Shown here one piece after another: positions 1 to 64,000 of a stretch of 64,000 nucleotides of DNA. The stretch is from Rhizobium sp. NZLR1 (lineage in GTDB: Bacteria > Pseudomonadota > Alphaproteobacteria > Rhizobiales > Rhizobiaceae): NCBI RefSeq assembly GCF_017357385.1, contig NZ_CP071633.1, forward strand, positions 310,001 through 374,000, written 5' to 3'. The notes under the pieces are model-generated. The model was not told the DNA's origin, did no database searches, and worked only from the letters and a program-made list of their open reading frames with translations. The position numbers were made by a program, and so were the translations under genes. Positions within the stretch are counted from its first letter, which is position 1, and each line of letters opens with the position of its first letter.

Positions 1-1
1 G

Positions 2-778
2 GATGGGCTCGGCAACAGCTCAGGCGCTCTTGGCCGCTATTTCATGGACCAGCTTCCGTGCCTCGCCTTCGGTTCCTTTTCGAAGGCGAAGGGCTGGGCG
101 CCCGATGGCTCCGCCCCGACGGATCCGTTCTACAATCCATCAGGCGGGATCTTCATTCCCCGCTTCGGTGAGGGCGACGCTGCCCGCGGCGATTTCGACT
201 ACCAGGGAAGCGTCGGCCGAGCGCCGGTCTCCGGCGACGCTGATGCGCGTCTCGCCTTCTTCGGTTTCGGCCGCATGCTGCCCTATGCCGACAATCGCAT
301 TACGCTTGATGTCAGGCGCAAGGACGCCTGGAACATTCCCGTTGCGCATATCCGCTGCGTGATGCAAGCGGAGGAGCAGGCGCTGCTTCGCCGGCAGGAA
401 GAGACGCTGATCGCCATGATCAGCGAGGTCGGAGGCGATCTTGAATTCATCGGTTCGCCCACCGGCCTCAAGGAGATGGGCAAGGGCGCCTTTCCCGAGG
501 CCGATGCCTTCAGCCGCTTCATGTTCCGCAGTTGGTTCCGCAAGACCATGTGCATGGGCGCGGCAATCCATGAAACGGGCGGCGCGCGCATGGGTGAAAC
601 CCCGGAAGCTTCGGTGCTCAACCCCTACAACCAGGTCTGGGATGTCCCGAACCTGATTGTCACCGACGCCAGCGCCTTCCCCGGCAGCGGCATCGCCGGC
701 ACCACACTCACCGTCATGGCTCTGACGATCCGCGCCTGCCGGAATCTTGTCTCGCAATACCGGACAGGACAGCTGTAG
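2..778 (+). CDS. GMC family FAD-dependent oxidoreductase, C-terminal part (5' end outside window)
   Basis: Only the C-terminal ~258 residues are present, and the frame is open from the first bases of the window. The visible part begins with a GNSSGALGRYFMDQL segment and ends with the GMC C-terminal domain. That domain holds HETGGARMG (the His region of the active site) and the terminal block LIVTDASAFPGSGIAGTTL, which closes the FAD site in this family. GMC enzymes oxidise alcohols, sugars or polyols; this version resembles the large catalytic subunits of bacterial gluconate/sorbitol-type dehydrogenases. Substrate and electron acceptor cannot be deduced without the N-terminal half and upstream neighbours. 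The family assignment is firm. Confidence 0.88.
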   Translation, partial: DGLGNSSGALGRYFMDQLPCLAFGSFSKAKGWAPDGSAPTDPFYNPSGGIFIPRFGEGDAARGDFDYQGSVGRAPVSGDADARLAFFGFGRMLPYADNRITLDVRRKDAWNIPVAHIRCVMQAEEQALLRRQEETLIAMISEVGGDLEFIGSPTGLKEMGKGAFPEADAFSRFMFRSWFRKTMCMGAAIHETGGARMGETPEASVLNPYNQVWDVPNLIVTDASAFPGSGIAGTTLTVMALTIRACRNLVSQYRTGQL

Positions 779-809
779 CTGCGCCTCAGCGGCTGTACTG
801 CAAGATCGT

Positions 810-970
810 TCACGCCGCTTTGGCGTCCCGACGCTCGGCAAGGATCTGTTCGAACAGGTCCATGGTGACAACCGGGCCGACGGCTGTGCCTGCCGCGGAG
901 GCATGCGCAAGGTGAGCGACCGCGTCCGCATTGCCAATGGCAAACACACCCGGCCTGCTGGTCCGGCCTT
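810..970 (-). pseudogene. C-terminal remnant of a thioredoxin-reductase-like FAD/NAD(P) oxidoreductase
   Basis: On the minus strand a short frame encodes GRTSRPGVFAIGNADAVAHL followed by a helical tail ending DLFEQILAERRDAKAA. This matches the C-terminal signature of thioredoxin-reductase-like flavoproteins (T-S-x-PGVFA-x-G-D region, then a helix ending the protein). Nothing upstream (970-1235) supplies the FAD- or NAD-binding domains. The Asp of the usual GD pair is replaced (GNAD). I read it as a decayed gene end stranded between the GMC gene and the SnoaL-like gene. The rest of the 779-1235 interval shows no convincing gene. Confidence 0.55.
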
Positions 971-1235
971 CCCTGCCGGTCTTAGCTTGCCTCAACGTTC
1001 TGCGAAGTCGATGAGATCGGTCTCGCCAGCAACAAAGGCTGCGAAATCGGAAGACGATGCGTTTTCGCCTAGCTTATTACACCCGATGTAATTGAGGGCA
1101 TTCCCCCTCCCGCGATATCAGTGAACGGCCTTCCTGCAGGAGGAACATTCCAGTCCTCAAACAGAAGCGGCCAATCCGGACGATGTCGACGGCCAAACCG
1201 CTGTCAACCGTACGAGGCGGCCGAGGAGAACGACG

Positions 1236-1625
1236 ATGACGACGGTGAACTTTACCAAGCGAGAGCCCCCGGAATGGCTGCTGGCTTTCTGGAAAGAAAT
1301 CGATGACAAGACCTTCGGCGAAGGCTTCGATTGCCTGGCGCAAAACGCCACCTGCAATCTCGGCGTCGCCGACTGGAAGGGGCGGGAGGCCATTCGCGAG
1401 AACCTGCGCGCTTTCATCGATACGGGTTTTTCAGCGCTTCACGATGTGACGGAATATTGGGACGGCGGCTCGCTTAAGATCTTTCGCGGCACTGTCACCA
1501 TGACACCCGACGAGAAGGCGCAACCGGTCGTCAAGCCTGTCATGACACACTTTTTCTACATGGACGAACGAGAACCTGCCAAAGTTGGTCGCTGGTACGG
1601 GTCTGTCGGCCCCGTTGCATTTTAA
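1236..1625 (+). CDS. SnoaL-like / NTF2-fold protein
   Basis: 129 residues, the usual length of single-domain SnoaL/NTF2-like proteins. It has the N-terminal helix (WLLAFWKEIDDKTFGEGFDCL), a DW-x-G-REAIRENL segment and C-terminal strands ending GRWYGSVGPVAF. The start has a GAGGAG ribosome site 7 nt upstream. Family members bind small hydrophobic ligands or act as isomerases or hydrolases; no specific reaction can be assigned. An MmyB-type XRE regulator follows 72 nt downstream on the same strand, so the pair may be co-transcribed or the regulator may control this gene. Confidence 0.75.
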   Translation: MTTVNFTKREPPEWLLAFWKEIDDKTFGEGFDCLAQNATCNLGVADWKGREAIRENLRAFIDTGFSALHDVTEYWDGGSLKIFRGTVTMTPDEKAQPVVKPVMTHFFYMDEREPAKVGRWYGSVGPVAF

Positions 1626-1697
1626 TCCACAAATCGCTGGCGGGAGCGCTATTGCCCGCCAGTTACCAACGGGACGGATAACGGAGACCGCCGGAAG

Positions 1698-2549
1698 ATG
1701 AGCTCGACGCACAACCGTTTAAGCAGAGCGCCGACCGAGCTTGGGGCGCAGTTGCGTGCCTGGCGCGGCACGCGAGGCAAGAGCCAGTTGGCACTCTCGC
1801 TCGACACCGGCATATCGCAGCGCCAAATCAGCTTCATCGAAAGTGGCCGGAGCACGCCTGGCCGCCACAATCTGCTGCATCTCGCCGACGCCCTGGATGT
1901 GCCGTTCCGGGAGCGCAATACGCTGCTGCTCGCCGCCGGCTATGCGCCTATTTATGCAGAAAACGGTATCGACGATCTTGAAATGAAAAGCGTCACGGAT
2001 GTGCTTAAACGCATGCTTTTTCAGCATGAACCATTTCCGGCCGTGGTGATGGACCGGTATTGGAACGTGGTGATGGCCAACGATGCGACGCAGCGCTTCT
2101 TCAATTGCTTCATCGACATGGCAGCACGGGAAAAACCGCGCAATCTGCTGCATCTGATATTCGATCCGGCCGGTTTGCGGCCCTTCATTCCGAACTGGGA
2201 GGAAACGGCAAGAAGCCTGATGGCGCGGATATTCAGGGAGTCCGTCGGCCGCGTCATCGACATGCGCACCAAGGCACTGATCGACGCGCTGCTTGCCTAT
2301 CCGGATGTGGATAGTGCCTGGAAGGTCTCCACGACAGCGGACAGCACACCCGTCATCCCCTTGTCGTTCATGAAGGATGGGCAGCTTCTAAGTTTCTTCT
2401 CGCTGGTGACGACGGTCGGCACCGCACAGACAATAACGACCCAGGAACTGAGGATCGAATGCATGTTCCCGTTGGATGATATCACCGAGATAGAATACGC
2501 CAAGCTGATGAAACAGGCCGATGCGCGTCAGCGCCGGACCGTGACGTGA
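1698..2549 (+). CDS. XRE-family regulator with MmyB-like ligand-binding domain
   Basis: 283 residues. An N-terminal Cro/C1 helix-turn-helix (about residues 12-66, LGAQLRAWRGTRGKSQLALS then ISQRQISFIESGRSTP) is followed by the MmyB-like domain, beginning near the conserved LLLAAGYAP segment. It continues through a PAS-like region (PAVVMDRYWNVVMANDA) that in this family binds a hydrophobic ligand. MmyB-type regulators usually control neighbouring oxidoreductase or small-molecule genes. The upstream SnoaL-like gene is the obvious candidate target. Start codon assigned at ATG 1698, preceded by a weak GGAAG. Confidence 0.85.
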   Translation: MSSTHNRLSRAPTELGAQLRAWRGTRGKSQLALSLDTGISQRQISFIESGRSTPGRHNLLHLADALDVPFRERNTLLLAAGYAPIYAENGIDDLEMKSVTDVLKRMLFQHEPFPAVVMDRYWNVVMANDATQRFFNCFIDMAAREKPRNLLHLIFDPAGLRPFIPNWEETARSLMARIFRESVGRVIDMRTKALIDALLAYPDVDSAWKVSTTADSTPVIPLSFMKDGQLLSFFSLVTTVGTAQTITTQELRIECMFPLDDITEIEYAKLMKQADARQRRTVT

Positions 2550-2657
2550 GCGACCACGGCCAAGGCAGAGCGCCGATGGTCCACCATCGCTACTTGAACC
2601 GTCATACAAACTTCGCAGTGACATGCTCCTGTCAAAAAAAGCAGGAAGGAAAAGCCC

Positions 2658-3572
2658 ATGTCTCAAAACCATCAGGACCAACTCAGCCGGATAAAGGCCG
2701 AAATCGCCGACAGCTTCGATGAAGAGCTGGAAATGCAGATGGAGGAAGACCGGCTGGACGATCTGGTCGCCGAAGGAATGTCGGAAGCGGCGGAGCCGAC
2801 GCTCGAGCGAAAGACCTACTTCCGGGAACTGTTTCGGCTGCAGCACGAGTTGGTGCGGCTGCAGGATTGGGTTCAGCACACGAAGTTGAAAGTGGTGGTG
2901 CTTTTCGAAGGCCGCGATTCGGCCGGCAAGGGCGGCGCGATCAAGCGGGTGACCCAGCGGCTCAATCCACGCGTCTGCCGGACGGTTGCGTTGCCCGCCC
3001 CGACCGAACGGGAACGCCATCAATGGTATTTCCAGCGCTATGTCCCGCATCTTCCCACAGCCGGCGAAATGGTGCTCTTCGACCGAAGCTGGTACAACCG
3101 CGCCGGTGTCGAGCGCGTGATGGGCTTCTGCACCCCTGATGAACTCGAGGAGTTCTTCCGCTCGGTGCCTGAATTCGAGCGGATGCTGGTCCGTTCCGGA
3201 ATCGTGCTGATCAAATACTGGTTTTCGATCACCGACGAGGAGCAGGAATTCCGCTTCAAGATGCGTATCCACGATCCGCTGAAGCAATGGAAGCTTTCAC
3301 CGATGGATATGGAAAGTCGCGTCCATTGGGAGGAATATACCAAGGCCAAGGAAGAAATGCTGGCGCGGACGCACACCAAGGATGCACCCTGGTGGGTGGT
3401 GCAGGCGGTAGACAAGAAACGGGCGCGTTTGAACTGCATCGCCCATCTTCTCGAACAAATCCCGTACGAGGATGTTCCGAAACCGGAAATCGAGTTGCCG
3501 GATCGCATCCGCCATGCCGATTACAACAGGGCGCCGGTTGCGTCTGAAATGCTCGTGCCGGAGCGCTATTGA
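2658..3572 (+). CDS. ppk2: Polyphosphate kinase 2 (PPK2 family)
   Basis: 304 residues, typical of one-domain PPK2 enzymes, which transfer phosphate between inorganic polyphosphate and nucleotides. Walker A is GRDSAGKGG (about residues 85-93), Walker B is FDRSWYNRAGVE (about 141-152), and lid-region basic residues follow (FRFKMRIHDPLKQWK). The acidic N-terminal ~50 residues are variable in the family. The start is preceded by AGGAAGGA. It appears monocistronic and is separated from the convergent aldo/keto reductase by two strong inverted repeats. The direction (NDP or NMP phosphorylation) cannot be read from sequence alone. Confidence 0.93.
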   Translation: MSQNHQDQLSRIKAEIADSFDEELEMQMEEDRLDDLVAEGMSEAAEPTLERKTYFRELFRLQHELVRLQDWVQHTKLKVVVLFEGRDSAGKGGAIKRVTQRLNPRVCRTVALPAPTERERHQWYFQRYVPHLPTAGEMVLFDRSWYNRAGVERVMGFCTPDELEEFFRSVPEFERMLVRSGIVLIKYWFSITDEEQEFRFKMRIHDPLKQWKLSPMDMESRVHWEEYTKAKEEMLARTHTKDAPWWVVQAVDKKRARLNCIAHLLEQIPYEDVPKPEIELPDRIRHADYNRAPVASEMLVPERY

Positions 3573-3620
3573 AGGCATAACCATACCGGCCTTCCCGGCC
3601 GGAGATGACGAGCGGATTTC

Positions 3621-3674
3621 AGCGTCGCTGACGCTTTCGGCTCCGCCACACCACGTGTGAGCGTGGTGTGGCGG
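3621..3674. repeat. Two consecutive perfect inverted repeats between convergent genes
   Basis: AGCGTC-gct-GACGCT lies at 3621-3635. A longer hairpin follows: 13-bp perfect arms ccgccacaccacg (3643-3655) and cgtggtgtggcgg (3662-3674) with a 6-nt loop. The location between the 3' ends of ppk2 (+) and the aldo/keto reductase (-) suggests a bidirectional transcription barrier or 3'-end RNA structure. Neither side has a U-tract, so it is not a textbook intrinsic terminator. Confidence 0.7.
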
Positions 3675-3697
3675 TAGCTCGCGGCCTTTGAATGCGA

Positions 3698-4573
3698 TCA
3701 GGCGGCGATGTTCCCGATCTGGTTGAGTTCGTCGACAGCCTCATCCGGCAGAACAAGCGCGGCAGCGGCGAGGTTCTCCTTGAGGTGGCCGACGGACGAG
3801 GTGCCGGGGATCAGCAGGACGTTCGGGGCGCGGCGCAGCAGCCAGGCAAGTGCGACCTGCATGGGCGTAGCATCAAGGCGTGCGGCGACATTAGACAGGC
3901 TGGACGACTGCAGCGGTGTGAAGCCGCCGAGCGGGAAGAAGGGCACATAGGCGGTGCCCTCGCGGGCGAGCTCGTCGATCAGGCGATCGTCGGCCCGATG
4001 CGCAAGATTGTACTGGTTCTGCACGCAGACGATCTCGGTGATCCCGCGCCCTTCGGCGATCTGCTTCGCTGTGGCGTTGCTTAAGCCCAGGTGACGGATC
4101 AGTCCCTGCCGTTGGAGATCGGCAAGCACCGTCAGGGGTCCTTCGATCGAGCCTTCGGCAGGGCCATGCACGTCGAACATGAGCCTGAGGTTGACGACGT
4201 CAAGCACATCCTGACCTAAGTGACGAAGATTGTCGTGGACTGCCGCCGTCAGTTCTTCTGGCGAAAAGGCCGGAATCCATGATCCATCCGCGCCGCGCCG
4301 TGCGCCGATCTTGGTGACGATGACGAGGTCGTCACGATAGGGATGGAGCGCTTCACGGATGATCCGGTTGGTGACGTGCGGACCATAGAAATCGCTGGTG
4401 TCGATGTGGTTTACGCCGCTTGCGACAGCCTCGCGCAGCACCGCCAAGGCCGCGCCGTGATCCTTGGGCGGGCCAAACACGCCGGGCCCGGCAAGCTGCA
4501 TGGCGCCGTAGCCGAGCCGTTTGATGCTGCTGTCGCCGAGATTGAAGGTGCCGGCCTGATCGATGGTGGACAT
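3698..4573 (-). CDS. Aldo/keto reductase
   Basis: 291 residues from the ATG at 4573, which is preceded by a GAAAGGAGTGAG ribosome site. The open frame continues far upstream but there overlaps the divergent LysR gene, so the internal start is preferred. TIM-barrel AKR features: LGYGAMQLAGPGVFGPP at the N-terminus, the catalytic Asp/Tyr segment DTSDFYGPH, catalytic Lys in VIVTKIG, and the NADP-binding end LLIPGTSSVGHLKENL. It resembles the YdbC-type oxidoreductases that reduce small aldehydes. It is divergent from a LysR regulator only 96 nt away, a classic regulator-target arrangement. Confidence 0.9.
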   Translation of the reverse strand: MSTIDQAGTFNLGDSSIKRLGYGAMQLAGPGVFGPPKDHGAALAVLREAVASGVNHIDTSDFYGPHVTNRIIREALHPYRDDLVIVTKIGARRGADGSWIPAFSPEELTAAVHDNLRHLGQDVLDVVNLRLMFDVHGPAEGSIEGPLTVLADLQRQGLIRHLGLSNATAKQIAEGRGITEIVCVQNQYNLAHRADDRLIDELAREGTAYVPFFPLGGFTPLQSSSLSNVAARLDATPMQVALAWLLRRAPNVLLIPGTSSVGHLKENLAAAALVLPDEAVDELNQIGNIAA

Positions 4574-4669
4574 GAACTCACTCCTTTCAAGAGTCGACGC
4601 CAAGATAGGCGTTGTCGGCGCGCCTGATAATTCGTTACAATCCGCACAGGCTGTGCGGAGTGGCGAACA

Positions 4670-5581
4670 GTGAAAGTCGATTTGGGTGATCTGAATGCCT
4701 TCCTTGCCGTGGCGCGGGCCGGTGGTTTTCGCGAGGGCGCGCGTGCAAACGGCGGCAGTGCTTCCTTCCTCAGCGAGGCGGTGCGTCGGCTGGAGGCCGA
4801 GCTCGGTGTGAGGCTGCTCAACCGCACGACACGCAGCGTCGTGCCGACCGAAGCCGGCAAGGGCCTGCTGGAACGGCTCGGCCCTGCCTTGACCGAAGTG
4901 GAGTCCGCACTCGATGTGGTCAACGGATATCGCGACAGGCCGGCCGGTGCGTTGCGGCTCAATGTGCCGGTCAGCGCGGCGCGGCTGGTGCTGCCCGCCA
5001 TCGTTCCGCCATTCCTCGCCGCCTATCCCGACATTCGGCTGGAGGTGATCGCCGACGAGAGCTTCGTCGATGTGCTTGCTGCCGGGTGCGACGCCGGCAT
5101 CCGCTATGACGAGCGGCTGGAGCAGGATATGATTGCCGTGCCGATCGGCCCGCGTGTTCAGCGCTTTGCCACCGCCGCCTCCCCTGACTATCTCGACCGC
5201 CATGGCCGGCCGCAACATCCGAGCGATCTGCTCGGCCATGCCTGTCTGTTGGGCCGCTTTGCCAGTGGTGTGCTGACGACGCCATGGGAGTTCGAACGAG
5301 ATGGCGAGGTGGTGCGGGTCGAACCTTCAGGACCATTGATCGTCAGGGTCGGCGGCGCGACCGATCTTACCGTCGATGCAGCGATATCGGGCACTGGGAT
5401 CATCTGCGTTTTCGAGGACTGGCTGCGCCCGTATATTGACAGCGGCGCTCTCGAGCCAATTCTCGAACCCTGGTGGCAGCGGTTTTCCGGGCCATTTCTC
5501 TATTATCCTGGACGGCGGCTGGTGCCAGCGCCGCTGCGGGCCTTCATTGATTTCGTCAAGGCCTCGGCCAAGCAGGCTTGA
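4670..5581 (+). CDS. LysR-family transcriptional regulator
   Basis: 303 residues, normal for the family. The N-terminal winged HTH (about residues 3-62) contains LNAFLAVARAGGFREGA and LEAELGVRLLNRTTRSVVPT. A periplasmic-binding-protein-like effector domain follows from about residue 90. It is the subclass in which the first helix reads GGSASFLSEAVRRLE. It is transcribed away from the aldo/keto reductase at 3698-4573, so it probably regulates that gene and itself from the 96-nt shared spacer. The effector is unknown. Confidence 0.93.
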   Translation: MKVDLGDLNAFLAVARAGGFREGARANGGSASFLSEAVRRLEAELGVRLLNRTTRSVVPTEAGKGLLERLGPALTEVESALDVVNGYRDRPAGALRLNVPVSAARLVLPAIVPPFLAAYPDIRLEVIADESFVDVLAAGCDAGIRYDERLEQDMIAVPIGPRVQRFATAASPDYLDRHGRPQHPSDLLGHACLLGRFASGVLTTPWEFERDGEVVRVEPSGPLIVRVGGATDLTVDAAISGTGIICVFEDWLRPYIDSGALEPILEPWWQRFSGPFLYYPGRRLVPAPLRAFIDFVKASAKQA

Positions 5582-5597
5582 AGAGCGCTGCGATCCG

Positions 5598-6077
5598 TTA
5601 AAGCTTGACCTCGGCGTTGTCGCCCATATCCGGTTTGCTGTTCGAGACCGCTGCAGCTGCCATTTTGATATAGCTGATGATGGTGCCCGGGCTATCCCAA
5701 TATTCCGCCGAGGACGGGGTAATCTTGAGGATGCGGATGGAGGGATCGTCGGGATTGTCCCACCACGCCTTGGCCGGCGTTGCCCATAATTCCCTGATCT
5801 TCTCGCGATCGTTCTGCACCTCGGCCGTCCCAGACACGGAAACATATTTCTGTCCCTTGGTGTCGGCAAAGGCCAGGCACACATTTGGCCAGTGGGCGAT
5901 CTCGTCGTCCTTGTGGCTGGCCACATCCGTCAGAAAATAGACCGCATTCTCCATCTGGGCGGTATAGGCGGACATCGGGCGGGCGCGCAGATCGTCACTG
6001 CTGCGGGTCGTCAGCATGCAAAACCCTATTCTGTCGATCAGCTCCCACACCCGTGTCGCATCATCATGCTCGGCCAT
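5598..6077 (-). CDS. Pyridoxamine 5'-phosphate oxidase-fold (general stress protein 26-like) protein
   Basis: 159 residues from ATG 6077; GGAG lies 6 nt upstream. The in-frame ATGs at 6083 and 6089 are less well placed. A PNPOx-like split barrel is seen: VWELIDRIGFCMLTT, then VYFLTDVASHKDDEIAHWPNVCLAF, then KYVSVSGTAEVQNDREKI, then AKAWWDNPDDPSIRILKITP. These are the hallmark segments of the GSP26 subgroup that binds FMN, FAD or F420-like cofactors. The role is probably stress-related redox chemistry. It ends 16 nt from the convergent LysR gene. Confidence 0.87.
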   Translation of the reverse strand: MAEHDDATRVWELIDRIGFCMLTTRSSDDLRARPMSAYTAQMENAVYFLTDVASHKDDEIAHWPNVCLAFADTKGQKYVSVSGTAEVQNDREKIRELWATPAKAWWDNPDDPSIRILKITPSSAEYWDSPGTIISYIKMAAAAVSNSKPDMGDNAEVKL

Positions 6078-6205
6078 CGTCATCTCCATCTGTGCAAAAG
6101 ACGAAATAACCGTCTGCCGGCGCCGATGTTCCCGTGGTTCATCCCGCCAATTCCCGCAATCGATCGACAGGCGGGATGGAATGTTCCTGCTGCCTGCGTT
6201 TATCC

Positions 6206-6400
6206 TCAATGCACGCTTGGGGTTTCCATGACCATGGCGAAGTCCTCAGCGACCAGTTCACTGACGGCGATCAGGACCTCCTCGCGGGAAAAGCCCGACG
6301 TCAATGCGCGTTGGATCAGATCCTGCAGATCCGGCTCCACGACATCGCGGCAATCCTCGAGGCGTTCTTCTGAAACGGTGAGGCTATTGAGTTCGTCCAT
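6206..6400 (-). CDS. Small conserved rhizobial-type hypothetical protein
   Basis: 64 residues, acidic and predicted helical (MDELNSLTVSEERLEDC, then EVLIAVSELVAEDFAMV). The start has an AAGGA site 6 nt upstream. No known domain is recognised. It sits between the PNPOx-like gene and rpsU, all on the minus strand. Composition and codon use look like a genuine gene, and the size and helical pattern resemble short rhizobial hypotheticals. Function unknown. Confidence 0.6.
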   Translation of the reverse strand: MDELNSLTVSEERLEDCRDVVEPDLQDLIQRALTSGFSREEVLIAVSELVAEDFAMVMETPSVH

Positions 6401-6461
6401 TGTCTGTCCTTTCCGGGGAATGTTGTCGTCGAAGCCTGGGAAGGCCGGCCGGGATGGCCTG

Positions 6462-6695
6462 TTAACGGGCGGCCGTCCGCTTCGGCCCGGCGATCAGGCC
6501 TTCACGCTGCAGCTTCTTGCGTGCGGCTTTACGGTGCCGACTGATCGCCTGCGCCTTTTCCCTGACGCGTCGTTCGGAGGGCTTCTCATAGGCGCGCCGT
6601 TCCTTCATTTCGCGGAACAGCCCTTCGCGCTGCATTTTCTTTTTCAAAACCCTGAGGGCCTGATCGACGTTGTTTTCTCTGACGAGTACCTGCAT
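6462..6695 (-). CDS. rpsU: 30S ribosomal protein S21
   Basis: 77 residues from ATG 6695, preceded by AGGAGA; the longer upstream frame is not credible. The sequence [20 protein letters not shown], then [20 protein letters not shown], then basic helices, is diagnostic of bacterial S21, which sits near the 3' end of 16S rRNA on the 30S subunit. Rhizobia commonly carry more than one rpsU paralogue, and this copy lies away from other ribosomal genes. It may be an accessory or condition-specific paralogue. Confidence 0.96.
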
Positions 6696-6721
6696 TTCGA
6701 ATTCTCCTATGTAAGGGACGC

Positions 6722-6931
6722 TCAGCCGAGCTGCTCGGCGATGAGCGCCCGCAACTCGCGGCGGGTGAGAAGGCAGGGTGATGGCTTCCAAGTCTTGGCA
6801 GCGCGGCGGACGGCCACGTCACCCTCACGCGAGTTCACCACCGCAATCGCAGTGGCTGTATTTGTGTCGTTCAAAAAGAAATCCTTATACCGGCCATTGC
6901 CGGCTTCATCGATCGTTGTGGATTTGACCAT
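6722..6931 (-). CDS. Small hypothetical protein
   Basis: 69 residues with a GAGG ribosome site 7 nt before ATG 6931. It has an N-terminal stretch [20 protein letters not shown] and a basic middle ([20 protein letters not shown]) ending in a helix. No domain is recognised. It lies 26 nt upstream of rpsU on the same strand and could form a short operon with it. Confidence 0.5.
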
Positions 6932-7323
6932 CGCGCTGCCTCAAGGGCATGCGCCGATTCAGCCGATGTACAAGCGTCTCGTTCCCAAGCCGGCGACGGC
7001 TTCGATTTCCGCTTTAGCCCTAAAATAGTTGGCGGAGCGCGCGATTGCAACAGCTGACCCCGATGGCTCGGTTTAACGGCCGGAATCATCCTTAGATATA
7101 TTCATTGCCGATGTTCAAGTTAGCCGGGTATAGATTCGGTCAAATTTTCTTCAATTTGGTGTGAAAACGAAATTATTCGCCCAGGAATTAAGCAACGCCC
7201 ATATCGGTTACGAAATTAACCTTTCGTTAAATAACCCATTGACTTGCAGTATTAATAGGTTGTTAAAGGAGCCGCTCGCTGAGGTCGAAACTGACCCGTC
7301 TATAACAATTTGAGGAGAGAGCG
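6932..7323 (+). promoter_or_regulatory. AT-rich upstream region of the RapA-like gene
   Basis: This 390-nt gene-free region becomes AT-rich from about 7090. It holds a dyad ttaac-ctttc-gttaa near 7217-7231 and a possible -35 TTGACT (7239-7244) with a weak -10 17 nt later (GTTAAA, 7262-7267). GAGGAGAG precedes the ATG at 7324. It most likely contains the adhesin promoter and binding sites for a silencer-type regulator. The promoter assignment is inference. Confidence 0.35.
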
Positions 7324-8037
7324 ATGGCTTCGCCGATACACGCAACTGATGATAGTGCAACATTTCTAGAAACTGACGTTATTTCCGGAAATCTCCTTTC
7401 CAACGATACATCCGATAATGGCCACCTTTTCCTGCGCGCCTTCGACGGCGAGACCGTTGGCGCCAAAAGCGGCAACAGCCAGATCACCGAAATCCATGGC
7501 GACTACGGCACGTTCTTCGTCAAGCCGGACGGCAGCTACACCTATGTCCTGAGCGATGCTGCCAAGATTGGCTTCGCCAACGGCGAATCGTACCAGGAAA
7601 AGGTTTCCTACAAGATCTCCGACGGCAGCGGTCATACCGACGTCGGCCTGTTCACCCTGAACATTCAGGGCGTAACCCAGGTCAAGCCGATCGCAGTTGA
7701 CGATGTCTACAGCTTCACCGAAGGCCATGCCATCGGCGGCAACGTTCTGGACAACGACATTGCCGGCGACAACGGCAAGATGTTCCTCCGTCAGTTCCTG
7801 ACCACGAAGGTCGACGGCAACCCGAGCGCAACCACCGACGTCGCCGGCACCTATGGTACGTTCCATGTCAAGTCGAACGGCGAATTCACCTACGAGCTGA
7901 CGCACGATATCGCTGCTGGCGATCATGTCACGGAAGTTCTCCGCTACTACAAGATCTCCGATGGTGACGGCCACACGGACACTGCCAAGGTGACCCTCAA
8001 CATCACCGGTACGGATGCTCTTCCCCACATCGCTTGA
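7324..8037 (+). CDS. RapA-like secreted adhesin with two cadherin-like (VCBS/Ra) domains
   Basis: 237 residues made of two homologous repeats (about 8-117 and 118-230). Each begins D-D-x-x-x-F-x-E-x-x-x-x-G-N-x-L-x-N-D and contains a YGTF-V-x-x-GxxTY segment and a YKISDG-x-GHTD end. This is the architecture of Rhizobium-adhering proteins (RapA1/RapA2), small Ca-binding cadherin-like lectins exported without a Sec signal by the PrsD-PrsE type I system; they bind surface polysaccharide. No N-terminal signal peptide is seen, consistent with type I export. A strong terminator follows at 8060. Which Rap paralogue it is cannot be settled here. Confidence 0.82.
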   Translation: MASPIHATDDSATFLETDVISGNLLSNDTSDNGHLFLRAFDGETVGAKSGNSQITEIHGDYGTFFVKPDGSYTYVLSDAAKIGFANGESYQEKVSYKISDGSGHTDVGLFTLNIQGVTQVKPIAVDDVYSFTEGHAIGGNVLDNDIAGDNGKMFLRQFLTTKVDGNPSATTDVAGTYGTFHVKSNGEFTYELTHDIAAGDHVTEVLRYYKISDGDGHTDTAKVTLNITGTDALPHIA

Positions 8038-8059
8038 TCAATAGATCAGCATGACACAA

Positions 8060-8087
8060 CGCCCGCCGCGCAATCGGCGGGCGTTTT
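8060..8087 (+). terminator. Intrinsic terminator after the RapA-like gene
   Basis: Perfect 9-bp GC-rich stem cgcccgccg (8060-8068) / cggcgggcg (8075-8083), 6-nt loop, followed directly by TTTT. It lies 23 nt after the stop codon of the adhesin gene. Confidence 0.92.
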
Positions 8088-8211
8088 CGTATCTCCGCCT
8101 CTCTTGATGCGGAGCCTGGCGGCACCTGACATATTCGGTCGATATAATTCTTTTTAGCTAGTTCTTATAAATGCCGGGGAGGCGTAGTCTCGATGTTCGG
8201 AGGACACGCCC

Positions 8212-8400
8212 TTGACCGAACACATCGAACCCAAGCAAATTGAGACCGATGAGCTGACGAAAGTCTGGTCCGTAACCGAGTTCTGCGCTCGCCATCGGAT
8301 AGATACCGAGGAACAGGCGCTGTTGCTCAAACTTTTCGGGCCGTTCGCGACAGCCTGCGAACTACTCCACAATGCCAGGCGCGCGCCGAGGTTCAGATAA
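8212..8400 (+). CDS. Small conserved rhizobial-type hypothetical protein (TTG start)
   Basis: 62 residues. The start is TTG at 8212 with an ideal GGAGG site 8 nt upstream (8199-8203), which decides the start. The sequence has VTEFCARHRIDTEEQALLLKLFGPFATACELLHNARRAPRFR, i.e. a helix, then the LFGPFA-x-x-x-ELLxNARR-x-P-R motif that I associate with short rhizobial proteins of unknown function. No domain is assigned. Confidence 0.6.
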   Translation: MTEHIEPKQIETDELTKVWSVTEFCARHRIDTEEQALLLKLFGPFATACELLHNARRAPRFR

Positions 8401-8884
8401 ACCTCCCTTCATTCCTTCGATGATCTTTTCACAAATGCGGGCAAAGTCAGCCGGCAAATGAGACTGCGCCAGGAATGTATTGATTGGGTGAGGCTCGTTC
8501 GCTCGGCGGATTGCTTTCCCCGATTGCTGAAATGAGTGCGGCGCCGTCCTCTGCAACCGGGGGCCTCCCCGAAAAGCGGAAATGACAAGCCGTTTTCACG
8601 CCCGATACGACCTGGCGAGACTTTCCCGCCTGTTTCGGCCCCGCGGGCGATTCCTGAATTGCTCCTCACTCTCTGCACAAAATCTGCAATCCGGCGCGGC
8701 ATCTTCCTGCCATGAGCCAGAACGACATGCCGCCCCGCGTTACACCTCCCGCTTTGCCGGACCGCCTTCGCAACGACGGTTGGTGGCTGACGGAGACGTG
8801 CGGGACACAAGGCCCGCCTTCCCATGCGAGTTCCGCAGTCATGCTCATGACGATCGAAAAGCCGCATCTGCGAGAGGAGCAGCA
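8401..8884. other. Gene-free spacer before the DUF4173 operon
   Basis: About 480 nt with no frame I would call a gene. The frame of the DUF4173 protein stays open back to 8582, but that extension lacks a ribosome site and has atypical composition. The promoter of the three-gene operon should lie here; no clear consensus is seen. Confidence 0.4.
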
Positions 8885-10381
8885 ATGGACACAACAGATA
8901 TCCTGACGGAAGCAATGCCGATGAGGCGGGGCAGTGGCCGGATGACCGGGCTGTTGGCGCTCGTGGCGCTTTCAGATTTTCTGATCTTTGGCCATGAACC
9001 CGGGATAAATATCTTCCTTTTTGCGCTCGCCGTCTGCGCCGCCACTTTGCTTTCGGCCAGCAAGAGACCTCGGCTTTCCCAAGCGATCATGCTGCTCGGC
9101 TTTTCGGCTCTGGCGTCGGCGCCGCTGCTGGAATCGCCTTCGCTTACGGGCATTGCCTTTTGCCTCGGCGCCCTGATGTCGGTTGCGCTCGTCAGCGCCA
9201 GGCTCCTGCCGCGTCGCCTGTCCGCCCTGCCCCTGGTTTTCTTCCGTTTCGCCCTTGTCGTTCCCCTGCGGCTTGCCGAGGATATCAGGAAATATCTTGC
9301 GACACCGGGGAAACGTTTCTCTTTCGCCGGAACCCGACAGAGCATCGCCCTCTGGATCATGCCGCTCATTCTTGCAGCGGTCTTCGTATCTCTCTTTGCG
9401 GCGGCCAACCCACTTATCGAGATCGCTCTGCGCAGCATCGAATTTGCCGTTCTGCTGCAGTTCCTCGATCTCTGGCGGATCGGCTTCTGGATAATCGTCG
9501 CTATTGTGGTCTGGGCGATGTTGCGGCCGCGCCTCAAACGCCGCGGTGCGAGGTCGCAGGCCGCCAGGGCCTTCATGATCGTGCCCACCAGAAATGCGCC
9601 GCTCGGTTATGCCTCGTTGTTGCGGGCGCTCGTCCTGTTCAACGCGCTCTTTGCCGTGCAGACGCTCCTCGATCTCGTCTATCTCTGGGGCGGCGCAGAT
9701 CTGCCCGATCACATGAGCCATGCCGAATATGCTCATCGCGGCGCCTATCCGCTGATTGCGACAGCGCTTCTTGCCGCCGGTTTCGTGCTTGTCGCCATGC
9801 GCCGCGGCGGTCCCGGCGATCACAGCCCGCTGATCCGCGGCCTCGTCCACACCTGGATCGGCCAGAATATTCTGCTTTGCCTGTCGTCGATGCTGCGGCT
9901 TGGGCTTTACGTCGAGGTCTATTCGCTGACGGAATTGCGTGTCGCCGCCGGTCTCTGGATGGGCCTCGTCGCCATCGGTCTTTTCTTGATCCTGCTGCGC
10001 ATTCTGCTCAGCCGATCCAACGAGTGGCTGATCGCGATGAATCTCGCCTCTCTGCTTGTAGTCGTCTACATCAGCGCCTTCATTGATTTCCCTGATATTA
10101 TCGCCCGCTTCAATGTCGCCCACAGCCAGGAAATCACTGAGGAAGGTCCACCGCTCGATCTCGATTATCTCTCCTCGCTTGGCCCTTCCGCCATTCCGGC
10201 GATCGATCTCTATCTCCACATGCTGCCGGATCAGCTGATCGACAAGAGGAATCAGGCACTGGCGATTCGGTACTATCTCGTCAGGGACTTCGCGCGGCGC
10301 CCGCACGACTGGCGGAACTGGACCTTCCGGGCAGCGCGGCTGGAGACCTATCTTCTGTCTCCTGCAGCCATTGCAAGATAG
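8885..10381 (+). CDS. DUF4173/DUF4153-type polytopic membrane protein
   Basis: 498 residues from ATG 8885, which has GAGGAG 6 nt upstream. There are about ten hydrophobic segments: an N-terminal pair around LLALVALSDFLIFG and INIFLFALAVCAATLL, a mid-protein WIMPLILAAVFVSLFAAANP, and late segments MGLVAIGLFLILLRILL and LIAMNLASLLVVVYISAF. A soluble C-terminal ~90 residues (HSQEITEEGPPLDLDYLSSLG onward) probably faces the periplasm. This layout is typical of DUF4173 proteins, whose role is unknown. It is the first gene of an operon with an OmpR-type regulator (47 nt gap) and a histidine kinase. It may serve as the sensory partner of that kinase (inference). Confidence 0.82.
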   Translation: MDTTDILTEAMPMRRGSGRMTGLLALVALSDFLIFGHEPGINIFLFALAVCAATLLSASKRPRLSQAIMLLGFSALASAPLLESPSLTGIAFCLGALMSVALVSARLLPRRLSALPLVFFRFALVVPLRLAEDIRKYLATPGKRFSFAGTRQSIALWIMPLILAAVFVSLFAAANPLIEIALRSIEFAVLLQFLDLWRIGFWIIVAIVVWAMLRPRLKRRGARSQAARAFMIVPTRNAPLGYASLLRALVLFNALFAVQTLLDLVYLWGGADLPDHMSHAEYAHRGAYPLIATALLAAGFVLVAMRRGGPGDHSPLIRGLVHTWIGQNILLCLSSMLRLGLYVEVYSLTELRVAAGLWMGLVAIGLFLILLRILLSRSNEWLIAMNLASLLVVVYISAFIDFPDIIARFNVAHSQEITEEGPPLDLDYLSSLGPSAIPAIDLYLHMLPDQLIDKRNQALAIRYYLVRDFARRPHDWRNWTFRAARLETYLLSPAAIAR

Positions 10382-10428
10382 AACGAGAACGATAACAACA
10401 GGCACGACAAACAACGCAGGACTGGTGG

Positions 10429-11133
10429 ATGGCGCCCCGAATTCTCGTCGTCGATGACGAACCTCACATCCGCGATGTGATCTGCTTCGCCCTCGAGCGT
10501 GCCGGCTTGACACCGACGGCCGTCCGCAGCGGAACCGAGGCGATGACGGCATTCCGGCGCGCCAACATCGATCTCATCATTCTCGATATCGGCATGCCCG
10601 ATATGGATGGTCTGGAAGTGTGCCGCCAGATCCGCAAGACATCGGGATTGCCGATCCTGTTTCTTTCCGCACGCGACGAGGAGATCGACAGGGTGCTGGG
10701 GTTGGAAATCGGCGGAGACGATTACGTCACCAAACCGTTCAGCCCGCGCGAACTCGTCGCCAGGGTCAAGGCGATCTTGAAGCGCAGCGGCAATGAACCC
10801 GCGCCTGAAAGGCGTCACGCCATCTTTATCGCCGGCGAACTCAGCCTCGATCGCCACGGCAGGACGGTCATGTTCGGCGACAGGGCCATCACGATGACGG
10901 CGCTCGAATTCGCCATCCTGGACGCATTGTTGTCACGCCCCGACATGGTCTTCAGCCGCGAACGACTGATGGAGGCGGCCTATGGCGCTGGAACCTATGT
11001 CGCCGACCGAACGATCGACAGTCATATCCGCAACATCAGGGCCAAGTTCCTGGCGGCCGGCGGCCAGGGGATCATCGCGACGGTTCACGGCATCGGCTTC
11101 AAACTCGGCGGTGAAATCGGGAGGAATGCCTGA
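10429..11133 (+). CDS. OmpR/PhoB-family response regulator
   Basis: 234 residues. The receiver domain (residues 4-118) has acidic pocket VVDDEP, phospho-acceptor Asp53 in LIILDIGMPDMDG, the Thr/Ser switch (LFLSAR) and Lys in YVTKPF. The C-terminal winged helix (about 135-232) has MTALEFAILDALLSRPDMVF and the recognition region VADRTIDSHIRNIRAKF. The stop overlaps the start of the kinase gene by one nucleotide (TGATG), indicating translational coupling. The general layout resembles CreB/CreC-type systems, but target genes are unknown. Confidence 0.95.
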   Translation: MAPRILVVDDEPHIRDVICFALERAGLTPTAVRSGTEAMTAFRRANIDLIILDIGMPDMDGLEVCRQIRKTSGLPILFLSARDEEIDRVLGLEIGGDDYVTKPFSPRELVARVKAILKRSGNEPAPERRHAIFIAGELSLDRHGRTVMFGDRAITMTALEFAILDALLSRPDMVFSRERLMEAAYGAGTYVADRTIDSHIRNIRAKFLAAGGQGIIATVHGIGFKLGGEIGRNA

Positions 11134-12140
11134 TGCCGGTACCGAAAGTCAGGATGAAATGGCGCCCGACGCTGGCGCTGATCGTCTATGTCGTGCTTCT
11201 CGCCGTCATGGCGCTGCCGATCCTGATCGTCATCTGGTTCCGCGCCGTGGAAGTGAGTTCGAACCGGATGGCGCCGGCGGAAGTGGTCGCCCTCGCCGTC
11301 GTCTTCATACTGACGCTCGGCGTCGCCTATGTGCTGACGCGCACCATCACCGGCCCGATCGACGCCTTGATCGCCCGCACGGAAGAGATCGCCCGCGGCG
11401 GTAAGCGGGCGATCCGGCCGCTGGACAGCTATGGAACGCGCGAGATCGCCGTCCTGTCGCAGAGCTTCCTCGATCTTGCAGGAAGACTGGTCGATCGCAC
11501 CGAATATGTCCGCTCCTTTGCCGCCCACGTCTCCCACGAACTGAAATCGCCGCTGACGGCGATCCGCGGTGCGGCGGAGCTTTTGCGCGACGACGATGCC
11601 GAAAAGGCGATGACGAAGGCGCAGCGTTTGCACTTTCTCGATAATATCGTCGCCGAAGCAGCCCGGCTCGATGCGCTATTGCAGCGGCTGAAGGAACTTG
11701 CCCAAGCAGAAACCCCTCTAGCCGAAGGCAAAAGCAGCATCAGGGACATCCTGTCCTCGCTGCGCCGGCAATTTCCATCCCTCGATATCGCCGGTAAAGG
11801 CGATACGGACATATCGGTTGCTCTTCCCCGAGAAGCAGCCGGCATCGTTTTTGCCAATCTCGCCGAGAATGCCCTTCAGCATGGTGCCACGCTATTGGAA
11901 CTCAGCGCGTCAGCCGATGCCCGGACAACCGTTGTCCTTGTCCGAGACGACGGCGGCGGTATTTCCGAGGCAAATCGCCAACATGTCTTTCAGCCGTTCT
12001 TTTCAACCCGCCGCGAACAGGGCGGCACCGGCATGGGTCTCGGCATCGTTCGCGCCATGCTGAGCTCCCATGGCGGTACGATCTGCCTGCTGCCGACGAC
12101 CGGCGCAGGAGCAGAGTTCGAAATCACCATACCCGTGTAA
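11133..12140 (+). CDS. Histidine kinase with minimal extracytoplasmic region
   Basis: 335 residues. TM1 is at about 13-36, TM2 at about 50-68, and only ~13 residues lie between them, so there is essentially no periplasmic sensor domain. HAMP-like linker (TRTITGPIDALIARTEEIA), H-box with phospho-His135 (HVSHELKSPLTAIRG), N-box (FANLAENALQH), G1 (VRDDGGGI), F (FQPFFSTR) and G2 (GTGMGLGIV) motifs are all present, so it should be an active kinase. Coupled to the upstream regulator. The signal is probably membrane-borne or relayed by the DUF4173 partner (inference). Confidence 0.94.
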   Translation: MPVPKVRMKWRPTLALIVYVVLLAVMALPILIVIWFRAVEVSSNRMAPAEVVALAVVFILTLGVAYVLTRTITGPIDALIARTEEIARGGKRAIRPLDSYGTREIAVLSQSFLDLAGRLVDRTEYVRSFAAHVSHELKSPLTAIRGAAELLRDDDAEKAMTKAQRLHFLDNIVAEAARLDALLQRLKELAQAETPLAEGKSSIRDILSSLRRQFPSLDIAGKGDTDISVALPREAAGIVFANLAENALQHGATLLELSASADARTTVVLVRDDGGGISEANRQHVFQPFFSTRREQGGTGMGLGIVRAMLSSHGGTICLLPTTGAGAEFEITIPV

Positions 12141-12374
12141 TTCTCGCATGGTTGGGAAGGATTCCTTTGTGCCTGAAGATCGTCCCCATGGTGATTGGAG
12201 ACCTTCTCTGTGTGCTGCCGATCGCATGTTCGCTCATTTCAAAGACTTCGCGCGCCGGCTGAGGAAGCCGAGGTCGCGAGGATATGTTGATTGCTGCGGT
12301 CGCCCAAGTGCTTGCCGATTACCGGAGCGCCTGCGGCACGCAGTCCTGAACCCAAACGTCATCAAGCAAGCGGA

Positions 12375-12968
12375 TTAGTTTCGAGGCTCTATCGCTATCA
12401 ACGCAGCCTGCGCGATGACCTCTGCAATGCGTTCGGAGAGTGCCGGGTCGGAAACGGCGCGCGCGAGGGTAACACCGCCACTCAGCATGGCGAGGAGCAG
12501 GATCGCCTGGTCTTCCCGCACAATGTCGGATCGGCCGTCTATCTCCGGCAGGCCGGCGGCGACTTCTTCGACGAGGCGTTTGATCTCTGCCGTATAAGCG
12601 CTTCGCGTTTCATCGTCCGCACGCATCACATCGGGCGAAAGGCTCGGCAGAGCACAGCTCTCGCCCAGATCGCAGGTTCTTTTATAACCGAGATAGTAGC
12701 CGACGAAGGTCGTCAGCCAGTCTTTCGGTTGATTGGTCTTCAACGCGGCGATTCCTTGTCGCAGTTCTTCGAGGCCTTCCAGCACGGCTGTGCGAAAGGC
12801 TTCGGCCTTCGACTTGAAATGTCCGTAGAAGGCGCCGTTTGTCACGCCGGCGGCCTTCGTCAGCGCATCGATACCGGCACCGCCATAGCCGTCCTTGCGG
12901 AAGACCTGTCCTGCGGCTGCGAGGACGCGGGCGCGGGTTTCTGATTTGTGTTCGGCGCTATAACGCAT
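12375..12968 (-). CDS. TetR/AcrR-family regulator
   Basis: 197 residues from ATG 12968. The N-terminal HTH (about 8-55: RVLAAAGQVFRKDGYGGAGI, then AAGVTNGAFYGHFKSKAEAF) is followed by the helical ligand domain with a conserved Cys-containing loop (CDLGESCALPSLSPDV) typical of the group that controls electrophile-responsive genes. It is divergent from the tautomerase gene; palindromic operator-like sites fill the spacer. It probably represses itself and the tautomerase-VOC pair. Confidence 0.92.
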   Translation of the reverse strand: MRYSAEHKSETRARVLAAAGQVFRKDGYGGAGIDALTKAAGVTNGAFYGHFKSKAEAFRTAVLEGLEELRQGIAALKTNQPKDWLTTFVGYYLGYKRTCDLGESCALPSLSPDVMRADDETRSAYTAEIKRLVEEVAAGLPEIDGRSDIVREDQAILLLAMLSGGVTLARAVSDPALSERIAEVIAQAALIAIEPRN

Positions 12969-12980
12969 GAATGCCTCAAT

Positions 12981-13043
12981 AAGAGTGAACACTCTTTATC
13001 GCTTGCTAAGAGAGCGATCACTGTGTATCTATAAAGAGTGATC
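12981..13043. promoter_or_regulatory. Operator-like repeats between TetR and tautomerase genes
   Basis: A dyad aagagt-gaac-actctt lies at 12981-12996, and a related half-site aaagagtgatc lies at 13033-13043, both in the divergent spacer. The shared AAGAGTG half-site and the position immediately upstream of both starts fit a TetR operator. Assignment is by pattern only. Confidence 0.55.
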
Positions 13044-13085
13044 GGTATATCACAAGCGGTCACGATTCAAAGAGGGAGATATCCG

Positions 13086-13514
13086 ATGCCTATCACACTC
13101 ACCGTTCCGGAAGGCCTGCTCTCGCCGGAGGCCCAGGCGCAAGCCTTTGCCGGCTTGACGGACGCGTTGCTCGATGTAGCCGGTTTGACCGGCAATGCCT
13201 TCATGACCGCCAATGTCATCGGCACGATCAACGTGCTGCCGCGCGAGCACGTGCTTGCGGCGGGAAAGCCGATCGCTGCGGCATTCGTCGAACTCAAATT
13301 GCCGGAGGTCGCGCTGGTAAGCGCCGAAGCGAAACAGGCCTTCATCGAAAAAGCGGCCGATGTCGTCGAACAGGCCGCCGAAGGCCGGCTCAAGCGCGAT
13401 CATATTTGGTCGAACATCGTCTACGCGCCCGAAGGGGCGTGGGGAATCGCCGGCCACAGCTACAGCAATGCGGATTTCGTCGGCGCCATCCAGGGCACGG
13501 CCGCCGCGTTGTAA
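13086..13514 (+). CDS. Tautomerase-superfamily protein
   Basis: 142 residues from ATG 13086, which has GAGGGA 7 nt upstream. The mature N-terminus is MPITLTVPEG, giving Pro as residue 2, the catalytic general base of 4-oxalocrotonate-tautomerase-type enzymes. Length fits the two-repeat (trans-3-chloroacrylate dehalogenase/MIF-like) class better than the 62-residue 4-OT class. It lies downstream of the divergent TetR gene and its operators, and upstream of a VOC-family gene. The natural substrate is unknown. Confidence 0.75.
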   Translation: MPITLTVPEGLLSPEAQAQAFAGLTDALLDVAGLTGNAFMTANVIGTINVLPREHVLAAGKPIAAAFVELKLPEVALVSAEAKQAFIEKAADVVEQAAEGRLKRDHIWSNIVYAPEGAWGIAGHSYSNADFVGAIQGTAAAL

Positions 13515-13592
13515 GGGTCGCGGTGCATGCGCGGAAATCTCAGACCTGATTCAGCAATGCGTCGCCATCCGGCGGCGCGACGGAGCGAGATC

Positions 13593-13988
13593 ATGCAGCT
13601 TGCCAACTATCTATTCTTTTCCACCGGCTGCGAGGAGGCGCTGGCCTTTTATGCCGAATGCGGGCTTGGCCGGGTCACGCAATTGAAGCGCCACGGCGCG
13701 GTCGGAATGCCCATTGCCAGCGAAGCTATGCTGGGCAAGGTGATGCACGCTCGCTTCGAAGGGCTTGGTGTCTTGTTCTTCGCCTCGGACAATCACGATG
13801 CGGAGCCGATGCGAGGCTCCGCCCACATGTTGATCTTGGATGACCGCGACAGGACCGACGGGCTTTTCGCCCGGCTCGCCGAAGGCGGCAAGATAACGAC
13901 ACCGCTCGCGGTCCAGCCATGGGGGAGCTATTACGGCAAACTCACCGATCGTTTTGGTGTCCAGTGGATGCTCGACTGCTTGGCGTGA
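13593..13988 (+). CDS. VOC-superfamily (PhnB/glyoxalase-like) protein
   Basis: 131 residues from ATG 13593. It has the beta-alpha-beta-beta-beta repeats of PhnB-like VOC proteins: YLFFSTGCEEALAFYAECGLG, then VMHARFEGLGVLFFASDNHD, then ITTPLAVQPWGSYYGKLTDRFGVQWML, the diagnostic C-terminal signature. Members range from metal enzymes to binding proteins, so no reaction is assigned. The 78-nt spacing from the tautomerase gene suggests a two-gene operon under TetR control. Confidence 0.85.
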   Translation: MQLANYLFFSTGCEEALAFYAECGLGRVTQLKRHGAVGMPIASEAMLGKVMHARFEGLGVLFFASDNHDAEPMRGSAHMLILDDRDRTDGLFARLAEGGKITTPLAVQPWGSYYGKLTDRFGVQWMLDCLA

Positions 13989-14040
13989 GCATATGCCGCT
14001 CATGGGCGATATGCTTCGCTCTCCTCTCAGTGTCTGGCCA

Positions 14041-14805
14041 TTATCGTGTCGTATAGCCGCCATCGATCACCAGCACTTCGCCGGTGACATAGCTTGCCGC
14101 TGCCGAGCAGAGGAACAAGGCGGCCCCCGCCACCTCTTCCGGCTGCCCGACCCGTCCCATAGGGGTCATGCTGCGCCAGGTCGGGAACCAGTCGGGATTG
14201 GCGATGCCGCCGCGCGACAGATCGGTCTCGATATAGCCCGGCGCAATGGCGTTGACGCGAATATTCTCGGCGGCAACTTCGCTGGCGAGGCTCTTCGTCA
14301 TCATATGAACCGCCGCCTTGGAGGTGTTGTAGGCGACCTGGTTCTGGGGAATGTTGGAGACGATGCCCGACATCGAGCCGATATTGAGGATGACACCGCC
14401 GCCCTGACGCCGCATGGGGGCGAGTGCGGCGCGGCAGGCGCGGAAGACGGCGTCGACATTGACGGTCATGATCTCGCGCCAAATCGCGTCGGAGAACGCG
14501 CCGCTGTCGCCATGAATGGCGATGCCGGCATTGTTGACGAGGATGTCGAGCTGGCCCGCCCGTAGGAGCGTCTCCGTGACGAGCGCGTCGGCGGCATCGT
14601 CTTTCATCAGGTCGGCGGCGACGAAATCGCAATCGACACCGGCCTTGGCGAGCCTGTCCTCCGCCGCTGCATTGCGCGTCCTTCCCGTGATGAGGACTTT
14701 GGCGCCAGCCTCGCCGAGCGCCTCGGCGATGGCAAGCCCGATGCCGCGCGTGCCGCCGGTCACCAGCGCTACCTTTCCATCTAAGCGAAACCTATCGAAG
14801 ATCAT
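14041..14805 (-). CDS. SDR-family NAD(P)-dependent oxidoreductase
   Basis: 254 residues. Classical SDR motifs: TGGTRGIG cofactor loop, NNAG (VNNAGIAIHG), catalytic Ser (NIGSMSG), YNTSK Tyr-Lys pair, PG motif (AIAPGYIETDLS) and C-terminal substrate loop ending VIDGGYTTR. It is the last gene of a leftward operon with a second SDR and a xylose-type ABC importer, so it probably oxidises the imported sugar or polyol, or a later intermediate. The exact substrate cannot be deduced. Confidence 0.92.
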   Translation of the reverse strand: MIFDRFRLDGKVALVTGGTRGIGLAIAEALGEAGAKVLITGRTRNAAAEDRLAKAGVDCDFVAADLMKDDAADALVTETLLRAGQLDILVNNAGIAIHGDSGAFSDAIWREIMTVNVDAVFRACRAALAPMRRQGGGVILNIGSMSGIVSNIPQNQVAYNTSKAAVHMMTKSLASEVAAENIRVNAIAPGYIETDLSRGGIANPDWFPTWRSMTPMGRVGQPEEVAGAALFLCSAAASYVTGEVLVIDGGYTTR

Positions 14806-14846
14806 CTCCGTTTCCTTCCGTGATTTTCAGAGCCGGTACAAACGCG

Positions 14847-15575
14847 TCAGATATCCGTGCTCTGCGGCAGGATGACGAGATCGCGGATCGTGATGTTGCG
14901 CGGACGCGTCAGCATGAAGAGCACCGCTTCGGCCACCTCCTTCGGCTCCATCAGGCCGCCGGCGGCAAGTGCTTCATCCAACTTCTCCTGCGGCCAGTCG
15001 CTGAGAAGGGCCGTGACGACTGGGCCTGGAGCGACGGCGCCGACGCGCAAGCCATGTTTGGCCACCTGTCGCCTCAGTGTATGGACGAATGCCTGAACCG
15101 CATGTTTCGAGGCCGTGTAGATCGGCTCCCAGACGACGGGGATCAAGCCGGCGACGGAACTGGTGAGGATGATATCTCCGGTCCTGCGTTCGACCATGTG
15201 CGGCAGCACGGCATGCACCGAGCGGAAGGCGGCATTGACGTTCAGGTTGAGCATCCGGTCCCACGCGTCGGGGTCGCCGCCCAGTACCTCGCCGCCGATA
15301 TAGGAGCCGGCATTGGCGTGGAAGATATCCAACTGGCCTGCCTTCTTCAGAATCTGCGGCATCATCCCTTCGACGCTTTTCGGATCGGTTAGATCGATGA
15401 CCAACGGAATGGCGTTCGCGTCGAGTTTCGAGCAGATTTCCTTCAATGCCTCCTCGTTACGATCGACCAACACCACCTGGGCGCCGGCGGCAAGCAGGGC
15501 CTTGGCGCATTCGAGGCCGATACCCGATGCCGCTCCGGTGACGGCCGCGACTTTTCCAGACAGATCCTGTCTCAT
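14847..15575 (-). CDS. SDR-family dehydrogenase, polyol/ribitol-dehydrogenase-like
   Basis: 242 residues with TGAASGIG, a variant [10 protein letters not shown] instead of the usual [20 protein letters not shown] catalytic Tyr-Lys and APGPVVTAL. The NAG variant and the following [16 protein letters not shown] region resemble ribitol 2-dehydrogenase-type SDRs. It lies between the permease gene (27 nt) and the other SDR gene (41 nt) in one operon. A sugar alcohol or pentose as substrate is a reasonable inference but not proven. Confidence 0.85.
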
Positions 15576-15602
15576 TTTCTTCCTCTGCTTTCTTGATGGG
15601 TT

Positions 15603-16862
15603 TTAGGCCCGGCCGTGCGAAATCCGCGATCGGCGTGCCAACGAGTCGACGATGACGGCGACGGCGAGAACGGCGCCGGTGATCATGTATCGAAGCGATG
15701 ACGACAGATCGAGAAGCGTCAGCCCGCTGGCGATCGACTGAATGACGATGATGCCGAGAAGGGCTGAATAGGCGCTGCCGCGCCCGCCGAACAGGCTCGT
15801 GCCGCCGATGACCGCCGCAGCGATGGCGTTGAGATTGACGTCGCCGGTGCCGGCCTGCTGACTTGCTGTCGCCAGCCGGGCAGCTGAAAGCACGCCGCCG
15901 GTTGCCGCAAGCAAGGCGCATATGACGAAGGCGCTCGTATAGATGCGCGAGACGTTGATGCCAGAGCGGCGGGCGGCCTCCCTGTTGCCGCCGACGGCAT
16001 GCATGGAGCGTCCCCATTTGGTGCGCATCAGCGCATAGTTCATGACGGCAACGAGTCCGACGAAAAGGCCGAACATCCATGGAACGCCGCGCGACTGGTT
16101 GAGATAGAATGCGACAGCTTCCAAGGCGGCGGTGATGATGACGGCGCGAAGGAGCAGCCCCCGGGCCGATTTCGCCGACAGGCCGGCTGCCCGCCGGCGC
16201 GCCGCCGTGCGGTAGCTGGAGAAGAAGAATGCAATGCCGGCAAGGGCTACCAGCAGATAGGCGATCGGGTCCGGCATGACCATGATCTGGCCGAAACTCA
16301 CGAGCCAGGAACCATAGGGCAGATTGATCGAACCGGTCGCTCCGAGGATATAGAGCTGCAGGCCGAGAACCGCGAGCAGCCCGGATAGGGTGGAGACGAA
16401 GCTCGGCATGCCGAAGCGGTTGAACAGGAAGGCGTAGAGAGAGCCGATCAGAGCGCCGACGACCATGGCGACGAGGACCGCCAGGACCACCGGCCAGCCC
16501 TGGTTGACCCAGAAGACGCCGACCAGCGCCGAGGCGAAGCCGCTGACCGAGCCGACGGAAAGATCGATCTCGCCCACCATCAGGATGCAGACGATACCCA
16601 GCGAGATGACGCCGACCGTCGAGCAGTCGAACAGCATGTTGACGAGATTGGCGCTGGAGAGAAACACTGGATTGAGCGCTTGGAACACCGTCCAGATGAT
16701 TGCCAGGCCAACAATGACCGGCAGCGAGCCGAGGTCGCCGGCGCGGATGCGATCCCAAAAGGCGCGGATTGAGCCGGCAAGACTATCGTCATGGCGCACT
16801 CTTTCGTCACGCCGGTCGAGGAGCGCAGGTGCTGCCGGTTCATTCTGGATGGTCTTCATCAT
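15603..16862 (-). CDS. CUT2 sugar ABC transporter permease (XylH-like)
   Basis: 419 residues, about ten or more hydrophobic segments, longer than the ~340 of RbsC-type permeases and matching XylH-type ones. Signature region near the C-terminus: LNAIAAAVIGGTSLFGGRGS. The start overlaps the ATPase stop by four bases (ATGA). It belongs to the leftward importer operon with the ATPase 16859-17680 and binding protein 17752-18819. Confidence 0.92.
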   Translation of the reverse strand: MMKTIQNEPAAPALLDRRDERVRHDDSLAGSIRAFWDRIRAGDLGSLPVIVGLAIIWTVFQALNPVFLSSANLVNMLFDCSTVGVISLGIVCILMVGEIDLSVGSVSGFASALVGVFWVNQGWPVVLAVLVAMVVGALIGSLYAFLFNRFGMPSFVSTLSGLLAVLGLQLYILGATGSINLPYGSWLVSFGQIMVMPDPIAYLLVALAGIAFFFSSYRTAARRRAAGLSAKSARGLLLRAVIITAALEAVAFYLNQSRGVPWMFGLFVGLVAVMNYALMRTKWGRSMHAVGGNREAARRSGINVSRIYTSAFVICALLAATGGVLSAARLATASQQAGTGDVNLNAIAAAVIGGTSLFGGRGSAYSALLGIIVIQSIASGLTLLDLSSSLRYMITGAVLAVAVIVDSLARRSRISHGRA

Positions 16863-17680
16863 GGCCTGCCCTCCTCGTTCTGCTGGCTTTGCGCCTGGCG
16901 GCGCGACGCGCGGCGGGAGACGGAATTGTTGGATGCGCCGGTGATCGCGCTGACGAGCTCTTCGTTGGAAGCATCGGGCAGCAGAGTGCCGTTGTTGCGG
17001 CCGAGCCGAAGGACGACAATGCGATCGGCAACGGCGCGCACATCCTCCATATTGTGGCTGATCATGATGACGGCGAGTCCGCGTTCCCGTACGCGCTCGA
17101 TCAGATCCAGCACTTCGGCGGTCTGGGCAACGCCAAGCGCTGCGGTGGGTTCGTCGAGCATGATCAGTTTCGGCTCGAGCAGCAGCGATCGGGCGATCGC
17201 CACGGTCTGGCGCTGTCCGCCGGACAATGAGGCGACGGGCTCGCGTACGCTTGGGATTCGGGCCGAAAGCTCGTTCAAAAGCTTCCAGGCACGGATCTCC
17301 ATGGCGACCTCATCGAGCTGGAAAGGATTGAGCTCCTTGCCGAGAAAGATATTGGCGACGACATCGAGATTCTCGCAAAGCGCCAAATCCTGAAAGACGG
17401 TTGCAATGCCGAGCCCGAGGGCAGCACTTGGGCTCGGCAGATTGACTGGCTCACCCTCAAACAGGATCGCGCCTGAGCTTGGTTGGTGTACACCGGCCAG
17501 GATCTTGACCAGCGTCGATTTGCCGGCGCCGTTGTCGCCGACGAGTGCCACGACCTCGCCGGCATGGACATCGAGTTCGATATCGGTGAGTGCCGACACC
17601 GCCCCGAAGTTCTTCGATATTCCGCGCAGGCTGAGGACGGGCTGGCGGGAAGGGTCAAGAGTATGAGAGGTTTCAGACAT
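16859..17680 (-). CDS. Sugar ABC transporter ATP-binding protein (single-domain)
   Basis: 273 residues from ATG 17680, with one nucleotide-binding domain rather than the fused pair of RbsA/XylG. Walker A GDNGAGKST, Q-loop VFQDLALCENL, signature LSGGQRQ, Walker B LIMLDEPTAAL, switch His in MISHN. A basic, low-complexity tail (SRRASRRQAQSQQNEEGRP) ends the protein. Single-domain ATPases probably dimerise for this transporter subclass. Confidence 0.93.
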   Translation of the reverse strand: MSETSHTLDPSRQPVLSLRGISKNFGAVSALTDIELDVHAGEVVALVGDNGAGKSTLVKILAGVHQPSSGAILFEGEPVNLPSPSAALGLGIATVFQDLALCENLDVVANIFLGKELNPFQLDEVAMEIRAWKLLNELSARIPSVREPVASLSGGQRQTVAIARSLLLEPKLIMLDEPTAALGVAQTAEVLDLIERVRERGLAVIMISHNMEDVRAVADRIVVLRLGRNNGTLLPDASNEELVSAITGASNNSVSRRASRRQAQSQQNEEGRP

Positions 17681-17710
17681 CGCCTGGCCTTTTGGAAAAA
17701 GCGAAACGGC

Positions 17711-17738
17711 AAGCGCGACCGGCGGACCGGCCGCGCTT
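17711..17738 (-). other. Stem-loop between binding-protein and ATPase genes
   Basis: 12-bp stem aagcgcgaccgg / ccggccgcgctt with one G-U position and a CGGA loop, 13 nt after the binding-protein stop. No U-tract follows directly on the minus strand. It probably marks or protects the 3' end of an abundant binding-protein mRNA. Confidence 0.7.
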
Positions 17739-17751
17739 TCCCTTGGTTCGA

Positions 17752-18819
17752 TTACTTGGTGATGCCGAGCTTCTTGCAGCCGTCGGCGTAGCGGCCGGTG
17801 CACAGCTCCTCGGCGGTGTTGATCTTCTTGTCGATGATCTCGGCCTTGAGGTTCTCGGCAGTGACGACCGCAGGCACGAAAAGCTGTGCCGGCGTGTCGT
17901 AAAGCGTCATTTCGGCCTTCGGCGTTTCTCCAGCCAGGAGCTTGACGGCAACGTCGGCAGCGGCAGCCGCAACGATTTCGCTCGGTTTGGAGATCGTGTT
18001 GTACTGATCCCCCGATATGATCAGCTGCAGTGCAGCGATCGTCGCATCATTGCCGGTCACCGGCGGCACGGGATCGACACCCGCTGCCTTGAAGGCTGCA
18101 ATGGCGCCGCCACCGGTGCCGTCATTGGCGGCGACCACGCCGACGATCTGTTTGCTGAAGCGGGTGATCTGACCGGCTGCCCATTGCTGGGCATTCGCCG
18201 GCTGCCAGTTCGGCGTGTCGAATTCGGCAAGCGTCTTGTATCCGCCACTGGCAAGACCATCGTGAATACCGTCTTTGATCAGCCCGGCAGCCGCGTCGGT
18301 CGGTGAACCGTTGATCTGCAGGATGCCGCCGCCATCGGTCGGCACTTTCTTAGCCTTCAGATGCTGGACGAGCGATTCCGCGATTGCCTTGCCGATCGCC
18401 TTGTTATCGAAGGAGACGTAGAAATCGGCTTTCCCCTTCGGGATAGGACGGTCATAGGCAATGACCTTAACGCCCTGGCTCTGGGCGAGCTGGACGAGAG
18501 ACGCGGCGGCTGCCGAATCCACCGGATCGAGCACGATAACCTTGGCGCCCTGGGTAATGGCCGAATTGAACTGCTGCTGCTGTTTGGCAATATCGGCATC
18601 GGCATTCTGATAGAGAACCTTGCACGAGGCGCAAAGCTTCTTCATTTCCGCGACGAATCCTGGATGGTCGTGCTCTTCGTAACGGGTCGAGCCCTGGTCG
18701 GGCATAAGGAATGCGACCGTCGCATCCGAAACGGCGTTTTGCGCGAAGGCGGACGTGCCGCCGAGCAGGGATAGGACAACTGCTGTCGCACCTGCCACCT
18801 TGGTTGAGAATTTCATCAT
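17752..18819 (-). CDS. Sugar ABC transporter substrate-binding protein (XylF-like)
   Basis: 355 residues from ATG 18819, which has GGGAGG 8 nt upstream; the ATG at 18825 is too close to that site. Signal peptide MKFSTKVAGATAVVLSLLGG with cleavage after AFA. The type-1 periplasmic fold contains TVAFLMPDQGSTRYEEHDHPG, VIVLDPVDSAAAA, VIAYDRPI and DFYVSFDN, the XylF-type hallmarks. Two Cys pairs (LCASC, and late Cys residues) are unusual. Ligand is probably a pentose or polyol given the two SDRs downstream. Confidence 0.93.
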   Translation of the reverse strand: MMKFSTKVAGATAVVLSLLGGTSAFAQNAVSDATVAFLMPDQGSTRYEEHDHPGFVAEMKKLCASCKVLYQNADADIAKQQQQFNSAITQGAKVIVLDPVDSAAAASLVQLAQSQGVKVIAYDRPIPKGKADFYVSFDNKAIGKAIAESLVQHLKAKKVPTDGGGILQINGSPTDAAAGLIKDGIHDGLASGGYKTLAEFDTPNWQPANAQQWAAGQITRFSKQIVGVVAANDGTGGGAIAAFKAAGVDPVPPVTGNDATIAALQLIISGDQYNTISKPSEIVAAAAADVAVKLLAGETPKAEMTLYDTPAQLFVPAVVTAENLKAEIIDKKINTAEELCTGRYADGCKKLGITK

Positions 18820-19075
18820 TTCCATATCCTCCCGTTGGAAAAAAATTGTGTAGCTTCTTCGTTGCAGTGTTTCGCTGTGGCCGTTCGGCTGAGCGAACCG
18901 CCACGCCTGTCCCGGCGGTTTGCCGTTTTCTGAGGACAAGCGTCTCCTCTCGCGAACCGCTCACTGCGCGCTCGCGTTCAATCAATGTCAGTTTTCGTTC
19001 CTCCTCCTCGTCCTCCCTATCGCCGTCTTCGGCGAAACGTCGTCCTATTCCCGGGTTCCTGTTCGCTCGGCTGGC

Positions 19076-19960
19076 TCAGGCCGCTTTCGCTATGTTGATA
19101 TTGTCGCCCAATAGCCGCCGGAAACGGGAAGGCGTCATGCCTTTTTCCGCGAGAAATTGCCGGTTGAAATTGGACAGATTGTTGAAGCCGACCTCGAAGC
19201 AGATGTCGGTGATCGATGCATGGTCGTCGCTCATCAAGATCTGACAGGCGAGGTTGATGCGCAGTCGCTTCACATATTGCACCAGCGACATGCCGGTATG
19301 GCGGCGGAAGGCGCGCGAAAAGGCCCCGGCCGATTGCCCGGCAATCCTGGCGAGATCGGCTTCATCGAAGGATTTGGTCAGATTTTCCCTGATGTAGGCG
19401 AGTGCCTTGTTGATGCCGGCCGACATGTAGCCCGACGGATCGGGCAGATAGTTCGGGCTGGCAAGAAACTGGGAATCCTGCGCCCGGCTGAGCAGGCCGA
19501 CGATCATCATGAAGAGCTCGATGCGACGCACACCGTGAGCCTGCTGCACCTCGTTCATCAGGGGAGCAACCTGCCGGCTGGTCTCGGCGCCGAAGAGCAC
19601 GCCGCGGCGGGAGGCTTCGAGAACCGGATCGAACGGGCCGAGCTCGGCCAGCACCTTCATGGTGTCGCTGATGAAATTCTCGCTGAACTGGATGAGCTGG
19701 CATCGAAGCGGAATGCTCGATCCTTTCGGGACATCGCTGATCCAGTTATGAGGAAGATTAGGCCCGGCAAGCACAAGGTTGCCTGGCTCGAACTCGCCGA
19801 TGAAGTCGCCAACGAAATATCGTCCGGTTGTCGCCACGACGAGATGAAGTTCGTATTCCGGATGAAAATGCCAACGAACCGTATGATAGGGATAGCCATG
19901 CGCCTTCGTTGCGAAGGATTCGCCCGGTCTGATCTGAATGACTTCCAAGTCAGGTTCCAT
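19076..19960 (-). CDS. AraC-family regulator with cupin sensor domain
   Basis: 294 residues from ATG 19960. An N-terminal cupin (YHTVRWHFHPEYELHLVV, then GNLVLAGPNLPHNWI) is followed by a linker and the C-terminal double HTH (about 190-288) with ADLARIAGQSAGAFSRAFRR and ITDICFEVGFNNLSNFNRQF. This is the usual architecture of activators of sugar uptake operons. It lies 256 nt upstream of the XylF-like gene on the same strand and is the likely regulator of the operon. The 256-nt gap has no other gene. Confidence 0.93.
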   Translation of the reverse strand: MEPDLEVIQIRPGESFATKAHGYPYHTVRWHFHPEYELHLVVATTGRYFVGDFIGEFEPGNLVLAGPNLPHNWISDVPKGSSIPLRCQLIQFSENFISDTMKVLAELGPFDPVLEASRRGVLFGAETSRQVAPLMNEVQQAHGVRRIELFMMIVGLLSRAQDSQFLASPNYLPDPSGYMSAGINKALAYIRENLTKSFDEADLARIAGQSAGAFSRAFRRHTGMSLVQYVKRLRINLACQILMSDDHASITDICFEVGFNNLSNFNRQFLAEKGMTPSRFRRLLGDNINIAKAA

Positions 19961-20161
19961 TGTTTCCTCCTCCGAGGACGGGTGGTAAGCCCGCGTGCCA
20001 AATTCCCTTTTTGGCTTTATTGTTAAGCGGAGTGTAGTGGGCACGTCTCACGCCCGCCACCACGATTCCCAGGCAAAACTGATACTTTTTTGACGATCGA
20101 CGCTTCGCAGCTGGCGGAAAGACGACAGCAATCGGCATTGCACATCATCCGAGGACATGCT

Positions 20162-20920
20162 TCAGCCGGCCAAGGCGGCAATGACGTTTCTGACCAGTGC
20201 AGAGGAGGACAGCCGGCTCGTGGCACAGCTCGGGGCGCCGATCGCGCCGACCCGTACGGAAACGCCGCCGCGCGCATTGGCGATCGCAAACATCGACTCG
20301 TCGGTCAGATCATCGCCGATGGTAATCGGGCAGCGGTTCCTGAAAGGGTCGGACTGGAAAAACCGTTCCAGCGCATCGCCCTTGCTCGATCGTGCGGGAC
20401 GCAGCTCGAAGACCATCTTGCCGAGCTGCAACGCCCAGTTCGACCCTGCTAGCTCCGCATAGTGGTGCATGCGGTCCTCGAGTACCTTTTCATATTCGGG
20501 CGCGAGCCGGTAATGGGCGGCAACGGCGGCGCCCTTGTCCTCGATCAAGACTCCCGGATAGTGCTCGGCTTCCGCAGTCAGCGCGTGCTTCAGCGCCTGA
20601 AACTCAGGTGTCGCATCGACCGTCTGCATTCCCGCGGCGCTCCTGATTTCCGCGCCATGAAGGCCTGCCGTCGGAAATGCAAAGGGTTTGAACAGCGTGT
20701 CTGCATAAGCAAGCGACCGTCCGGTGACCAGTGCCAAGGCGCCGCCAAGCTTGTTCGACAGGCGGTGAAGTTGCCCGGGAAGCGCCTCCGGAACTTCGAT
20801 CGCGTCCGGCGTGGGCGCAAGATTGAGCAGCGTCCCGTCGATATCGAGAAACATCGCCCAATGATCCGGCTCTTCCAAGACCAGTGAAAGCATTTCCTGG
20901 GTGGCGCTATCGTCCTGCAC
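20162..20920 (-). CDS. otsB: Trehalose-6-phosphate phosphatase-like HAD protein
   Basis: 252 residues from GTG 20920 with GGAG 6 nt upstream; the frame is also open to a TTG at 20932. HAD motifs: nucleophile DIDGTLL, VTGRSL motif II, Lys region in ARSSKGDALERF, and GDDLTDESMF motif IV. HGAEIR and LQLGKMVFELRP are typical of OtsB. The reaction would be trehalose 6-phosphate to trehalose. No otsA is adjacent; the neighbour is a divergent ROK kinase. Some relatives act on other sugar phosphates, so the symbol is by family. Confidence 0.85.
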   Translation of the reverse strand: MQDDSATQEMLSLVLEEPDHWAMFLDIDGTLLNLAPTPDAIEVPEALPGQLHRLSNKLGGALALVTGRSLAYADTLFKPFAFPTAGLHGAEIRSAAGMQTVDATPEFQALKHALTAEAEHYPGVLIEDKGAAVAAHYRLAPEYEKVLEDRMHHYAELAGSNWALQLGKMVFELRPARSSKGDALERFFQSDPFRNRCPITIGDDLTDESMFAIANARGGVSVRVGAIGAPSCATSRLSSSALVRNVIAALAG

Positions 20921-21065
20921 GGGATTCTCCAAACGCTGCAGTCATTGAAGCTAGGTCGCCAAGCGATGAGGGCAAGGTGAGCTTTCCGACTCCGGAACAT
21001 CAAGCGGCTGGTCCGCGTTGTATCTCGCCGCCCGTTCGAGCACTCGCGCCGTAGAAGGTATTTTG

Positions 21066-22151
21066 ATGGCCAAAAGCAGTTCCGAGCCCCGTGATGAGCT
21101 CAATGCCCCGCTGGCACATGGCGCGTTAAACCTGCCATTGGTGACGATCGACGACTACAACAACGAGCTGCGTGACAAGAATGGTTTCGTTGGCGACAAC
21201 GCCAACAAGAAGACTTTTCAAATGAAGCTTGACGATTGGAGAAAACGCATCCGCAAGGTCGGAGACGACCCGATCGGCAAGACCGCGACGGCGAAGCTTT
21301 CCAAGAAGAAGATCGATGCCTTCCTCAAGGGCGACGACATGGAGGCAGCGGCATTGATCATGGGGGCGGTGGAAGACTTCGCTCAGGACTTTGCCGACGT
21401 GATCGGAAAGTTCCTTAAGGACAAGCGCTGGGTCAAGACGGAACGCATCGTCGTTGGCGGCGGCTTCCGGCAGAGCCGGTTCGGCGAGCTGACCATCGCC
21501 AGGACCATGGTTATTCTCAAGGCGGCCGGCATAGACGTCGAGGTCGTGCCGATCGTTCACCATCCTGACGAGGCTGGACTGATCGGCTCGGTCCACCTGA
21601 TGCCGCGCTGGATGTTCAAGGGCCACGAGGCGATCCTGGCCGTTGATATCGGCGGCACTAACGTTCGCGCCGGCGTCGTAAAATTCGGAAAGGACGACGC
21701 GCCGAACTTCGCGGATGCGAGCGTATGGGAATCAGCCATCTGGCGTCATGCCGATGATGAGCCAAGTCGCACCGCAACCATCGAGAAGTTGGCCGCGATG
21801 TTGCACGAACTGATCGGCAAGGCGGAGAAGGCCAATCTCAAACCTGCGCCCATCATCGGGATCGCCTGCCCCGGCATCATCAAAGCCGATGGCTCAATCG
21901 AACGCGGCGGACAGAACCTGCCGGGCGGAAACTGGGAAAGCGACAGCTTCAACCTTCCCGCCGCGCTGATGAAGGCCATTCCTGAGATTGGTGACGACAG
22001 CACATTCGTGATGATGCACAACGACGCCGTCGTGCAGGGATTGTCGCAGATCCCATTTATGACCGACGTGTCGAGGTGGGCGGTACTGACGATCGGTACG
22101 GGTCTGGGCAATGCGCATTTCACGAATCGAGAGGCAACGAAGGCGCGATAG
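21066..22151 (+). CDS. ROK-family sugar kinase homologue with circularly permuted motif order
   Basis: 361 residues from ATG 21066. Normal ROK kinases start with the phosphate loop D-x-GGT and end with the GGG and AG-x-x-GA blocks. Here the order is reversed. Residues 85-178 carry the C-terminal-lobe blocks (GDDMEAAALIMGAVEDF, ERIVVGGGF at 127-134, DEAGLIGSVHL at 168-178). The N-lobe follows: AVDIGGTNVRAGVV (192-205), ACPGII (267-272), HNDAVVQG with the catalytic Asp (318-325), and LTIGTGLGNA (341-350), near the very end. The zinc motif C-x-C-G of most ROK kinases is absent. It is divergent from the otsB-like gene. Substrate probably a hexose, unproven. Confidence 0.82.
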   Translation: MAKSSSEPRDELNAPLAHGALNLPLVTIDDYNNELRDKNGFVGDNANKKTFQMKLDDWRKRIRKVGDDPIGKTATAKLSKKKIDAFLKGDDMEAAALIMGAVEDFAQDFADVIGKFLKDKRWVKTERIVVGGGFRQSRFGELTIARTMVILKAAGIDVEVVPIVHHPDEAGLIGSVHLMPRWMFKGHEAILAVDIGGTNVRAGVVKFGKDDAPNFADASVWESAIWRHADDEPSRTATIEKLAAMLHELIGKAEKANLKPAPIIGIACPGIIKADGSIERGGQNLPGGNWESDSFNLPAALMKAIPEIGDDSTFVMMHNDAVVQGLSQIPFMTDVSRWAVLTIGTGLGNAHFTNREATKAR

Positions 22152-23006
22152 GCTCCAACTCCACTGCCCGGGGCGAACCAACCAAAAAAGCCCCGACAGG
22201 AAAGAGTGCCCGTTTGCGGAAGATGGAGATGCGATTTGGTCAACCGGGTTAGCGGCAGCTCTGGAGGCCCCTCCCCTTTTTCGCTTGGGAAAAGATGGTG
22301 ATAACTGCCACGGGTTGTTCTCGGCGGGTTCAAATTGCGCTTATCTCTCCGGCGTCACACAGGCCATGCGCAGACGAAAGATGGATCATGAACTTCAAGG
22401 GAATAAGCGCTCCGCTCAATGCTGTCCGTCTCGAACAAATGCTCGGGCTCGTTCCGTCACGCCGCGATCCTGAAACCCGTGATGCAAACGACAAATCTTC
22501 CGGCAATGAACCCGCCCGCGGGCTGGAGGCCGAAAACCAGTACCGTTCGCCTGCCTAAATGAGACGATCTGTGCAAGGTGACGGAAGCTGTTCGCGATGC
22601 GTCGGCAATGGCGTTTAGCGCGCAAAATTACCCGATTTATCAGTATTGCGTGAATGCCGACCGAGACCGCGATTGCTGAGAAGCCAAGATCGCCAGTCAG
22701 GCGCATGAAATCAATACCAACGCCACGGCGATCATGGCGGCGGCGCACGAGCAATCAACTGCGTTCGGCCTTGATGCCGACGGCTTTAAAGTCTGCCTCG
22801 CTTCCAAACAGCGAAGACATCGCCGACCGTTGAGACGCGGCACTGTTCGATTCGATATCCCTTCATTGAAACGGTCAGCAAGCCCCAAGGCGATCAGCCT
22901 CGGTGGCAACAGGAAAATGCTGCGCTGCCAAAAAAATCGCCACGCATTTCACTGCGCGTTTTTTCGGCAGTACCCATTGACAATTCATCCTTCATGGCAC
23001 TTGATA
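22152..23006. other. Degenerate spacer with possible gene scraps
   Basis: About 850 nt without a convincing gene. A plus-strand stretch at about 22684-22765 reads AKIASQAHEINTNATAIMAA then AHEQSTA. This resembles the end of the signalling domain of a methyl-accepting chemotaxis protein, but a stop lies just upstream and the sequence after it is unrelated. A 56-codon frame from 22388 has no clear ribosome site. I treat the region as decayed DNA. Confidence 0.3.
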
Positions 23007-23007
23007 C

Positions 23008-23053
23008 ATTATTCCAGTAAAACAGACATACGTCCATTATACTGGAATAATGG
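23008..23053. promoter_or_regulatory. Pair of operator-like dyads upstream of an amino-acid ABC importer
   Basis: attattccagt (23008-23018) is repeated inverted as actggaataat (23041-23051). The second copy is also the right half of a 20-bp dyad ccattat-actgga-ataatgg (23034-23053). It ends 23 nt before the binding-protein start, so a bound protein would block transcription or translation. The form is typical of GntR/FCD-type sites; the cognate regulator is not identified. Confidence 0.6.
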
Positions 23054-23076
23054 GAACCATCCATAAGGGGAACGCC

Positions 23077-23916
23077 ATGACCATTTCCTTTCGCACCGGC
23101 GTGATGTCGCTGGTCGCCGCCGCCATGTTGTCCACGCCTGTGCTGGCCGACGGCAGCAAGCTCGATGAAGTGCTGGCCCGCGGCCACCTCGTCCTCGGCA
23201 CGGGCAGCACCAACGCGCCTTGGCACTTTAAGAGCGCAGACGACAAGCTTCAGGGCTTCGACGTCGACATGGGCCATATCATCGCCAAAGCTCTCTTCGG
23301 CGATCCTGAGAAAATTGAATATGTGAACCAGTCCTCCGACGCCCGCATCCCGAACATTACCACTGACAAGGTCGACATCACCTGCCAGTTCATGACCGTT
23401 ACCGGCGAACGCGCCCAGCAGGTTGCCTTTACCATTCCCTATTATCGCGAGGGTGTGGGCCTGATGCTCAAGGCGGACGCAAAATATGCCGACTACGCCG
23501 CTCTCAAGGCGGCTGGTTCTTCCGTCACCATCTCGGTTCTCCAGAACGTCTACGCCGAGACAATGGTGCATGCGGCATTGCCGGAGGCGGCCGTCGATCA
23601 GTATGATTCCGTCGACCTGATCTATCAGGCCCTGGAGTCGGGACGCGCCGACGCCGTCGCCACCGACCAGTCGTCGCTCGCCTGGTACATGACCCAAAAT
23701 CCGGGCCGCTATAAGGACGCTGGTTACGGCTGGAACCCGCAGACCTACGCCTGCGCGGTCAAGCGCGGCGACCAGGACTGGCTGAACTTCGTCAACACCG
23801 CCCTGCATGAAGCCATGACCGGCGTCGAGTTCGACTTCTACGCCAAGTCCTTCAAGACCTGGTTCGGCAAGGATCTGACGCCACCGCAGATCGGCTTTCC
23901 TGTTGAATTCAAGTAA
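23077..23916 (+). CDS. Polar amino-acid-type ABC transporter substrate-binding protein
   Basis: 279 residues from ATG 23077 (AAGGGG site upstream). Signal peptide MTISFRTGVMSLVAAAMLST with cleavage after VLA. Family SBP_bac_3 features: LDEVLARGHLVLGTGSTNAPW, LQGFDVDMGHIIAKALFG, and the lobe-switch region RADAVATDQSSLAWYMTQNP. First gene of a four-gene importer (23077-26194). The ligand is probably a polar amino acid or related compound. Confidence 0.93.
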   Translation: MTISFRTGVMSLVAAAMLSTPVLADGSKLDEVLARGHLVLGTGSTNAPWHFKSADDKLQGFDVDMGHIIAKALFGDPEKIEYVNQSSDARIPNITTDKVDITCQFMTVTGERAQQVAFTIPYYREGVGLMLKADAKYADYAALKAAGSSVTISVLQNVYAETMVHAALPEAAVDQYDSVDLIYQALESGRADAVATDQSSLAWYMTQNPGRYKDAGYGWNPQTYACAVKRGDQDWLNFVNTALHEAMTGVEFDFYAKSFKTWFGKDLTPPQIGFPVEFK

Positions 23917-23923
23917 CGGCCAT

Positions 23924-23951
23924 GCGGAGCGGGACTGTTCTCCCGCTCCGC
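23924..23951 (+). other. Stem-loop after the binding-protein gene
   Basis: Perfect 11-bp stem gcggagcggga / tcccgctccgc with a 6-nt loop, starting 7 nt after the stop codon. No U-tract follows. It probably stabilises the binding-protein mRNA and reduces read-through to the permeases. Confidence 0.75.
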
Positions 23952-23957
23952 TGCGCA

Positions 23958-24063
23958 GGATGATTTCACGCCGGGTCGTCCTGAAATCTGAATCCTGTTT
24001 TCAATTAAACAGTGCGAGCATGATGTCATAAGAAAACCGCGCACAATTTTCGGCATCATGTTC
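23958..24063. repeat. Rhizobial intergenic repeat, family A, copy 1
   Basis: A 106-bp element nearly identical in layout to 39201-39306. Shared blocks are ggatgattt at the start, aaatctgaatcctgtt, attaaa, gagcatgatgtcat, agaaaaccgc and ttttcggcatcatg at the end. It contains an inverted repeat around gcatgatg / catcatg and lies between the binding-protein and permease genes. Confidence 0.8.
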
Positions 24064-24083
24064 AGTCTGAAAGGGCGGCCCGT

Positions 24084-24746
24084 ATGGGTTACACGTTGAA
24101 TTTCGGCGCCGTCTGGCGCAATTTCGATTTCCTTTTGAGCGGGCTCGCGCTCAGCCTCGGCCTTGCGGTGATCTCGATCCTGATCGGGGCTGCGATCGGT
24201 CTCGCCGTGGCATTCGCGCTGACGTCCAAAAGCCGCTTCGCGGTCGTGCCTGCACGGCTCTATGTCACGGTAATCCGCAACCTGCCGATTCTCGTCCTGG
24301 TGCTTTTCGTCTTTTTCGCGCTGCCGCAGATGGGCTTGCGCCTCGACAAGATAAAAAGCTTCGTGCTGGTCCTATCGCTCTATTCCGGCGCCTATCTGGC
24401 CGAGGTGTTCCGCGCCGGGCTGTTGTCGATCCCGAGAGGATTGACGGAAGCCGGCCTCGCCATCGGCCTGACGGGAATGCAGATCCGCAGCTCTATCATC
24501 GCGCCGTTGATGCTGCGTAACGTGCTGCCATCGTTATCCTCGACGATCATCTCGCTCTTCAAGGACACCTCGCTCGCCGCCGCCATCGCCGTGCCGGAGC
24601 TGACCTTTGCTGCCCGCAAGATCAATGTCGAGAGCTTTCGCGTCATCGAAACCTGGATGGTCACATCGGCCCTCTACGTCGTGACCTGTTTCCTCATCGC
24701 TGCCGTGATGCGCTTCGTCGAGCGCCGCCTGGCCCTGCCGAGATAG
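24084..24746 (+). CDS. Polar amino-acid ABC transporter permease
   Basis: 220 residues with about five hydrophobic segments, normal for HisM/GlnP-type permeases. The N-terminal signature region includes FLLSGLALSLGLAVISILIG. The EAA loop reads EAGLAIGLTGMQIRSSIIAP. TLPI-type segment VIRNLPILVLVLFVFFALPQ. Followed 5 nt later by the second permease, with which it forms the heterodimeric pore. Confidence 0.93.
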   Translation: MGYTLNFGAVWRNFDFLLSGLALSLGLAVISILIGAAIGLAVAFALTSKSRFAVVPARLYVTVIRNLPILVLVLFVFFALPQMGLRLDKIKSFVLVLSLYSGAYLAEVFRAGLLSIPRGLTEAGLAIGLTGMQIRSSIIAPLMLRNVLPSLSSTIISLFKDTSLAAAIAVPELTFAARKINVESFRVIETWMVTSALYVVTCFLIAAVMRFVERRLALPR

Positions 24747-24751
24747 ACCTG

Positions 24752-25411
24752 ATGACCCACACCTTTCTCGAACAACTCTGGATCGCCCGCTACGTCATCA
24801 TCAATGGCGTCGGTGTGACCGTATCGATCTCTCTGCTGGCCATCCTCGCGGGTTCCGTCCTCGGCGTTTTCGTCGGCCTGGCGCTCGTCTATGGCGGCGT
24901 TGTTTTACGTGTGGCCGTGCGCGCCTATACCGATATCATCCGCGGCACGCCGGTGCTGGTGCTGGTGCTGGCGAGCTACTATGTCTCTGCCGCTGTCGGT
25001 CTCGATCTCGGGCCGTTTTCAGCCGGTGTGCTCGCCCTTGCTATCTTCTGCTCCTCGCATGTCGGCGAAATCGTCCGCGGTGCGCTTCAGGCGATCCCGA
25101 AGGGGCAGACTGAAGCCGCCAAGGCGATCGGCCTGACCTTTACCCAGACCTTCACCTCGGTGCTGTGGCCGCAGGCCATGCGCCAGTGCCTGCCGGCCTG
25201 GGTGAATACCGCCGCCGAGATGGTGAAGGCCTCGACGCTGCTCTCGGTCATCGGCGTCGCGGAGCTTCTGCTGCGCACGCAGGAGATCATCTCCCGCAAT
25301 TTCATGAGCCTCCAGTTCTATTTCCTGGCCGGCGGTCTCTATTTCATCGTCAATTACGGCATCGAGCACTTCGGCAAATATGTCGAGCGCAAGACCGCCC
25401 TGCCGTCCTGA
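24752..25411 (+). CDS. Polar amino-acid ABC transporter permease
   Basis: 219 residues. Hydrophobic segments begin with VIINGVGVTVSISLLAILAG; the membrane-pore segment is IIRGTPVLVLVLASYYVSAA; the EAA loop is EAAKAIGLTFTQTFTSVLWPQ, which docks to the ATPase. It pairs with the preceding permease and is 12 nt from the ATPase gene. Confidence 0.93.
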   Translation: MTHTFLEQLWIARYVIINGVGVTVSISLLAILAGSVLGVFVGLALVYGGVVLRVAVRAYTDIIRGTPVLVLVLASYYVSAAVGLDLGPFSAGVLALAIFCSSHVGEIVRGALQAIPKGQTEAAKAIGLTFTQTFTSVLWPQAMRQCLPAWVNTAAEMVKASTLLSVIGVAELLLRTQEIISRNFMSLQFYFLAGGLYFIVNYGIEHFGKYVERKTALPS

Positions 25412-25423
25412 GGAGTTCCCCCG

Positions 25424-26194
25424 ATGGCCAACACCATTCTCGACATCAAAGGCCTGCGCAAGACTTACGGCATCCACGAGGTTCTCAAAGGCGTCGATTG
25501 CGCCGTAGCGGAAGGCGAGGTCATTTCCATCATCGGCTCGTCCGGCTCCGGGAAAACCACTTTGCTGCGCTGCGTCAACATGCTGGAGGAATTCCAGGGC
25601 GGCACGATCAGCCTCGATGGCGAGGAGATCGGCTACCGCGCCGAAGGCGCTACGCGGCGCCGCAAGAGCGAGAAGGAAATTGCACGCCAGCGCGCGCTGA
25701 CCGGCATGGCTTTTCAGCAGTTCAATCTCTTCCCGCATATGAGTGCCGCTGAAAACGTCATGCTCGGTCTCGTCAAGGTGAAGAAAATGACGAAGCCGGA
25801 AGCCCGCGCCATCGCGGAAAAATGGCTCGATCGTGTCGGCCTCGCCGCGCGCACCAACCACTATCCCGGACAGCTTTCCGGCGGCCAGCAGCAGCGCGTC
25901 GCGATCGCCCGCGCCATCGCCATGTCGCCGAGGCTGATGCTGTTCGACGAAGTGACCTCGGCGCTGGATCCGGAGCTGGTGGGCGAAGTGCTGCAGGTCA
26001 TCAAGGGGCTTGCCTCCGACGGCATGACCATGCTGCTCGTCACCCATGAAATGCGCTTCGCCTACGAGGTTTCATCGCGCGTCATCTTCATGAACCAGGG
26101 CGTTATCTGCGAGGAGGGAGATCCGAAGGAAATGTTCGTGCGGCCGAAGACCGAACGGCTCGCAGAATTCCTCAAAACCTCGAGTTTCAACTAA
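25424..26194 (+). CDS. Polar amino-acid ABC transporter ATP-binding protein
   Basis: 256 residues. Walker [11 protein letters not shown]-loop [12 protein letters not shown], signature [16 protein letters not shown], Walker [16 protein letters not shown] (Val in place of the common Pro, as in some GltL-type ATPases), switch His in LVTHEM. A basic insertion ([17 protein letters not shown]) before the Q-loop is slightly unusual. Last gene of the first amino-acid importer operon; a family B repeat starts directly after its stop. Confidence 0.94.
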
Positions 26195-26298
26195 TGCATG
26201 TCGCCCGGAAGTGTGCAGCGGTTCCGGGACAACGACATGCATAAAAACAAAGGGCAAAAGCGCGTCGCATGCATCAAATTTGATGCGACGCGCTTTAG
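26195..26298. repeat. Rhizobial intergenic repeat, family B, copy 1
   Basis: About 104 bp starting one base after the ATPase stop. Blocks shared with 46518-46650 are gcatgtcgc at the left, gtg-gcagcgg, acgacatgc-taaaaacaaag in the middle, and a right part aaagcgcg ... gcgacgcgctttag. The last part is itself a long inverted repeat (aaagcgcgtcgcat / atgcgacgcgcttt), and gcatgtcg / cgacatgc form the left stem. Confidence 0.8.
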
Positions 26299-26572
26299 AC
26301 GAAAAAGAGGCCGCGTGGACCATCAGCGTTGCTTACCTGCATGGCGCCCGATCCAAGGCGAGTTTCGACGCGCGGCCGCTCCTTCTTCAAGAAAGAAATC
26401 TGCCAACAGGGCAACCGATCGAGGGAACTGTTAGTCCTCGTTGCCAGTGGGCGCCGGCGGCAATGACGACCGGACCAAATGTCGGGACGAGGAGGTGCGG
26501 GCGCGCGCACAAATTTCGGTCAATCTGCATTCCCGGCAGGCAAATTCCCGGCCAAGCCTTCGAGACATCTTG

Positions 26573-26594
26573 AAAATCCTGAACGCAGGATTTT
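26573..26594. promoter_or_regulatory. Palindromic operator-like site upstream of the GntR pseudogene
   Basis: Perfect 9-bp arms aaaatcctg / caggatttt separated by aacg, 27 nt upstream of the proposed GntR start. An autoregulatory operator is the simplest reading. The stem is AT-rich, which argues against a terminator. Confidence 0.5.
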
Positions 26595-26620
26595 GGCATA
26601 TGCTTTGCTTTCTCTCTTTT

Positions 26621-27371
26621 ATGCAAGATAGCCACACACCCGAGACCGCGCAGAAGTCCATCGAGGCAACGATCGTCTCCGGGATCCTTTCGGCAAAGAT
26701 TCGGCCCGGTACGCGTCTCAGCGAAAACCAGCTGGCCGCGCTCTTCGGGGTGTCCCGGACCCGGGTCAGGGAAGCCATGATGCGCTTGGAGACACGCGGC
26801 ACCGTGCATGTAAGTCCCCGGCGGGGTTGGTTTGTCGTTGAGCCGTCCGCAGAAGAGGCGATCGCTGTCTATGAGGCACGGCGTGTCGTCGAGGCTGGAT
26901 CGCTGCGCGGCATGCGCGTGCTGACAGATGACGGACGCAAGGCTCTTGCCGCAACATTTGAACGAGGAAAAAAGCGCAATGGCTGCCGCCGATCGCCAGC
27001 GCTTGACCTATTTGATGGGCGATTTCCACATCCGCATCGCCGAATTGAGCGGGAACGCCATCATCGTCGATATCCTTCGCGATCTAACGGCGAGGACGAT
27101 CCTCATTTCGATGCTCTATCAGTCTGAATTTCACGCAGCGCAATCTCATGACGGGCATTGCCGTATCTTCGAGGCCATGCAGGCGGGCGATTTCTTCAGA
27201 GCTGCGGCGCTTTCTGTCGAACATCTTGATGAAGTGGAAATGGGCCTCGACCTCACCACGCGCCCGGACCCGCTCTCGGAACTGCGCAGCTCCCTCTCAC
27301 TCCCTCCCAAGACCGTGTCCTCCTCTCCTCCATCGTTAAACTTCAAAACCACAACTCCAAAGGAGCAATGA
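26621..27371 (+). pseudogene. GntR-family (FCD) regulator, frameshifted
   Basis: From ATG 26621 the winged HTH is intact (SIEATIVSGILSAKIRPGTR, then LAALFGVSRTRVREAMMRLE). The reading frame is lost in an A6 run at 26968-26973. Removing one A joins ALAATFERGK to SAMAAADRQRLTYLMGDFHI, restoring the FCD domain (FHIRIAELSGNAIIVDIL, then HCRIFEAMQAGDFFRAAAL) to the stop at 27371. As written, the protein would stop after about 170 residues with the wrong C-terminus. It could be a true recent pseudogene, a slippage-corrected gene or a sequence error. It sits between two amino-acid importers and was or is probably their regulator. Confidence 0.8.
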
Positions 27372-27375
27372 ACAC

Positions 27376-28161
27376 ATGCTGACAAGACGAGCACTCATCG
27401 GAATCGCGACCCTGGCGGCAAGCTTCGGCTTCAGCTCGCCGTCTCACGCCGATACTCTCTCCGACATCATGGCACGCGGTACGCTGCGCGTCGCTGTGCC
27501 GCAGGATCTTCCGCCCTTCGGCAGTGTCGGCACCGATATGGCGCCGATGGGCTATGACATCGATATGGCCAATCTCATTGCCGAAAAGCTGGGCGTCAAA
27601 GCCGAGCTCGTGCCGGTCACCAGCGCCAACCGCGTTCCCTATCTGCAGACGAACAAAGTCGACTTGGTCATTTCCAGCCTCGGAAAAAATGCGGAGCGTG
27701 AAAAGGTGATCGATTTCTCTGTCGCCTACGCCCCCTTTTTCAACGGCGTTTTCGCGCCGGCCGATCTTTCGGTCGCCAAGGCGGAAGATCTCGCCGGCAA
27801 GAGCATCGGCGTTACGCGCGGCGCCGTGGAGGACTTGGAGCTGACGAAGATCGCGCCGGCCGACGCGACGATCAAGCGTTACGAGGACAATAACGGCACT
27901 ATCTCGGCCTTCCTGTCCGGCCAGGTTGACACTGTCGCTACCGGCAACGTGGTGGCTGCTGCGATCCTCGCCAAAAATCCCCCCAAGCGCCCCGAGCTGA
28001 AGTTCCTCATCAAGAACTCGCCCTGCTACATCGGTCTCAACAAGGAGCAGACGGCTCTTCTGGAGAAGGTAAACGGCATTATTGCTGCCGCCAAAGCCGA
28101 TGGCGCGCTGAACACCATATCGCAGAAGTGGCTCGGCACCGATCTCCCGTCGGATCTGTAA
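27376..28161 (+). CDS. Polar amino-acid-type ABC transporter substrate-binding protein
   Basis: 261 residues; ribosome site AAAGGAG precedes ATG 27376, which lies 4 nt after the GntR stop. Signal peptide MLTRRALIGIATLAASFGFS with cleavage after SHA. SBP_bac_3 segments: IMARGTLRVAVPQDLPPFGS, MGYDIDMANLIAEKLGV, VDLVISSLGKNAEREKVIDF. First gene of the second amino-acid importer (27376-30272). Ligand unknown. Confidence 0.93.
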   Translation: MLTRRALIGIATLAASFGFSSPSHADTLSDIMARGTLRVAVPQDLPPFGSVGTDMAPMGYDIDMANLIAEKLGVKAELVPVTSANRVPYLQTNKVDLVISSLGKNAEREKVIDFSVAYAPFFNGVFAPADLSVAKAEDLAGKSIGVTRGAVEDLELTKIAPADATIKRYEDNNGTISAFLSGQVDTVATGNVVAAAILAKNPPKRPELKFLIKNSPCYIGLNKEQTALLEKVNGIIAAAKADGALNTISQKWLGTDLPSDL

Positions 28162-28180
28162 GGAAACCGGTTTCACGGAC

Positions 28181-28208
28181 GTCATCCCGCACTGGCTGGC
28201 GGGATGAC
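28181..28208 (+). other. Stem-loop after the binding-protein gene
   Basis: Perfect 10-bp stem gtcatcccgc / gcgggatgac with an 8-nt loop, 19 nt after the stop codon and 33 nt before the permease start. No U-tract. Confidence 0.75.
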
Positions 28209-28241
28209 ATCCGCTCCGTCACCGCAAGAGGGGAGAATTTC

Positions 28242-28913
28242 TTGAGCTACCATTTCGAATTCGGCTGGCTGCTTCAATATTACCCTGAGATCATCAAGGG
28301 CATACTGATCACCTTGGAGCTTATCGCGGTCGGCGGAGTGCTCGGCATTTCGCTCGGCATCTTCTGCGCCTGGGTGCGCGCACTCGGCCCGATCTGGCTG
28401 AAGCCTGCCATTGCCACCTATGTCGAACTGATCCGCAACACGCCGTTCCTGATCCAGCTGTTTTTCATCTTCTTCGGGTTGCCATCGCTCGGCTTCCGGC
28501 TTTCCGAACTGACGGCCGCCAACCTCGCGATGGTCGTCAACCTCGGCGCCTATAGCTGCGAGATTATCCGCGCCGGCATCCAGGCAACCCCGAAGGGTCA
28601 GTTCGAAGCAGGCGAAAGCCTTGCCATGACGCGCTTCGAAACTTTCCGCTATGTCGTTCTCGTGCCGTCACTGCAGCGCATCTGGCCGGCGCTGTCGTCG
28701 CAAGTCGTCATCGTCATGCTCGGCTCATCGGTCGTGTCGCAGATCGCTGCCGAGGATCTGACCTTTGCCGCGAACTTCATACAATCGCGAACCTTCCGCG
28801 CCTTCGAGGCCTACATCGTCTCGACAACCATCTATCTGATGCTGGCAATCCTGCTCCGGCAGGTGCTGGCGATCGTCGGCGGCTTTATTTTCCCGCGGAG
28901 AGAAGCACGATGA
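28242..28913 (+). CDS. Polar amino-acid ABC transporter permease (TTG start)
   Basis: 223 residues from TTG 28242, chosen because GAGGGGAG lies 6 nt upstream and the protein then begins SYHFEFGWLLQYYPEIIKGI, the normal start for this family. Pore segment ELIRNTPFLIQLFFIFFGLP, EAA loop EAGESLAMTRFETFRYVVLVP. The stop overlaps the next permease start (ATGA). Confidence 0.9.
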   Translation: MSYHFEFGWLLQYYPEIIKGILITLELIAVGGVLGISLGIFCAWVRALGPIWLKPAIATYVELIRNTPFLIQLFFIFFGLPSLGFRLSELTAANLAMVVNLGAYSCEIIRAGIQATPKGQFEAGESLAMTRFETFRYVVLVPSLQRIWPALSSQVVIVMLGSSVVSQIAAEDLTFAANFIQSRTFRAFEAYIVSTTIYLMLAILLRQVLAIVGGFIFPRREAR

Positions 28914-29569
28914 TCGAGTTCACATTCTGGGATATCCTGCGCAACCTGTTGCTCGCCACTCGCTGGACGATCCTGCTTTCGCTCGTCTCGTTCGTCGGCG
29001 GCGGTGCGGTCGGACTGGGATTGCTGTTCCTGCGCATCGGCAAGCGCAAGGCATTCAAGGTGCTCGCGAAATATTACATCGAACTTTTCCAGGGCACCCC
29101 GCTGCTGATGCAGCTCTTCATCGCTTTTTTCGGTCTCGGCCTTTTCGGCATCGATGTGCCGGCCTGGCTTGCTGCTGGGCTGGCGCTCACCCTGTGGAGC
29201 GCCGCCTTCCTCGCCGAAATCTGGCGAGGCTGCGTTGAAGCGGTCGCCGGGGGGCAATGGGAAGCCTCAGCCAGCCTTGGCATGGGCCGGCTGCAGCAGA
29301 TGCGTTACGTCATCCTCCCGCAGGCGTTGAGGGTCGCCATACCGCCCACGGTCGGCTTCTCCGTGCAAATCGTCAAGGGAACAGCGCTGACCTCGATCAT
29401 CGGCTTCGTCGAATTGTCGAAAGCGGGCACGGTGGTCACCAATGCGACCTTCCAACCCTTCATCGTCTACGGGCTCGTCGCCCTTATCTACTTTGCCCTT
29501 TGCTGGCCTTTGTCAAAAAGCAGCCAGATCCTGGAAAGGAAGCTTAATGTCGCTCATCGAAATCACTGA
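28910..29569 (+). CDS. Polar amino-acid ABC transporter permease
   Basis: 219 residues. N-terminal segment LLLATRWTILLSLVSFVGGG, pore segment ELFQGTPLLMQLFIAFFGLG, EAA loop EASASLGMGRLQQMRYVILPQ. Its end overlaps the ATPase gene by 23 nt, so the two are translationally linked. Confidence 0.93.
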   Translation: MIEFTFWDILRNLLLATRWTILLSLVSFVGGGAVGLGLLFLRIGKRKAFKVLAKYYIELFQGTPLLMQLFIAFFGLGLFGIDVPAWLAAGLALTLWSAAFLAEIWRGCVEAVAGGQWEASASLGMGRLQQMRYVILPQALRVAIPPTVGFSVQIVKGTALTSIIGFVELSKAGTVVTNATFQPFIVYGLVALIYFALCWPLSKSSQILERKLNVAHRNH

Positions 29570-30272
29570 AGTCCGAAAGAGCTTCGGAACCACAGAAGTG
29601 CTGAAAGGCATCAATCTCGATGTGGAGGTGGGCGAAGTCATCGCCATTATCGGCAAAAGCGGTTCGGGCAAATCGACCCTGCTTCGCTGCATCAACGGCC
29701 TGGAGACCATCACCGACGGCTCCATCTCCGTGGCCGGTGCGCAACTCATCGGTGACGAGATGCATCTCAAGGCGCTGCGCCTTAAGGTCGGCATGATCTT
29801 TCAGCAGTTCAACCTCTTTCCCCACCTGACCGTTGGCGGCAACGTCATGCTGTCTCAGACCGTGGTCAAGAGGACTTCAAAGCCCGATGCCGAAGCCATC
29901 GCCCGCAAGATGCTGGAGCGCGTGGGGCTGGCCCACAGGTTCGACGCCTATCCCGATGAGCTCTCGGGTGGTCAGCAGCAACGCGTCGCCATCGCCCGCG
30001 CGCTCGCCATGCAGCCGAGCGCGCTTCTTTGCGACGAGATCACCTCGGCGCTGGATCCGGAGCTGGTTGCCGAAGTTCTGGCCGTCGTGCGCGAGCTTGC
30101 CGCTGAGGGAATGACGCTGCTGATGGTAACGCACGAGATGAAGTTTGCCCGCGACGTCTGCAGCCGCGTCGTCTTCATGCATCAGGGCCGGGTCCACGAA
30201 GTCGGCGTCCCGGAGGAAGTCTTCGCCAATCCACAGACTGCAGAACTGAAACAGTTTCTTGGCGTCAGCTAA
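29547..30272 (+). CDS. Polar amino-acid ABC transporter ATP-binding protein
   Basis: 241 residues from ATG 29547, with GGAAAGGA upstream inside the permease gene. Walker A GKSGSGKST, Q-loop [12 protein letters not shown], signature [16 protein letters not shown], Walker [15 protein letters not shown], switch His in MVTHEM. Ends the second importer operon; the DE-I-TSALDPE variant parallels the DE-V variant of the first importer's ATPase. Confidence 0.94.
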   Translation: MSLIEITEVRKSFGTTEVLKGINLDVEVGEVIAIIGKSGSGKSTLLRCINGLETITDGSISVAGAQLIGDEMHLKALRLKVGMIFQQFNLFPHLTVGGNVMLSQTVVKRTSKPDAEAIARKMLERVGLAHRFDAYPDELSGGQQQRVAIARALAMQPSALLCDEITSALDPELVAEVLAVVRELAAEGMTLLMVTHEMKFARDVCSRVVFMHQGRVHEVGVPEEVFANPQTAELKQFLGVS

Positions 30273-30356
30273 GACGCAGTGACAACAGCCACCGTGGTGG
30301 ACGCGCATTTCGCGTGCTGCGTTTGTGCCTCGATTACTCGTTCGGTGCGAACACCC

Positions 30357-30525
30357 TTACTGTTCCAGCTGCCGCCAACCCGATATAGGCGCCTTGCCCG
30401 CATCCCATATCGGCGAGCGATGACGCCCGAGTTTCTCGGCAATGATTTCAATTGATGCCGGCCATGCGCTGCCGAGCGATCTTGCAGCGTTTATCCAGGT
30501 TGACGTGAGAGTAGGTGAGGTTCAT
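30357..30525 (-). pseudogene. 5' fragment of an IS30-family transposase
   Basis: From ATG 30525 on the minus strand the peptide MNLTYSHVNLDKRCKIARQR then MAGI matches the N-terminal helix-turn-helix of IS30-type transposases. A frameshift follows, and the next frame continues SIEIIAEKLGRHRSPIWDAG to a stop at 30357. No catalytic DDE region is present nearby. The rest of 30273-30670 holds nothing recognisable. Confidence 0.65.
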
Positions 30526-30670
30526 TGCGCTTTCCTTGCGGGTGATAAATCATTACCCGTCGCAAGTCAGGCTTCATCCTTGACCCCACCCTTCAAAAGC
30601 AACCAATGAATCGCACCAACATCAATTTTGCTCCTCCTATCCTCTCGTGCAAACATCAGAAAACCTTCTC

Positions 30671-31552
30671 ATGACTAATCCTGTCAGCGTCTATTCATTG
30701 CCCGGAACGGGCTTTTTCGATCTGGCTCCGGCTGCGGGCGGCGAGCCTTATCGCATATTCCTGTCCATTCCGACGGAGAGACCGCCGGCAGGAGGATGGC
30801 CGCTTCTGGTTATGACCGACGGCAATGCCACTTTTCCCTTCGCGGTGGCCAGCCTGGTCACGCAGGCACCTTATCCCACGGGCACGAATGTCGATTGGGG
30901 GGTGATCGCGGCGATCGGCTACCCGTCTGACGAGCCCTATGATGCGCTCCGCCGGTCTTGGGACCTCGGTCCTCCGCCGGTTAAATCCTATCCGCCCTTC
31001 GTTGAGGGCGGTCCTCCGGTTGTCATCGGAGGGACCGGTAAACTGGTGGATTTCATCGAGAACGAGTTGATACCGCGGATTGCGGAGATGGTGACCCTGG
31101 ATCCGCTGCGCCGATCGCTTTTCGGGCATTCCTTCGGCGGCCTCTTTACCCTCTATGCCTTGTTCGAGCGTCCGGGTCTGTTTGCCAATTGGATTGCGGC
31201 CAGCCCAACCATCTATTGGGAGAACAGTGAAATCCTCAACAATGAGGCGCAGCGTCAACTCATCCCGGGAAATTCCGCCTTCCTGCATTTGTCCGCCGGA
31301 GAATACGAAGGCGATGAACTGGCACCCTTTCAGTATCGGAACGAGGATGCCGCCATACGCCTGGAGAAGAGGAAGATGGAGCGGACGATCCTCCTGGCGC
31401 AGGAGATGGCGGAGCGATTAAATAGCACGGCCGACGGGTTGCGTGCCGAATTCGAGCTTTACGCCGGTGAGACCCACATGTCCGTTCTTGCGACCGCCGT
31501 GAAACGTGCGGTCAGCATCGCGTTCGCGGTCGGAGGATCGACCGACAGGTGA
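30671..31552 (+). CDS. Alpha/beta-hydrolase esterase (IroE/Fes-like, COG2819 type)
   Basis: 293 residues if started at ATG 30671; a GTG at 30647 is also in frame and the start is uncertain because neither has a strong ribosome site. Nucleophile elbow GHSFGG, acidic region following LHLSAGEYEGDEL, catalytic His in AGETHMSVL. The subfamily includes trilactone siderophore esterases such as IroE. No signal peptide and no siderophore genes are nearby, so substrate is open. Convergent with the LacI gene 31619-32728. Confidence 0.8.
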   Translation: MTNPVSVYSLPGTGFFDLAPAAGGEPYRIFLSIPTERPPAGGWPLLVMTDGNATFPFAVASLVTQAPYPTGTNVDWGVIAAIGYPSDEPYDALRRSWDLGPPPVKSYPPFVEGGPPVVIGGTGKLVDFIENELIPRIAEMVTLDPLRRSLFGHSFGGLFTLYALFERPGLFANWIAASPTIYWENSEILNNEAQRQLIPGNSAFLHLSAGEYEGDELAPFQYRNEDAAIRLEKRKMERTILLAQEMAERLNSTADGLRAEFELYAGETHMSVLATAVKRAVSIAFAVGGSTDR

Positions 31553-31618
31553 GGTTCTTTGCAAGGGTTTCGTCGGTGATCTGTTCCCGGCCACCGCTGC
31601 CGGCCTTCGGTCCGGCGC

Positions 31619-32728
31619 CTATGGCGAGGTATGTACGCCATCGAGCATCTGCCGCGCCTCGGCCCTTGGCGCGGCGACGGAATGACGCTTGACGAGCGAG
31701 CATTCGAGCTTGGCAATCGGATAGCGTTTGCCGGGCATGGTTTCCGGGTTGAGATGTTCGATCGCCCATTGCCCCATGGCAAGATGTGGAAGGACCGAAG
31801 TCGTCAGCGGGGGGACGAGATGCCGTGAAATTTCCTCGTCGTCATAACCCACCACCGACATGTCCTGGGGAATGCGAAGCCCTGCATCCTTGAGCGCTTC
31901 ATAACACCCGATGGCGGTGCGGTCGTTCTGACAGAAGATCGCGGTCGGCGGCTCTTTCAGAGCAAGCAGCTTCATCGTGGAGGCATAGCCGGCACCGGCC
32001 GACCAGTCGCCTTCGATGACCAATTCCGGATCGAAGGGGATATCGGCGGTCGAAAGCGCGCGCCGATATCCGGTCAGGCGGTCCTGTGCAGCCTGCATCC
32101 AGATTTCACCGGTGATCGTCGCGATGCGATGGTGCCCGTGCGTGATCAGATGCCGGGTGGAGCTCTGCCCTCCGGCGATCTCGCTCGGCACCACCGCCGG
32201 AAAGGCATGGTCCGCCGTATAACAATTCAGCAGGACCGTCGGGATGTTGAGCTTGCTGACGTAAGAAGGAAGCTCTACCTGGCGGGTATAGATCGTCATA
32301 TAGATGAGCGCCGAAATGCCTCCGCTCGTCAACGCCTTGATGGCTTTCGGCTCCATGACGGGATCACTGAGTGTCTGGGTTACCAACAGGACATTGCCGG
32401 CGTTCCATGAGGCTTGCCGCGCGCCTTCGATCGCAACGATCGCTTCCGGGCTGGTGGCGAGTTGATCCACCGCGAAACCGATCACATTGTCCAGCCCCGA
32501 ATAAGAGGCTTTCGTCGTATAAGTCGTTCCCGTGTAGCCAAGTGCGCGCGCCGCCTCCCATACGCGGTCGCGGGTCTGCTGTGAGATACGGGTGCCGGGT
32601 GTATCGTTGAGAACGAAGGACACGGCCGCCTGCGAGCAGCCGGCGGCGGCGGCGATATCCATCATCGTCACGCGGGCAGGCTTGTCCGCGGCGGGCTTAT
32701 TGCTCTTTTGGGTCGTGGGTTGTCGCAT
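31619..32728 (-). CDS. LacI-family transcriptional regulator
   Basis: 369 residues from ATG 32728. HTH (about 21-70): VTMMDIAAAAGCSQAAVSFV, then the hinge region RVWEAARALGY. The effector domain ends VVGYDDEEISRHLVPPLTTS, typical for sugar sensors. It is divergent from the CUT2 importer 33054-36707, its likely target; a LacI-type operator sits in the spacer. Confidence 0.94.
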   Translation of the reverse strand: MRQPTTQKSNKPAADKPARVTMMDIAAAAGCSQAAVSFVLNDTPGTRISQQTRDRVWEAARALGYTGTTYTTKASYSGLDNVIGFAVDQLATSPEAIVAIEGARQASWNAGNVLLVTQTLSDPVMEPKAIKALTSGGISALIYMTIYTRQVELPSYVSKLNIPTVLLNCYTADHAFPAVVPSEIAGGQSSTRHLITHGHHRIATITGEIWMQAAQDRLTGYRRALSTADIPFDPELVIEGDWSAGAGYASTMKLLALKEPPTAIFCQNDRTAIGCYEALKDAGLRIPQDMSVVGYDDEEISRHLVPPLTTSVLPHLAMGQWAIEHLNPETMPGKRYPIAKLECSLVKRHSVAAPRAEARQMLDGVHTSP

Positions 32729-32787
32729 TCGCGGAAAACTGTCTTTGCCTGGATTTGCCGTTTTGGTAATTACTATTAGCATCCATC

Positions 32788-32801
32788 TGAAAGCGCTGGC
32801 A
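32788..32801. promoter_or_regulatory. LacI-type operator
   Basis: TGAAAGCGCTGGCA: central AGCGCT with flanking TG/CA, matching the general LacI/PurR half-palindrome style. It lies 60 nt before the LacI start and about 250 nt before the importer's first gene. Confidence 0.55.
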
Positions 32802-33053
32802 ATTGCATCAATTGCTGCAACGCCGCCAGTTAATGGTAATTTCCAGTACAAAATCGCGTCCGTGTCGACGCACGATGAAATGTTTTGATCTGGATTGATA
32901 ATACTATTTACTAATTAAAATTCTTCTATACCGTCACGGAGCGATCGGAACCAATGCCACTCGTCGCTTTGCGGCGGCCCTGGGAGGGGGCGCATCCGGC
33001 CGGCCGTAAGTCGAAAACGGGCCCATGCACTGCGGCCCCTCGGGAGGTGTATT

Positions 33054-34016
33054 ATGAAACAGCTGAAACGCAATGCAGCCTTGTTCTTCGCCGGGTTGAT
33101 GCTGAGCGCGGCCCCGATTGCCGTATCCCATGCCGCCGACAAACCGACGCTTGCATTCGTCGTCAACGGAGCGTCCGACTTCTGGAAAGCCGCAGAGGCC
33201 GGTGTGAAGAAGGCGCAGGCCGAAATGCCGGACTATCAGATGGAGCTGAAATACCCTGAGCAGGCATCGGTTGCCGTTCAGCAACGCCTGATGGAAGACT
33301 TGGTCAGTGCCGGCGTCAAGGGTGTCATGGTCTCCGCGGTCGATCCCAAGACCCAGACGGAGGGCTTGAGCAAGATCGGCTCGCAGACGGCTCTCTTCAC
33401 GACCGATAGTGACGCGCCGCAGACCAACCGCGTCGCCTATATCGGCTCATCCAATGTCGACGCCGGGATGCAGGCCGCCGAAATCGCCAAGAAGGCGATG
33501 CCGGACGGCGGCAAGTGCATCGGCTTCGTCGGCCTGCTCGGCGCCGATAATGCCAAGGAACGTATCCAGGGCATGAAAGACGGCCTGAAGGGCACGAAAA
33601 TCGAGCTGACAGATGTACGCGGCGACGATATCGACCAGACGCGTGCAAAGAAGAACGTCGAGGATGCGCTGGTGGCGAGCCCCGACGTCACCTGCATGGT
33701 CGGCTTCTATTCCTACAATACGCCGCGCATCTATGAGGCGCTGCGCGACGCCGGCAAACTCGGCCAGATCACCGTCGTTGGCTTTGATGACGATCCGATC
33801 ACACTGGGCGGCGTCAAGGAAGGCACGATCGCAGCAACCGTCGTGCAGCAGCCATTCGAGTGGGCCTATCAGGGTATGAAGCTGATGGCCGCCTACCTCA
33901 AGGGCGACAAATCCGGCGTTCCCAGCAACGGCTTGATCATCATCCCGACGGTGGTCATCGGCAAGGATGACGTTGACAAGTATGCCGCCAGCCTGAAGGC
34001 TATGTCTGGAAAATAG
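33054..34016 (+). CDS. CUT2 sugar ABC transporter substrate-binding protein
   Basis: 320 residues; GGGAGG precedes ATG 33054. Signal peptide MKQLKRNAALFFAGLMLSAA with cleavage after SHA. RbsB-like fold: LAFVVNGASDFWKAAEAGVK, VSAVDPKTQTEGLSKIG, FTTDSDAPQTNRVAYIGSSN, VVGFDDDPITLGGVKEGTIA. First gene of the importer divergent from the LacI gene. Ligand unknown, most likely a monosaccharide. Confidence 0.93.
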   Translation: MKQLKRNAALFFAGLMLSAAPIAVSHAADKPTLAFVVNGASDFWKAAEAGVKKAQAEMPDYQMELKYPEQASVAVQQRLMEDLVSAGVKGVMVSAVDPKTQTEGLSKIGSQTALFTTDSDAPQTNRVAYIGSSNVDAGMQAAEIAKKAMPDGGKCIGFVGLLGADNAKERIQGMKDGLKGTKIELTDVRGDDIDQTRAKKNVEDALVASPDVTCMVGFYSYNTPRIYEALRDAGKLGQITVVGFDDDPITLGGVKEGTIAATVVQQPFEWAYQGMKLMAAYLKGDKSGVPSNGLIIIPTVVIGKDDVDKYAASLKAMSGK

Positions 34017-34024
34017 CCCTCCTT

Positions 34025-34052
34025 CGCGGCGGCGGCACTCGCCGCTGCCGCG
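34025..34052 (+). other. Stem-loop after the binding-protein gene
   Basis: 12-bp stem cgcggcggcggc / gccgctgccgcg (one G-U pair) with an ACTC loop, 8 nt after the stop codon. No U-tract. Confidence 0.72.
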
Positions 34053-34097
34053 ATAGACGTCTTATGCCGACACAGCATTAGCTGCCATGGACAGGCG

Positions 34098-35639
34098 ATG
34101 AACCATAGCTCCGACATCACGTCACCGGACCCGCTTGCAACGCCGTTCCTCTCGCTTTCCGGCGTTGGCAAGACCTATCCGGGCGTCGTGGCGCTTGAGG
34201 GCCTGTCGCTCGACATCATGCCGGGAGAGGTCATCGGCCTCGTCGGCGAGAACGGGGCTGGAAAATCGACGCTGATGAAAATCCTTGGCGGCGTGATCGC
34301 ACCCGACCGAGGCACGATCCTGCTCGACGGTGCGGAGCTTCGTTCTCTGACGGTGGAATCGAGCATCTCATCCGGCATTGCCTTCGTGCACCAAGAACTC
34401 AATCTCTTTGAAAATCTCGACGTTGCCGCCAACATCTTCCTGGGTCGCGAACCGCTGAAGGCGGGACCTTTCAAGCTCGTCGATCGCGATCGGCTGCGCG
34501 ACATGGTGAAGCCGCTCTTGAAACGCGTCGGGGCTCATTTTTCCGCCGACACACCGGTGGCGTCGCTTTCCCTTGCCGAGCAGCAGATGGTGGAAATCGC
34601 CAAGGCGCTGTCGATCAACGCCAGGCTGGTCATCTTCGACGAACCCACTTCCAGCCTGCCGCTGGCCGAAACCGAGCGGCTTCTGAGCATTATCAAATCG
34701 CTGAAAGCCGACGGAATCAGCGTCATTTTCATCTCGCATCGCCTCCACGAGGTAGAGCGCGTCGCAGACCGGGTCGTCGTCCTGCGGGACGGTACGCTTG
34801 TGGGCACGCTCGCCAGGAAGGACATTGGCCACGACCAGATGGTCAAGCTGATGATCGGCCGGGTGCTTGCGGCCCGGACCGCAAAACCGCAGCGCTCGCC
34901 CGGCTCGGTTGCGCTGAAGGCAAGCGGCGTGCGCACTGAAGCCTATCCCGGCCGTCCCGTTGATCTGGAGATCAGGTATGGGGAAATCATGGGGCTTGCA
35001 GGCCTCGTCGGGTCGGGCCGCACCGAGCTTGCAAGGGTATTCTTCGGCATCGACCGGAGCTACGGCGGAACCATCCTGCAGGACGGCCGGGAAATTTCGG
35101 TCCGTTCTGCCCGTGACGCCGTCGCTCGCGGCATCTTCCTGGTGCCGGAGGATCGCAAGCGCAACGGCATTCTTCTCGATTTCCCGATCGCCCAGAACAT
35201 AACCCTTTCCGATCTTCCCAGGCTTTCCAGCCGCTTCATGCTTTCTGCTGAACGGGAGACGGCGGCGGCCGAAAAGCAGCGGGTTCGCCTCGGGATCAAG
35301 GCGCCATCCGTTTCGACGCGAACCGGCACTCTGTCCGGCGGCAACCAGCAAAAGGTCGTGCTTGCCAAATGGTTGTCGATGAGCCCGAGGGTGATGATCT
35401 TCGACGAGCCGACGCGCGGCATCGATATCGGCGCGAAGAACGAGATCTACGGCCTGATGCGAGCGCTAGCCGATGCCGGAGTGGCGATCCTGATGATCTC
35501 CAGCGACATGGAAGAGGTGATCGGCGTTTCCGACCGCATCGCCGTCATGCACGAGGGCCAGATCGCCGGCATATTGGAAGAGGACGCATTCAGCCAGGAA
35601 AACGTCCTTTTGCTTGCGGTCGGCAAAAGGGTAAAATAG
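34098..35639 (+). CDS. CUT2 sugar ABC transporter ATP-binding protein (fused double domain)
   Basis: 513 residues with two nucleotide-binding domains as in RbsA/MglA. N-domain: Walker A GENGAGKST, degenerate signature SLAEQQMVEIAKAL, Walker B LVIFDEPTSSL, switch His ISHRL. C-domain: degenerate Walker A GLVGSGRTE, signature LSGGNQQKVVLAKWL, Walker B VMIFDEPTRGIDIG. Only the canonical site halves should hydrolyse ATP efficiently, the usual state of this family. Confidence 0.95.
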   Translation: MNHSSDITSPDPLATPFLSLSGVGKTYPGVVALEGLSLDIMPGEVIGLVGENGAGKSTLMKILGGVIAPDRGTILLDGAELRSLTVESSISSGIAFVHQELNLFENLDVAANIFLGREPLKAGPFKLVDRDRLRDMVKPLLKRVGAHFSADTPVASLSLAEQQMVEIAKALSINARLVIFDEPTSSLPLAETERLLSIIKSLKADGISVIFISHRLHEVERVADRVVVLRDGTLVGTLARKDIGHDQMVKLMIGRVLAARTAKPQRSPGSVALKASGVRTEAYPGRPVDLEIRYGEIMGLAGLVGSGRTELARVFFGIDRSYGGTILQDGREISVRSARDAVARGIFLVPEDRKRNGILLDFPIAQNITLSDLPRLSSRFMLSAERETAAAEKQRVRLGIKAPSVSTRTGTLSGGNQQKVVLAKWLSMSPRVMIFDEPTRGIDIGAKNEIYGLMRALADAGVAILMISSDMEEVIGVSDRIAVMHEGQIAGILEEDAFSQENVLLLAVGKRVK

Positions 35640-35681
35640 CGGCTGCGGCAATACAAATAGGTATCGGGGAATGGATCTCGA

Positions 35682-36707
35682 ATGATCAAGAAAGATCTCG
35701 GACTGCTGCTGTTGATCGTCGTCGTCGGCATTGTCGTCGCCGTCATCAATCCGCGCTTCCTGCTGCCGATCAACCTGGCCAACACCGCCAACCTGATCGG
35801 CCTGTTCGGCATTCTGTCGATCGGTCAGGCCTTTGTCATCATTACCGGCGGCATCGAGCTTTCCGTGGGCTCACTCGTCGCTCTTCTCGGTGTGCTGTTC
35901 GTCGATTTCATCGCCGTCCAGGATATGTCGTGGATGCTGGCGCTGCCGCTCATTCTCGTGCTTGGCGCAGTCGTTGGTGCCGTCCACGGCTGGTTGATCA
36001 CCCGGCTCAACCTGCAACCCTTCGTCGTCACCCTCTGCGGCCTGCTGATTTATCGTGGGGCAGCGCGCTTCTATACGGCCGACGGAACGGCGGGCTTTGC
36101 TTTTGGCCAAAATTTTCCGGACCTCGAATTCCTGACCGCCGGACGGTTCTACGGTGTTCCCAATACCTTCACTGCCCTCGTGATCATTGCCGTGGTCATG
36201 TGGATCATGCTGCATCGCTCCGTCTTCGGGCGTTATCTCTACGCGATCGGGAAGAATGAGGAGGCGGCCCGCTATTCCGGTATTCGGACCAGCCGCATGA
36301 TCATGTCGGCATATGTCATCTGCGGGCTGCTGACGGCGCTTTCGGCGATTTATTTCGCCATGTACACGCGCTCGATCTCGCCGGCGAGCCATGGCCAGTT
36401 CTACGAACTCTACGCGATTGCCGCGGCCGTGCTCGGCGGCTTCTCGCTCCGCGGCGGCGAGGGATCGATCGTCGGCGTCGTGCTGGGTACAGTCCTGCTC
36501 CAGGAGTTGCAGAACCTCGTCAATCTGCTCGGCATCCCGTCGTCTCTGAATTTCGCCGTCATGGGCGGCGTGATCCTCATCGGCGTCCTGATCGACCAAC
36601 AATGGCACGCCATCCGCGCAAAACGCCGCGTCGTCTCTGCCGCCCGGCAGACCGAAACCCGTCATTCGAGCGAAGGCAGTTTGCCGGTGGCTGCCAATCA
36701 GGATTAG
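35682..36707 (+). CDS. CUT2 sugar ABC transporter permease
   Basis: 341 residues, RbsC-like with about eight to ten hydrophobic segments. Family signature IITGGIELSVGSLVALLGVL in the first half and YELYAIAAAVLGGFSLRGGE near the end. Last gene of the importer; no catabolic enzyme follows, so the degradative genes for its sugar must lie elsewhere. Confidence 0.94.
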   Translation: MIKKDLGLLLLIVVVGIVVAVINPRFLLPINLANTANLIGLFGILSIGQAFVIITGGIELSVGSLVALLGVLFVDFIAVQDMSWMLALPLILVLGAVVGAVHGWLITRLNLQPFVVTLCGLLIYRGAARFYTADGTAGFAFGQNFPDLEFLTAGRFYGVPNTFTALVIIAVVMWIMLHRSVFGRYLYAIGKNEEAARYSGIRTSRMIMSAYVICGLLTALSAIYFAMYTRSISPASHGQFYELYAIAAAVLGGFSLRGGEGSIVGVVLGTVLLQELQNLVNLLGIPSSLNFAVMGGVILIGVLIDQQWHAIRAKRRVVSAARQTETRHSSEGSLPVAANQD

Positions 36708-37018
36708 GTCATCCGCTGCAGATCACGCTCGCTCATCGCTATCAATCCCTTCTGCAATCTCCGCCGTCATCAAAACGGGCAGAGTGTGGCATTCCAACTT
36801 TGCAGAAACAGGACATTCTAACTTTGCGGCTACAAATAATGTCAAAGCTGATAGAGATGCGACGCCGCCAGCCAGTTAGAGATGCGACACTGGCACTGTT
36901 GATCAGCCCCCGATCCGACCGGCTGGGCCGGGTTGCAAGGGAGGAGCGGGCGGGTGAGGGAATTGCCTCTTCGGCTTCAGCTTTGAGACTGTGAATGCCA
37001 GTTCATTCGGCTGCCTCC
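36708..37018. other. Gene-free spacer
   Basis: About 310 nt with nothing I can name. Two short near-repeats cattc(c/t)aactttgc occur at 36790-36805 and 36814-36829, and gagatgcgac recurs at 36854 and 36880. Confidence 0.35.
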
Positions 37019-37123
37019 CTACGAGCCAATGCCGCCTGGCGTGCCGCTGACAATGACATCGCCCGACTCCAGGCGCGTGAAACTGGAGCAATATTCGATC
37101 TGCCGTGCGATGTCGAAAATCAT
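37019..37123 (-). pseudogene. C-terminal remnant of a fumarylacetoacetate-hydrolase-family protein
   Basis: On the minus strand MIFDIARQIEYCSSFTRLES then GDVIVSGTPGGIGS and a stop. This is the conserved C-terminal half-motif of the FAH family (FDI-x-x-x-IEY-x-S-x-x-TLEPGDVI-x-TGTP-x-G-x-G). The metal-binding core and the rest of the barrel are missing, and the sequence upstream is unrelated. A clear gene scrap. Confidence 0.65.
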
Positions 37124-37185
37124 CTGACCGAGGTGAATCCTCGGGTGGATCTCAGACTGAGTTGAGGAAAGCTTAGCCCACCGCA

Positions 37186-38328
37186 TCAACGTGCGAGCGT
37201 TAGCCAATCGCCGATCGTTGTCCCAAAACGTTGCATGGAACGTGTTGTGGGGATGGCGGGGCGCTCAGTTGCTATGGTCTTTCTCACTTCACGCGGGCTG
37301 AGCCCGAATTCATGGCTGAACGCGCGCGTGAAATTGGCTGCAACGTCGAAGCCGGCGGCCTGGGCAATCTCCGAGATCGGCCTGTTGTCGGTCGGGTTGG
37401 TAAGATCCGCATATGCCTGCAGCAATCGACGTTTGCGAATGTAGTTGAAGACGCCCCCGCTCGTTTCGAACAATTGGTAGAGCCGCGTCCGCGAGATGCC
37501 CAGCGCACGGCACATGACGTCAGGCGTCAAGCTATCTGAAAGAAGATTGAGGTGAATATAGCGATGCGCCCGCTCCATCAGGCCCATATTGTTCTGTTCC
37601 TGACCGCGATCCAAACTTGCGGACGATGCAGCGCATGCAACGACCATATCGCCGATCGTCCGTATGATCCGCGGCACCTCCTCCACCGTCAAATTGCCCA
37701 GGTTCGCCTCCAGGCCGTTGATATAGCTGACGAGCAATTCGGCGAGGCTACCGGAGGGGGCGATGTTGTTGGCGCTCTGCAGAAGAGGCGTATCACGGGT
37801 CAACAGTTCATAGGGCAAGAAGACGAGCACAGCGGCTGAATCGGTCATCCGCCCCCGGTATGGGTAACCAAGAGACCTGAAAAATATCTCACCCGGGCCG
37901 GTCTCCGTTACATGCCGATTGGCCTCGGTCCAGGCCCGGCCGCTGCGAAGTACGCCGACGTTCCAGTGATCGATTGGGCTCGATCGCAGCATGGCCTGAT
38001 CGCGAACATAGCTGCATGCCTGCGTCCGCTGCTGGACGATGAGGATATCGCCGAGATGCCAGCCGGTCTGTTCCGCGAGAAAACCGTCGTCCTCTGGTTG
38101 TCCGTCCGGCAGATGAACATCCACAAGCGGCGCCATATGTGATCGCCAGGACTGGAATTGTTCTTTCGGCGGCAGGTCTCGCGTCGAAAATCGCAAGGGC
38201 ACCAATGCAGGCGGAACGTCCACCCGATGTTCTTTCTGCGAGGACGGTTCGCGCGGCCAGCGCCGCCGCTCGAGGTGGGCCGGCCATTCCTGTCCAGCAG
38301 CGGGGTCATCTCCAGACTCCGTAACCAT
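37186..38328 (-). CDS. AraC-family regulator with AraC-binding-like N-terminal domain
   Basis: 380 residues from ATG 38328 with GGAGG 6 nt upstream; the frame is open further up but has no better start. The N-terminal ~230 residues resemble the AraC_binding_2 sensor (LRFSTRDLPPKEQFQSWRSH, then RSGRAWTEANRHV). The C-terminal HTH pair (about 262-362) has DVMCRALGISRTRLYQLFE and ISEIAQAAGFDVAANFTRAF. The N-terminal domain type occurs in regulators of aromatic or amine catabolism. No obvious target is adjacent: the FAH scrap downstream suggests a lost catabolic cluster. Confidence 0.9.
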   Translation of the reverse strand: MVTESGDDPAAGQEWPAHLERRRWPREPSSQKEHRVDVPPALVPLRFSTRDLPPKEQFQSWRSHMAPLVDVHLPDGQPEDDGFLAEQTGWHLGDILIVQQRTQACSYVRDQAMLRSSPIDHWNVGVLRSGRAWTEANRHVTETGPGEIFFRSLGYPYRGRMTDSAAVLVFLPYELLTRDTPLLQSANNIAPSGSLAELLVSYINGLEANLGNLTVEEVPRIIRTIGDMVVACAASSASLDRGQEQNNMGLMERAHRYIHLNLLSDSLTPDVMCRALGISRTRLYQLFETSGGVFNYIRKRRLLQAYADLTNPTDNRPISEIAQAAGFDVAANFTRAFSHEFGLSPREVRKTIATERPAIPTTRSMQRFGTTIGDWLTLAR

Positions 38329-38683
38329 CCAATTCCTCCAGCGCATAAGCCGATCCGGGCTGTTGAAACTGAGGCAAAAAATCGTTTTCGCGGCTGAAAC
38401 GTCCGCGCAGCCCATCCGACAAAACCGAATCGACTGAAGTCCTACGTGCATAAGCTACTTATCATATTCCTTTACGAGCAGAAATGGACGGACCGATAAT
38501 TTTCGGGATGCGGCGATAACGACAATTGCGTCCTGTTCCTGTATCTAAATGAGCAAGGGTTAGTTCCGAAGGACGTTCGGAAAGCCCAAATACTCACTTG
38601 CCAGTGCAATGCAGTTTCCAAGCACTCTCAACGTGAAACGACACTAATTCACAACAAAATATGCAAGCAGAGGAGGATAGGTC

Positions 38684-38854
38684 GTGAACTATCGGGGCAA
38701 TATTCGTGCGCGCTTTGCGCGAGCATCGGCTTACGACAGGAATTCTTCTCCGCATAACCCTCAGGCGCCGGGAAAAATTCCTATCGCCAATAGTGCGGGT
38801 TTCCTCTGCTCACCTTCGTGCGAGACGCTCCTGATGCCGGAAATCGGCAAATAA
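38684..38854 (+). CDS. Possible 56-residue protein with a strong ribosome site
   Basis: GTG at 38684 is preceded by AGGAGGA (38671-38677), the best ribosome site in this spacer. The frame MNYRGNIRARFARASAYDRN, then SSPHNPQAPGKIPIANSAGF, then LCSPSCETLLMPEIGK ends at TAA 38854. It is basic at the N-terminus, has a C-S-P-S-C pair and no hydrophobic segment. No family is recognised. The call rests on the ribosome site; the rest of 38329-38995 is empty. Confidence 0.35.
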   Translation: MNYRGNIRARFARASAYDRNSSPHNPQAPGKIPIANSAGFLCSPSCETLLMPEIGK

Positions 38855-38995
38855 GGACGCGAAGGGGTTGCGCGCAGGCCGAGGCCGTCTGTGTCGATGC
38901 GTAATGAGGCCGAGGCTTGCACGCAACCCTTACCATATCCACCCATTGGCGAATTTTGTAACGCTGCCCATTTCTATGGCAGATCGGAGGCTAAG

Positions 38996-39196
38996 ATGAC
39001 CACCGCATGTGATGAGAAACATATCGAATTGAAGCCGATTTCGAGCTGCAGACGAGAGGTCGAAGTCGCGATGGTGGAAATGCTCGTCACTTTGCAGAAA
39101 CGTGGATGGTCGGCTGCGGAATTGGCATTGGAGCTCGCAGATGCCTCCGAAGATCTCGTCATGCTGATCGCGACCAAAAGGGTTCGACCGCATTAG
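38996..39196 (+). CDS. Small hypothetical protein
   Basis: 66 residues from ATG 38996 with GGAGG 6 nt upstream, which favours this start over the in-frame ATG at 38891. Predicted helical, with CRREVEVAMVEMLVTLQKRG and WSAAELALELADASEDLVML. It resembles short rhizobial proteins of unknown function. A family A repeat starts 4 nt after its stop. Confidence 0.55.
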   Translation: MTTACDEKHIELKPISSCRREVEVAMVEMLVTLQKRGWSAAELALELADASEDLVMLIATKRVRPH

Positions 39197-39200
39197 AACC

Positions 39201-39306
39201 GGATGATTTTAGACCGACCCAGCCTAAAATCTGAATCCTGTTCTAGATTAAAGAGTTAGAGCATGATGTCATGAGAAAACCGCTCACACTTTTCGGCATC
39301 ATGCTC
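39201..39306. repeat. Rhizobial intergenic repeat, family A, copy 2
   Basis: 106 bp, the same length as copy 1 at 23958-24063 and alignable end to end. It contains a perfect 11-bp inverted repeat agagcatgatg (39258-39268) / catcatgctct (39297-39307) around a conserved gagaaaaccgc segment. Confidence 0.8.
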
Positions 39307-39927
39307 TAGAAAAAAGATCGCGTGGAATTATGCTGTTTCTGACTGAATGAGATGGCAGCACTGTCAGGCGCGGCGCAGTGATTTCCCACTCCATCATCAC
39401 CCATCACGTCAGTCGCCGCGCCGGAGATGGCTTGACCATATTGGTCAAAGCGGGAGAAACTCCCCGGCTTCGCCCCGTTCAAAGCGGAGCTCGGACAGGT
39501 CACTCAGCGACGAAGGAGCGTAAGTCGCAGCGGCGACAAGCAAGCCTATTACCTGCACCTGTATTTCGAACTCAGCGGCGCTGCTCGCGACAGCATGATT
39601 GTCAAACTCTACACCGGTCAATATTCGCGGGATATTCGCGACATCGACAAGGTTGCCGTCTCTCTTAATCTGTTGTTGCGGTCATTCGGGTGAACGCGCA
39701 CCTTGTAGCCCGGCTCATGCGAGGGTTCGTCGCGTCTTTGACGAAGTTGGCCCCGCTTGATCGCCTTGAAGGGATCCGAACCGGCGGCCAAAAGCGCTGA
39801 CAGTAGATGTTGCGGTACAAATTTTGGCTGTGCCGCACGTCGACGAATGTCGGGAACTCTCGATCCCGATGCGTGGCCAGTTCCTATTGACCCATTTCCC
39901 AATTCTGGGAAATGTGCCTCCAGTGAA
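39307..39927. other. Spacer with an unrecognised open stretch
   Basis: About 620 nt. A plus-strand frame from 39436 to TGA 39693 encodes a protein-like stretch (SGDKQAYYLHLYFELSGAAR, then SMIVKLYTGQYSRDIRDIDK) but has no start codon or ribosome site. It may be a gene fragment of unknown family. Nothing else stands out. Confidence 0.3.
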
Positions 39928-40518
39928 TCAATTGCGGCCAGCGGCGATCAGGGCGTGCGCGGCATCGCGGAGCAAACCCGTCGCCTCGCCGGGTTCGAAG
40001 ACCTGCATGCTGACAAAAGCGCCGTTGATCAGCACCGCGAGTTGCCCGGCAAGCCGGTCGGGTGCAGCAACCGCCAGTCTCCCGGCGATGGCCATCAAGC
40101 GCCGCCGCATTTCATGCATATGGGCTTCGGCGACTTTGCGGGCGGGGTGACCGGCTTCCGGGAACTCGGCCGCCGTGTTGATCTGCGGGCAGCCCCGGTA
40201 ATTATCCCGCCCGACCCTTTCGCCGATCCACTCGAAATGGGCGTCGAGTTCGGCTAAGGCGTCATCCGCATGCCGCTCGGTTATCCTATGCCAGGTGTTC
40301 CAGAAATCCAGGTCCTCGCGCTTCAGGAAGGCCGCGATCAAATTGTCCTTTGTGCCGAAATGGCGGTAAAGGCTGGTTTTGGCGACACCTGATTTTTCCA
40401 CCACCAGATCGACGCCCACGGCGCGTACACCGCGCCGGTAGAAGAGTTCCGATGCAGTCTCGAGAATTCTATCCCGTACCTCATTCACGGCCGGGGCGTT
40501 CGCTGTGTTTTTCGTCAT
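39928..40518 (-). CDS. TetR/AcrR-family regulator
   Basis: 196 residues. HTH about 14-62: RILETASELFYRRGVRAVGV, then VAKTSLYRHFGTKDNLIAAF. The effector domain includes the NYRGCPQINTAAEFPEAGHP segment common in regulators next to oxidoreductases. It is divergent from the saccharopine-dehydrogenase-like gene with operator-like dyads in the 102-nt spacer, so it probably represses both. Confidence 0.92.
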   Translation of the reverse strand: MTKNTANAPAVNEVRDRILETASELFYRRGVRAVGVDLVVEKSGVAKTSLYRHFGTKDNLIAAFLKREDLDFWNTWHRITERHADDALAELDAHFEWIGERVGRDNYRGCPQINTAAEFPEAGHPARKVAEAHMHEMRRRLMAIAGRLAVAAPDRLAGQLAVLINGAFVSMQVFEPGEATGLLRDAAHALIAAGRN

Positions 40519-40565
40519 TCGCTCATCTCCAATTCAGCCACACTAGCAGAAAGCGGATTGACACG

Positions 40566-40606
40566 CTACAGACCTGTATGTTTTATAGCTACAGACAGGT
40601 CGGTAG
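40566..40606. promoter_or_regulatory. TetR operator-like dyads
   Basis: An 18-bp dyad CTAC-n-GAC-nn-GTC-n-GTAG lies at 40589-40606. A related site starting ctacagac at 40566 contains tacag-ac-ctgta (40567-40578). Both lie between the divergent TetR and target starts. Confidence 0.6.
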
Positions 40607-40620
40607 CGCAGGAGAGAGCA

Positions 40621-41691
40621 ATGACCATTCATCAAACCGACAACACTGGAACACTCCACGCCGTGGTGGCAGTCCTTGGAGCGAACGGCCATACCGGCCG
40701 GTTTGTCGTCGCCGAACTGTTGCGGCGCGGGCTGACGCCGATTGCGATCGGACGGAGTGCCAGACGATTGGCAGAGGCGGGCTTTCCGGAACGCGGCGTC
40801 GAATGCCGCGAAGCAGCGATAGAGGATGACGAGGCGCTGGACAGCGCGTTCGCAGGAGCGGCGGCGGTCATCAACTGCGCCGGCCCGTTCATGGACACGG
40901 CCGACGCGGTCGTGCGTGCCGCGCTCCGGGCCGGCATCCATTATCTCGACGTAACGGCTGAACAGCCGAGCGTACAGGCCACATTCGACCGGCATGAGGT
41001 TGCGGCCCGGGAAGCGGGCGTAGCCGTCATCCCGGCCATGGGATTTTACGGCGGATTGGCAGACCTGCTGGTGGCAGCCCTGATGGACGAATGGCTGCAT
41101 GCCGACACTGTCGAAATCCGGGTTGCGCTCGACAGCTGGCTGCCCACGAAAGGCACGCGCGTGACCGGGGAGAAGAACACCGCGCAGCGCCTGGCCGTCA
41201 GCGGCGGGCAGCTTGGACCCGTGCATCAGCCGCCGGCCGAGAAGGTATCCGTTTTACCGGCCCCGTTCGGCCAGCAGACATTCGTCGAGCTTCCATTTTC
41301 GGAAGTGCCGCTGATCGCCCGCCACGTCCGGACGAAGGAGTTGCACACCTTTCTCAGCACGACAGCCCTGCGGGATGTTCGGGATCCATCGACGCCCCCG
41401 CCCCAGGCCATCGATGAAACCGGACGTTCGGCGCAGCGCTTCGCCGTTGAGGTGATCGTCACGCAAGGCGACCTGCGCCGCCGGATTCTCGCCCAGGGAC
41501 AGGACATCTATGCCGTCACGGCGCCGATCATCTGCGAAGCGGTCCAGCGTATCTTGTCCGGTGATATCCGCGATACCGGCGCAAAGCCGCCGGCTGCCAT
41601 TTTCCATGCCGCGAGTTTCCTGGGCGCTCTCGGCCCCAATCTGTCGGTTGAGACATCAGAAACCTCAGATTTTCAGAAGGGCCATCCATAA
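40621..41691 (+). CDS. Saccharopine-dehydrogenase-like NAD(P)-binding protein
   Basis: 356 residues from ATG 40621 (GGAGAG upstream); the in-frame ATG at 40558 would run through the operators and is not used. N-terminal Rossmann fold: AVLGANGHTGRFVVAELLRR, then AVINCAGPFMDTADAVVRAA and HYLDVTAEQPSVQATF, the layout of Sacchrp_dh_NADP proteins. The C-terminal half is not assignable to a known catalytic domain. It is probably an uncharacterised reductase induced via the divergent TetR regulator. Confidence 0.8.
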   Translation: MTIHQTDNTGTLHAVVAVLGANGHTGRFVVAELLRRGLTPIAIGRSARRLAEAGFPERGVECREAAIEDDEALDSAFAGAAAVINCAGPFMDTADAVVRAALRAGIHYLDVTAEQPSVQATFDRHEVAAREAGVAVIPAMGFYGGLADLLVAALMDEWLHADTVEIRVALDSWLPTKGTRVTGEKNTAQRLAVSGGQLGPVHQPPAEKVSVLPAPFGQQTFVELPFSEVPLIARHVRTKELHTFLSTTALRDVRDPSTPPPQAIDETGRSAQRFAVEVIVTQGDLRRRILAQGQDIYAVTAPIICEAVQRILSGDIRDTGAKPPAAIFHAASFLGALGPNLSVETSETSDFQKGHP

Positions 41692-41884
41692 ACGGCGTGA
41701 GGGACCGCAAGTCTCCAGCGTAATCACGGAGCCCGTTGCTGCACAAATCCTGCGGAGCCACCCGCTTTGATCTTCCCGAACGATCTATGGAAGAAGTCCC
41801 TCGCAAAAGTTGGGCATTTTGCGAGGGACCTCTGCGACGCTCACAATCGGCACGCCGCCCAAAGCGACCCACAGGGCATTCATC

Positions 41885-42928
41885 TTAATTTAGGCGATTG
41901 CCGCCTGTTCCAAACAAATGCACCTTCGACAGGTCAGGGGCGATCGAGATTTGTTGTCCCGGCTTGAAGTCGACCCGTTCACGCAGAAGCAGCGTGATAT
42001 CGGCACTTCCAAGCCTAGCGTTGATGTGGGTTTCCGATCCGGTCGGCTCGACGACGACGATGGTGGCCGGCACGCCGTCCTCGCGGATCGCCATATGCTC
42101 CGGGCGGATGCCATAGGTGACGGCGTCCGCCTCTTGCCGGCCGGGCGGCAGAGGCAGGCTGGTTCCGCCCAAAACGAAGCTGCCGTTCCTGACTTCACCT
42201 TCGAACAGGTTCATCGCGGGCGAGCCGATGAAAGAGGCGACGAAGGTGTTTGCCGGACGGTCGAAGAGCTCGAGCGGCTTGCCGATCTGCTCCACGCGGC
42301 CGCTGCGCATCACGACGATTTTGTCGGCCATGGTCATGGCTTCGACTTGATCATGGGTGACATAGACGGTGGTGGTCTTCAGTCGCTGGTGAAGCTCCTT
42401 GATTTCCGCCCGCATCGTCACACGCAGCTTGGCGTCGAGGTTCGAGAGCGGCTCGTCGAAGAGAAAGACCTGCGGGTGACGGACGATCGCGCGGCCCATG
42501 GCGACGCGCTGGCGCTGGCCGCCCGACAGCTGTTTGGGCAATCTGTCGAGGAGAGGTCCGAGCGCCAGGATGTCAGCCGCCTCCTTCACCTGCTTTTCGA
42601 TCGTCGACTTGTTCTGGCCCTGGAGCTTCAGAGCGAAGCCCATATTCTCCGCGACGGTCATGTGCGGGTAGAGCGCGTAGCTCTGGAACACCATAGCAAT
42701 ATCCCGCTCTTTCGGCGCCACGTCGTTCACGACCCGGCCGCCGATGCGGATTTCGCCGTCGCTGATCTCCTCCAGCCCTGCTAGCATTCTGAGCAGGGTA
42801 GACTTGCCGCAGCCAGAGGGACCGACGAGCGTGACGAATTCGCCGTCCTCGATATCGACGGAGACGCCGTGGATCACCGGAACGGCGCCATAATGCTTGC
42901 GGGCTTCGTCTATCGTAACCGATGCCAT
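41885..42928 (-). CDS. CUT1 ABC transporter ATP-binding protein (UgpC/MalK type)
   Basis: 347 residues. Walker A GPSGCGKST, Q-loop MVFQSYALYPHM, signature LSGGQRQRVAMGRAIV, Walker B VFLFDEPLSNLDAKL, switch His YVTHD. The C-terminal ~110 residues form the MalK/UgpC OB-fold (TOBE) regulatory domain. Last gene of the leftward GH32 operon, 20 nt after the GH32 stop. Confidence 0.95.
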   Translation of the reverse strand: MASVTIDEARKHYGAVPVIHGVSVDIEDGEFVTLVGPSGCGKSTLLRMLAGLEEISDGEIRIGGRVVNDVAPKERDIAMVFQSYALYPHMTVAENMGFALKLQGQNKSTIEKQVKEAADILALGPLLDRLPKQLSGGQRQRVAMGRAIVRHPQVFLFDEPLSNLDAKLRVTMRAEIKELHQRLKTTTVYVTHDQVEAMTMADKIVVMRSGRVEQIGKPLELFDRPANTFVASFIGSPAMNLFEGEVRNGSFVLGGTSLPLPPGRQEADAVTYGIRPEHMAIREDGVPATIVVVEPTGSETHINARLGSADITLLLRERVDFKPGQQISIAPDLSKVHLFGTGGNRLN

Positions 42929-42948
42929 GTCGTTTTATCCTCCAGCGA

Positions 42949-44667
42949 TTAAAGACCGAGCTGCCAGATTTCAGCGGCGATTATATTTCCCTCGGATGCG
43001 GTCAGACGCGCAGCACTTACCCCCTTGACGCCGGGCAGCCGCTTGGTTCCCGTCCAGCGGCCATCGTCGGCGAAGACCTCGATCGAGCCTGCATCGAGGA
43101 AGATCCGGATGGTCGATGGGCGTGCGCCGGCGGCGATATAGCGGGGCGATGCCTTGGCATTCGCCACCGAGAAGGGAATGCTCAGCCCGGCCTCATCCAA
43201 CTGAACCGCGACCGTCGCCTCGGAATGTTCGAGATCGAGGCGGAACGCATTGCCGGCTTGCCTGAGAGTGAGAAGGATTTCGACGGAGCCGTTGGCAAGA
43301 TCGACGGTCCGGCCATCGAGAAAACCTCCGGCATCCAGTCGCCGTTGCCGCAGGCTTTCGACACCTGACACCGGCGGCGTGATCAGCGCCCCACTTTGCA
43401 ATGCCAGCCGGCGCGGCAGGGTCATCGCCGTCGGCATGTCGATCTCTCTGGAAATATCCGTCCAGTTCGCAAGCCACGCGATGCCGATCGGGTCGCCCTC
43501 GTCGACGAAGGCCTGGAACGCGTAGGCGTCGGTGCCGAAGTCCAGTTCCTGTTCGAATTCCATTGAGAACCGTTGGCCATCGAAACGGCCGACAGTCGCA
43601 AGCGTCATGTTGCGCCGGCCCGTTGCCGGGTCGCGGCTGGTGAGCAGACCGAAGATCAGGGCCCAGCGCGTCGTCGGATCATTGGCGGGACCATCGAGCG
43701 GCACCATGCAGGGGCACTCCGCCGCCGTCATCCCGAAGCGGTTCTCACGGTGAAGCATGCCGAGGAAGTTCCATCCCGTCGCCGCAGCCGGGTCATCGGT
43801 TTGGTAGAGCAGGATAACGCCGCCCTCGCGGTCTCGCGTGCCGAGCAACATCTTCCATTGGCCGTCGGGCCCGAGGAAGACATAGGGATCGCGGAAGTCG
43901 GTCGTCAGACCGAGCCCGGCGGGACGCGCCGGCAGGATCAGGCTCGCCGGCTCGACATTGACAAGATCGCGGCTGGTGGCCGTGAACTGAACCTGTTCCT
44001 CCGGTTCCCGATCCTTCATATGCTCGGTGAAGAAAATGCGAAGGCCGGCTTCATCGCCGGGAAGAGCGATCGCGGAGCCGGAAAATGCCCCGCCCCGCCC
44101 GTCGGCCCGCGCAGCGAGTTCATCCGAAGGGAAAAGAAAGATCGGCAGATGCTTCCAGCGAAGATAGTCCTCCGAGACCGCATGACCCCAATGCATGTTG
44201 TTCCACCGAAGGCTGTGGGGATAGTGCTGGTAGAAGAGGTGCAGCTTGCCGCCGAACCTTCCAAACCCGTTGGGATCGTTCATCCAGCCGAAAGGCGGGC
44301 GGAAGTGATAGCTGCCGGGGACCTCGGGTGTGGCATTGGCAGGGCTGATATGCAGCAGCCGGACGCCTTCTTCGAGAACGTGGGGCTGAAGGAAGGCATA
44401 GAGGACCGAGACGTCGGTCGTCATGGGATCGTAGGAGAAAGCAGCCTCTCCGCCTCTTTCCAGCGTCAGCAGCCGAAACTCAAACTCATGCGGATTTGAA
44501 GTTTCGACAGCACAGGCCGGATTCCCATCGACATGTGCCGTCAACCTTCCCGGAGCGTCGCCATGCGACGCCCTGATCCAGGCATGAATCGTGGACCCTG
44601 CGGGCAGGAAGGCGCTGATCGTCTCCAGCTCCGCTTCATCGGACGGAGAAGTCGCTTGGCTTGTCAT
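42949..44667 (-). CDS. Glycoside hydrolase family 32 (beta-fructosidase/sucrase)
   Basis: 572 residues from ATG 44667 with AAGG 8 nt upstream. The five-bladed GH32 domain begins near residue 123: nucleophile Asp in GWMNDPNG (about 131), transition-state stabiliser Asp in DFRDPYVF (about 260), acid/base Glu in AECPCMVP (about 317). A C-terminal beta-sandwich follows. An N-terminal extension of ~115 residues precedes the catalytic domain. No signal peptide is seen, so it hydrolyses imported sucrose or fructo-oligosaccharides in the cytoplasm. It is embedded between permease and ATPase genes of a CUT1 importer. Confidence 0.93.
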   Translation of the reverse strand: MTSQATSPSDEAELETISAFLPAGSTIHAWIRASHGDAPGRLTAHVDGNPACAVETSNPHEFEFRLLTLERGGEAAFSYDPMTTDVSVLYAFLQPHVLEEGVRLLHISPANATPEVPGSYHFRPPFGWMNDPNGFGRFGGKLHLFYQHYPHSLRWNNMHWGHAVSEDYLRWKHLPIFLFPSDELAARADGRGGAFSGSAIALPGDEAGLRIFFTEHMKDREPEEQVQFTATSRDLVNVEPASLILPARPAGLGLTTDFRDPYVFLGPDGQWKMLLGTRDREGGVILLYQTDDPAAATGWNFLGMLHRENRFGMTAAECPCMVPLDGPANDPTTRWALIFGLLTSRDPATGRRNMTLATVGRFDGQRFSMEFEQELDFGTDAYAFQAFVDEGDPIGIAWLANWTDISREIDMPTAMTLPRRLALQSGALITPPVSGVESLRQRRLDAGGFLDGRTVDLANGSVEILLTLRQAGNAFRLDLEHSEATVAVQLDEAGLSIPFSVANAKASPRYIAAGARPSTIRIFLDAGSIEVFADDGRWTGTKRLPGVKGVSAARLTASEGNIIAAEIWQLGL

Positions 44668-44671
44668 CAAT

Positions 44672-45565
44672 TCAACCTTTCACGGCAGAGCCGATAAAGG
44701 AACTCACGAACCAGCGCTGGAATGCGAGGTAGAGCCCCAGGATCGGGATCATCATTAAAACGGAGGCTGCCATCGCACGATCCCAGTAGATGCTGTCCTG
44801 CCCGAAGAAGGTCGCGATGGCGACGGCGATCGGCCGGGCATAGTCCGTCTGCGTCACCAAGATCGGCCAGAGATACTGGTTCCAGGTCTCGATGCCCATG
44901 AGGATCGACACGGTGGCGAGCGCAGGCAGGCTGAGCGGCAGGAAGATGGAACGATAGGCCCGGAAAAAAGATGCGCCATCCATCTCGGCGGCTTCCAGCA
45001 ATTCCTTCGGCAGTTGCGCGAAGAACTGGTAGAGCAGGAAGATATAGAGGGGGCTGGCGATCCACGGCACGATCTGCACCGCGAAGGTATCGGACATTCC
45101 CGCCCGCGAGACCATGATAACGAGCGGCATGATGATGCTTTCCTGCGGGATCACATAGAGTGCGATCACGATCGACAGGATGACGGCGCGGCCCCTGAGC
45201 GATCCCCAGGCCAGGACAAACGCCGCCATCGAATTGACAATCAGGCCGGAACAGACCGTCGTGACCAGAATGATCAGCGAGTTGATGAGGTAGCGTCCGA
45301 AGGCGAGTTCACCCGAGAGGTGGCCGACCTCGGCATAGTTGTTAAGCGTGGGGTTCGAAACCCAGAAGGCCCGGAAGCTGCCCATATCGGCCAGAATTTG
45401 GAACCGGTCATCCTTGAGGCTTGCCACGACCAGGAGCAGCAATGGAGAGACGATCACCAATGCGATGATGAAAATGCACGTCGTCTGGATGATACGAAGA
45501 ACCTTTACGGCGGAACGGGGCCGCGCTGTGCGGGCCTGCGGGATCGAGAGTGCGATATCAGACAT
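44672..45565 (-). CDS. CUT1 ABC transporter permease (MalG type)
   Basis: 297 residues, six hydrophobic segments. EAA loop EAAEMDGASFFRAYRSIFLP. Its start overlaps the other permease gene by 8 nt, and its stop lies 4 nt before the GH32 ATG. With the 45558-46496 permease it forms the membrane pore for the fructoside importer. Confidence 0.94.
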   Translation of the reverse strand: MSDIALSIPQARTARPRSAVKVLRIIQTTCIFIIALVIVSPLLLLVVASLKDDRFQILADMGSFRAFWVSNPTLNNYAEVGHLSGELAFGRYLINSLIILVTTVCSGLIVNSMAAFVLAWGSLRGRAVILSIVIALYVIPQESIIMPLVIMVSRAGMSDTFAVQIVPWIASPLYIFLLYQFFAQLPKELLEAAEMDGASFFRAYRSIFLPLSLPALATVSILMGIETWNQYLWPILVTQTDYARPIAVAIATFFGQDSIYWDRAMAASVLMMIPILGLYLAFQRWFVSSFIGSAVKG

Positions 45566-46496
45566 CGAAGCGCCTCAGCAGCTGGCGCTGGATCAGCGCG
45601 ATGACGAGAACGATCACGAACAATATGACCGAAACGGCGGATGCGTAGCCCATCTTCTGCTCTTCGAAGCCGGCGCGGACCATGTAGTGCACCACCGTTT
45701 CGGTGCTGCTTTTCGGTCCGCCCTGCGTGAGGATGGCGACCTGGGTATAGAGCTTGAACGCCTGGATGGTGGTGATCACCAGGACAAAGACATGGGTCGG
45801 CCGCAGGCCGGGCATGGTCACATGCCAGAAGCGCCGGAAAGCGTTCGCACCGTCGATCTTGGCGGCATCGTAGAGTTCGTCCGGAATGCCCTGGAGGCCG
45901 GCGAGATAGACGATCATCTGGAAGCCGTAGGCCTGCCAGGCCGAGAGCAGGACGAGCGAGAACATCGCCCATTGCGGATCGCCGAGCCAATCGATCGGCT
46001 GGATCGCTCCGCCTGAGAGAAAGCCGAGGATTTGGTTGAACGGCCCCGTGGGATATTGGAACAGGGTGCCCCAGATGACGCAGACCACGACCATCGAGGT
46101 GATCGCCGGCAGGAAGAACATGCCGCGCAGCAGATTGCGGAACGGCAGCTTTTGATGAAGCAGCAGCGCCGTCGCGAAAGCGAGGCCGCACTGCGCTGGA
46201 ATGATCCAGAAGGTGAAGCGCGCGACGTTCCAAAGGGCGGTCCAGAAAAGATCGTCCTGGAAGATGCGGATGAAATTGTTGAACCAGACGAACCGGACGG
46301 GCGTCGGCCGCGGCACCAGAGGCTGGTTGGTCATTGCCGTCCAGAATGACAAGAGGAACGGCAGGATCAGAAAGAGGGTCAACAGGATCATGGCCGGCGC
46401 GAGCATGGCGGCTTCCTGCATCAGCCGTCCCTTGTTATGCCGGCGCGCCGGAGCCTTTCGGACGGATGTCGAAGATGTCGATTGTTGCATGACCAT
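45558..46496 (-). CDS. CUT1 ABC transporter permease (MalF type)
   Basis: 312 residues from ATG 46496 with AAGGAGG 6 nt upstream, which decides the start. Six hydrophobic segments; the first is MILLTLFLILPFLLSFW. EAA loop DAAKIDGANAFRRFWHVTMP. The upstream spacer (46497-46718) contains a family B repeat and a stem-loop, so expression relative to the binding protein may be reduced. Confidence 0.93.
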   Translation of the reverse strand: MVMQQSTSSTSVRKAPARRHNKGRLMQEAAMLAPAMILLTLFLILPFLLSFWTAMTNQPLVPRPTPVRFVWFNNFIRIFQDDLFWTALWNVARFTFWIIPAQCGLAFATALLLHQKLPFRNLLRGMFFLPAITSMVVVCVIWGTLFQYPTGPFNQILGFLSGGAIQPIDWLGDPQWAMFSLVLLSAWQAYGFQMIVYLAGLQGIPDELYDAAKIDGANAFRRFWHVTMPGLRPTHVFVLVITTIQAFKLYTQVAILTQGGPKSSTETVVHYMVRAGFEEQKMGYASAVSVILFVIVLVIALIQRQLLRRFDV

Positions 46497-46517
46497 GCAA
46501 CTCCTCCTTTCCAAGCC

Positions 46518-46650
46518 TAAAGCATGTCGCGCAAAAGTGAGCAGCGGCTTTGCCAGGCAAAGCGCTGAGCGCTTTTGCCGCAAACGACATGCGTAAAAAC
46601 AAAGAGCTAAAGCGCGAGGAGCGAATCTGAAAGATCGCGACGCGCTTTAG
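46518..46650. repeat. Rhizobial intergenic repeat, family B, copy 2
   Basis: 133 bp. Same ends and core blocks as 26195-26298 (gcatgtcgcgc, gcagcgg, acgacatgcgtaaaaacaaag, gcgacgcgctttag) plus an internal extra inverted segment (ggcaaagcgctgagcgcttttgcc), which explains its greater length. It lies inside the GH32 operon between binding-protein and permease genes. Confidence 0.8.
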
Positions 46651-46662
46651 ATGCCGGTCGCG

Positions 46663-46693
46663 CCCTGCGATATCTGCCTGAGACATCGCAGGG
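46663..46693 (-). other. Stem-loop after the binding-protein gene
   Basis: 13-bp stem ccctgcgatatct / agacatcgcaggg with one G-U position and a 5-nt loop, 25 nt after the binding-protein stop on the minus strand. No U-tract. Confidence 0.72.
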
Positions 46694-46718
46694 GTTCGCC
46701 TATCGGCAGCGATCACGC

Positions 46719-48011
46719 TTATTGCCCGTCGCCGAATGGCGGATAGCCGTCATTGTCCTCGATATCCTGATCGATTTTCTTGGCGGCTGACGTCAGCGCC
46801 TCCTTGGGATCGCCGCCATTGAACACCTGGTCGACGGCCTGCATGAAGGCCGAGGTGATTGTGGGATAGGCAGGATGTGGCGGGCGGGCGACGGCCGTCT
46901 TCGATGCCTGCTCGAAGGCGATCGCCATCGGGCCGCCAGTGGCATAGAGCGGAGATTCGGCAGCGAAGCTCTTCAAGCCGGGATAGCCCGACTGGCTTGC
47001 GGCGAAGGTCCGGAACTCCTTGTCCTTCAGCAGGAAGCTGATGAACTTGCCTGATATCTCGGGATGCGTCGAGGTCTTGGTGACCGCCCAGATCCAGGTG
47101 CCATTCGGGCTCGCGCCCTTGGCGCCGAACTTTGGAAGCGGCAGCACGACGATGTTGTCCTTCATGGTCGCGGCGGCCTCCGCATAGACCCAGTGTCCGC
47201 CGAGCGCCAGCGCCGCCGGATTGCCTTCGGCAAAGAACTGGTTGGTTCCGGCCGACTGCGGCACGACCCAGCCGTTCTTGACCCATTTCTGCATCATGGC
47301 GAGAGCATCGACGCAGGCGTCGCTATCCAGCGTGCCCTCGGATTTCCAAGCCTTGCGGTCGATGAGATCGCAGCCGGCCGATTGCAGGATCGGGCCATAG
47401 GCATAGGTGATCCATTCGGTCTTGATGCCGTAGCCGCGGAAGGTATCGATCGGCCACTTCACGCCGTCGAGCTTGGAAAGCTTTTCGAGATAGGTTTCGA
47501 ATTCTTCCCGAGTCCAGGCATCGTCGACGGATTTCGGGATGCGGGCGCCGATCGCTTCGAGATATTTCTTGTTGCCGTAAAGGACGACCGACGAGTCGGT
47601 CAGTCCGAGTGCATAGAGGTCCTTGTCGATCGGGTATGTGCCCTGGGCGATATTGGACTCCGTCATATCGTCGAGGAGGTCCTTGTCGATCAGCGGCTTG
47701 ATGGGTTGAAGATAGCCCGACCAGACGTAATTGGCGAGGAACGGCGCATCGAGTTCCATGACGTCGGGCAGTTGTTTGGCCATGACGGCCGCGCTGAACT
47801 TCTCGTTATAGGCATCGTGCGGCGCATAGATGAACTGCACGTCGACATCGGGGTTGGCCGCCTCGAACCGCTCGGCGACCTTGCCATAGGCGGCGACAAA
47901 GCCGGGATCGCCCTGATGCATGACCTGGATTGTGGTTTTCTCGGCTGCCTGGGCCCATGGCGCGGTCAACGCCGAGGACAGGATCAGAGACCAAAGTAAA
48001 CGTTTACCCAT
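46719..48011 (-). CDS. CUT1 ABC transporter substrate-binding protein
   Basis: 430 residues; GAGGAGG precedes ATG 48011. Signal peptide MGKRLLWSLILSSALTAPWA with cleavage after AQA. MalE/UgpB-type fold: TIQVMHQGDPGFVAAYGKVA, RFEAANPDVDVQFIYAPHDA, and a late region GKFISFLLKDKEFRTFAAS. Ligand probably sucrose or fructo-oligosaccharides given the GH32 gene in the operon. Confidence 0.93.
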   Translation of the reverse strand: MGKRLLWSLILSSALTAPWAQAAEKTTIQVMHQGDPGFVAAYGKVAERFEAANPDVDVQFIYAPHDAYNEKFSAAVMAKQLPDVMELDAPFLANYVWSGYLQPIKPLIDKDLLDDMTESNIAQGTYPIDKDLYALGLTDSSVVLYGNKKYLEAIGARIPKSVDDAWTREEFETYLEKLSKLDGVKWPIDTFRGYGIKTEWITYAYGPILQSAGCDLIDRKAWKSEGTLDSDACVDALAMMQKWVKNGWVVPQSAGTNQFFAEGNPAALALGGHWVYAEAAATMKDNIVVLPLPKFGAKGASPNGTWIWAVTKTSTHPEISGKFISFLLKDKEFRTFAASQSGYPGLKSFAAESPLYATGGPMAIAFEQASKTAVARPPHPAYPTITSAFMQAVDQVFNGGDPKEALTSAAKKIDQDIEDNDGYPPFGDGQ

Positions 48012-48047
48012 TAGAATTCCTCCTCAATTGGATGGGCCTATCTCAAT

Positions 48048-49052
48048 TTATACGGATGCCCGCTCCACCAGCTGGAACGGCAGTTTCTGCACCCCGACCG
48101 GGACCCGGTCTTCGGCAAGCAGGATTTGCGCCGCCTGGCGGCCCATGGCGCGGTGCGGCAGCGCCATGGTGGTCAGCGGCGGGTCGAGACGCGAGGCGAT
48201 CTCGACCTGGTTGTCGAAACTCGCAATGGCGACATCGTCGGGAATGGCCGCGCCTGTCCGGTGCAGCGCGGCATAGACCTCCATGGCCACGCGGTCATTG
48301 CCGCACAGGATGGCATCGGGGCGCCGGGGGCCGTTCATCAGCTCATGCACATGCGTGGCCACGAGGCTGTGCGCCCGGTCGCTGTAGATCGCCTTGCTGA
48401 CGGCAGGCAAGACGATGGCGCCGGCTCCGTCGATGCCCGCATGATCGAGCGCCTGTCGGAAGCCGAGTTCACGGAGGTCCCCGGCGAGCAGCCCCGGCAG
48501 ATTGATGAAGGCGATATTGCGCCGGCCGGCATCGATCAGATAGTTGGTAATCTCGAGCGCCGCCCCCGTTTCATCCGGCACCAGCGAGGTCACGCGGTCG
48601 TTGGCATCACGGCAGTTGATCATGACGCCGACCGTGTCGGCAAATCCAGGCGGCAGGTCGACGCTCTTGTGATACATGGCGGCATAGGCAATCGCCCGCG
48701 GGCGAAAGCGGCGCATCTCGTCGAGGATCGACGCTACGCTGCGATGGCCGCCGAGCGTCATGGCGAAGACGGCCATGTCGGCGGCGCGCACGGCGCCATC
48801 GAGCCCCCTGATGATTTCGGTCGCGAAAGGCGAGGTGATCAAGTCGTCCGCGACCAGGCCGACAAGTGGCATCCAGCCTTGCCGCATGCTGCGTGCGGCG
48901 AAGTTGGTGACATATCCGAGCTCCGCGGCGATCTCCTTGATCCGCTGGCGGGTGTCTTCCGACATGCGCGCCGAGCCGCCATGCAATGCACCTGACACGG
49001 TCTTAACGGAGACACCTGCACGGGCGGCTATGTCGTTGAGTGAGGCGGTCAC
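48048..49052 (-). CDS. LacI-family transcriptional regulator
   Basis: 334 residues from GTG 49052. HTH about 3-50: LNDIAARAGVSVKTVSGALH, then hinge RIKEIAAELGYVTNFAARSM. The effector domain ends IASFDNQVEIASRLDPPLTT. It is the first gene of the leftward operon and sits 11 nt downstream of a 20-bp near-perfect palindrome, so it should autoregulate the whole fructoside operon. Confidence 0.94.
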   Translation of the reverse strand: MTASLNDIAARAGVSVKTVSGALHGGSARMSEDTRQRIKEIAAELGYVTNFAARSMRQGWMPLVGLVADDLITSPFATEIIRGLDGAVRAADMAVFAMTLGGHRSVASILDEMRRFRPRAIAYAAMYHKSVDLPPGFADTVGVMINCRDANDRVTSLVPDETGAALEITNYLIDAGRRNIAFINLPGLLAGDLRELGFRQALDHAGIDGAGAIVLPAVSKAIYSDRAHSLVATHVHELMNGPRRPDAILCGNDRVAMEVYAALHRTGAAIPDDVAIASFDNQVEIASRLDPPLTTMALPHRAMGRQAAQILLAEDRVPVGVQKLPFQLVERASV

Positions 49053-49062
49053 GGGATCTCTT

Positions 49063-49082
49063 TTGGGTTATCGATTACCCAA
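49063..49082. promoter_or_regulatory. LacI operator palindrome
   Basis: TTGGGT-t-ATCGAT-t-ACCCAA, 20 bp, palindromic except for one symmetric T/T pair. It lies immediately upstream of the lacI-type start at 49052. Confidence 0.75.
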
Positions 49083-49169
49083 ATTGATATCGCGCGTTTT
49101 GCAGTAAGTCAAGTTATGATGGAATCGCTGACGCAAATGCCGCCTGCCGGGGGGGTCGGCTCGCGCAAT

Positions 49170-49193
49170 AACCCCGCCGAAGCGGGGTTTTTT
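49170..49193. terminator. Intrinsic terminator hairpin
   Basis: 8-bp stem aaccccgc / gcggggtt with a 4-nt loop (UUCG on the minus strand). On the plus strand TTTT follows; on the minus strand it lies 14 nt after the stop of the 49207-49527 gene. It probably terminates that gene and isolates the LacI operon. Confidence 0.75.
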
Positions 49194-49206
49194 GTGGTGA
49201 GGCCGA

Positions 49207-49527
49207 TCAGTTGTTATGGGCCGCGCAGGCCTCATCCATCGGTGTGGCGTTGCTGGTGCCGCCCTGGGTCTGGAGATTGGCGGAGTTGTTGACCGGGTTG
49301 GGGCACTTGGTCTTGTCCATTTTCATCGTGCCGCCGGTCGTCGAATTGGTCATGGTGGAATCGGTTGCCATCGGCTTTTTAGTCTTCGGGTCGCTGGTTG
49401 CACCACCACCCTGATCGGCCTGGTTCTTGTCGATCGTGGCACCGGCCGGCGCCGGATTGGATTGGGCGAAGGCTGAAGTGGCCATGCCGAGGGCGAGAAG
49501 CGAAGCTGCTACGAGTTTCATACGCAT
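49207..49527 (-). CDS. Small exported protein of unknown function
   Basis: 106 residues from ATG 49527 with AGGAGG 7 nt upstream. Signal peptide MKLVAASLLALGMATSAFAQ. The mature part is low in hydrophobics and rich in Thr, Asn, Gly and Met (TDSTMTNSTTGGTMKMDKTK, then two Cys near the end: KCPNPVNN and DEACAAHNN), so one disulfide is possible. No family recognised; probably periplasmic. Confidence 0.7.
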   Translation of the reverse strand: MRMKLVAASLLALGMATSAFAQSNPAPAGATIDKNQADQGGGATSDPKTKKPMATDSTMTNSTTGGTMKMDKTKCPNPVNNSANLQTQGGTSNATPMDEACAAHNN

Positions 49528-49698
49528 GTGGTGTCCTCCTTGGGGATCTTTGCGTGCTTGGCCTATCCACAACCTCGCCGGCACAGCATTGTTCCGCTGC
49601 TGCGGATAAATGCACGCTACCGTTCGGAAGCCGGGCCGGCCGAGGGTTGAGCGTCAGCAGGAAGGTGGGCGGCGCACCGCTCACATACAGAGTTGAGG

Positions 49699-50421
49699 CT
49701 ATTTCGCGTAAAGCGCGCGCGAGCGTTCGAGATGCTTGAGCAGCGCTATTTCCGAGCCGTCCACGTCATTGGCTTCAAGGCGGCCGACGATTTCGTCGTG
49801 TTCGGCGAGCGTGAACTTTTCCTTGCCGGTCCAGATCAGCATTTCGGTATGATATTCCTTCAGCCAGGCGAGCATGGCTTCGCTGACGGCGACGTAGATC
49901 GGGTTGCCTGAGATTTGGGCGATGCGGGTATGGAACTCCATATCGGCATCGATGAATTCTTCGGGCTGCCCGAGTGACCTGCGCTGGCGCTCGATGATCT
50001 CCCTGAGGTCGCCAATATCATTTGCCGAGGCGCGCTGCGCGGCCTCGCGCGCCATGCCGCGCTCGAAGAAGATGCGGGCGCTCTTCAGATGCTCCAGCGA
50101 GTCAGCCGATTGTGCCAGCATGATCTTGGCGGTGAGATCGACCTGGCGGAAGATCGACTTTGCCGTCAGCCTCAGAACCTTCGCCCGCTCGCCGTGCGAA
50201 ATGTTGACGAGACCCTTGTTGGCAAGCGACTGCATGGCCTCGCGGATCGCCGGCCGGCCGACCCCAAAGCGCTCCATCAGCACCCGTTCGGAGGGCATTT
50301 CATCGCCGGGCTGAAGCTCGCCTGAGGTGATCAATCGCTCAAGTCGATCAAACACTTCGTCAGAGAGTTTGCGGCGGACGATCTGTTCGAGGGGCTGGGT
50401 CATAACATCTCGCTGGCTCAA
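49699..50421 (-). CDS. GntR-family (FadR/NanR-type, FCD domain) regulator of the apiose cluster
   Basis: 240 residues from TTG 50421, chosen because GGAGGAG lies 8 nt upstream; ATG 50403 is the alternative. Winged HTH: KLSDEVFDRLERLITSGELQ, then PSERVLMERFGVGRPAIREA. FCD domain from about residue 90 with DADMEFHTRIAQISGNPIYV and EHDEIVGRLEANDVDGSEIA, including the Asp/His residues that bind metal in FCD regulators. It is divergent from the RuBisCO-like gene; operator-like sites at 50514 and 54450 match each other, so it probably represses both apiose blocks. Confidence 0.9.
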   Translation of the reverse strand: MSQRDVMTQPLEQIVRRKLSDEVFDRLERLITSGELQPGDEMPSERVLMERFGVGRPAIREAMQSLANKGLVNISHGERAKVLRLTAKSIFRQVDLTAKIMLAQSADSLEHLKSARIFFERGMAREAAQRASANDIGDLREIIERQRRSLGQPEEFIDADMEFHTRIAQISGNPIYVAVSEAMLAWLKEYHTEMLIWTGKEKFTLAEHDEIVGRLEANDVDGSEIALLKHLERSRALYAK

Positions 50422-50513
50422 AATGTCTCCTCCTAACAGTTTTCCGGACCAAGGACAAAGCTTGCGACTGGAAATTTGCACACTCAAAAAATTCGCTTTT
50501 CATTGGTTGGAAT

Positions 50514-50536
50514 ACTCATTATACCAGATCATGAGT
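50514..50536. promoter_or_regulatory. GntR operator-like site 1
   Basis: ACTCAT-N11-ATGAGT, perfect 6-bp arms, core TATACCAGATC. It matches the site at 54450-54472 at 18 of 23 positions and lies 48 nt before the oiaX-type start and 93 nt before the GntR start. Confidence 0.7.
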
Positions 50537-50583
50537 TGACGCCATGGCAATCTGCATTGGCGAGAGGAGCAGCCGTCCGTTTC

Positions 50584-51840
50584 ATGATGATTACCCTGAC
50601 CTACCGCATCGAAACGGCCGGCAGCGTCGAGGCGATGGCGGACAAGATCGCCAGCGACCAGTCGACCGGAACCTTCGTGCCGGTCCCGGGCGAAACCGAG
50701 GAGCTGAAAGCGCGTGTCGCCGCCCGCGTGCTGGCCATCCGGCCGCTCGACGATGCGCGCCATCCGACCTGGCCTGAGGTCGCTGCCGGCACGCTGCTCC
50801 GACGCGCCGATGTCGACATCGGCTTTCCGCTGGAGGCGATCGGCACCGATCTCTCGGCCTTGATGACCATCGCGATCGGCGGCGTTTATTCGATCAAGGG
50901 CATGACCGGCATTCGCATCGTCGACATGAAGCTGCCCGACGCCTTCAAGAGCGCCCATCCCGGGCCGCAGTTCGGCATTCCTGGAAGCCGCCGCCTCACC
51001 GGCGTTGAAGGCCGGCCGATCATCGGAACGATCGTCAAGCCGGCGCTTGGGCTGAGGCCGCACGAGACGGCGGAACTCGTCGGCGAGCTGATTGCGTCAG
51101 GCGTCGACTTCATCAAGGACGACGAGAAGCTGATGAGCCCGGCCTACTCGCCGCTCAAGGACCGCGTCGCGGCGATCATGCCGCGCATTCTCGATCACGA
51201 GCAGAAGACCGGCAAAAAGGTCATGTATGCCTTCGGCATCTCGCATGCCGACCCCGACGAGATGATGCGCAACCACGACATCGTGGCTGCGGCCGGCGGT
51301 AATTGCGCCGTCGTCAACATCAACTCGATCGGCTTCGGCGGCATGAGCTTTCTACGCAAACGCTCGAGCCTGGTGCTGCACGCGCATCGAAACGGCTGGG
51401 ACGTGCTGACCCGCGATCCGGGCGCCGGCTTGGATTTCAAGGTCTATCAGCAGTTCTGGCGGCTGCTCGGGGTCGATCAGTTTCAGATCAACGGCATCAG
51501 GGTCAAATACTGGGAGCCGGACGACAGCTTCGTCTCATCCTTCAAGGCGGTCAGCACGCCGCTGTTCGACGCCGCCGATTGCCCGCTTCCGGTCGCGGGC
51601 TCCGGCCAGTGGGGCGGACAGGCGCCGGAAACCTATCGCCGCACCGGCCGCACTGTCGATCTGCTCTATCTCTGCGGCGGCGGCATCGTCAGCCATCCCG
51701 GCGGCCCGGCTGCCGGCGTCCGGGCGGTGCAGCAGGCCTGGCAGGCGGCTGTCGCCGACATACCACTTGAGATCTACGCGAGAGATCATCCGGAGCTTGC
51801 CGCCTCGATTGCGAAATTCAGCGACGGCAAAGGCGCGTGA
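50584..51840 (+). CDS. oiaX: RuBisCO-like protein, probable 3-oxo-isoapionate-4-phosphate decarboxylase
   Basis: 418 residues from ATG 50584 (ATG 50587 is adjacent). RuBisCO large-subunit fold with KPALGL (Lys about 152), the carbamylated-Lys motif FIKDDE (Lys about 178), HAHR (about 266-269) and phosphate-binding ends AGSGQWGG and LCGGGIVSHPGGPAAG. It lacks the loop-6 signature of carboxylating RuBisCO. Published apiose work describes RuBisCO-like enzymes acting on 3-oxo-isoapionate 4-phosphate as decarboxylase (OiaX) or transcarboxylase/hydrolase (OiaT). The erythrulose-phosphate isomerase genes downstream favour OiaX, which yields L-erythrulose 1-phosphate and CO2. Confidence 0.85.
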   Translation: MMITLTYRIETAGSVEAMADKIASDQSTGTFVPVPGETEELKARVAARVLAIRPLDDARHPTWPEVAAGTLLRRADVDIGFPLEAIGTDLSALMTIAIGGVYSIKGMTGIRIVDMKLPDAFKSAHPGPQFGIPGSRRLTGVEGRPIIGTIVKPALGLRPHETAELVGELIASGVDFIKDDEKLMSPAYSPLKDRVAAIMPRILDHEQKTGKKVMYAFGISHADPDEMMRNHDIVAAAGGNCAVVNINSIGFGGMSFLRKRSSLVLHAHRNGWDVLTRDPGAGLDFKVYQQFWRLLGVDQFQINGIRVKYWEPDDSFVSSFKAVSTPLFDAADCPLPVAGSGQWGGQAPETYRRTGRTVDLLYLCGGGIVSHPGGPAAGVRAVQQAWQAAVADIPLEIYARDHPELAASIAKFSDGKGA

Positions 51841-53180
51841 CCGATATGGATCGACTTCTCGTCAGCTATTACGGGGATGATTTTACCGGCTCGACCGATG
51901 TCATGGAGGCGCTCGCCTCGAACGGTGTCGAGACGGCACTCTTCCTCGACATTCCGACGCCGGGATTGCTCGCTCGCTTCAAACACTGCCGGGCGATCGG
52001 CATTGCCGGAACGAGCCGCTCCGAGACGCCGGACTGGATGGAGGAGCACCTTGCGCCTGCTTTCGATTGGCTGAAATCGCTCGGCGCTGCCATCTGCCAT
52101 TACAAGGTCTGCTCGACTTTCGATTCCAGCCCCGAGATCGGCAATATCGGCAAGGCGATCGAAATCGGCCGCACGATATTCGGGCAATCCATTGTGCCAG
52201 TTATCGTCGGCGCGCCGCAATTGAAGCGTTATACCGCCTTCGGCAATCTCTTCGCCGCTTATCAGGGCCGCGTCTTCCGCATCGACCGCCATCCCGTCAT
52301 GAGCCGCCACCCGGTCACGCCGATGGACGAGGCGGACCTTACGGTCCACCTGTCGAAGCAGACCTCCCTCCCCGTCCTGCTTGCCGATCTTGTCACGATC
52401 ACCGCGGCGGACGCCGATCAACGGATAGACGCGCTAGCGTCGAGCCCGGACGGGATCCTGCTCCTCGATGTCGACTCCGAGGCAACACAGATCGCGGCAG
52501 GCGGGCAGATGCTGCGTGTCACCAGCCGCTCGGCAAGCTTTGTCGCCGGCTCCTCGGGGGTCGAATATGCCCTGCTCAGCGCATGGCGGCGGGCCGGCTT
52601 GGTCGGCGCGAGCAGCGGCGAATTTCCCGATGTCGGCCCCGTCGACCGCCTCGCCGTCGTCTCGGGTAGCGTCTCGCCGACGACCGAGCGGCAAATCCGC
52701 ACCGCTGTCGAGAACGGCTTCGAAAGCATTGCGCTCGATCCGCTGACGCTGGTCTCGAATGGCGAAGGCGCCGTGGATGGAGCGATACAGGCAGGCATTC
52801 AAAAGCTGAAAGAAGGCAAGAGCGTCATCCTCTACACGGCTCTCGGCCCCTCCGCGGACCGCGGCGCCGATATCGACCGGCTGCCTGGCGCGCGTCACCG
52901 GCTGGGAAGCGCGCTTGGCACAATCCTCTGCCGGTTGGTCGAGGCGGAAGGGCTGTCGCGTGCGGTCGTCGCCGGCGGCGACACCTCCAGTCACGCACTC
53001 CGGCAATTGAAGATCGACGCGCTGACGACGCTTCTGCCGCTTCCCCAGACGCCGGGGTCGCCGCTGTGCCTCGCCCATGGCGACTTTCCGCCGACCAACG
53101 GCCTGCAGATCGCGCTCAAAGGCGGCCAGGTCGGGACGGACGGCTATTTCGCGCAGATCCGCGACGGAAGGAAAAGCTGA
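51837..53180 (+). CDS. oiaK: DUF1537-family acid-sugar kinase, probable 3-oxo-isoapionate kinase
   Basis: 447 residues from GTG 51837, which overlaps the oiaX stop (GTGA); ATG 51846 is an alternative. N-terminal sugar-binding domain signature YYGDDFTGSTDVMEAL; C-terminal nucleotide-binding domain with VSGSVSPTTERQI and VAGGDTSSHALRQL. DUF1537 proteins are ATP-dependent kinases of four- and five-carbon acid sugars. Position between the RuBisCO-like gene and the isomerases points to phosphorylation of 3-oxo-isoapionate at C4. Confidence 0.85.
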   Translation: MTDMDRLLVSYYGDDFTGSTDVMEALASNGVETALFLDIPTPGLLARFKHCRAIGIAGTSRSETPDWMEEHLAPAFDWLKSLGAAICHYKVCSTFDSSPEIGNIGKAIEIGRTIFGQSIVPVIVGAPQLKRYTAFGNLFAAYQGRVFRIDRHPVMSRHPVTPMDEADLTVHLSKQTSLPVLLADLVTITAADADQRIDALASSPDGILLLDVDSEATQIAAGGQMLRVTSRSASFVAGSSGVEYALLSAWRRAGLVGASSGEFPDVGPVDRLAVVSGSVSPTTERQIRTAVENGFESIALDPLTLVSNGEGAVDGAIQAGIQKLKEGKSVILYTALGPSADRGADIDRLPGARHRLGSALGTILCRLVEAEGLSRAVVAGGDTSSHALRQLKIDALTTLLPLPQTPGSPLCLAHGDFPPTNGLQIALKGGQVGTDGYFAQIRDGRKS

Positions 53181-53941
53181 TGGTCGTCTGGGTCGGCACC
53201 AGTTTCAAGATGAACAAGACCGTTGAGGAAGCGCTCGCCTTCGCGCGCCACCTCGCCCAGGCAGACAGCGAACGCGACATCCGCGTGCAGCGCTTCGTCA
53301 TTCCCGCCTTTACCGCGATGCGCGAGGTCAAGCGTGTGCTGGCCGAGACATCGGTCAAGGTCGGCGCCCAGAACATGCACTGGGAAGACGCCGGCGCCTG
53401 GACCGGCGAGATTTCGCCTCTGATGCTGAAGGACTGCGAACTCGATATCGTCGAACTCGGTCATTCCGAGCGGCGCGAGCATTTCGGCGAGACCGACGAA
53501 ACCGTCGGCCTCAAGGTTTCCGCCGCGATCTGCCATGGCCTGACGCCGCTGATCTGCATCGGCGAGACGTTGCAGGAGCGCCGGGAGGGTCGGGCCGACG
53601 CGGTTTTACGGCGGCAGGTCGAGGCCGCCTTGAGGGGCGTCGACGCCGGGGCCGAGGCTCCGGTCCTGCTTGCCTATGAGCCGGTCTGGGCGATCGGCGC
53701 CAAGGGTATACCGGCGACCGCCGACTACGCGTCGGAGCGACACGGAAAGATCGCCGAGGTGGCGAAGTCCATTGTTGGACGTGCGGTGCCGGTTCTCTAC
53801 GGCGGCAGCGTCAATCCGGAAAATTGCGAGGAACTGATCACCGAGGCGCATATCGACGGCCTGTTCATCGGCCGCTCCGCCTGGGGCGTCGACGGTTACC
53901 TCGACATTCTTCGCCGCGTCAGCGCGGCGATCGAAAGGTGA
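53180..53941 (+). CDS. lerI: Triose-phosphate-isomerase-like protein, probable L-erythrulose-1-phosphate isomerase
   Basis: 253 residues from ATG 53180, overlapping the kinase stop by one base. TIM catalytic residues are all present: Lys in TSFKMNK, His in ELGHSERREHFGE, Glu in AYEPVWAIGAKG, phosphate loop LYGGSVNPENCEEL. TPI paralogues in erythritol and apiose operons (EryH/LerI) interconvert L-erythrulose 1-phosphate and D-erythrulose 4-phosphate. That role fits the product expected from OiaX better than glycolytic TPI does. Not experimentally shown for this copy. Confidence 0.82.
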   Translation: MVVWVGTSFKMNKTVEEALAFARHLAQADSERDIRVQRFVIPAFTAMREVKRVLAETSVKVGAQNMHWEDAGAWTGEISPLMLKDCELDIVELGHSERREHFGETDETVGLKVSAAICHGLTPLICIGETLQERREGRADAVLRRQVEAALRGVDAGAEAPVLLAYEPVWAIGAKGIPATADYASERHGKIAEVAKSIVGRAVPVLYGGSVNPENCEELITEAHIDGLFIGRSAWGVDGYLDILRRVSAAIER

Positions 53942-53975
53942 TTTCCATGCCCGAGGGCGATGAAAGGAAACTGCT

Positions 53976-54422
53976 ATGAAGATTGCAATTGGCGCCGACA
54001 GCGCCGGCAAACCGCTCCTGGATGTTATTGCCGCCCATCTCGCCGGCAAGGCGGATCTCGAAGTTCACGATCTCAGTCAGGCCGGCTTCTACGCCGATCT
54101 CTCCCAGCGTCTCGCGCAGACGATTGTCGACGGCGAACATCAGCGCGGCATCCTGTTCTGCGGCACCGGCATCGGTGTGTGCATTTCCGCAAACAAGGTG
54201 CCGGGCATCCGCGCCGCGCTGACGCACGATACCTATTCGGCGGAACGCGCGGCCAAATCGAACAACGCCCAGATCATCACGATGGGGGCGCGCGTCATCG
54301 GGCCGGAACTGGCGAAATCGATCGTCGACGTCTGGCTTGCATCCGAATTCGACCCTGACGGCCCATCGGCAGGCAACGTTGAGGCGATCGACCGGCTCGA
54401 CGCCGAAAAACATGGGTCTTGA
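53976..54422 (+). CDS. derI: RpiB/LacAB-family isomerase, probable D-erythrulose-4-phosphate isomerase
   Basis: 148 residues with GAGGGCGATGAAAGGA upstream of ATG 53976. RpiB features: [12 protein letters not shown] at the start, catalytic Cys in [35 protein letters not shown], and [17 protein letters not shown]. In erythritol and apiose operons the RpiB paralogue (EryI/DerI) converts D-erythrulose 4-phosphate to D-erythrose 4-phosphate, an intermediate of the pentose-phosphate pathway. Last gene of the first apiose block. Confidence 0.83.
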
Positions 54423-54449
54423 ACAACTAAAGTAGTGATATGGTGATTG

Positions 54450-54472
54450 ACTCATCATACCAGTTTATGATC
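54450..54472. promoter_or_regulatory. GntR operator-like site 2
   Basis: ACTCATCATACCAGTTTATGATC; contains atcata-ccagtt-tatgat (perfect 6-bp arms). It shares 18 of 23 positions with the site at 50514-50536 and lies 29 nt before the apnO-type start, so a second promoter of the regulon is likely here. Confidence 0.7.
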
Positions 54473-54501
54473 CTATCCAGAACTGAAAAAGTGAGGAAAA
54501 C

Positions 54502-56368
<1,867 letters not shown>

Positions 56369-56378
56369 TCAGCGCCAA

Positions 56379-56410
56379 TTGCGGAGGGTGCAGTGTTGCG
56401 CCCTCCGCAA
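56379..56410 (+). other. Stem-loop after the binding-protein gene
   Basis: Perfect 10-bp stem ttgcggaggg / ccctccgcaa, which can extend by three more pairs into the loop; 10 nt after the stop codon. Not followed by a clean U-tract. Confidence 0.75.
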
Positions 56411-56440
56411 TGCATTTTGCAAGACGTCGAGGTTCATCGC

Positions 56441-57085
56441 ATGTTGAGAATGAAGGGCGCCCTGCTAGCCGCCGTCGTGGCGGCGGCCTTGCCCGGCTGC
56501 AAGATCATCAAGACGCCGACTACAGAGGAGAAGGCGGCGGCAGCGGCCAAGACCGCTTTCGACCCGAATGCCAAGGTCGAGGCGATCTGGCAGCCTGACG
56601 TCGTGCCGTATTTCGAAAAGCGCGCCGGCGAGCTGAAGGACGTCATGCAGCTTGCCGCCTCCAACCCGGATGCCGCCGGCGAGAAATACGGCAATACTCG
56701 CAAGCAGAGCAGCTCGCCCTGGACCTATGCGGTGAAGATCACCGGCACGGTCGTTGCGGCCGACACGGCGTCGCGCGCGGCAACGCTCGATCTCGACGCC
56801 GATGGCGACGGCAAGGCCGATGCCAAGGTGCAGATCGGGCCGGCGCTGCGCGGCACCGCACTGCGCGACACGCTAGACTTCGTCAATTTCAATGAATTCA
56901 AGAACCAGATCGAATGGGCGCAGTTCGGTAAGGCGTTCAACGAGAAGGCCAATGCCGCTGTTCTCTCCGCCGTTCCGCGCGACGGCCTGGCCGGCAAGAC
57001 GGTGACGGTGATCGGCGCCTTTCCGCTGCCGAAAAGCGGCGAGCTTCCGCTCGTGACACCTTCGGAACTGAAGGTGGGCTCATGA
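56441..57085 (+). CDS. DUF2291-family lipoprotein in the apiose transporter operon
   Basis: 214 residues from ATG 56441 with GAGG 8 nt upstream. Lipobox LPGC near residue 23 marks a lipoprotein with acylated Cys (CKIIKTPT). Domain segments: WQPDVVPYFEKRAGELKDVM, then a beta-rich middle ITGTVVAADTASRAATLDLD, then FVNFNEFKNQIEWAQFGKAF. DUF2291 proteins occur in CUT2 importer operons of proteobacteria and have no established role; an accessory function in ligand delivery or transporter assembly is a guess. Overlaps the ATPase gene by 4 nt. Confidence 0.82.
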   Translation: MLRMKGALLAAVVAAALPGCKIIKTPTTEEKAAAAAKTAFDPNAKVEAIWQPDVVPYFEKRAGELKDVMQLAASNPDAAGEKYGNTRKQSSSPWTYAVKITGTVVAADTASRAATLDLDADGDGKADAKVQIGPALRGTALRDTLDFVNFNEFKNQIEWAQFGKAFNEKANAAVLSAVPRDGLAGKTVTVIGAFPLPKSGELPLVTPSELKVGS

Positions 57086-58632
57086 CAGCGGCAGAGGCAC
57101 AAGAGGACGACATCATCCTGCGCCTCGACGATGTGTCGAAGGTCTATTCGGGCATCGTCGCCGTCAAGCGCGCCAATCTGGAGCTGCGCCGCGGCGCGGT
57201 GAACGTTCTGGTTGGCGAAAATGGCGCCGGCAAATCGACGCTGATGAAAATCATCGCCGGCGTCGAGCGCCCGACGCTCGGCCGCATCATCCTGGATGGC
57301 AAGCCCATATCCTTCGACAGTCCGGCCGACGCGCAGGCCAATGGCATCGGCATGATCTTCCAGGAGCTCAATCTCTTCGCCAACATGTCGGTGGCCGAAA
57401 ACATTTTCACAAGGCGCGAGATCACCCGCGGCCTGCTCGGCATCGATCACAAGGCGCAGGTCGAAAAGGCCAATGAATTTCTGCGGCGTCTCGATGCCGG
57501 CATCGAGGCGGATACGATGGTCGAGGATCTGCCGATCGGCCAGCAGCAACTCGTCGAGATCGCCAAGGCGATGTCGCTCGATGCCCGCATCCTGATCATG
57601 GACGAGCCGACCTCCGCGCTTTCGGCGGCGGAAGTCGAAATCCTGTTCAAGGTGATCGCCGAGCTGAAAGCCCACGGTGTGGCGATCGTCTATATCTCGC
57701 ACCGGCTGGAAGAGCTGATGCGGATCGGCGACTACATCACGGTGCTGCGCGACGGCCAGATCACCGGCCATGCCATGGTGCGCGATATCGACACGCGCTG
57801 GATCGTGCGCTCGATGATCGGCTCGGACGCCAAGGATTTTGCAAAATCCGTTACCCATTCCATCGGCCAAGAGGTCTTCCGCGCCGAAAATATCAGCCTT
57901 CCCAGGCCGACCGGCGGGCTTGCCGTCAACGATGTCTCCCTGTCGGTCAAGGCAGGCGAGATCCTCGGCATCTACGGCCTGATGGGCGCCGGGCGCAGCG
58001 AATTCTTCGAATGCGTGATCGGGCGCCATGCGCATTCGACCGGCAGGATCTTCATCGACGGCAAGGAAGTGCGCGCCCGCGACACCACGCGGCGCATCCG
58101 CCGCGGCCTTGCTCTGATCCCAGAAGACCGGCAGCGGGAGGGATTGGTGCAGGTGCTCTCCATCGCCTCCAACCTGACGCTTGCAAGCCTTTCGCGCTTC
58201 ACCCGGCTCTTCCATATCGACAGCAGCGCGGAAAAGAACGCCATTCAGGAGGCGATCCGCGATCTCTCGATCAAGGCGCCCAATCCGGATTTCGAGGTTA
58301 CCTCGATGTCCGGCGGCAACCAGCAGAAGGTCGTCATCGGTAAGGCGTTGATGACCAATCCGAAGGTGCTGCTGATGGACGAGCCGAGCCGCGGCATCGA
58401 TGTCGGCGCCAAGGCAGACGTCTTCCGCACCATGCGCCGGCTGGCGGCAAACGGGCTCGCCATTCTGTTTTCGACCTCCGACCTCGAAGAGGTCATGGCG
58501 CTATCCGATCGCATCGCGGTCTTGAGCAACGGCCAGCTGGTCGCTGTCTTCGACAGGGATGAGGCGACTGAGGAAGCGATCATCGCGGCTTCGGCCAAGG
58601 GACACGGACATCAAGGGAAACTCGCGTCATGA
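57082..58632 (+). CDS. CUT2 sugar ABC transporter ATP-binding protein (fused double domain), probable apiose importer
   Basis: 516 residues. N-domain: Walker A GENGAGKST, variant signature PIGQQQLVEIAKAM, Walker B ILIMDEPTSAL, ISHRLEE switch. C-domain: degenerate Walker A GLMGAGRSE, signature MSGGNQQKVVIGKAL, Walker B VLLMDEPSRGIDVG. Translationally coupled to the DUF2291 gene before it and the permease gene after it (both ATGA overlaps). Confidence 0.94.
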   Translation: MTAAEAQEDDIILRLDDVSKVYSGIVAVKRANLELRRGAVNVLVGENGAGKSTLMKIIAGVERPTLGRIILDGKPISFDSPADAQANGIGMIFQELNLFANMSVAENIFTRREITRGLLGIDHKAQVEKANEFLRRLDAGIEADTMVEDLPIGQQQLVEIAKAMSLDARILIMDEPTSALSAAEVEILFKVIAELKAHGVAIVYISHRLEELMRIGDYITVLRDGQITGHAMVRDIDTRWIVRSMIGSDAKDFAKSVTHSIGQEVFRAENISLPRPTGGLAVNDVSLSVKAGEILGIYGLMGAGRSEFFECVIGRHAHSTGRIFIDGKEVRARDTTRRIRRGLALIPEDRQREGLVQVLSIASNLTLASLSRFTRLFHIDSSAEKNAIQEAIRDLSIKAPNPDFEVTSMSGGNQQKVVIGKALMTNPKVLLMDEPSRGIDVGAKADVFRTMRRLAANGLAILFSTSDLEEVMALSDRIAVLSNGQLVAVFDRDEATEEAIIAASAKGHGHQGKLAS

Positions 58633-59693
58633 TGGCGGCTACATCTACCACTCTTGCGCCGAAAGGCGCCAACGGCTCCGCGCTTCTGACACTGATGAAG
58701 CTCAGGACCTTCATCGCGCTTTTCGCCGTCATCATCTTCTTTGCGATCTTCGCGCCGAACTTCACCTCGACAGCGAACATGATCCTGATGTCGAAACATG
58801 TGGCGCTGAACGCCTTCCTGGCGATGGGCATGACCTTCGTCATCATCACCGGCGGCATCGACCTCTCCGTCGGGTCGATCGTCGGGCTGTGCGGCATGGT
58901 TGCCGGCGGCCTGATCCTCTACGGCATCGAATTGCCAATCGGCTACACCATCTATTTCAACCTCTTCGAGATCGTGCTGATCACGCTGTCGATCGGCCTT
59001 ATCATCGGTCTGATCAACGGCCTCTTGATCACCAAGCTTAACGTTGCGCCGTTCATCGCGACACTCGGCACGCTCTATATCGCCCGCGGCCTGGCGCTGT
59101 TGTCGTCTGATGGTCAGACCTTTCCGAACCTCGTCGGCCGGCCGGAATATGCCACGACCGGCTTCGACTTCTTCGGCGCGGGACGCATTCTCGGCCTGCC
59201 GGTCTCGATCTGGATCCTGATCGTGCTGGCGCTTGTGGCCGCCTATGTCGCCCGCTCGACGCCGATCGGCCGCCACATCTTTGCCGTCGGCGGCAATGAG
59301 CGAGCCGCGCGCATGTCCGGTATCCGCGTCGATGTCGTGAAGATCTTCGTCTACATGTTCTCCGGTCTTTGCGCCGCCATCGTCGGCGTCGTCATCTCCT
59401 CGGAACTGATGGCCGCCCATCCGGCCACGGGCGAGAGCTTCGAGCTCAATGCGATCGCGGCAGCCGTGCTCGGCGGCACCTCGATGTCGGGTGGCCGCGG
59501 CACGATCGGCGGAACGATTATCGGCGCCTTCGTCATAGGCATCCTTTCCGACGGGCTCGTCATGATGGGCGTTTCCTCCTTCTGGCAAATGGTCATCAAG
59601 GGTCTCGTCATCATCATCGCCGTGGTCGTCGACCAGGCGCAGCGCCGCCTGCAGCAGCGCGTCACCCTCATGCAAATGGCAAAGGCGGGTTGA
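58629..59693 (+). CDS. CUT2 sugar ABC transporter permease, probable apiose importer
   Basis: 354 residues with about eight to ten hydrophobic segments. RbsC signatures FVIITGGIDLSVGSIVGLCG and FELNAIAAAVLGGTSMSGGR. The stop is one base before the apsD-type ATG, so transporter and enzyme genes form one transcript. Confidence 0.94.
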   Translation: MMAATSTTLAPKGANGSALLTLMKLRTFIALFAVIIFFAIFAPNFTSTANMILMSKHVALNAFLAMGMTFVIITGGIDLSVGSIVGLCGMVAGGLILYGIELPIGYTIYFNLFEIVLITLSIGLIIGLINGLLITKLNVAPFIATLGTLYIARGLALLSSDGQTFPNLVGRPEYATTGFDFFGAGRILGLPVSIWILIVLALVAAYVARSTPIGRHIFAVGGNERAARMSGIRVDVVKIFVYMFSGLCAAIVGVVISSELMAAHPATGESFELNAIAAAVLGGTSMSGGRGTIGGTIIGAFVIGILSDGLVMMGVSSFWQMVIKGLVIIIAVVVDQAQRRLQQRVTLMQMAKAG

Positions 59694-59694
59694 G

Positions 59695-60729
59695 ATGACC
59701 GAATTGAAAGGCGCGTTGATCGGCTGCGGCTTCTTTGCGATCAACCAGATGCACGCCTGGAGCGATGTCGACGGCGCCACGATTGTCGCGATCTGCGACC
59801 GCGATCCGGAGCGGCTGAAGATCGTCGGCGACCAGTTCGGCATCGAGCGCCGCTATAGCGATGCCGAGGCCTTGTTTACCGATGGCGGCTTCGATTTCGT
59901 CGATATCGCCACCACCGTCCAGAGCCACCGCGCGCTGGTGGAAATGGCCGCCGGCAATAGGGTGCCGGCCATCTGCCAGAAGCCGTTCGCCAAGACGCTG
60001 TCGGATGCGAAGGCGATGGTCGAGGCCTGCCGCAATGCCGGCGTCGCCCTGATGGTGCACGAGAATTTTCGTTGGCAGGCGCCGATCCAGGCGGTTCGCA
60101 AGGCGCTCGCTGCCGGCGTGATCGGCACGCCCTTCTGGGGCCGCTTCTCCTTCCGCTCGGGCTACGACGTTTTTTCCGGCCAGCCCTATCTCGCCGAAGG
60201 CGAGCGCTTCATCATCGAAGATCTCGGTATTCATACGCTCGACATCGCTCGCTATATCCTCGGCGATGTCAGCTCGCTGACGGCGCGCACCAGGCGGGTC
60301 AATCCAAAAATCAAGGGCGAGGACGTCGCGACCATTCTGCTCGATCATGAAAATGGCGCCACCTCGGTCGTCGATGTCAGCTACGCCACCAAGCTTTCCA
60401 AAGAGCCGTTCCCGGAGACCCTGATCGAGCTCGATGGCACCGAGGGCACGATCCGCCTGAGTCAGGGTTATGGCCTCGAAATCAACAACGCCGAGGGCAC
60501 CACCAAAATGGATGTCTCTCCGAAGCTGCTATCATGGGCCTCGCGGCCCTGGCACAATATCCAGGAGAGCGTCTACGCGATCCAGCAGCATTGGGTCGAC
60601 CAACTCAAGCGCGGCGCGGATCACTCGACGTCAGGGGTCGACAATCTGAAGACCTTCGCCCTTGTCGAGGCTGCCTATGACAGTGCTGCCGGGGGAAAGA
60701 CCATCGACGTCGGGGCGATGCTGCGATGA
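59695..60729 (+). CDS. apsD: Gfo/Idh/MocA oxidoreductase, probable D-apiose dehydrogenase
   Basis: 344 residues. N-terminal Rossmann fold GALIGCGFFAINQMHAWSDV and AICDRDPERLKIVGDQFGIE. The usual E-K-P cofactor/active-site motif is Q-K-P here (AICQKPFAKTLSDA), and a catalytic-His segment EDLGIHTLDIARYILGD is present. ApsD oxidises D-apiose to the lactone with NAD. The assignment rests on family plus the lactonase gene that overlaps its stop (ATGA). Confidence 0.82.
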   Translation: MTELKGALIGCGFFAINQMHAWSDVDGATIVAICDRDPERLKIVGDQFGIERRYSDAEALFTDGGFDFVDIATTVQSHRALVEMAAGNRVPAICQKPFAKTLSDAKAMVEACRNAGVALMVHENFRWQAPIQAVRKALAAGVIGTPFWGRFSFRSGYDVFSGQPYLAEGERFIIEDLGIHTLDIARYILGDVSSLTARTRRVNPKIKGEDVATILLDHENGATSVVDVSYATKLSKEPFPETLIELDGTEGTIRLSQGYGLEINNAEGTTKMDVSPKLLSWASRPWHNIQESVYAIQQHWVDQLKRGADHSTSGVDNLKTFALVEAAYDSAAGGKTIDVGAMLR

Positions 60730-62570
60730 CGGTCGATGCCTTCCAGCTTTACGGCACCCACGCTCTGGAAACGCCGCCGGTTCGCCTGACGGCCGGAAAG
60801 CTGGCCGCCGATCTCGCCGATGGCAATCTCCGCACCATCCGTTACGACGGTGTCGAGGTGCTGCGGGCGATTTCCTATCTCGTTCGCGACCGGGACTGGG
60901 GCACCTACAGCCCCCAGATCGCCGATCTCAGGATCGAGCAGGGCGACGACCGTTTCGAAGTCGCTTATCGGGCACGTTGCGAGGCATCCGACGGAACGAG
61001 CCTCGTCATCGACGTCCGCATCATCGGATATCAGGACCGGCTCGATTTCGAGGCCGAAGCCACGAGCGAGACCGGCTTCGAGACCAATCGGTGCGGCTTC
61101 TGCATCCTGCATCCGATCGTCGGTGTGGCCGGTTCAGCGGCGACGGTCGAGCATGTCGACGGCCGGATCGTCGAGACACGCTTTCCCGATGTGATCGAAC
61201 CCTGGCAGCCGTTCCAGGATATGCGCGCTATTTCCCATGAGGTCGTGCCCGGAGTTGCGGCGGAATGCCGGATGGAAGGCGACATTTTCGAAATGGAGGA
61301 TCAGAGGAACTGGTCCGATGCCTCCTACAAGACCTATGTCAGGCCGCTCGCCCTGCCCTGGCCCTATCGGATTTTCGCCAACCAACCGGTTCGGCAGAAG
61401 ACGTCGCTCATGATCAGCCACGCCAGCCGTTCCGCAGCGGTCTCAGCCGCGACGTCGAGCGATGTCATAAGGCTCGAACTTGGAACACGGACCGGCACCA
61501 TGCCCGATATCGGCGTGGTCGTTACGCCGCAGGAGGCCGATGCGACGCTCTCGGCCCGGTCCCTCCTGTCGGAGATCGCGCCGCGCGAGCTTGTCTTCCA
61601 TTTCGATGCGAACGCTGGACATGGCGTCGAAGCGCTGCAGAAATTTGCCGCGATCGCTGCCGCCCATCATGGCCGTACGACGCTGGAGATCGCGCTTGCC
61701 TGCAAGTCGTCGCCATCGAGCGAAGCGGCCGAGATTGCCCGCCAGATGCAGCGCGCGGACTTCGAGCCGGAAGCGATCCTGATCTCGCCTTCCGTCGATC
61801 GGCAATCGACGCCGCCTGGCAGCAAATGGCCGGACTGCCCTCCCCTCGAAGAGATCTATGCCGCGGCCCGCGCCGCCTTCCCCGGCACTCGCATCGGCGG
61901 CGGCATGCTGAGCTATTTCACCGAACTCAACCGCAAGCGCGTGCCGGCCGGCGAGATCGATTTCGTCAGCCATTGCACCAATCCGATCGTGCATGCGGCC
62001 GACGATCTCAGCGTCATGCAGACATTGGAAGCGCTGCCGTTCATCACGCGATCCGTCCGCGCGGTCTACGGCGACAAGCCCTATCGCATCGGCCCGTCGA
62101 CGATCCCGATGCGGCAGAACCCTTATGGTAGCCGCACCATGGACAATCCTGCGGGCGGACGCATCCCGATGGCCAATCGCGACCCGCGCCACAACGGGCG
62201 TTTCGCGGAGGCTTTCGCGCTCGGCTACGCGATCCGGGTGCTGGATGCCGATCTCGAATGCCTGACGCTTTCGGCACTGACCGGCCCTTTCGGCCTGATC
62301 GCCGGCCCGGATGAACCGGTCGAGCAAGGCGGGCGGCGGCCGCTGTTCAACACGGTGCGGACCTTGTCGGCCCTCGCCGGCGCGTCCTGGCAGGAATGCG
62401 TCTCGTCTTCGCCGTCCGAAGTGCTGTCCTTCGTGGCGCGGGATGCCGCAGGCGCCAGGATCTATGTGGTCAATCTGACCAGCGAAGAGCGAAGGGTCGA
62501 CGGCGGCGCACTGGATAAAGAGCTGCGGCTCGCGCCTTTCGGGACTGTCGTCTTGCCGCGGGCGGATTGA
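60726..62570 (+). CDS. apnL: Probable D-apionate lactonase
   Basis: 614 residues, the length of ApnL-type lactonases; no signal peptide. N-terminal beta-rich segment (GKLAADLADGNLRTIRYDGV, then YLVRDRDWGTYSPQIADLRI), a middle with FCILHPIVGVAGSAATVEHV, and a second half resembling a glycosidase-like barrel (GTRIGGGMLSYFTELNRKRV, then DFVSHCTNPIVHAADDLSVM). ApnL opens D-apionolactone to D-apionate. I recognise it mainly by length, context and the overlap with apsD; the catalytic residues are not certain from sequence. Confidence 0.8.
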   Translation: MTVDAFQLYGTHALETPPVRLTAGKLAADLADGNLRTIRYDGVEVLRAISYLVRDRDWGTYSPQIADLRIEQGDDRFEVAYRARCEASDGTSLVIDVRIIGYQDRLDFEAEATSETGFETNRCGFCILHPIVGVAGSAATVEHVDGRIVETRFPDVIEPWQPFQDMRAISHEVVPGVAAECRMEGDIFEMEDQRNWSDASYKTYVRPLALPWPYRIFANQPVRQKTSLMISHASRSAAVSAATSSDVIRLELGTRTGTMPDIGVVVTPQEADATLSARSLLSEIAPRELVFHFDANAGHGVEALQKFAAIAAAHHGRTTLEIALACKSSPSSEAAEIARQMQRADFEPEAILISPSVDRQSTPPGSKWPDCPPLEEIYAAARAAFPGTRIGGGMLSYFTELNRKRVPAGEIDFVSHCTNPIVHAADDLSVMQTLEALPFITRSVRAVYGDKPYRIGPSTIPMRQNPYGSRTMDNPAGGRIPMANRDPRHNGRFAEAFALGYAIRVLDADLECLTLSALTGPFGLIAGPDEPVEQGGRRPLFNTVRTLSALAGASWQECVSSSPSEVLSFVARDAAGARIYVVNLTSEERRVDGGALDKELRLAPFGTVVLPRAD

Positions 62571-62626
62571 CGTCCGGCGCGCCAGCCGCATCTATGCAGT
62601 CGGAGCTCGTTCTGGGGAGGATCGGC

Positions 62627-63631
62627 GTGAAGACGAAGAAGCTTATCAATGCAGGCGCAGATGCCGTCGATGAGATGCTGCAAGGCGTTCTCGCGGCCCA
62701 TCCCGGGCACCTTTATGCCGTGGACGACATGCCGCGCGCCATCATTGCCCGAAACGGACCGCGCAAGGGCAAGGTCGGGCTGGTGATCGGCGGCGGGTCC
62801 GGGCACGAACCGACATTCCTCGGCTATGTCGGCAGAGGGCTGGCGGATGCCGCCGCGATCGGCAATGTCTTCGCCTCGCCGCCCCCCGATCCGATCATCG
62901 CCTGCGCCAAAGCCGTCGACGGCGGCGCCGGCGTGCTCTTCATGTACGGCAATTATGCCGGCGACGTCATGAACTTCGACATGGCCGCCGAAATGCTGGC
63001 GCTTGACGAGATCGAGGTGCGCACCGTCCTGACCACCGACGATGTCGCGTCCGCCCCCGCCGATCAGAGGGACAGGCGGCGCGGCGTGGCGGGCAATGTC
63101 TTCATCTTCAAGGCCGCTGGTGCTGCCTGCGATCTTCTCTATTCCTTCGACGAGGTCGAGCGCGCCGCCCGCCATGCCAATGCGCGAACCTATACGATGG
63201 GTGTGGCGCTCGCGCCTTGTTCGCTGCCGCAGACCTTGAAACCGAATTTCCTGATCGGCGACGGCGAGATGGAGATCGGCATGGGCATCCATGGCGAGCC
63301 CGGCATGGCTCGCGAGCCGCTGAAGGCGGCCGACGCGGTGACCGACGAACTGATGGACAGCATCCTCCGCGAGATGAAGGCAGAACGGGGCGACCGTGTC
63401 GCCGTGCTCGTCAACTCGCTGGGCTCCACGCCGATGATGGAGCTCTACATCATGATGCGGCGCGTGAAGGCGCGGCTCGACGAGGCGGGGCTTGTCATCC
63501 ATAGCTCGCTCGTCGGGAATTACTGCACTTCGCTCGAAATGGCCGGCGCTTCGGTGACGCTCATGCACCTCGACGACGAGCTTCAGCGGCTAATCGACCA
63601 TCCCTGCGATTGCGCCATGTTTACGAGGTGA
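62627..63631 (+). CDS. Dihydroxyacetone-kinase subunit DhaK-like protein
   Basis: 334 residues from GTG 62627 with GGGGAGG 6 nt upstream; the longer frame from 62567 has no site. DhaK features: LVIGGGSGHEPTFLGYVGRG, NYAGDVMNFDMAAEML, RRGVAGNVFIFKAAGAA, and EIGMGIHGEPGMA, which carries the conserved His that binds the keto group. DhaK binds the ketone covalently, DhaL carries the nucleotide. In apiose and erythrulose operons such kinases phosphorylate D-apulose, L-erythrulose or D-erythrulose. The phosphorylated OiaK/OiaX route does not need this step, so its job here is open. Confidence 0.88.
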   Translation: MKTKKLINAGADAVDEMLQGVLAAHPGHLYAVDDMPRAIIARNGPRKGKVGLVIGGGSGHEPTFLGYVGRGLADAAAIGNVFASPPPDPIIACAKAVDGGAGVLFMYGNYAGDVMNFDMAAEMLALDEIEVRTVLTTDDVASAPADQRDRRRGVAGNVFIFKAAGAACDLLYSFDEVERAARHANARTYTMGVALAPCSLPQTLKPNFLIGDGEMEIGMGIHGEPGMAREPLKAADAVTDELMDSILREMKAERGDRVAVLVNSLGSTPMMELYIMMRRVKARLDEAGLVIHSSLVGNYCTSLEMAGASVTLMHLDDELQRLIDHPCDCAMFTR

Positions 63632-63634
63632 TCG

Positions 63635-64000
63635 ATGCTGATCACGACGAAAGACCTGCAGCACCTCTTTGCCTTGATCGCCGAGGGCATCGCCGCGCAG
63701 CGCGATCATCTCTGCGAGTTGGATGGCGCCATCGGCGACGGAGATCACGGCCTTGCCATGGACGCCGGCTGTGAAGCCGCCGCCAAGGCCGTCGGCGGGC
63801 TCGATGCCGCGCAGACTGCGCCGACGCCTGCCTTCAACGCTGCGGCAAAGGCATTTCTGAATGCGGTCGGCGCGTCATCGGGCCCGCTCTATGCCACCGC
63901 CTTTATGCGCGCAGGCGCTTCGGTCAAGGACAGGTCTAACCTGAGCGATGACAATTTTGTGCGGGCTTTCGCGGCGATGGCGCAAGGCATTCAGGAACGC
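63635..64000 (+). CDS. Dihydroxyacetone-kinase subunit DhaL-like protein (3' end outside window)
   Basis: The first 122 residues are present: MLITTKDLQHLFALIAEGIA, then the Mg/nucleotide-binding DGAIGDGDHGLAMDAG motif, then AAKAFLNAVGASSGPLYATA, the DhaL phosphate-loop region. It starts 3 nt after the dhaK stop and pairs with it. Whether a PTS-type DhaM partner or the ATP-dependent version is used depends on downstream sequence. Confidence 0.9.
   Translation, partial: MLITTKDLQHLFALIAEGIAAQRDHLCELDGAIGDGDHGLAMDAGCEAAAKAVGGLDAAQTAPTPAFNAAAKAFLNAVGASSGPLYATAFMRAGASVKDRSNLSDDNFVRAFAAMAQGIQER

Follow-up and report, generated by a model that had tools for sequence, protein, structure and literature searches.

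The apiose locus of the plant-associated Rhizobium sp. NZLR1 is likely to form one GntR-controlled regulon of three units, which would import free apiose as well as apiosides and cleave the apiosides in the cytoplasm. This reading rests on gene identities, linkage, co-occurrence and motif distribution, from which we infer the substrates of the CUT1 importer and the glycosidase, the cytoplasmic place of the glycosidase, binding by the regulator and the role of DhaKL. The oxidative pathway itself is already published and is common in Rhizobium, and that part is therefore not new. The new part is a cassette past the end of the window (the whole stretch of 64 000 nucleotides that was analysed), which lies behind the same predicted switch and whose glycosidase probably frees apiose from plant glycosides.

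The genes named in the sequence-only reading are all open frames (Table 1), and profile searches match them to the classes proposed there. Their clustering is real: in 113 of 347 matching plasmid records, 80% or more of the 14.4 kb is spanned by a single DNA match, which rules out a chance grouping, and the GntR gene adjoins OiaX in all 80 loci compared. The extent given in that reading was right for the genes within the window but fell short by about 6 kb, a stretch that contains a third unit preceded by an operator-like site of the same kind; the DhaL gene, cut by the window end, finishes 306 bases beyond it in the genome.

Table 1. Features of the apiose locus. Plain positions are those of the window; positions marked L004 are those of the locus record that continues past it (L004:1 = window 63001).
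Feature	Position	Strand	Evidence
GntR/FCD regulator of the NanR subfamily, predicted to control the locus	49699..50406	-	NCBIfam PRK03837, 357.9 bits (cut-off 260)
Operator-like site 1, between gntR and oiaX	50514..50534	+	
OiaX, RuBisCO-like 3-oxo-isoapionate-4-phosphate decarboxylase	50587..51840	+	NCBIfam NF042437, 783 (cut-off 700); closest solved chain 3nwr
OiaK-like 3-oxo-isoapionate kinase (DUF1537/SBD_N + NBD_C)	51837..53180	+	NF042436, 463.6 (below cut-off 700)
LerI-like L-erythrulose-1-phosphate isomerase, TPI family (putative role)	53180..53941	+	TPI models only
DerI, D-erythrulose-4-phosphate isomerase, RpiB family	53976..54422	+	NF051858, 256.8 (cut-off 240)
Operator-like site 2, upstream of apnO	54450..54470	+	
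ApnO-type D-apionate oxidoisomerase (PGDH_C)	54502..55329	+	PF16896, 239 bits; closest solved chain 5t57, 446 bits
CUT2 apiose-binding protein (SBP), predicted	55427..56368	+	5ibq, 607.8 bits; 4ry0, 605.9 bits
DUF2291 lipoprotein	56441..57085	+	PF10054, 213.8 bits
CUT2 ATPase	57082..58632	+	Profile search
CUT2 permease	58629..59693	+	Profile search
ApsD-type D-apiose dehydrogenase (Gfo/Idh/MocA)	59695..60729	+	Closest solved chain 5uhw, 644 bits over 343 residues
ApnL, D-apionate lactonase	60726..62570	+	NF049900, 1051 (cut-off 750)
DhaK (GTG start), predicted subunit of an L-erythrulose kinase	62627..63631	+	PF02733, 401.6 bits
DhaL, cut by window end	63635..64000 (full gene L004:635-1306)	+	TIGR02365, 187.6 (cut-off 138.3)
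Operator-like site 3	L004:1283-1299 (C2:374283)	+	
CUT1 SBP	L004:1353-2606	+	PF01547
Permease A	L004:2700-3599	+	PF00528
Permease B	L004:3596-4480	+	Open frame; named after R. acidisoli counterpart
Glycoside hydrolase, DUF5060 + Apiosidase-like + DUF5605	L004:4513-6039	+	PF13204, 67.3 (cut-off 26.5); PDB 4n0r, 347 bits
UgpC-type ATPase	L004:6054-7124	+	ABC_tran/OB_MalK/TOBE

The oxidative route runs from apiose through apionolactone, apionate, 3-oxo-isoapionate and its 4-phosphate, L-erythrulose 1-phosphate and D-erythrulose 4-phosphate to D-erythrose 4-phosphate. That the locus encodes this route unbroken, as had been proposed, is supported: every gene can be accommodated in it, with OiaX, ApnL and DerI above their NCBIfam equivalog cut-offs. 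The scores of OiaX (783 against 700) and ApnL (1051 against 750) place the locus in the OiaK/OiaX branch of the pathway, as do the matches to 5uhw (644 bits) and 5t57 (446 bits), which we take to be the characterized ApsD and ApnO chains. Unit 1 would comprise oiaX–oiaK–lerI–derI and unit 2 apnO, the CUT2 apiose importer, apsD, apnL and dhaKL. Together they would take up free D-apiose and oxidize it via ApsD–ApnL–ApnO–OiaK–OiaX, with CO2 lost at the RuBisCO-like OiaX and with LerI and then DerI leading to D-erythrose 4-phosphate. The CUT2 binding protein is identical to the solved R. etli protein of PDB entry 5ibq at 284 of 288 aligned residues (∼98%, counted manually); if 5ibq holds apiose, as we assume, this near-identity of sequence would in effect answer whether the importer binds the sugar. 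An oxidative D-apiose pathway with OiaK and OiaX was reportedly published by Carter et al. in 2018; that pathway shares its enzyme classes and the type of apiose-binding CUT2 importer with the Rhizobium locus, which adds a CUT1–glycosidase unit behind a common motif. PMC6302742 (available text) cites Carter 2018 where it deals with RuBisCO-like proteins from Agrobacterium radiobacter K84 and Xanthobacter. In Rhodobacteraceae strain LCG007, which grows on D-apiose, this growth is accompanied by ApsD, ApnL, ApnO, OiaK and OiaX (PMC11747546, available text).

Three assignments in this scheme require comment. The best family of the DUF1537 kinase is OiaK, at 463.6 bits against a cut-off of 700, and this shortfall would fit a kinase acting on another substrate. 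We consider such a substrate highly improbable, as the R. rhizogenes counterpart, the sole other Rhizobium kinase scored, also falls short (455 bits), so that the cut-off probably excludes this clade, and as the gene overlaps oiaX by four bases and is present in 79 of 80 OiaX loci. Identity of LerI with the housekeeping TPI is ruled out by the only other TPI of the genome, located on contig C1, and by the copies at 66–70% identity found elsewhere in 12 of the 12 examined genomes that have no lerI in the operon; a LerI copy at 66% identity or more was present in all 15 genomes searched. DhaK scores below its NCBIfam cut-off (385.2 against 406.25), and the alignment retains the His, Asp and His of E. 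coli DhaK that are presumably catalytic there. The sequence-only reading had placed DhaKL in the route; the DhaK and DhaL genes are indeed present, but the main line does not need them, since the product of OiaK and OiaX is already phosphorylated. DhaKL would most likely salvage L-erythrulose released by decarboxylation of unphosphorylated 3-oxo-isoapionate, a β-keto acid. A role outside apiose breakdown, in phosphorylating dihydroxyacetone or another triose, is a possible though doubtful alternative: it accords with this redundancy and with matches to generic DhaK and DhaL models and to no specific L-erythrulose kinase model, and it sits poorly with the position of DhaKL after lerI–derI in a separate block in loci L024 and L025 and after apnL in loci L071, L073 and L077.

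Downstream of DhaKL and beyond the window lies a cassette of five genes, all on the forward strand, that encode a CUT1 importer and a glycosidase. No other protein of the genome matches PF13204, and the glycosidase exceeds the gathering cut-off of that family (67.3 against 26.5), with two relatives at 75.0 and 76.6; no signal peptide was seen when its sequence was read by eye. An AlphaFold2 model of the Paramesorhizobium glycosidase alone had a mean pLDDT of 37.6. Unit 3 would pair an oligosaccharide-type CUT1 importer with a cytoplasmic apiosidase-like glycosidase, importing apiosyl glycosides or oligosaccharides and cutting them to apiose inside the cell.

Apiosidases of the BT_1012 type belong to family GH140. 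A phmmer search (E up to 1) revealed no similarity of the Rhizobium glycosidase to BT_1012 and listed only PDB entry 4n0r, a putative glycoside hydrolase that is a full-length relative (347 bits) and for which the listing gives no substrate. The NEYD and DEPEYE motifs of the glycosidase supply a Glu/Glu pair (by eye, without structural alignment), whereas the catalytic pair of BT_1012 is Asp187/Glu284, and 17.3% of family members have Glu in place of Asp187 (PMC4032388, available text). The Glu at this position and the lack of a phmmer match suggest that the glycosidase belongs to another branch. It has the Pfam catalytic domain in common with the Bacteroides β-apiosidase BT_1012 (PF13204 + PF12904; available text of PMC7939467 and PMC4032388) and differs from it in its DUF5060 and DUF5605 flanks in place of PF12904, in the Glu noted above and in the ABC importer alongside. 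Among the titles and abstract openings listed from an open-licence library, none described an apiosidase that acts in the cytoplasm together with an ABC importer.

The genome contains exactly three copies of a 17-base motif, one ahead of oiaX, one ahead of apnO and one ahead of the CUT1 gene, and no copy of the reversed pattern. The GntR regulator would sit on its core, CTCATYATACCAGWT, before each of the three units. This core, trimmed after the sites had been seen, is present in 90 of 97 ApnL-positive and 0 of 23 ApnL-negative Rhizobium genomes, the exact core being absent from seven of the former. Among the 60 genomes with listed sites, 49 have one 2.9–3.6 kb before the glycosidase. An initial 21-base pattern, allowed up to three mismatches, gave no site in L004 and, across 80 loci, 75 sites at oiaX/gntR, 36 at apnO and one at the CUT1 gene. 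The seven off-locus copies that were fetched all precede one sugar-acid-type MFS transporter.

Alternatively, only the published oxidative pathway may be at work here, with the CUT1–glycosidase cassette serving another plant sugar and lying downstream by common descent. We regard this as unlikely. Of 120 Rhizobium genomes, 76 carry the glycosidase, 97 ApnL and 74 both (the 76 include, as ApnL-less, a weak match at 31% in G025 and a partial one in G003, whose assembly is 82% complete; neither is among the 74), and the glycosidase lies within 10 kb downstream of ApnL on the same strand in 65 of the 74. As members of one genus, these genomes are not independent samples. Genus and family levels were used for the glycosidase counts because a class-level search found the glycosidase in one of 385 genomes, that of the window itself. 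Across the family, the co-occurrence of the cassette with ApnL (13/17 against 65/280) speaks against another sugar, as does retention of the motif in G061 and G083, ahead of cassettes that lie on a different contig from ApnL. The alternative draws on the absence of the cassette from some apiose loci (none within 8 kb in R. etli CFN 42; no glycosidase in 23 of the 97 ApnL-positive genomes), on the catalytic Glu in place of Asp and on the lack of a site before three (L153, L156 and L157) of the five unlinked Rhizobium cassettes fetched.

Other genera bear on both readings. Outside Rhizobium, 15 Rhizobiaceae genomes carry the glycosidase at 58% identity or more (three matches at or below 31%, in G547, G588 and G637, were left out), and for nine of them no apiose gene could be seen up to ∼10 kb from the cassette, as a cassette for another sugar would allow. 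An ApnL-like gene is present in 11, some of the matches being distant (36–54% identity); none was found in the other four among the at most four candidates scored per genome. No more than 10 kb from the cassette, these four carry homologues of AplK, AptA and AptB that are 39–46% identical to the E. coli SE15 proteins. The FGGY kinase alone is no marker, as matches of 38–39% also occur in L154 and L155, loci without AptA and AptB. The AplK/AptA/AptB cluster of E. coli SE15 is associated with growth on D-apiose (PMC13001218, available text). Its isomerase–kinase–transketolase pathway has a CUT2 importer with DUF2291, as in the Rhizobium locus, but a chemistry different from the oxidative route, and cassette adjacency to two chemically different apiose pathways argues for a function in apiose use. 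Within genus g357, G776 and G722 keep the cassette beside different apiose pathways, and in Paramesorhizobium (L138) GntR–OiaX directly precedes it.

On balance, and with less assurance than for the three-unit regulon of NZLR1, we favour an apioside-scavenging regulon in rhizobia in which GntR would control a free-apiose CUT2 importer, an apioside CUT1 importer and, in some species, an apionate MFS transporter, with the glycosidase as a new cytoplasmic apiosidase branch and the cassette as a portable element joined to at least two apiose pathways. The known pathway starts at free apiose and leaves unexplained how soil and nodule bacteria obtain apiose from plant material, for which the cassette provides a testable answer. 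It also offers a likely substrate for the CUT1 importer and for a DUF5060-type branch of PF13204 glycosidases without a known one, a candidate regulator together with its site, and a genome marker for apioside use.

All of the genes named in the sequence-only reading were found in the window, which spans positions 310001–374000 of contig C2 in a 6.86 Mb genome, and the oxidative D-apiose pathway assembled from them is correct, although already published and therefore not new. The NCBIfam equivalog models of OiaX, ApnL and DerI are passed with scores of 783 (cut-off 700), 1051 (cut-off 750) and 256.8 (cut-off 240), respectively. For the kinase, OiaK is the best NCBIfam family at 463.6, below the cut-off of 700; this shortfall is probably clade-wide, since the R. 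rhizogenes counterpart, the sole one scored, reaches 455. The OiaK cut-off excludes both of these OiaX-adjacent Rhizobium kinases, and in R. etli and R. acidisoli the NCBI name of such kinases is 'four-carbon acid sugar kinase'. Among solved chains, the CUT2 binding protein is identical to R. etli 5ibq at 284 of 288 aligned residues (our own count), and ApsD and ApnO are close to 5uhw and 5t57, which we take to be the characterized ApsD and ApnO. The CUT2 importer for apiose in Rhizobium has a DUF2291 lipoprotein between its binding protein and ATPase, as does the apiose importer of E. coli SE15. Beside the locus are CUT1-type importer genes with a LacI-type regulator, and the annotation of the same block in R. 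etli and in R. acidisoli includes a GH32 C-terminal domain protein. In DhaK (385.2, below the NCBIfam cut-off of 406.25), the residues aligned to His, Asp and His of E. coli DhaK, presumably catalytic, are conserved. Because the OiaX product is already phosphorylated, DhaKL probably serves to recover L-erythrulose that would arise by decarboxylation of the unphosphorylated β-keto acid.

Coordinates of features discussed in the text
Feature	Sequence	Coordinates	Strand
CUT1-type importer genes and LacI-type regulator	window	45558-49052	minus
OiaK-like kinase	window	51837-53180	
DUF2291 lipoprotein, Rhizobium CUT2 importer	window	56441-57085	
DUF2291 lipoprotein, E. coli SE15 importer	L158	16342-16962	
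MFS transporter after an off-locus site	L162	6217-7548	
TIM barrel, transketolase halves and FGGY kinase before the cassette (Rhizobiaceae)	L139	1768-6062	

The pathway was reportedly published by Carter in 2018. PMC6302742 refers to Carter 2018 on RuBisCO-like proteins from K84 and Xanthobacter, and PMC11747546 describes a bacterium that grows on D-apiose and has this set of five enzymes (ApsD, ApnL, ApnO, OiaK and OiaX). The locus is common. In a comparison with plasmid records, from which those of the same genome were possibly left out, the closest was R. leguminosarum bv. trifolii WSM2304 (92.0% identity over 99% of 14.4 kb), and 113 of 347 matching records carry at least 80% of the 14.4 kb locus in one place; a gene on p42f of R. 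etli CFN 42 is annotated as OiaX. Among the best 80 of 442 OiaX loci on genome contigs (four shortened by contig ends), GntR is present in all 80, an OiaK-like kinase and ApnO in 79 each, ApsD and ApnL in 78 and the CUT2 set in 73, with the flank ending before DhaKL in most. Of the 76 full-length loci in this set, 25 carry LerI between oiaK and apnO, and all 12 genomes examined that lack it there have a 66–70% identical copy elsewhere, which supports the earlier proposal that the pathway ends in D-erythrose 4-phosphate.

Downstream of DhaL, past the window and in the same direction, lie genes for a CUT1 binding protein, two permeases, a glycoside hydrolase and a UgpC-type ATPase (the cassette), with identical gene order in R. 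acidisoli FH23. The hydrolase contains DUF5060, an Apiosidase-like catalytic domain (67.3 versus 26.5 bits), which has its single match in the genome here, and DUF5605. It is expected to be cytoplasmic, as DUF5060 begins directly at the N-terminus. The only solved relative found by phmmer was 4n0r, a putative glycoside hydrolase, and this search of solved chains gave no link to BT_1012, the characterized Bacteroides apiosidase. Judged by its sequence, the hydrolase seems to belong to the Glu branch of PF13204 and is a candidate, not a proven, apiosidase.

The cassette shares an operator-like site with the apiose genes. Comparison of 81 sequences gave a conserved block in the gntR–oiaX gap that recurs before apnO. 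A first pattern of 21 bases with up to three mismatches was located in 80 loci at oiaX/gntR in 75 and at apnO in 36, with one site at the CUT1 gene, and gave no site in L004, the stretch across the window end. The core was then trimmed to 17 bases, CTCATYATACCAGWTNA. When at most one mismatch is allowed, the whole genome contains three copies of it, one upstream of oiaX, one upstream of apnO and one 70 bp upstream of the CUT1 binding-protein gene. The reversed control pattern is absent from this genome, from 105 loci (2.21 Mb, some overlapping) and from 120 Rhizobium genomes. In the 105 loci the core, with at most one mismatch, is found 85 times at oiaX/gntR, once at oiaX/sbp, 78 times at apnO, 12 times (10 distinct places) at the CUT1 gene, which was recognized in 30 loci with duplicates counted, and twice elsewhere. 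The exact core is present in 90 of the 120 Rhizobium genomes, all ApnL-positive (90 of 97), and in none of the 23 ApnL-negative ones. Among 150 sites listed from 75 genomes, 140 are within 20 kb of ApnL, and among the matches listed, which cover 60 of 74 hydrolase genomes, a site lies 2.9–3.6 kb before the hydrolase, at the start of the cassette, in 49 of the 60. The pattern contains the reverse complement of GGTATA, which we take to be the E. coli NanR hexamer, and the GntR-type sites are predicted operators.

Across the same 120 genomes the hydrolase occurs in 76, ApnL in 97 and both in 74, and in 65 of the 74 the hydrolase follows ApnL on the same strand at a distance of no more than 10 kb; these genus-level counts are inflated by relatedness. 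The remaining nine comprise five with the two genes on different contigs and four with both on one contig at distances of 12.8, 26, 49 and 985 kb. In two genomes with ApnL and cassette on different contigs (G061 and G083) the site still precedes the cassette; the three further unlinked Rhizobium cassettes that were compared (G048, G093 and G063) lack it. A ROK-family gene, assigned by Pfam in L140 and by resemblance of the first residues in the others, adjoins several site-less cassettes among the fetched loci L140–L157, which suggests regulator exchange. Ten of the 150 sites listed are not near ApnL; the unlinked G061 cassette accounts for one of them, and nine are elsewhere. An MFS transporter gene follows the site at all seven of these nine that were fetched (L162–L168), the proteins being 81–99.8% identical to that of L162; the closest model, for the two of the seven scanned, is a D-galactonate transporter (278, cut-off 395). 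Membership of an aldonate-type carrier in the apiose regulon suggests that it may import apionate.

Of 297 genomes sampled across the family, 17 have the hydrolase (at least 58% identity), and 15 of these are outside Rhizobium. ApnL-like genes occur in 78 of the 297, among them 13 of the 17 (Fisher p about 1e-5, relatedness ignored), with up to four candidates scored per genome, so that an ApnL may have been missed. All 20 cassette loci compared (these 15 and five unlinked Rhizobium loci) keep the hydrolase next to the four CUT1 genes. Apiose genes are within about 10 kb of the cassette in six of the 15. GntR and OiaX immediately precede it in G706 (Paramesorhizobium), and G776 has OiaX (778, cut-off 700) and the apiose CUT2 importer nearby. 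The other four (G795, G722, G619 and G745) have homologues of AplK, AptA and AptB, with 39–46% identity to the cluster of the other apiose route in E. coli SE15; ApnL was not found among up to four candidates scored in each. In PMC13001218, growth of cluster-bearing strains supports the function of the SE15 cluster. The argument is carried by the transketolase halves; an FGGY kinase alone also matches in two further loci (L154 and L155) at 38–39% identity. An apiose-type binding protein (79% identity) is also present in G795. As G722 and G776 are members of a single genus, the cassette stays there while the adjoining apiose pathway differs. The remaining nine of the 15 have an ApnL-like gene elsewhere in the genome (36–66% identity). 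In Paramesorhizobium deserti (L138/L029), where GntR–OiaX and the cassette are together, other apiose genes were not found in the neighbourhood; a Rhizobium-like locus may here have lost its inner part by deletion. In L139 the cassette is preceded by a xylose-isomerase-like TIM barrel, two transketolase halves and an FGGY kinase; the barrel is a candidate D-apiose isomerase of a family other than the fucose-isomerase-like one of L146, L149 and L150.

Three lines of evidence are least affected by relatedness: the difference in pathway within one genus, the sites kept before two unlinked cassettes and the four loci with AplK/AptA/AptB. We consider it likely that the known apiose pathway and a third unit form one regulon, with confidence slightly reduced by the three unlinked cassettes that lack the site. 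What is new is this third unit, predicted to import and cleave and preceded by the shared operator-like site; with it the system would handle apiosides in addition to free apiose.
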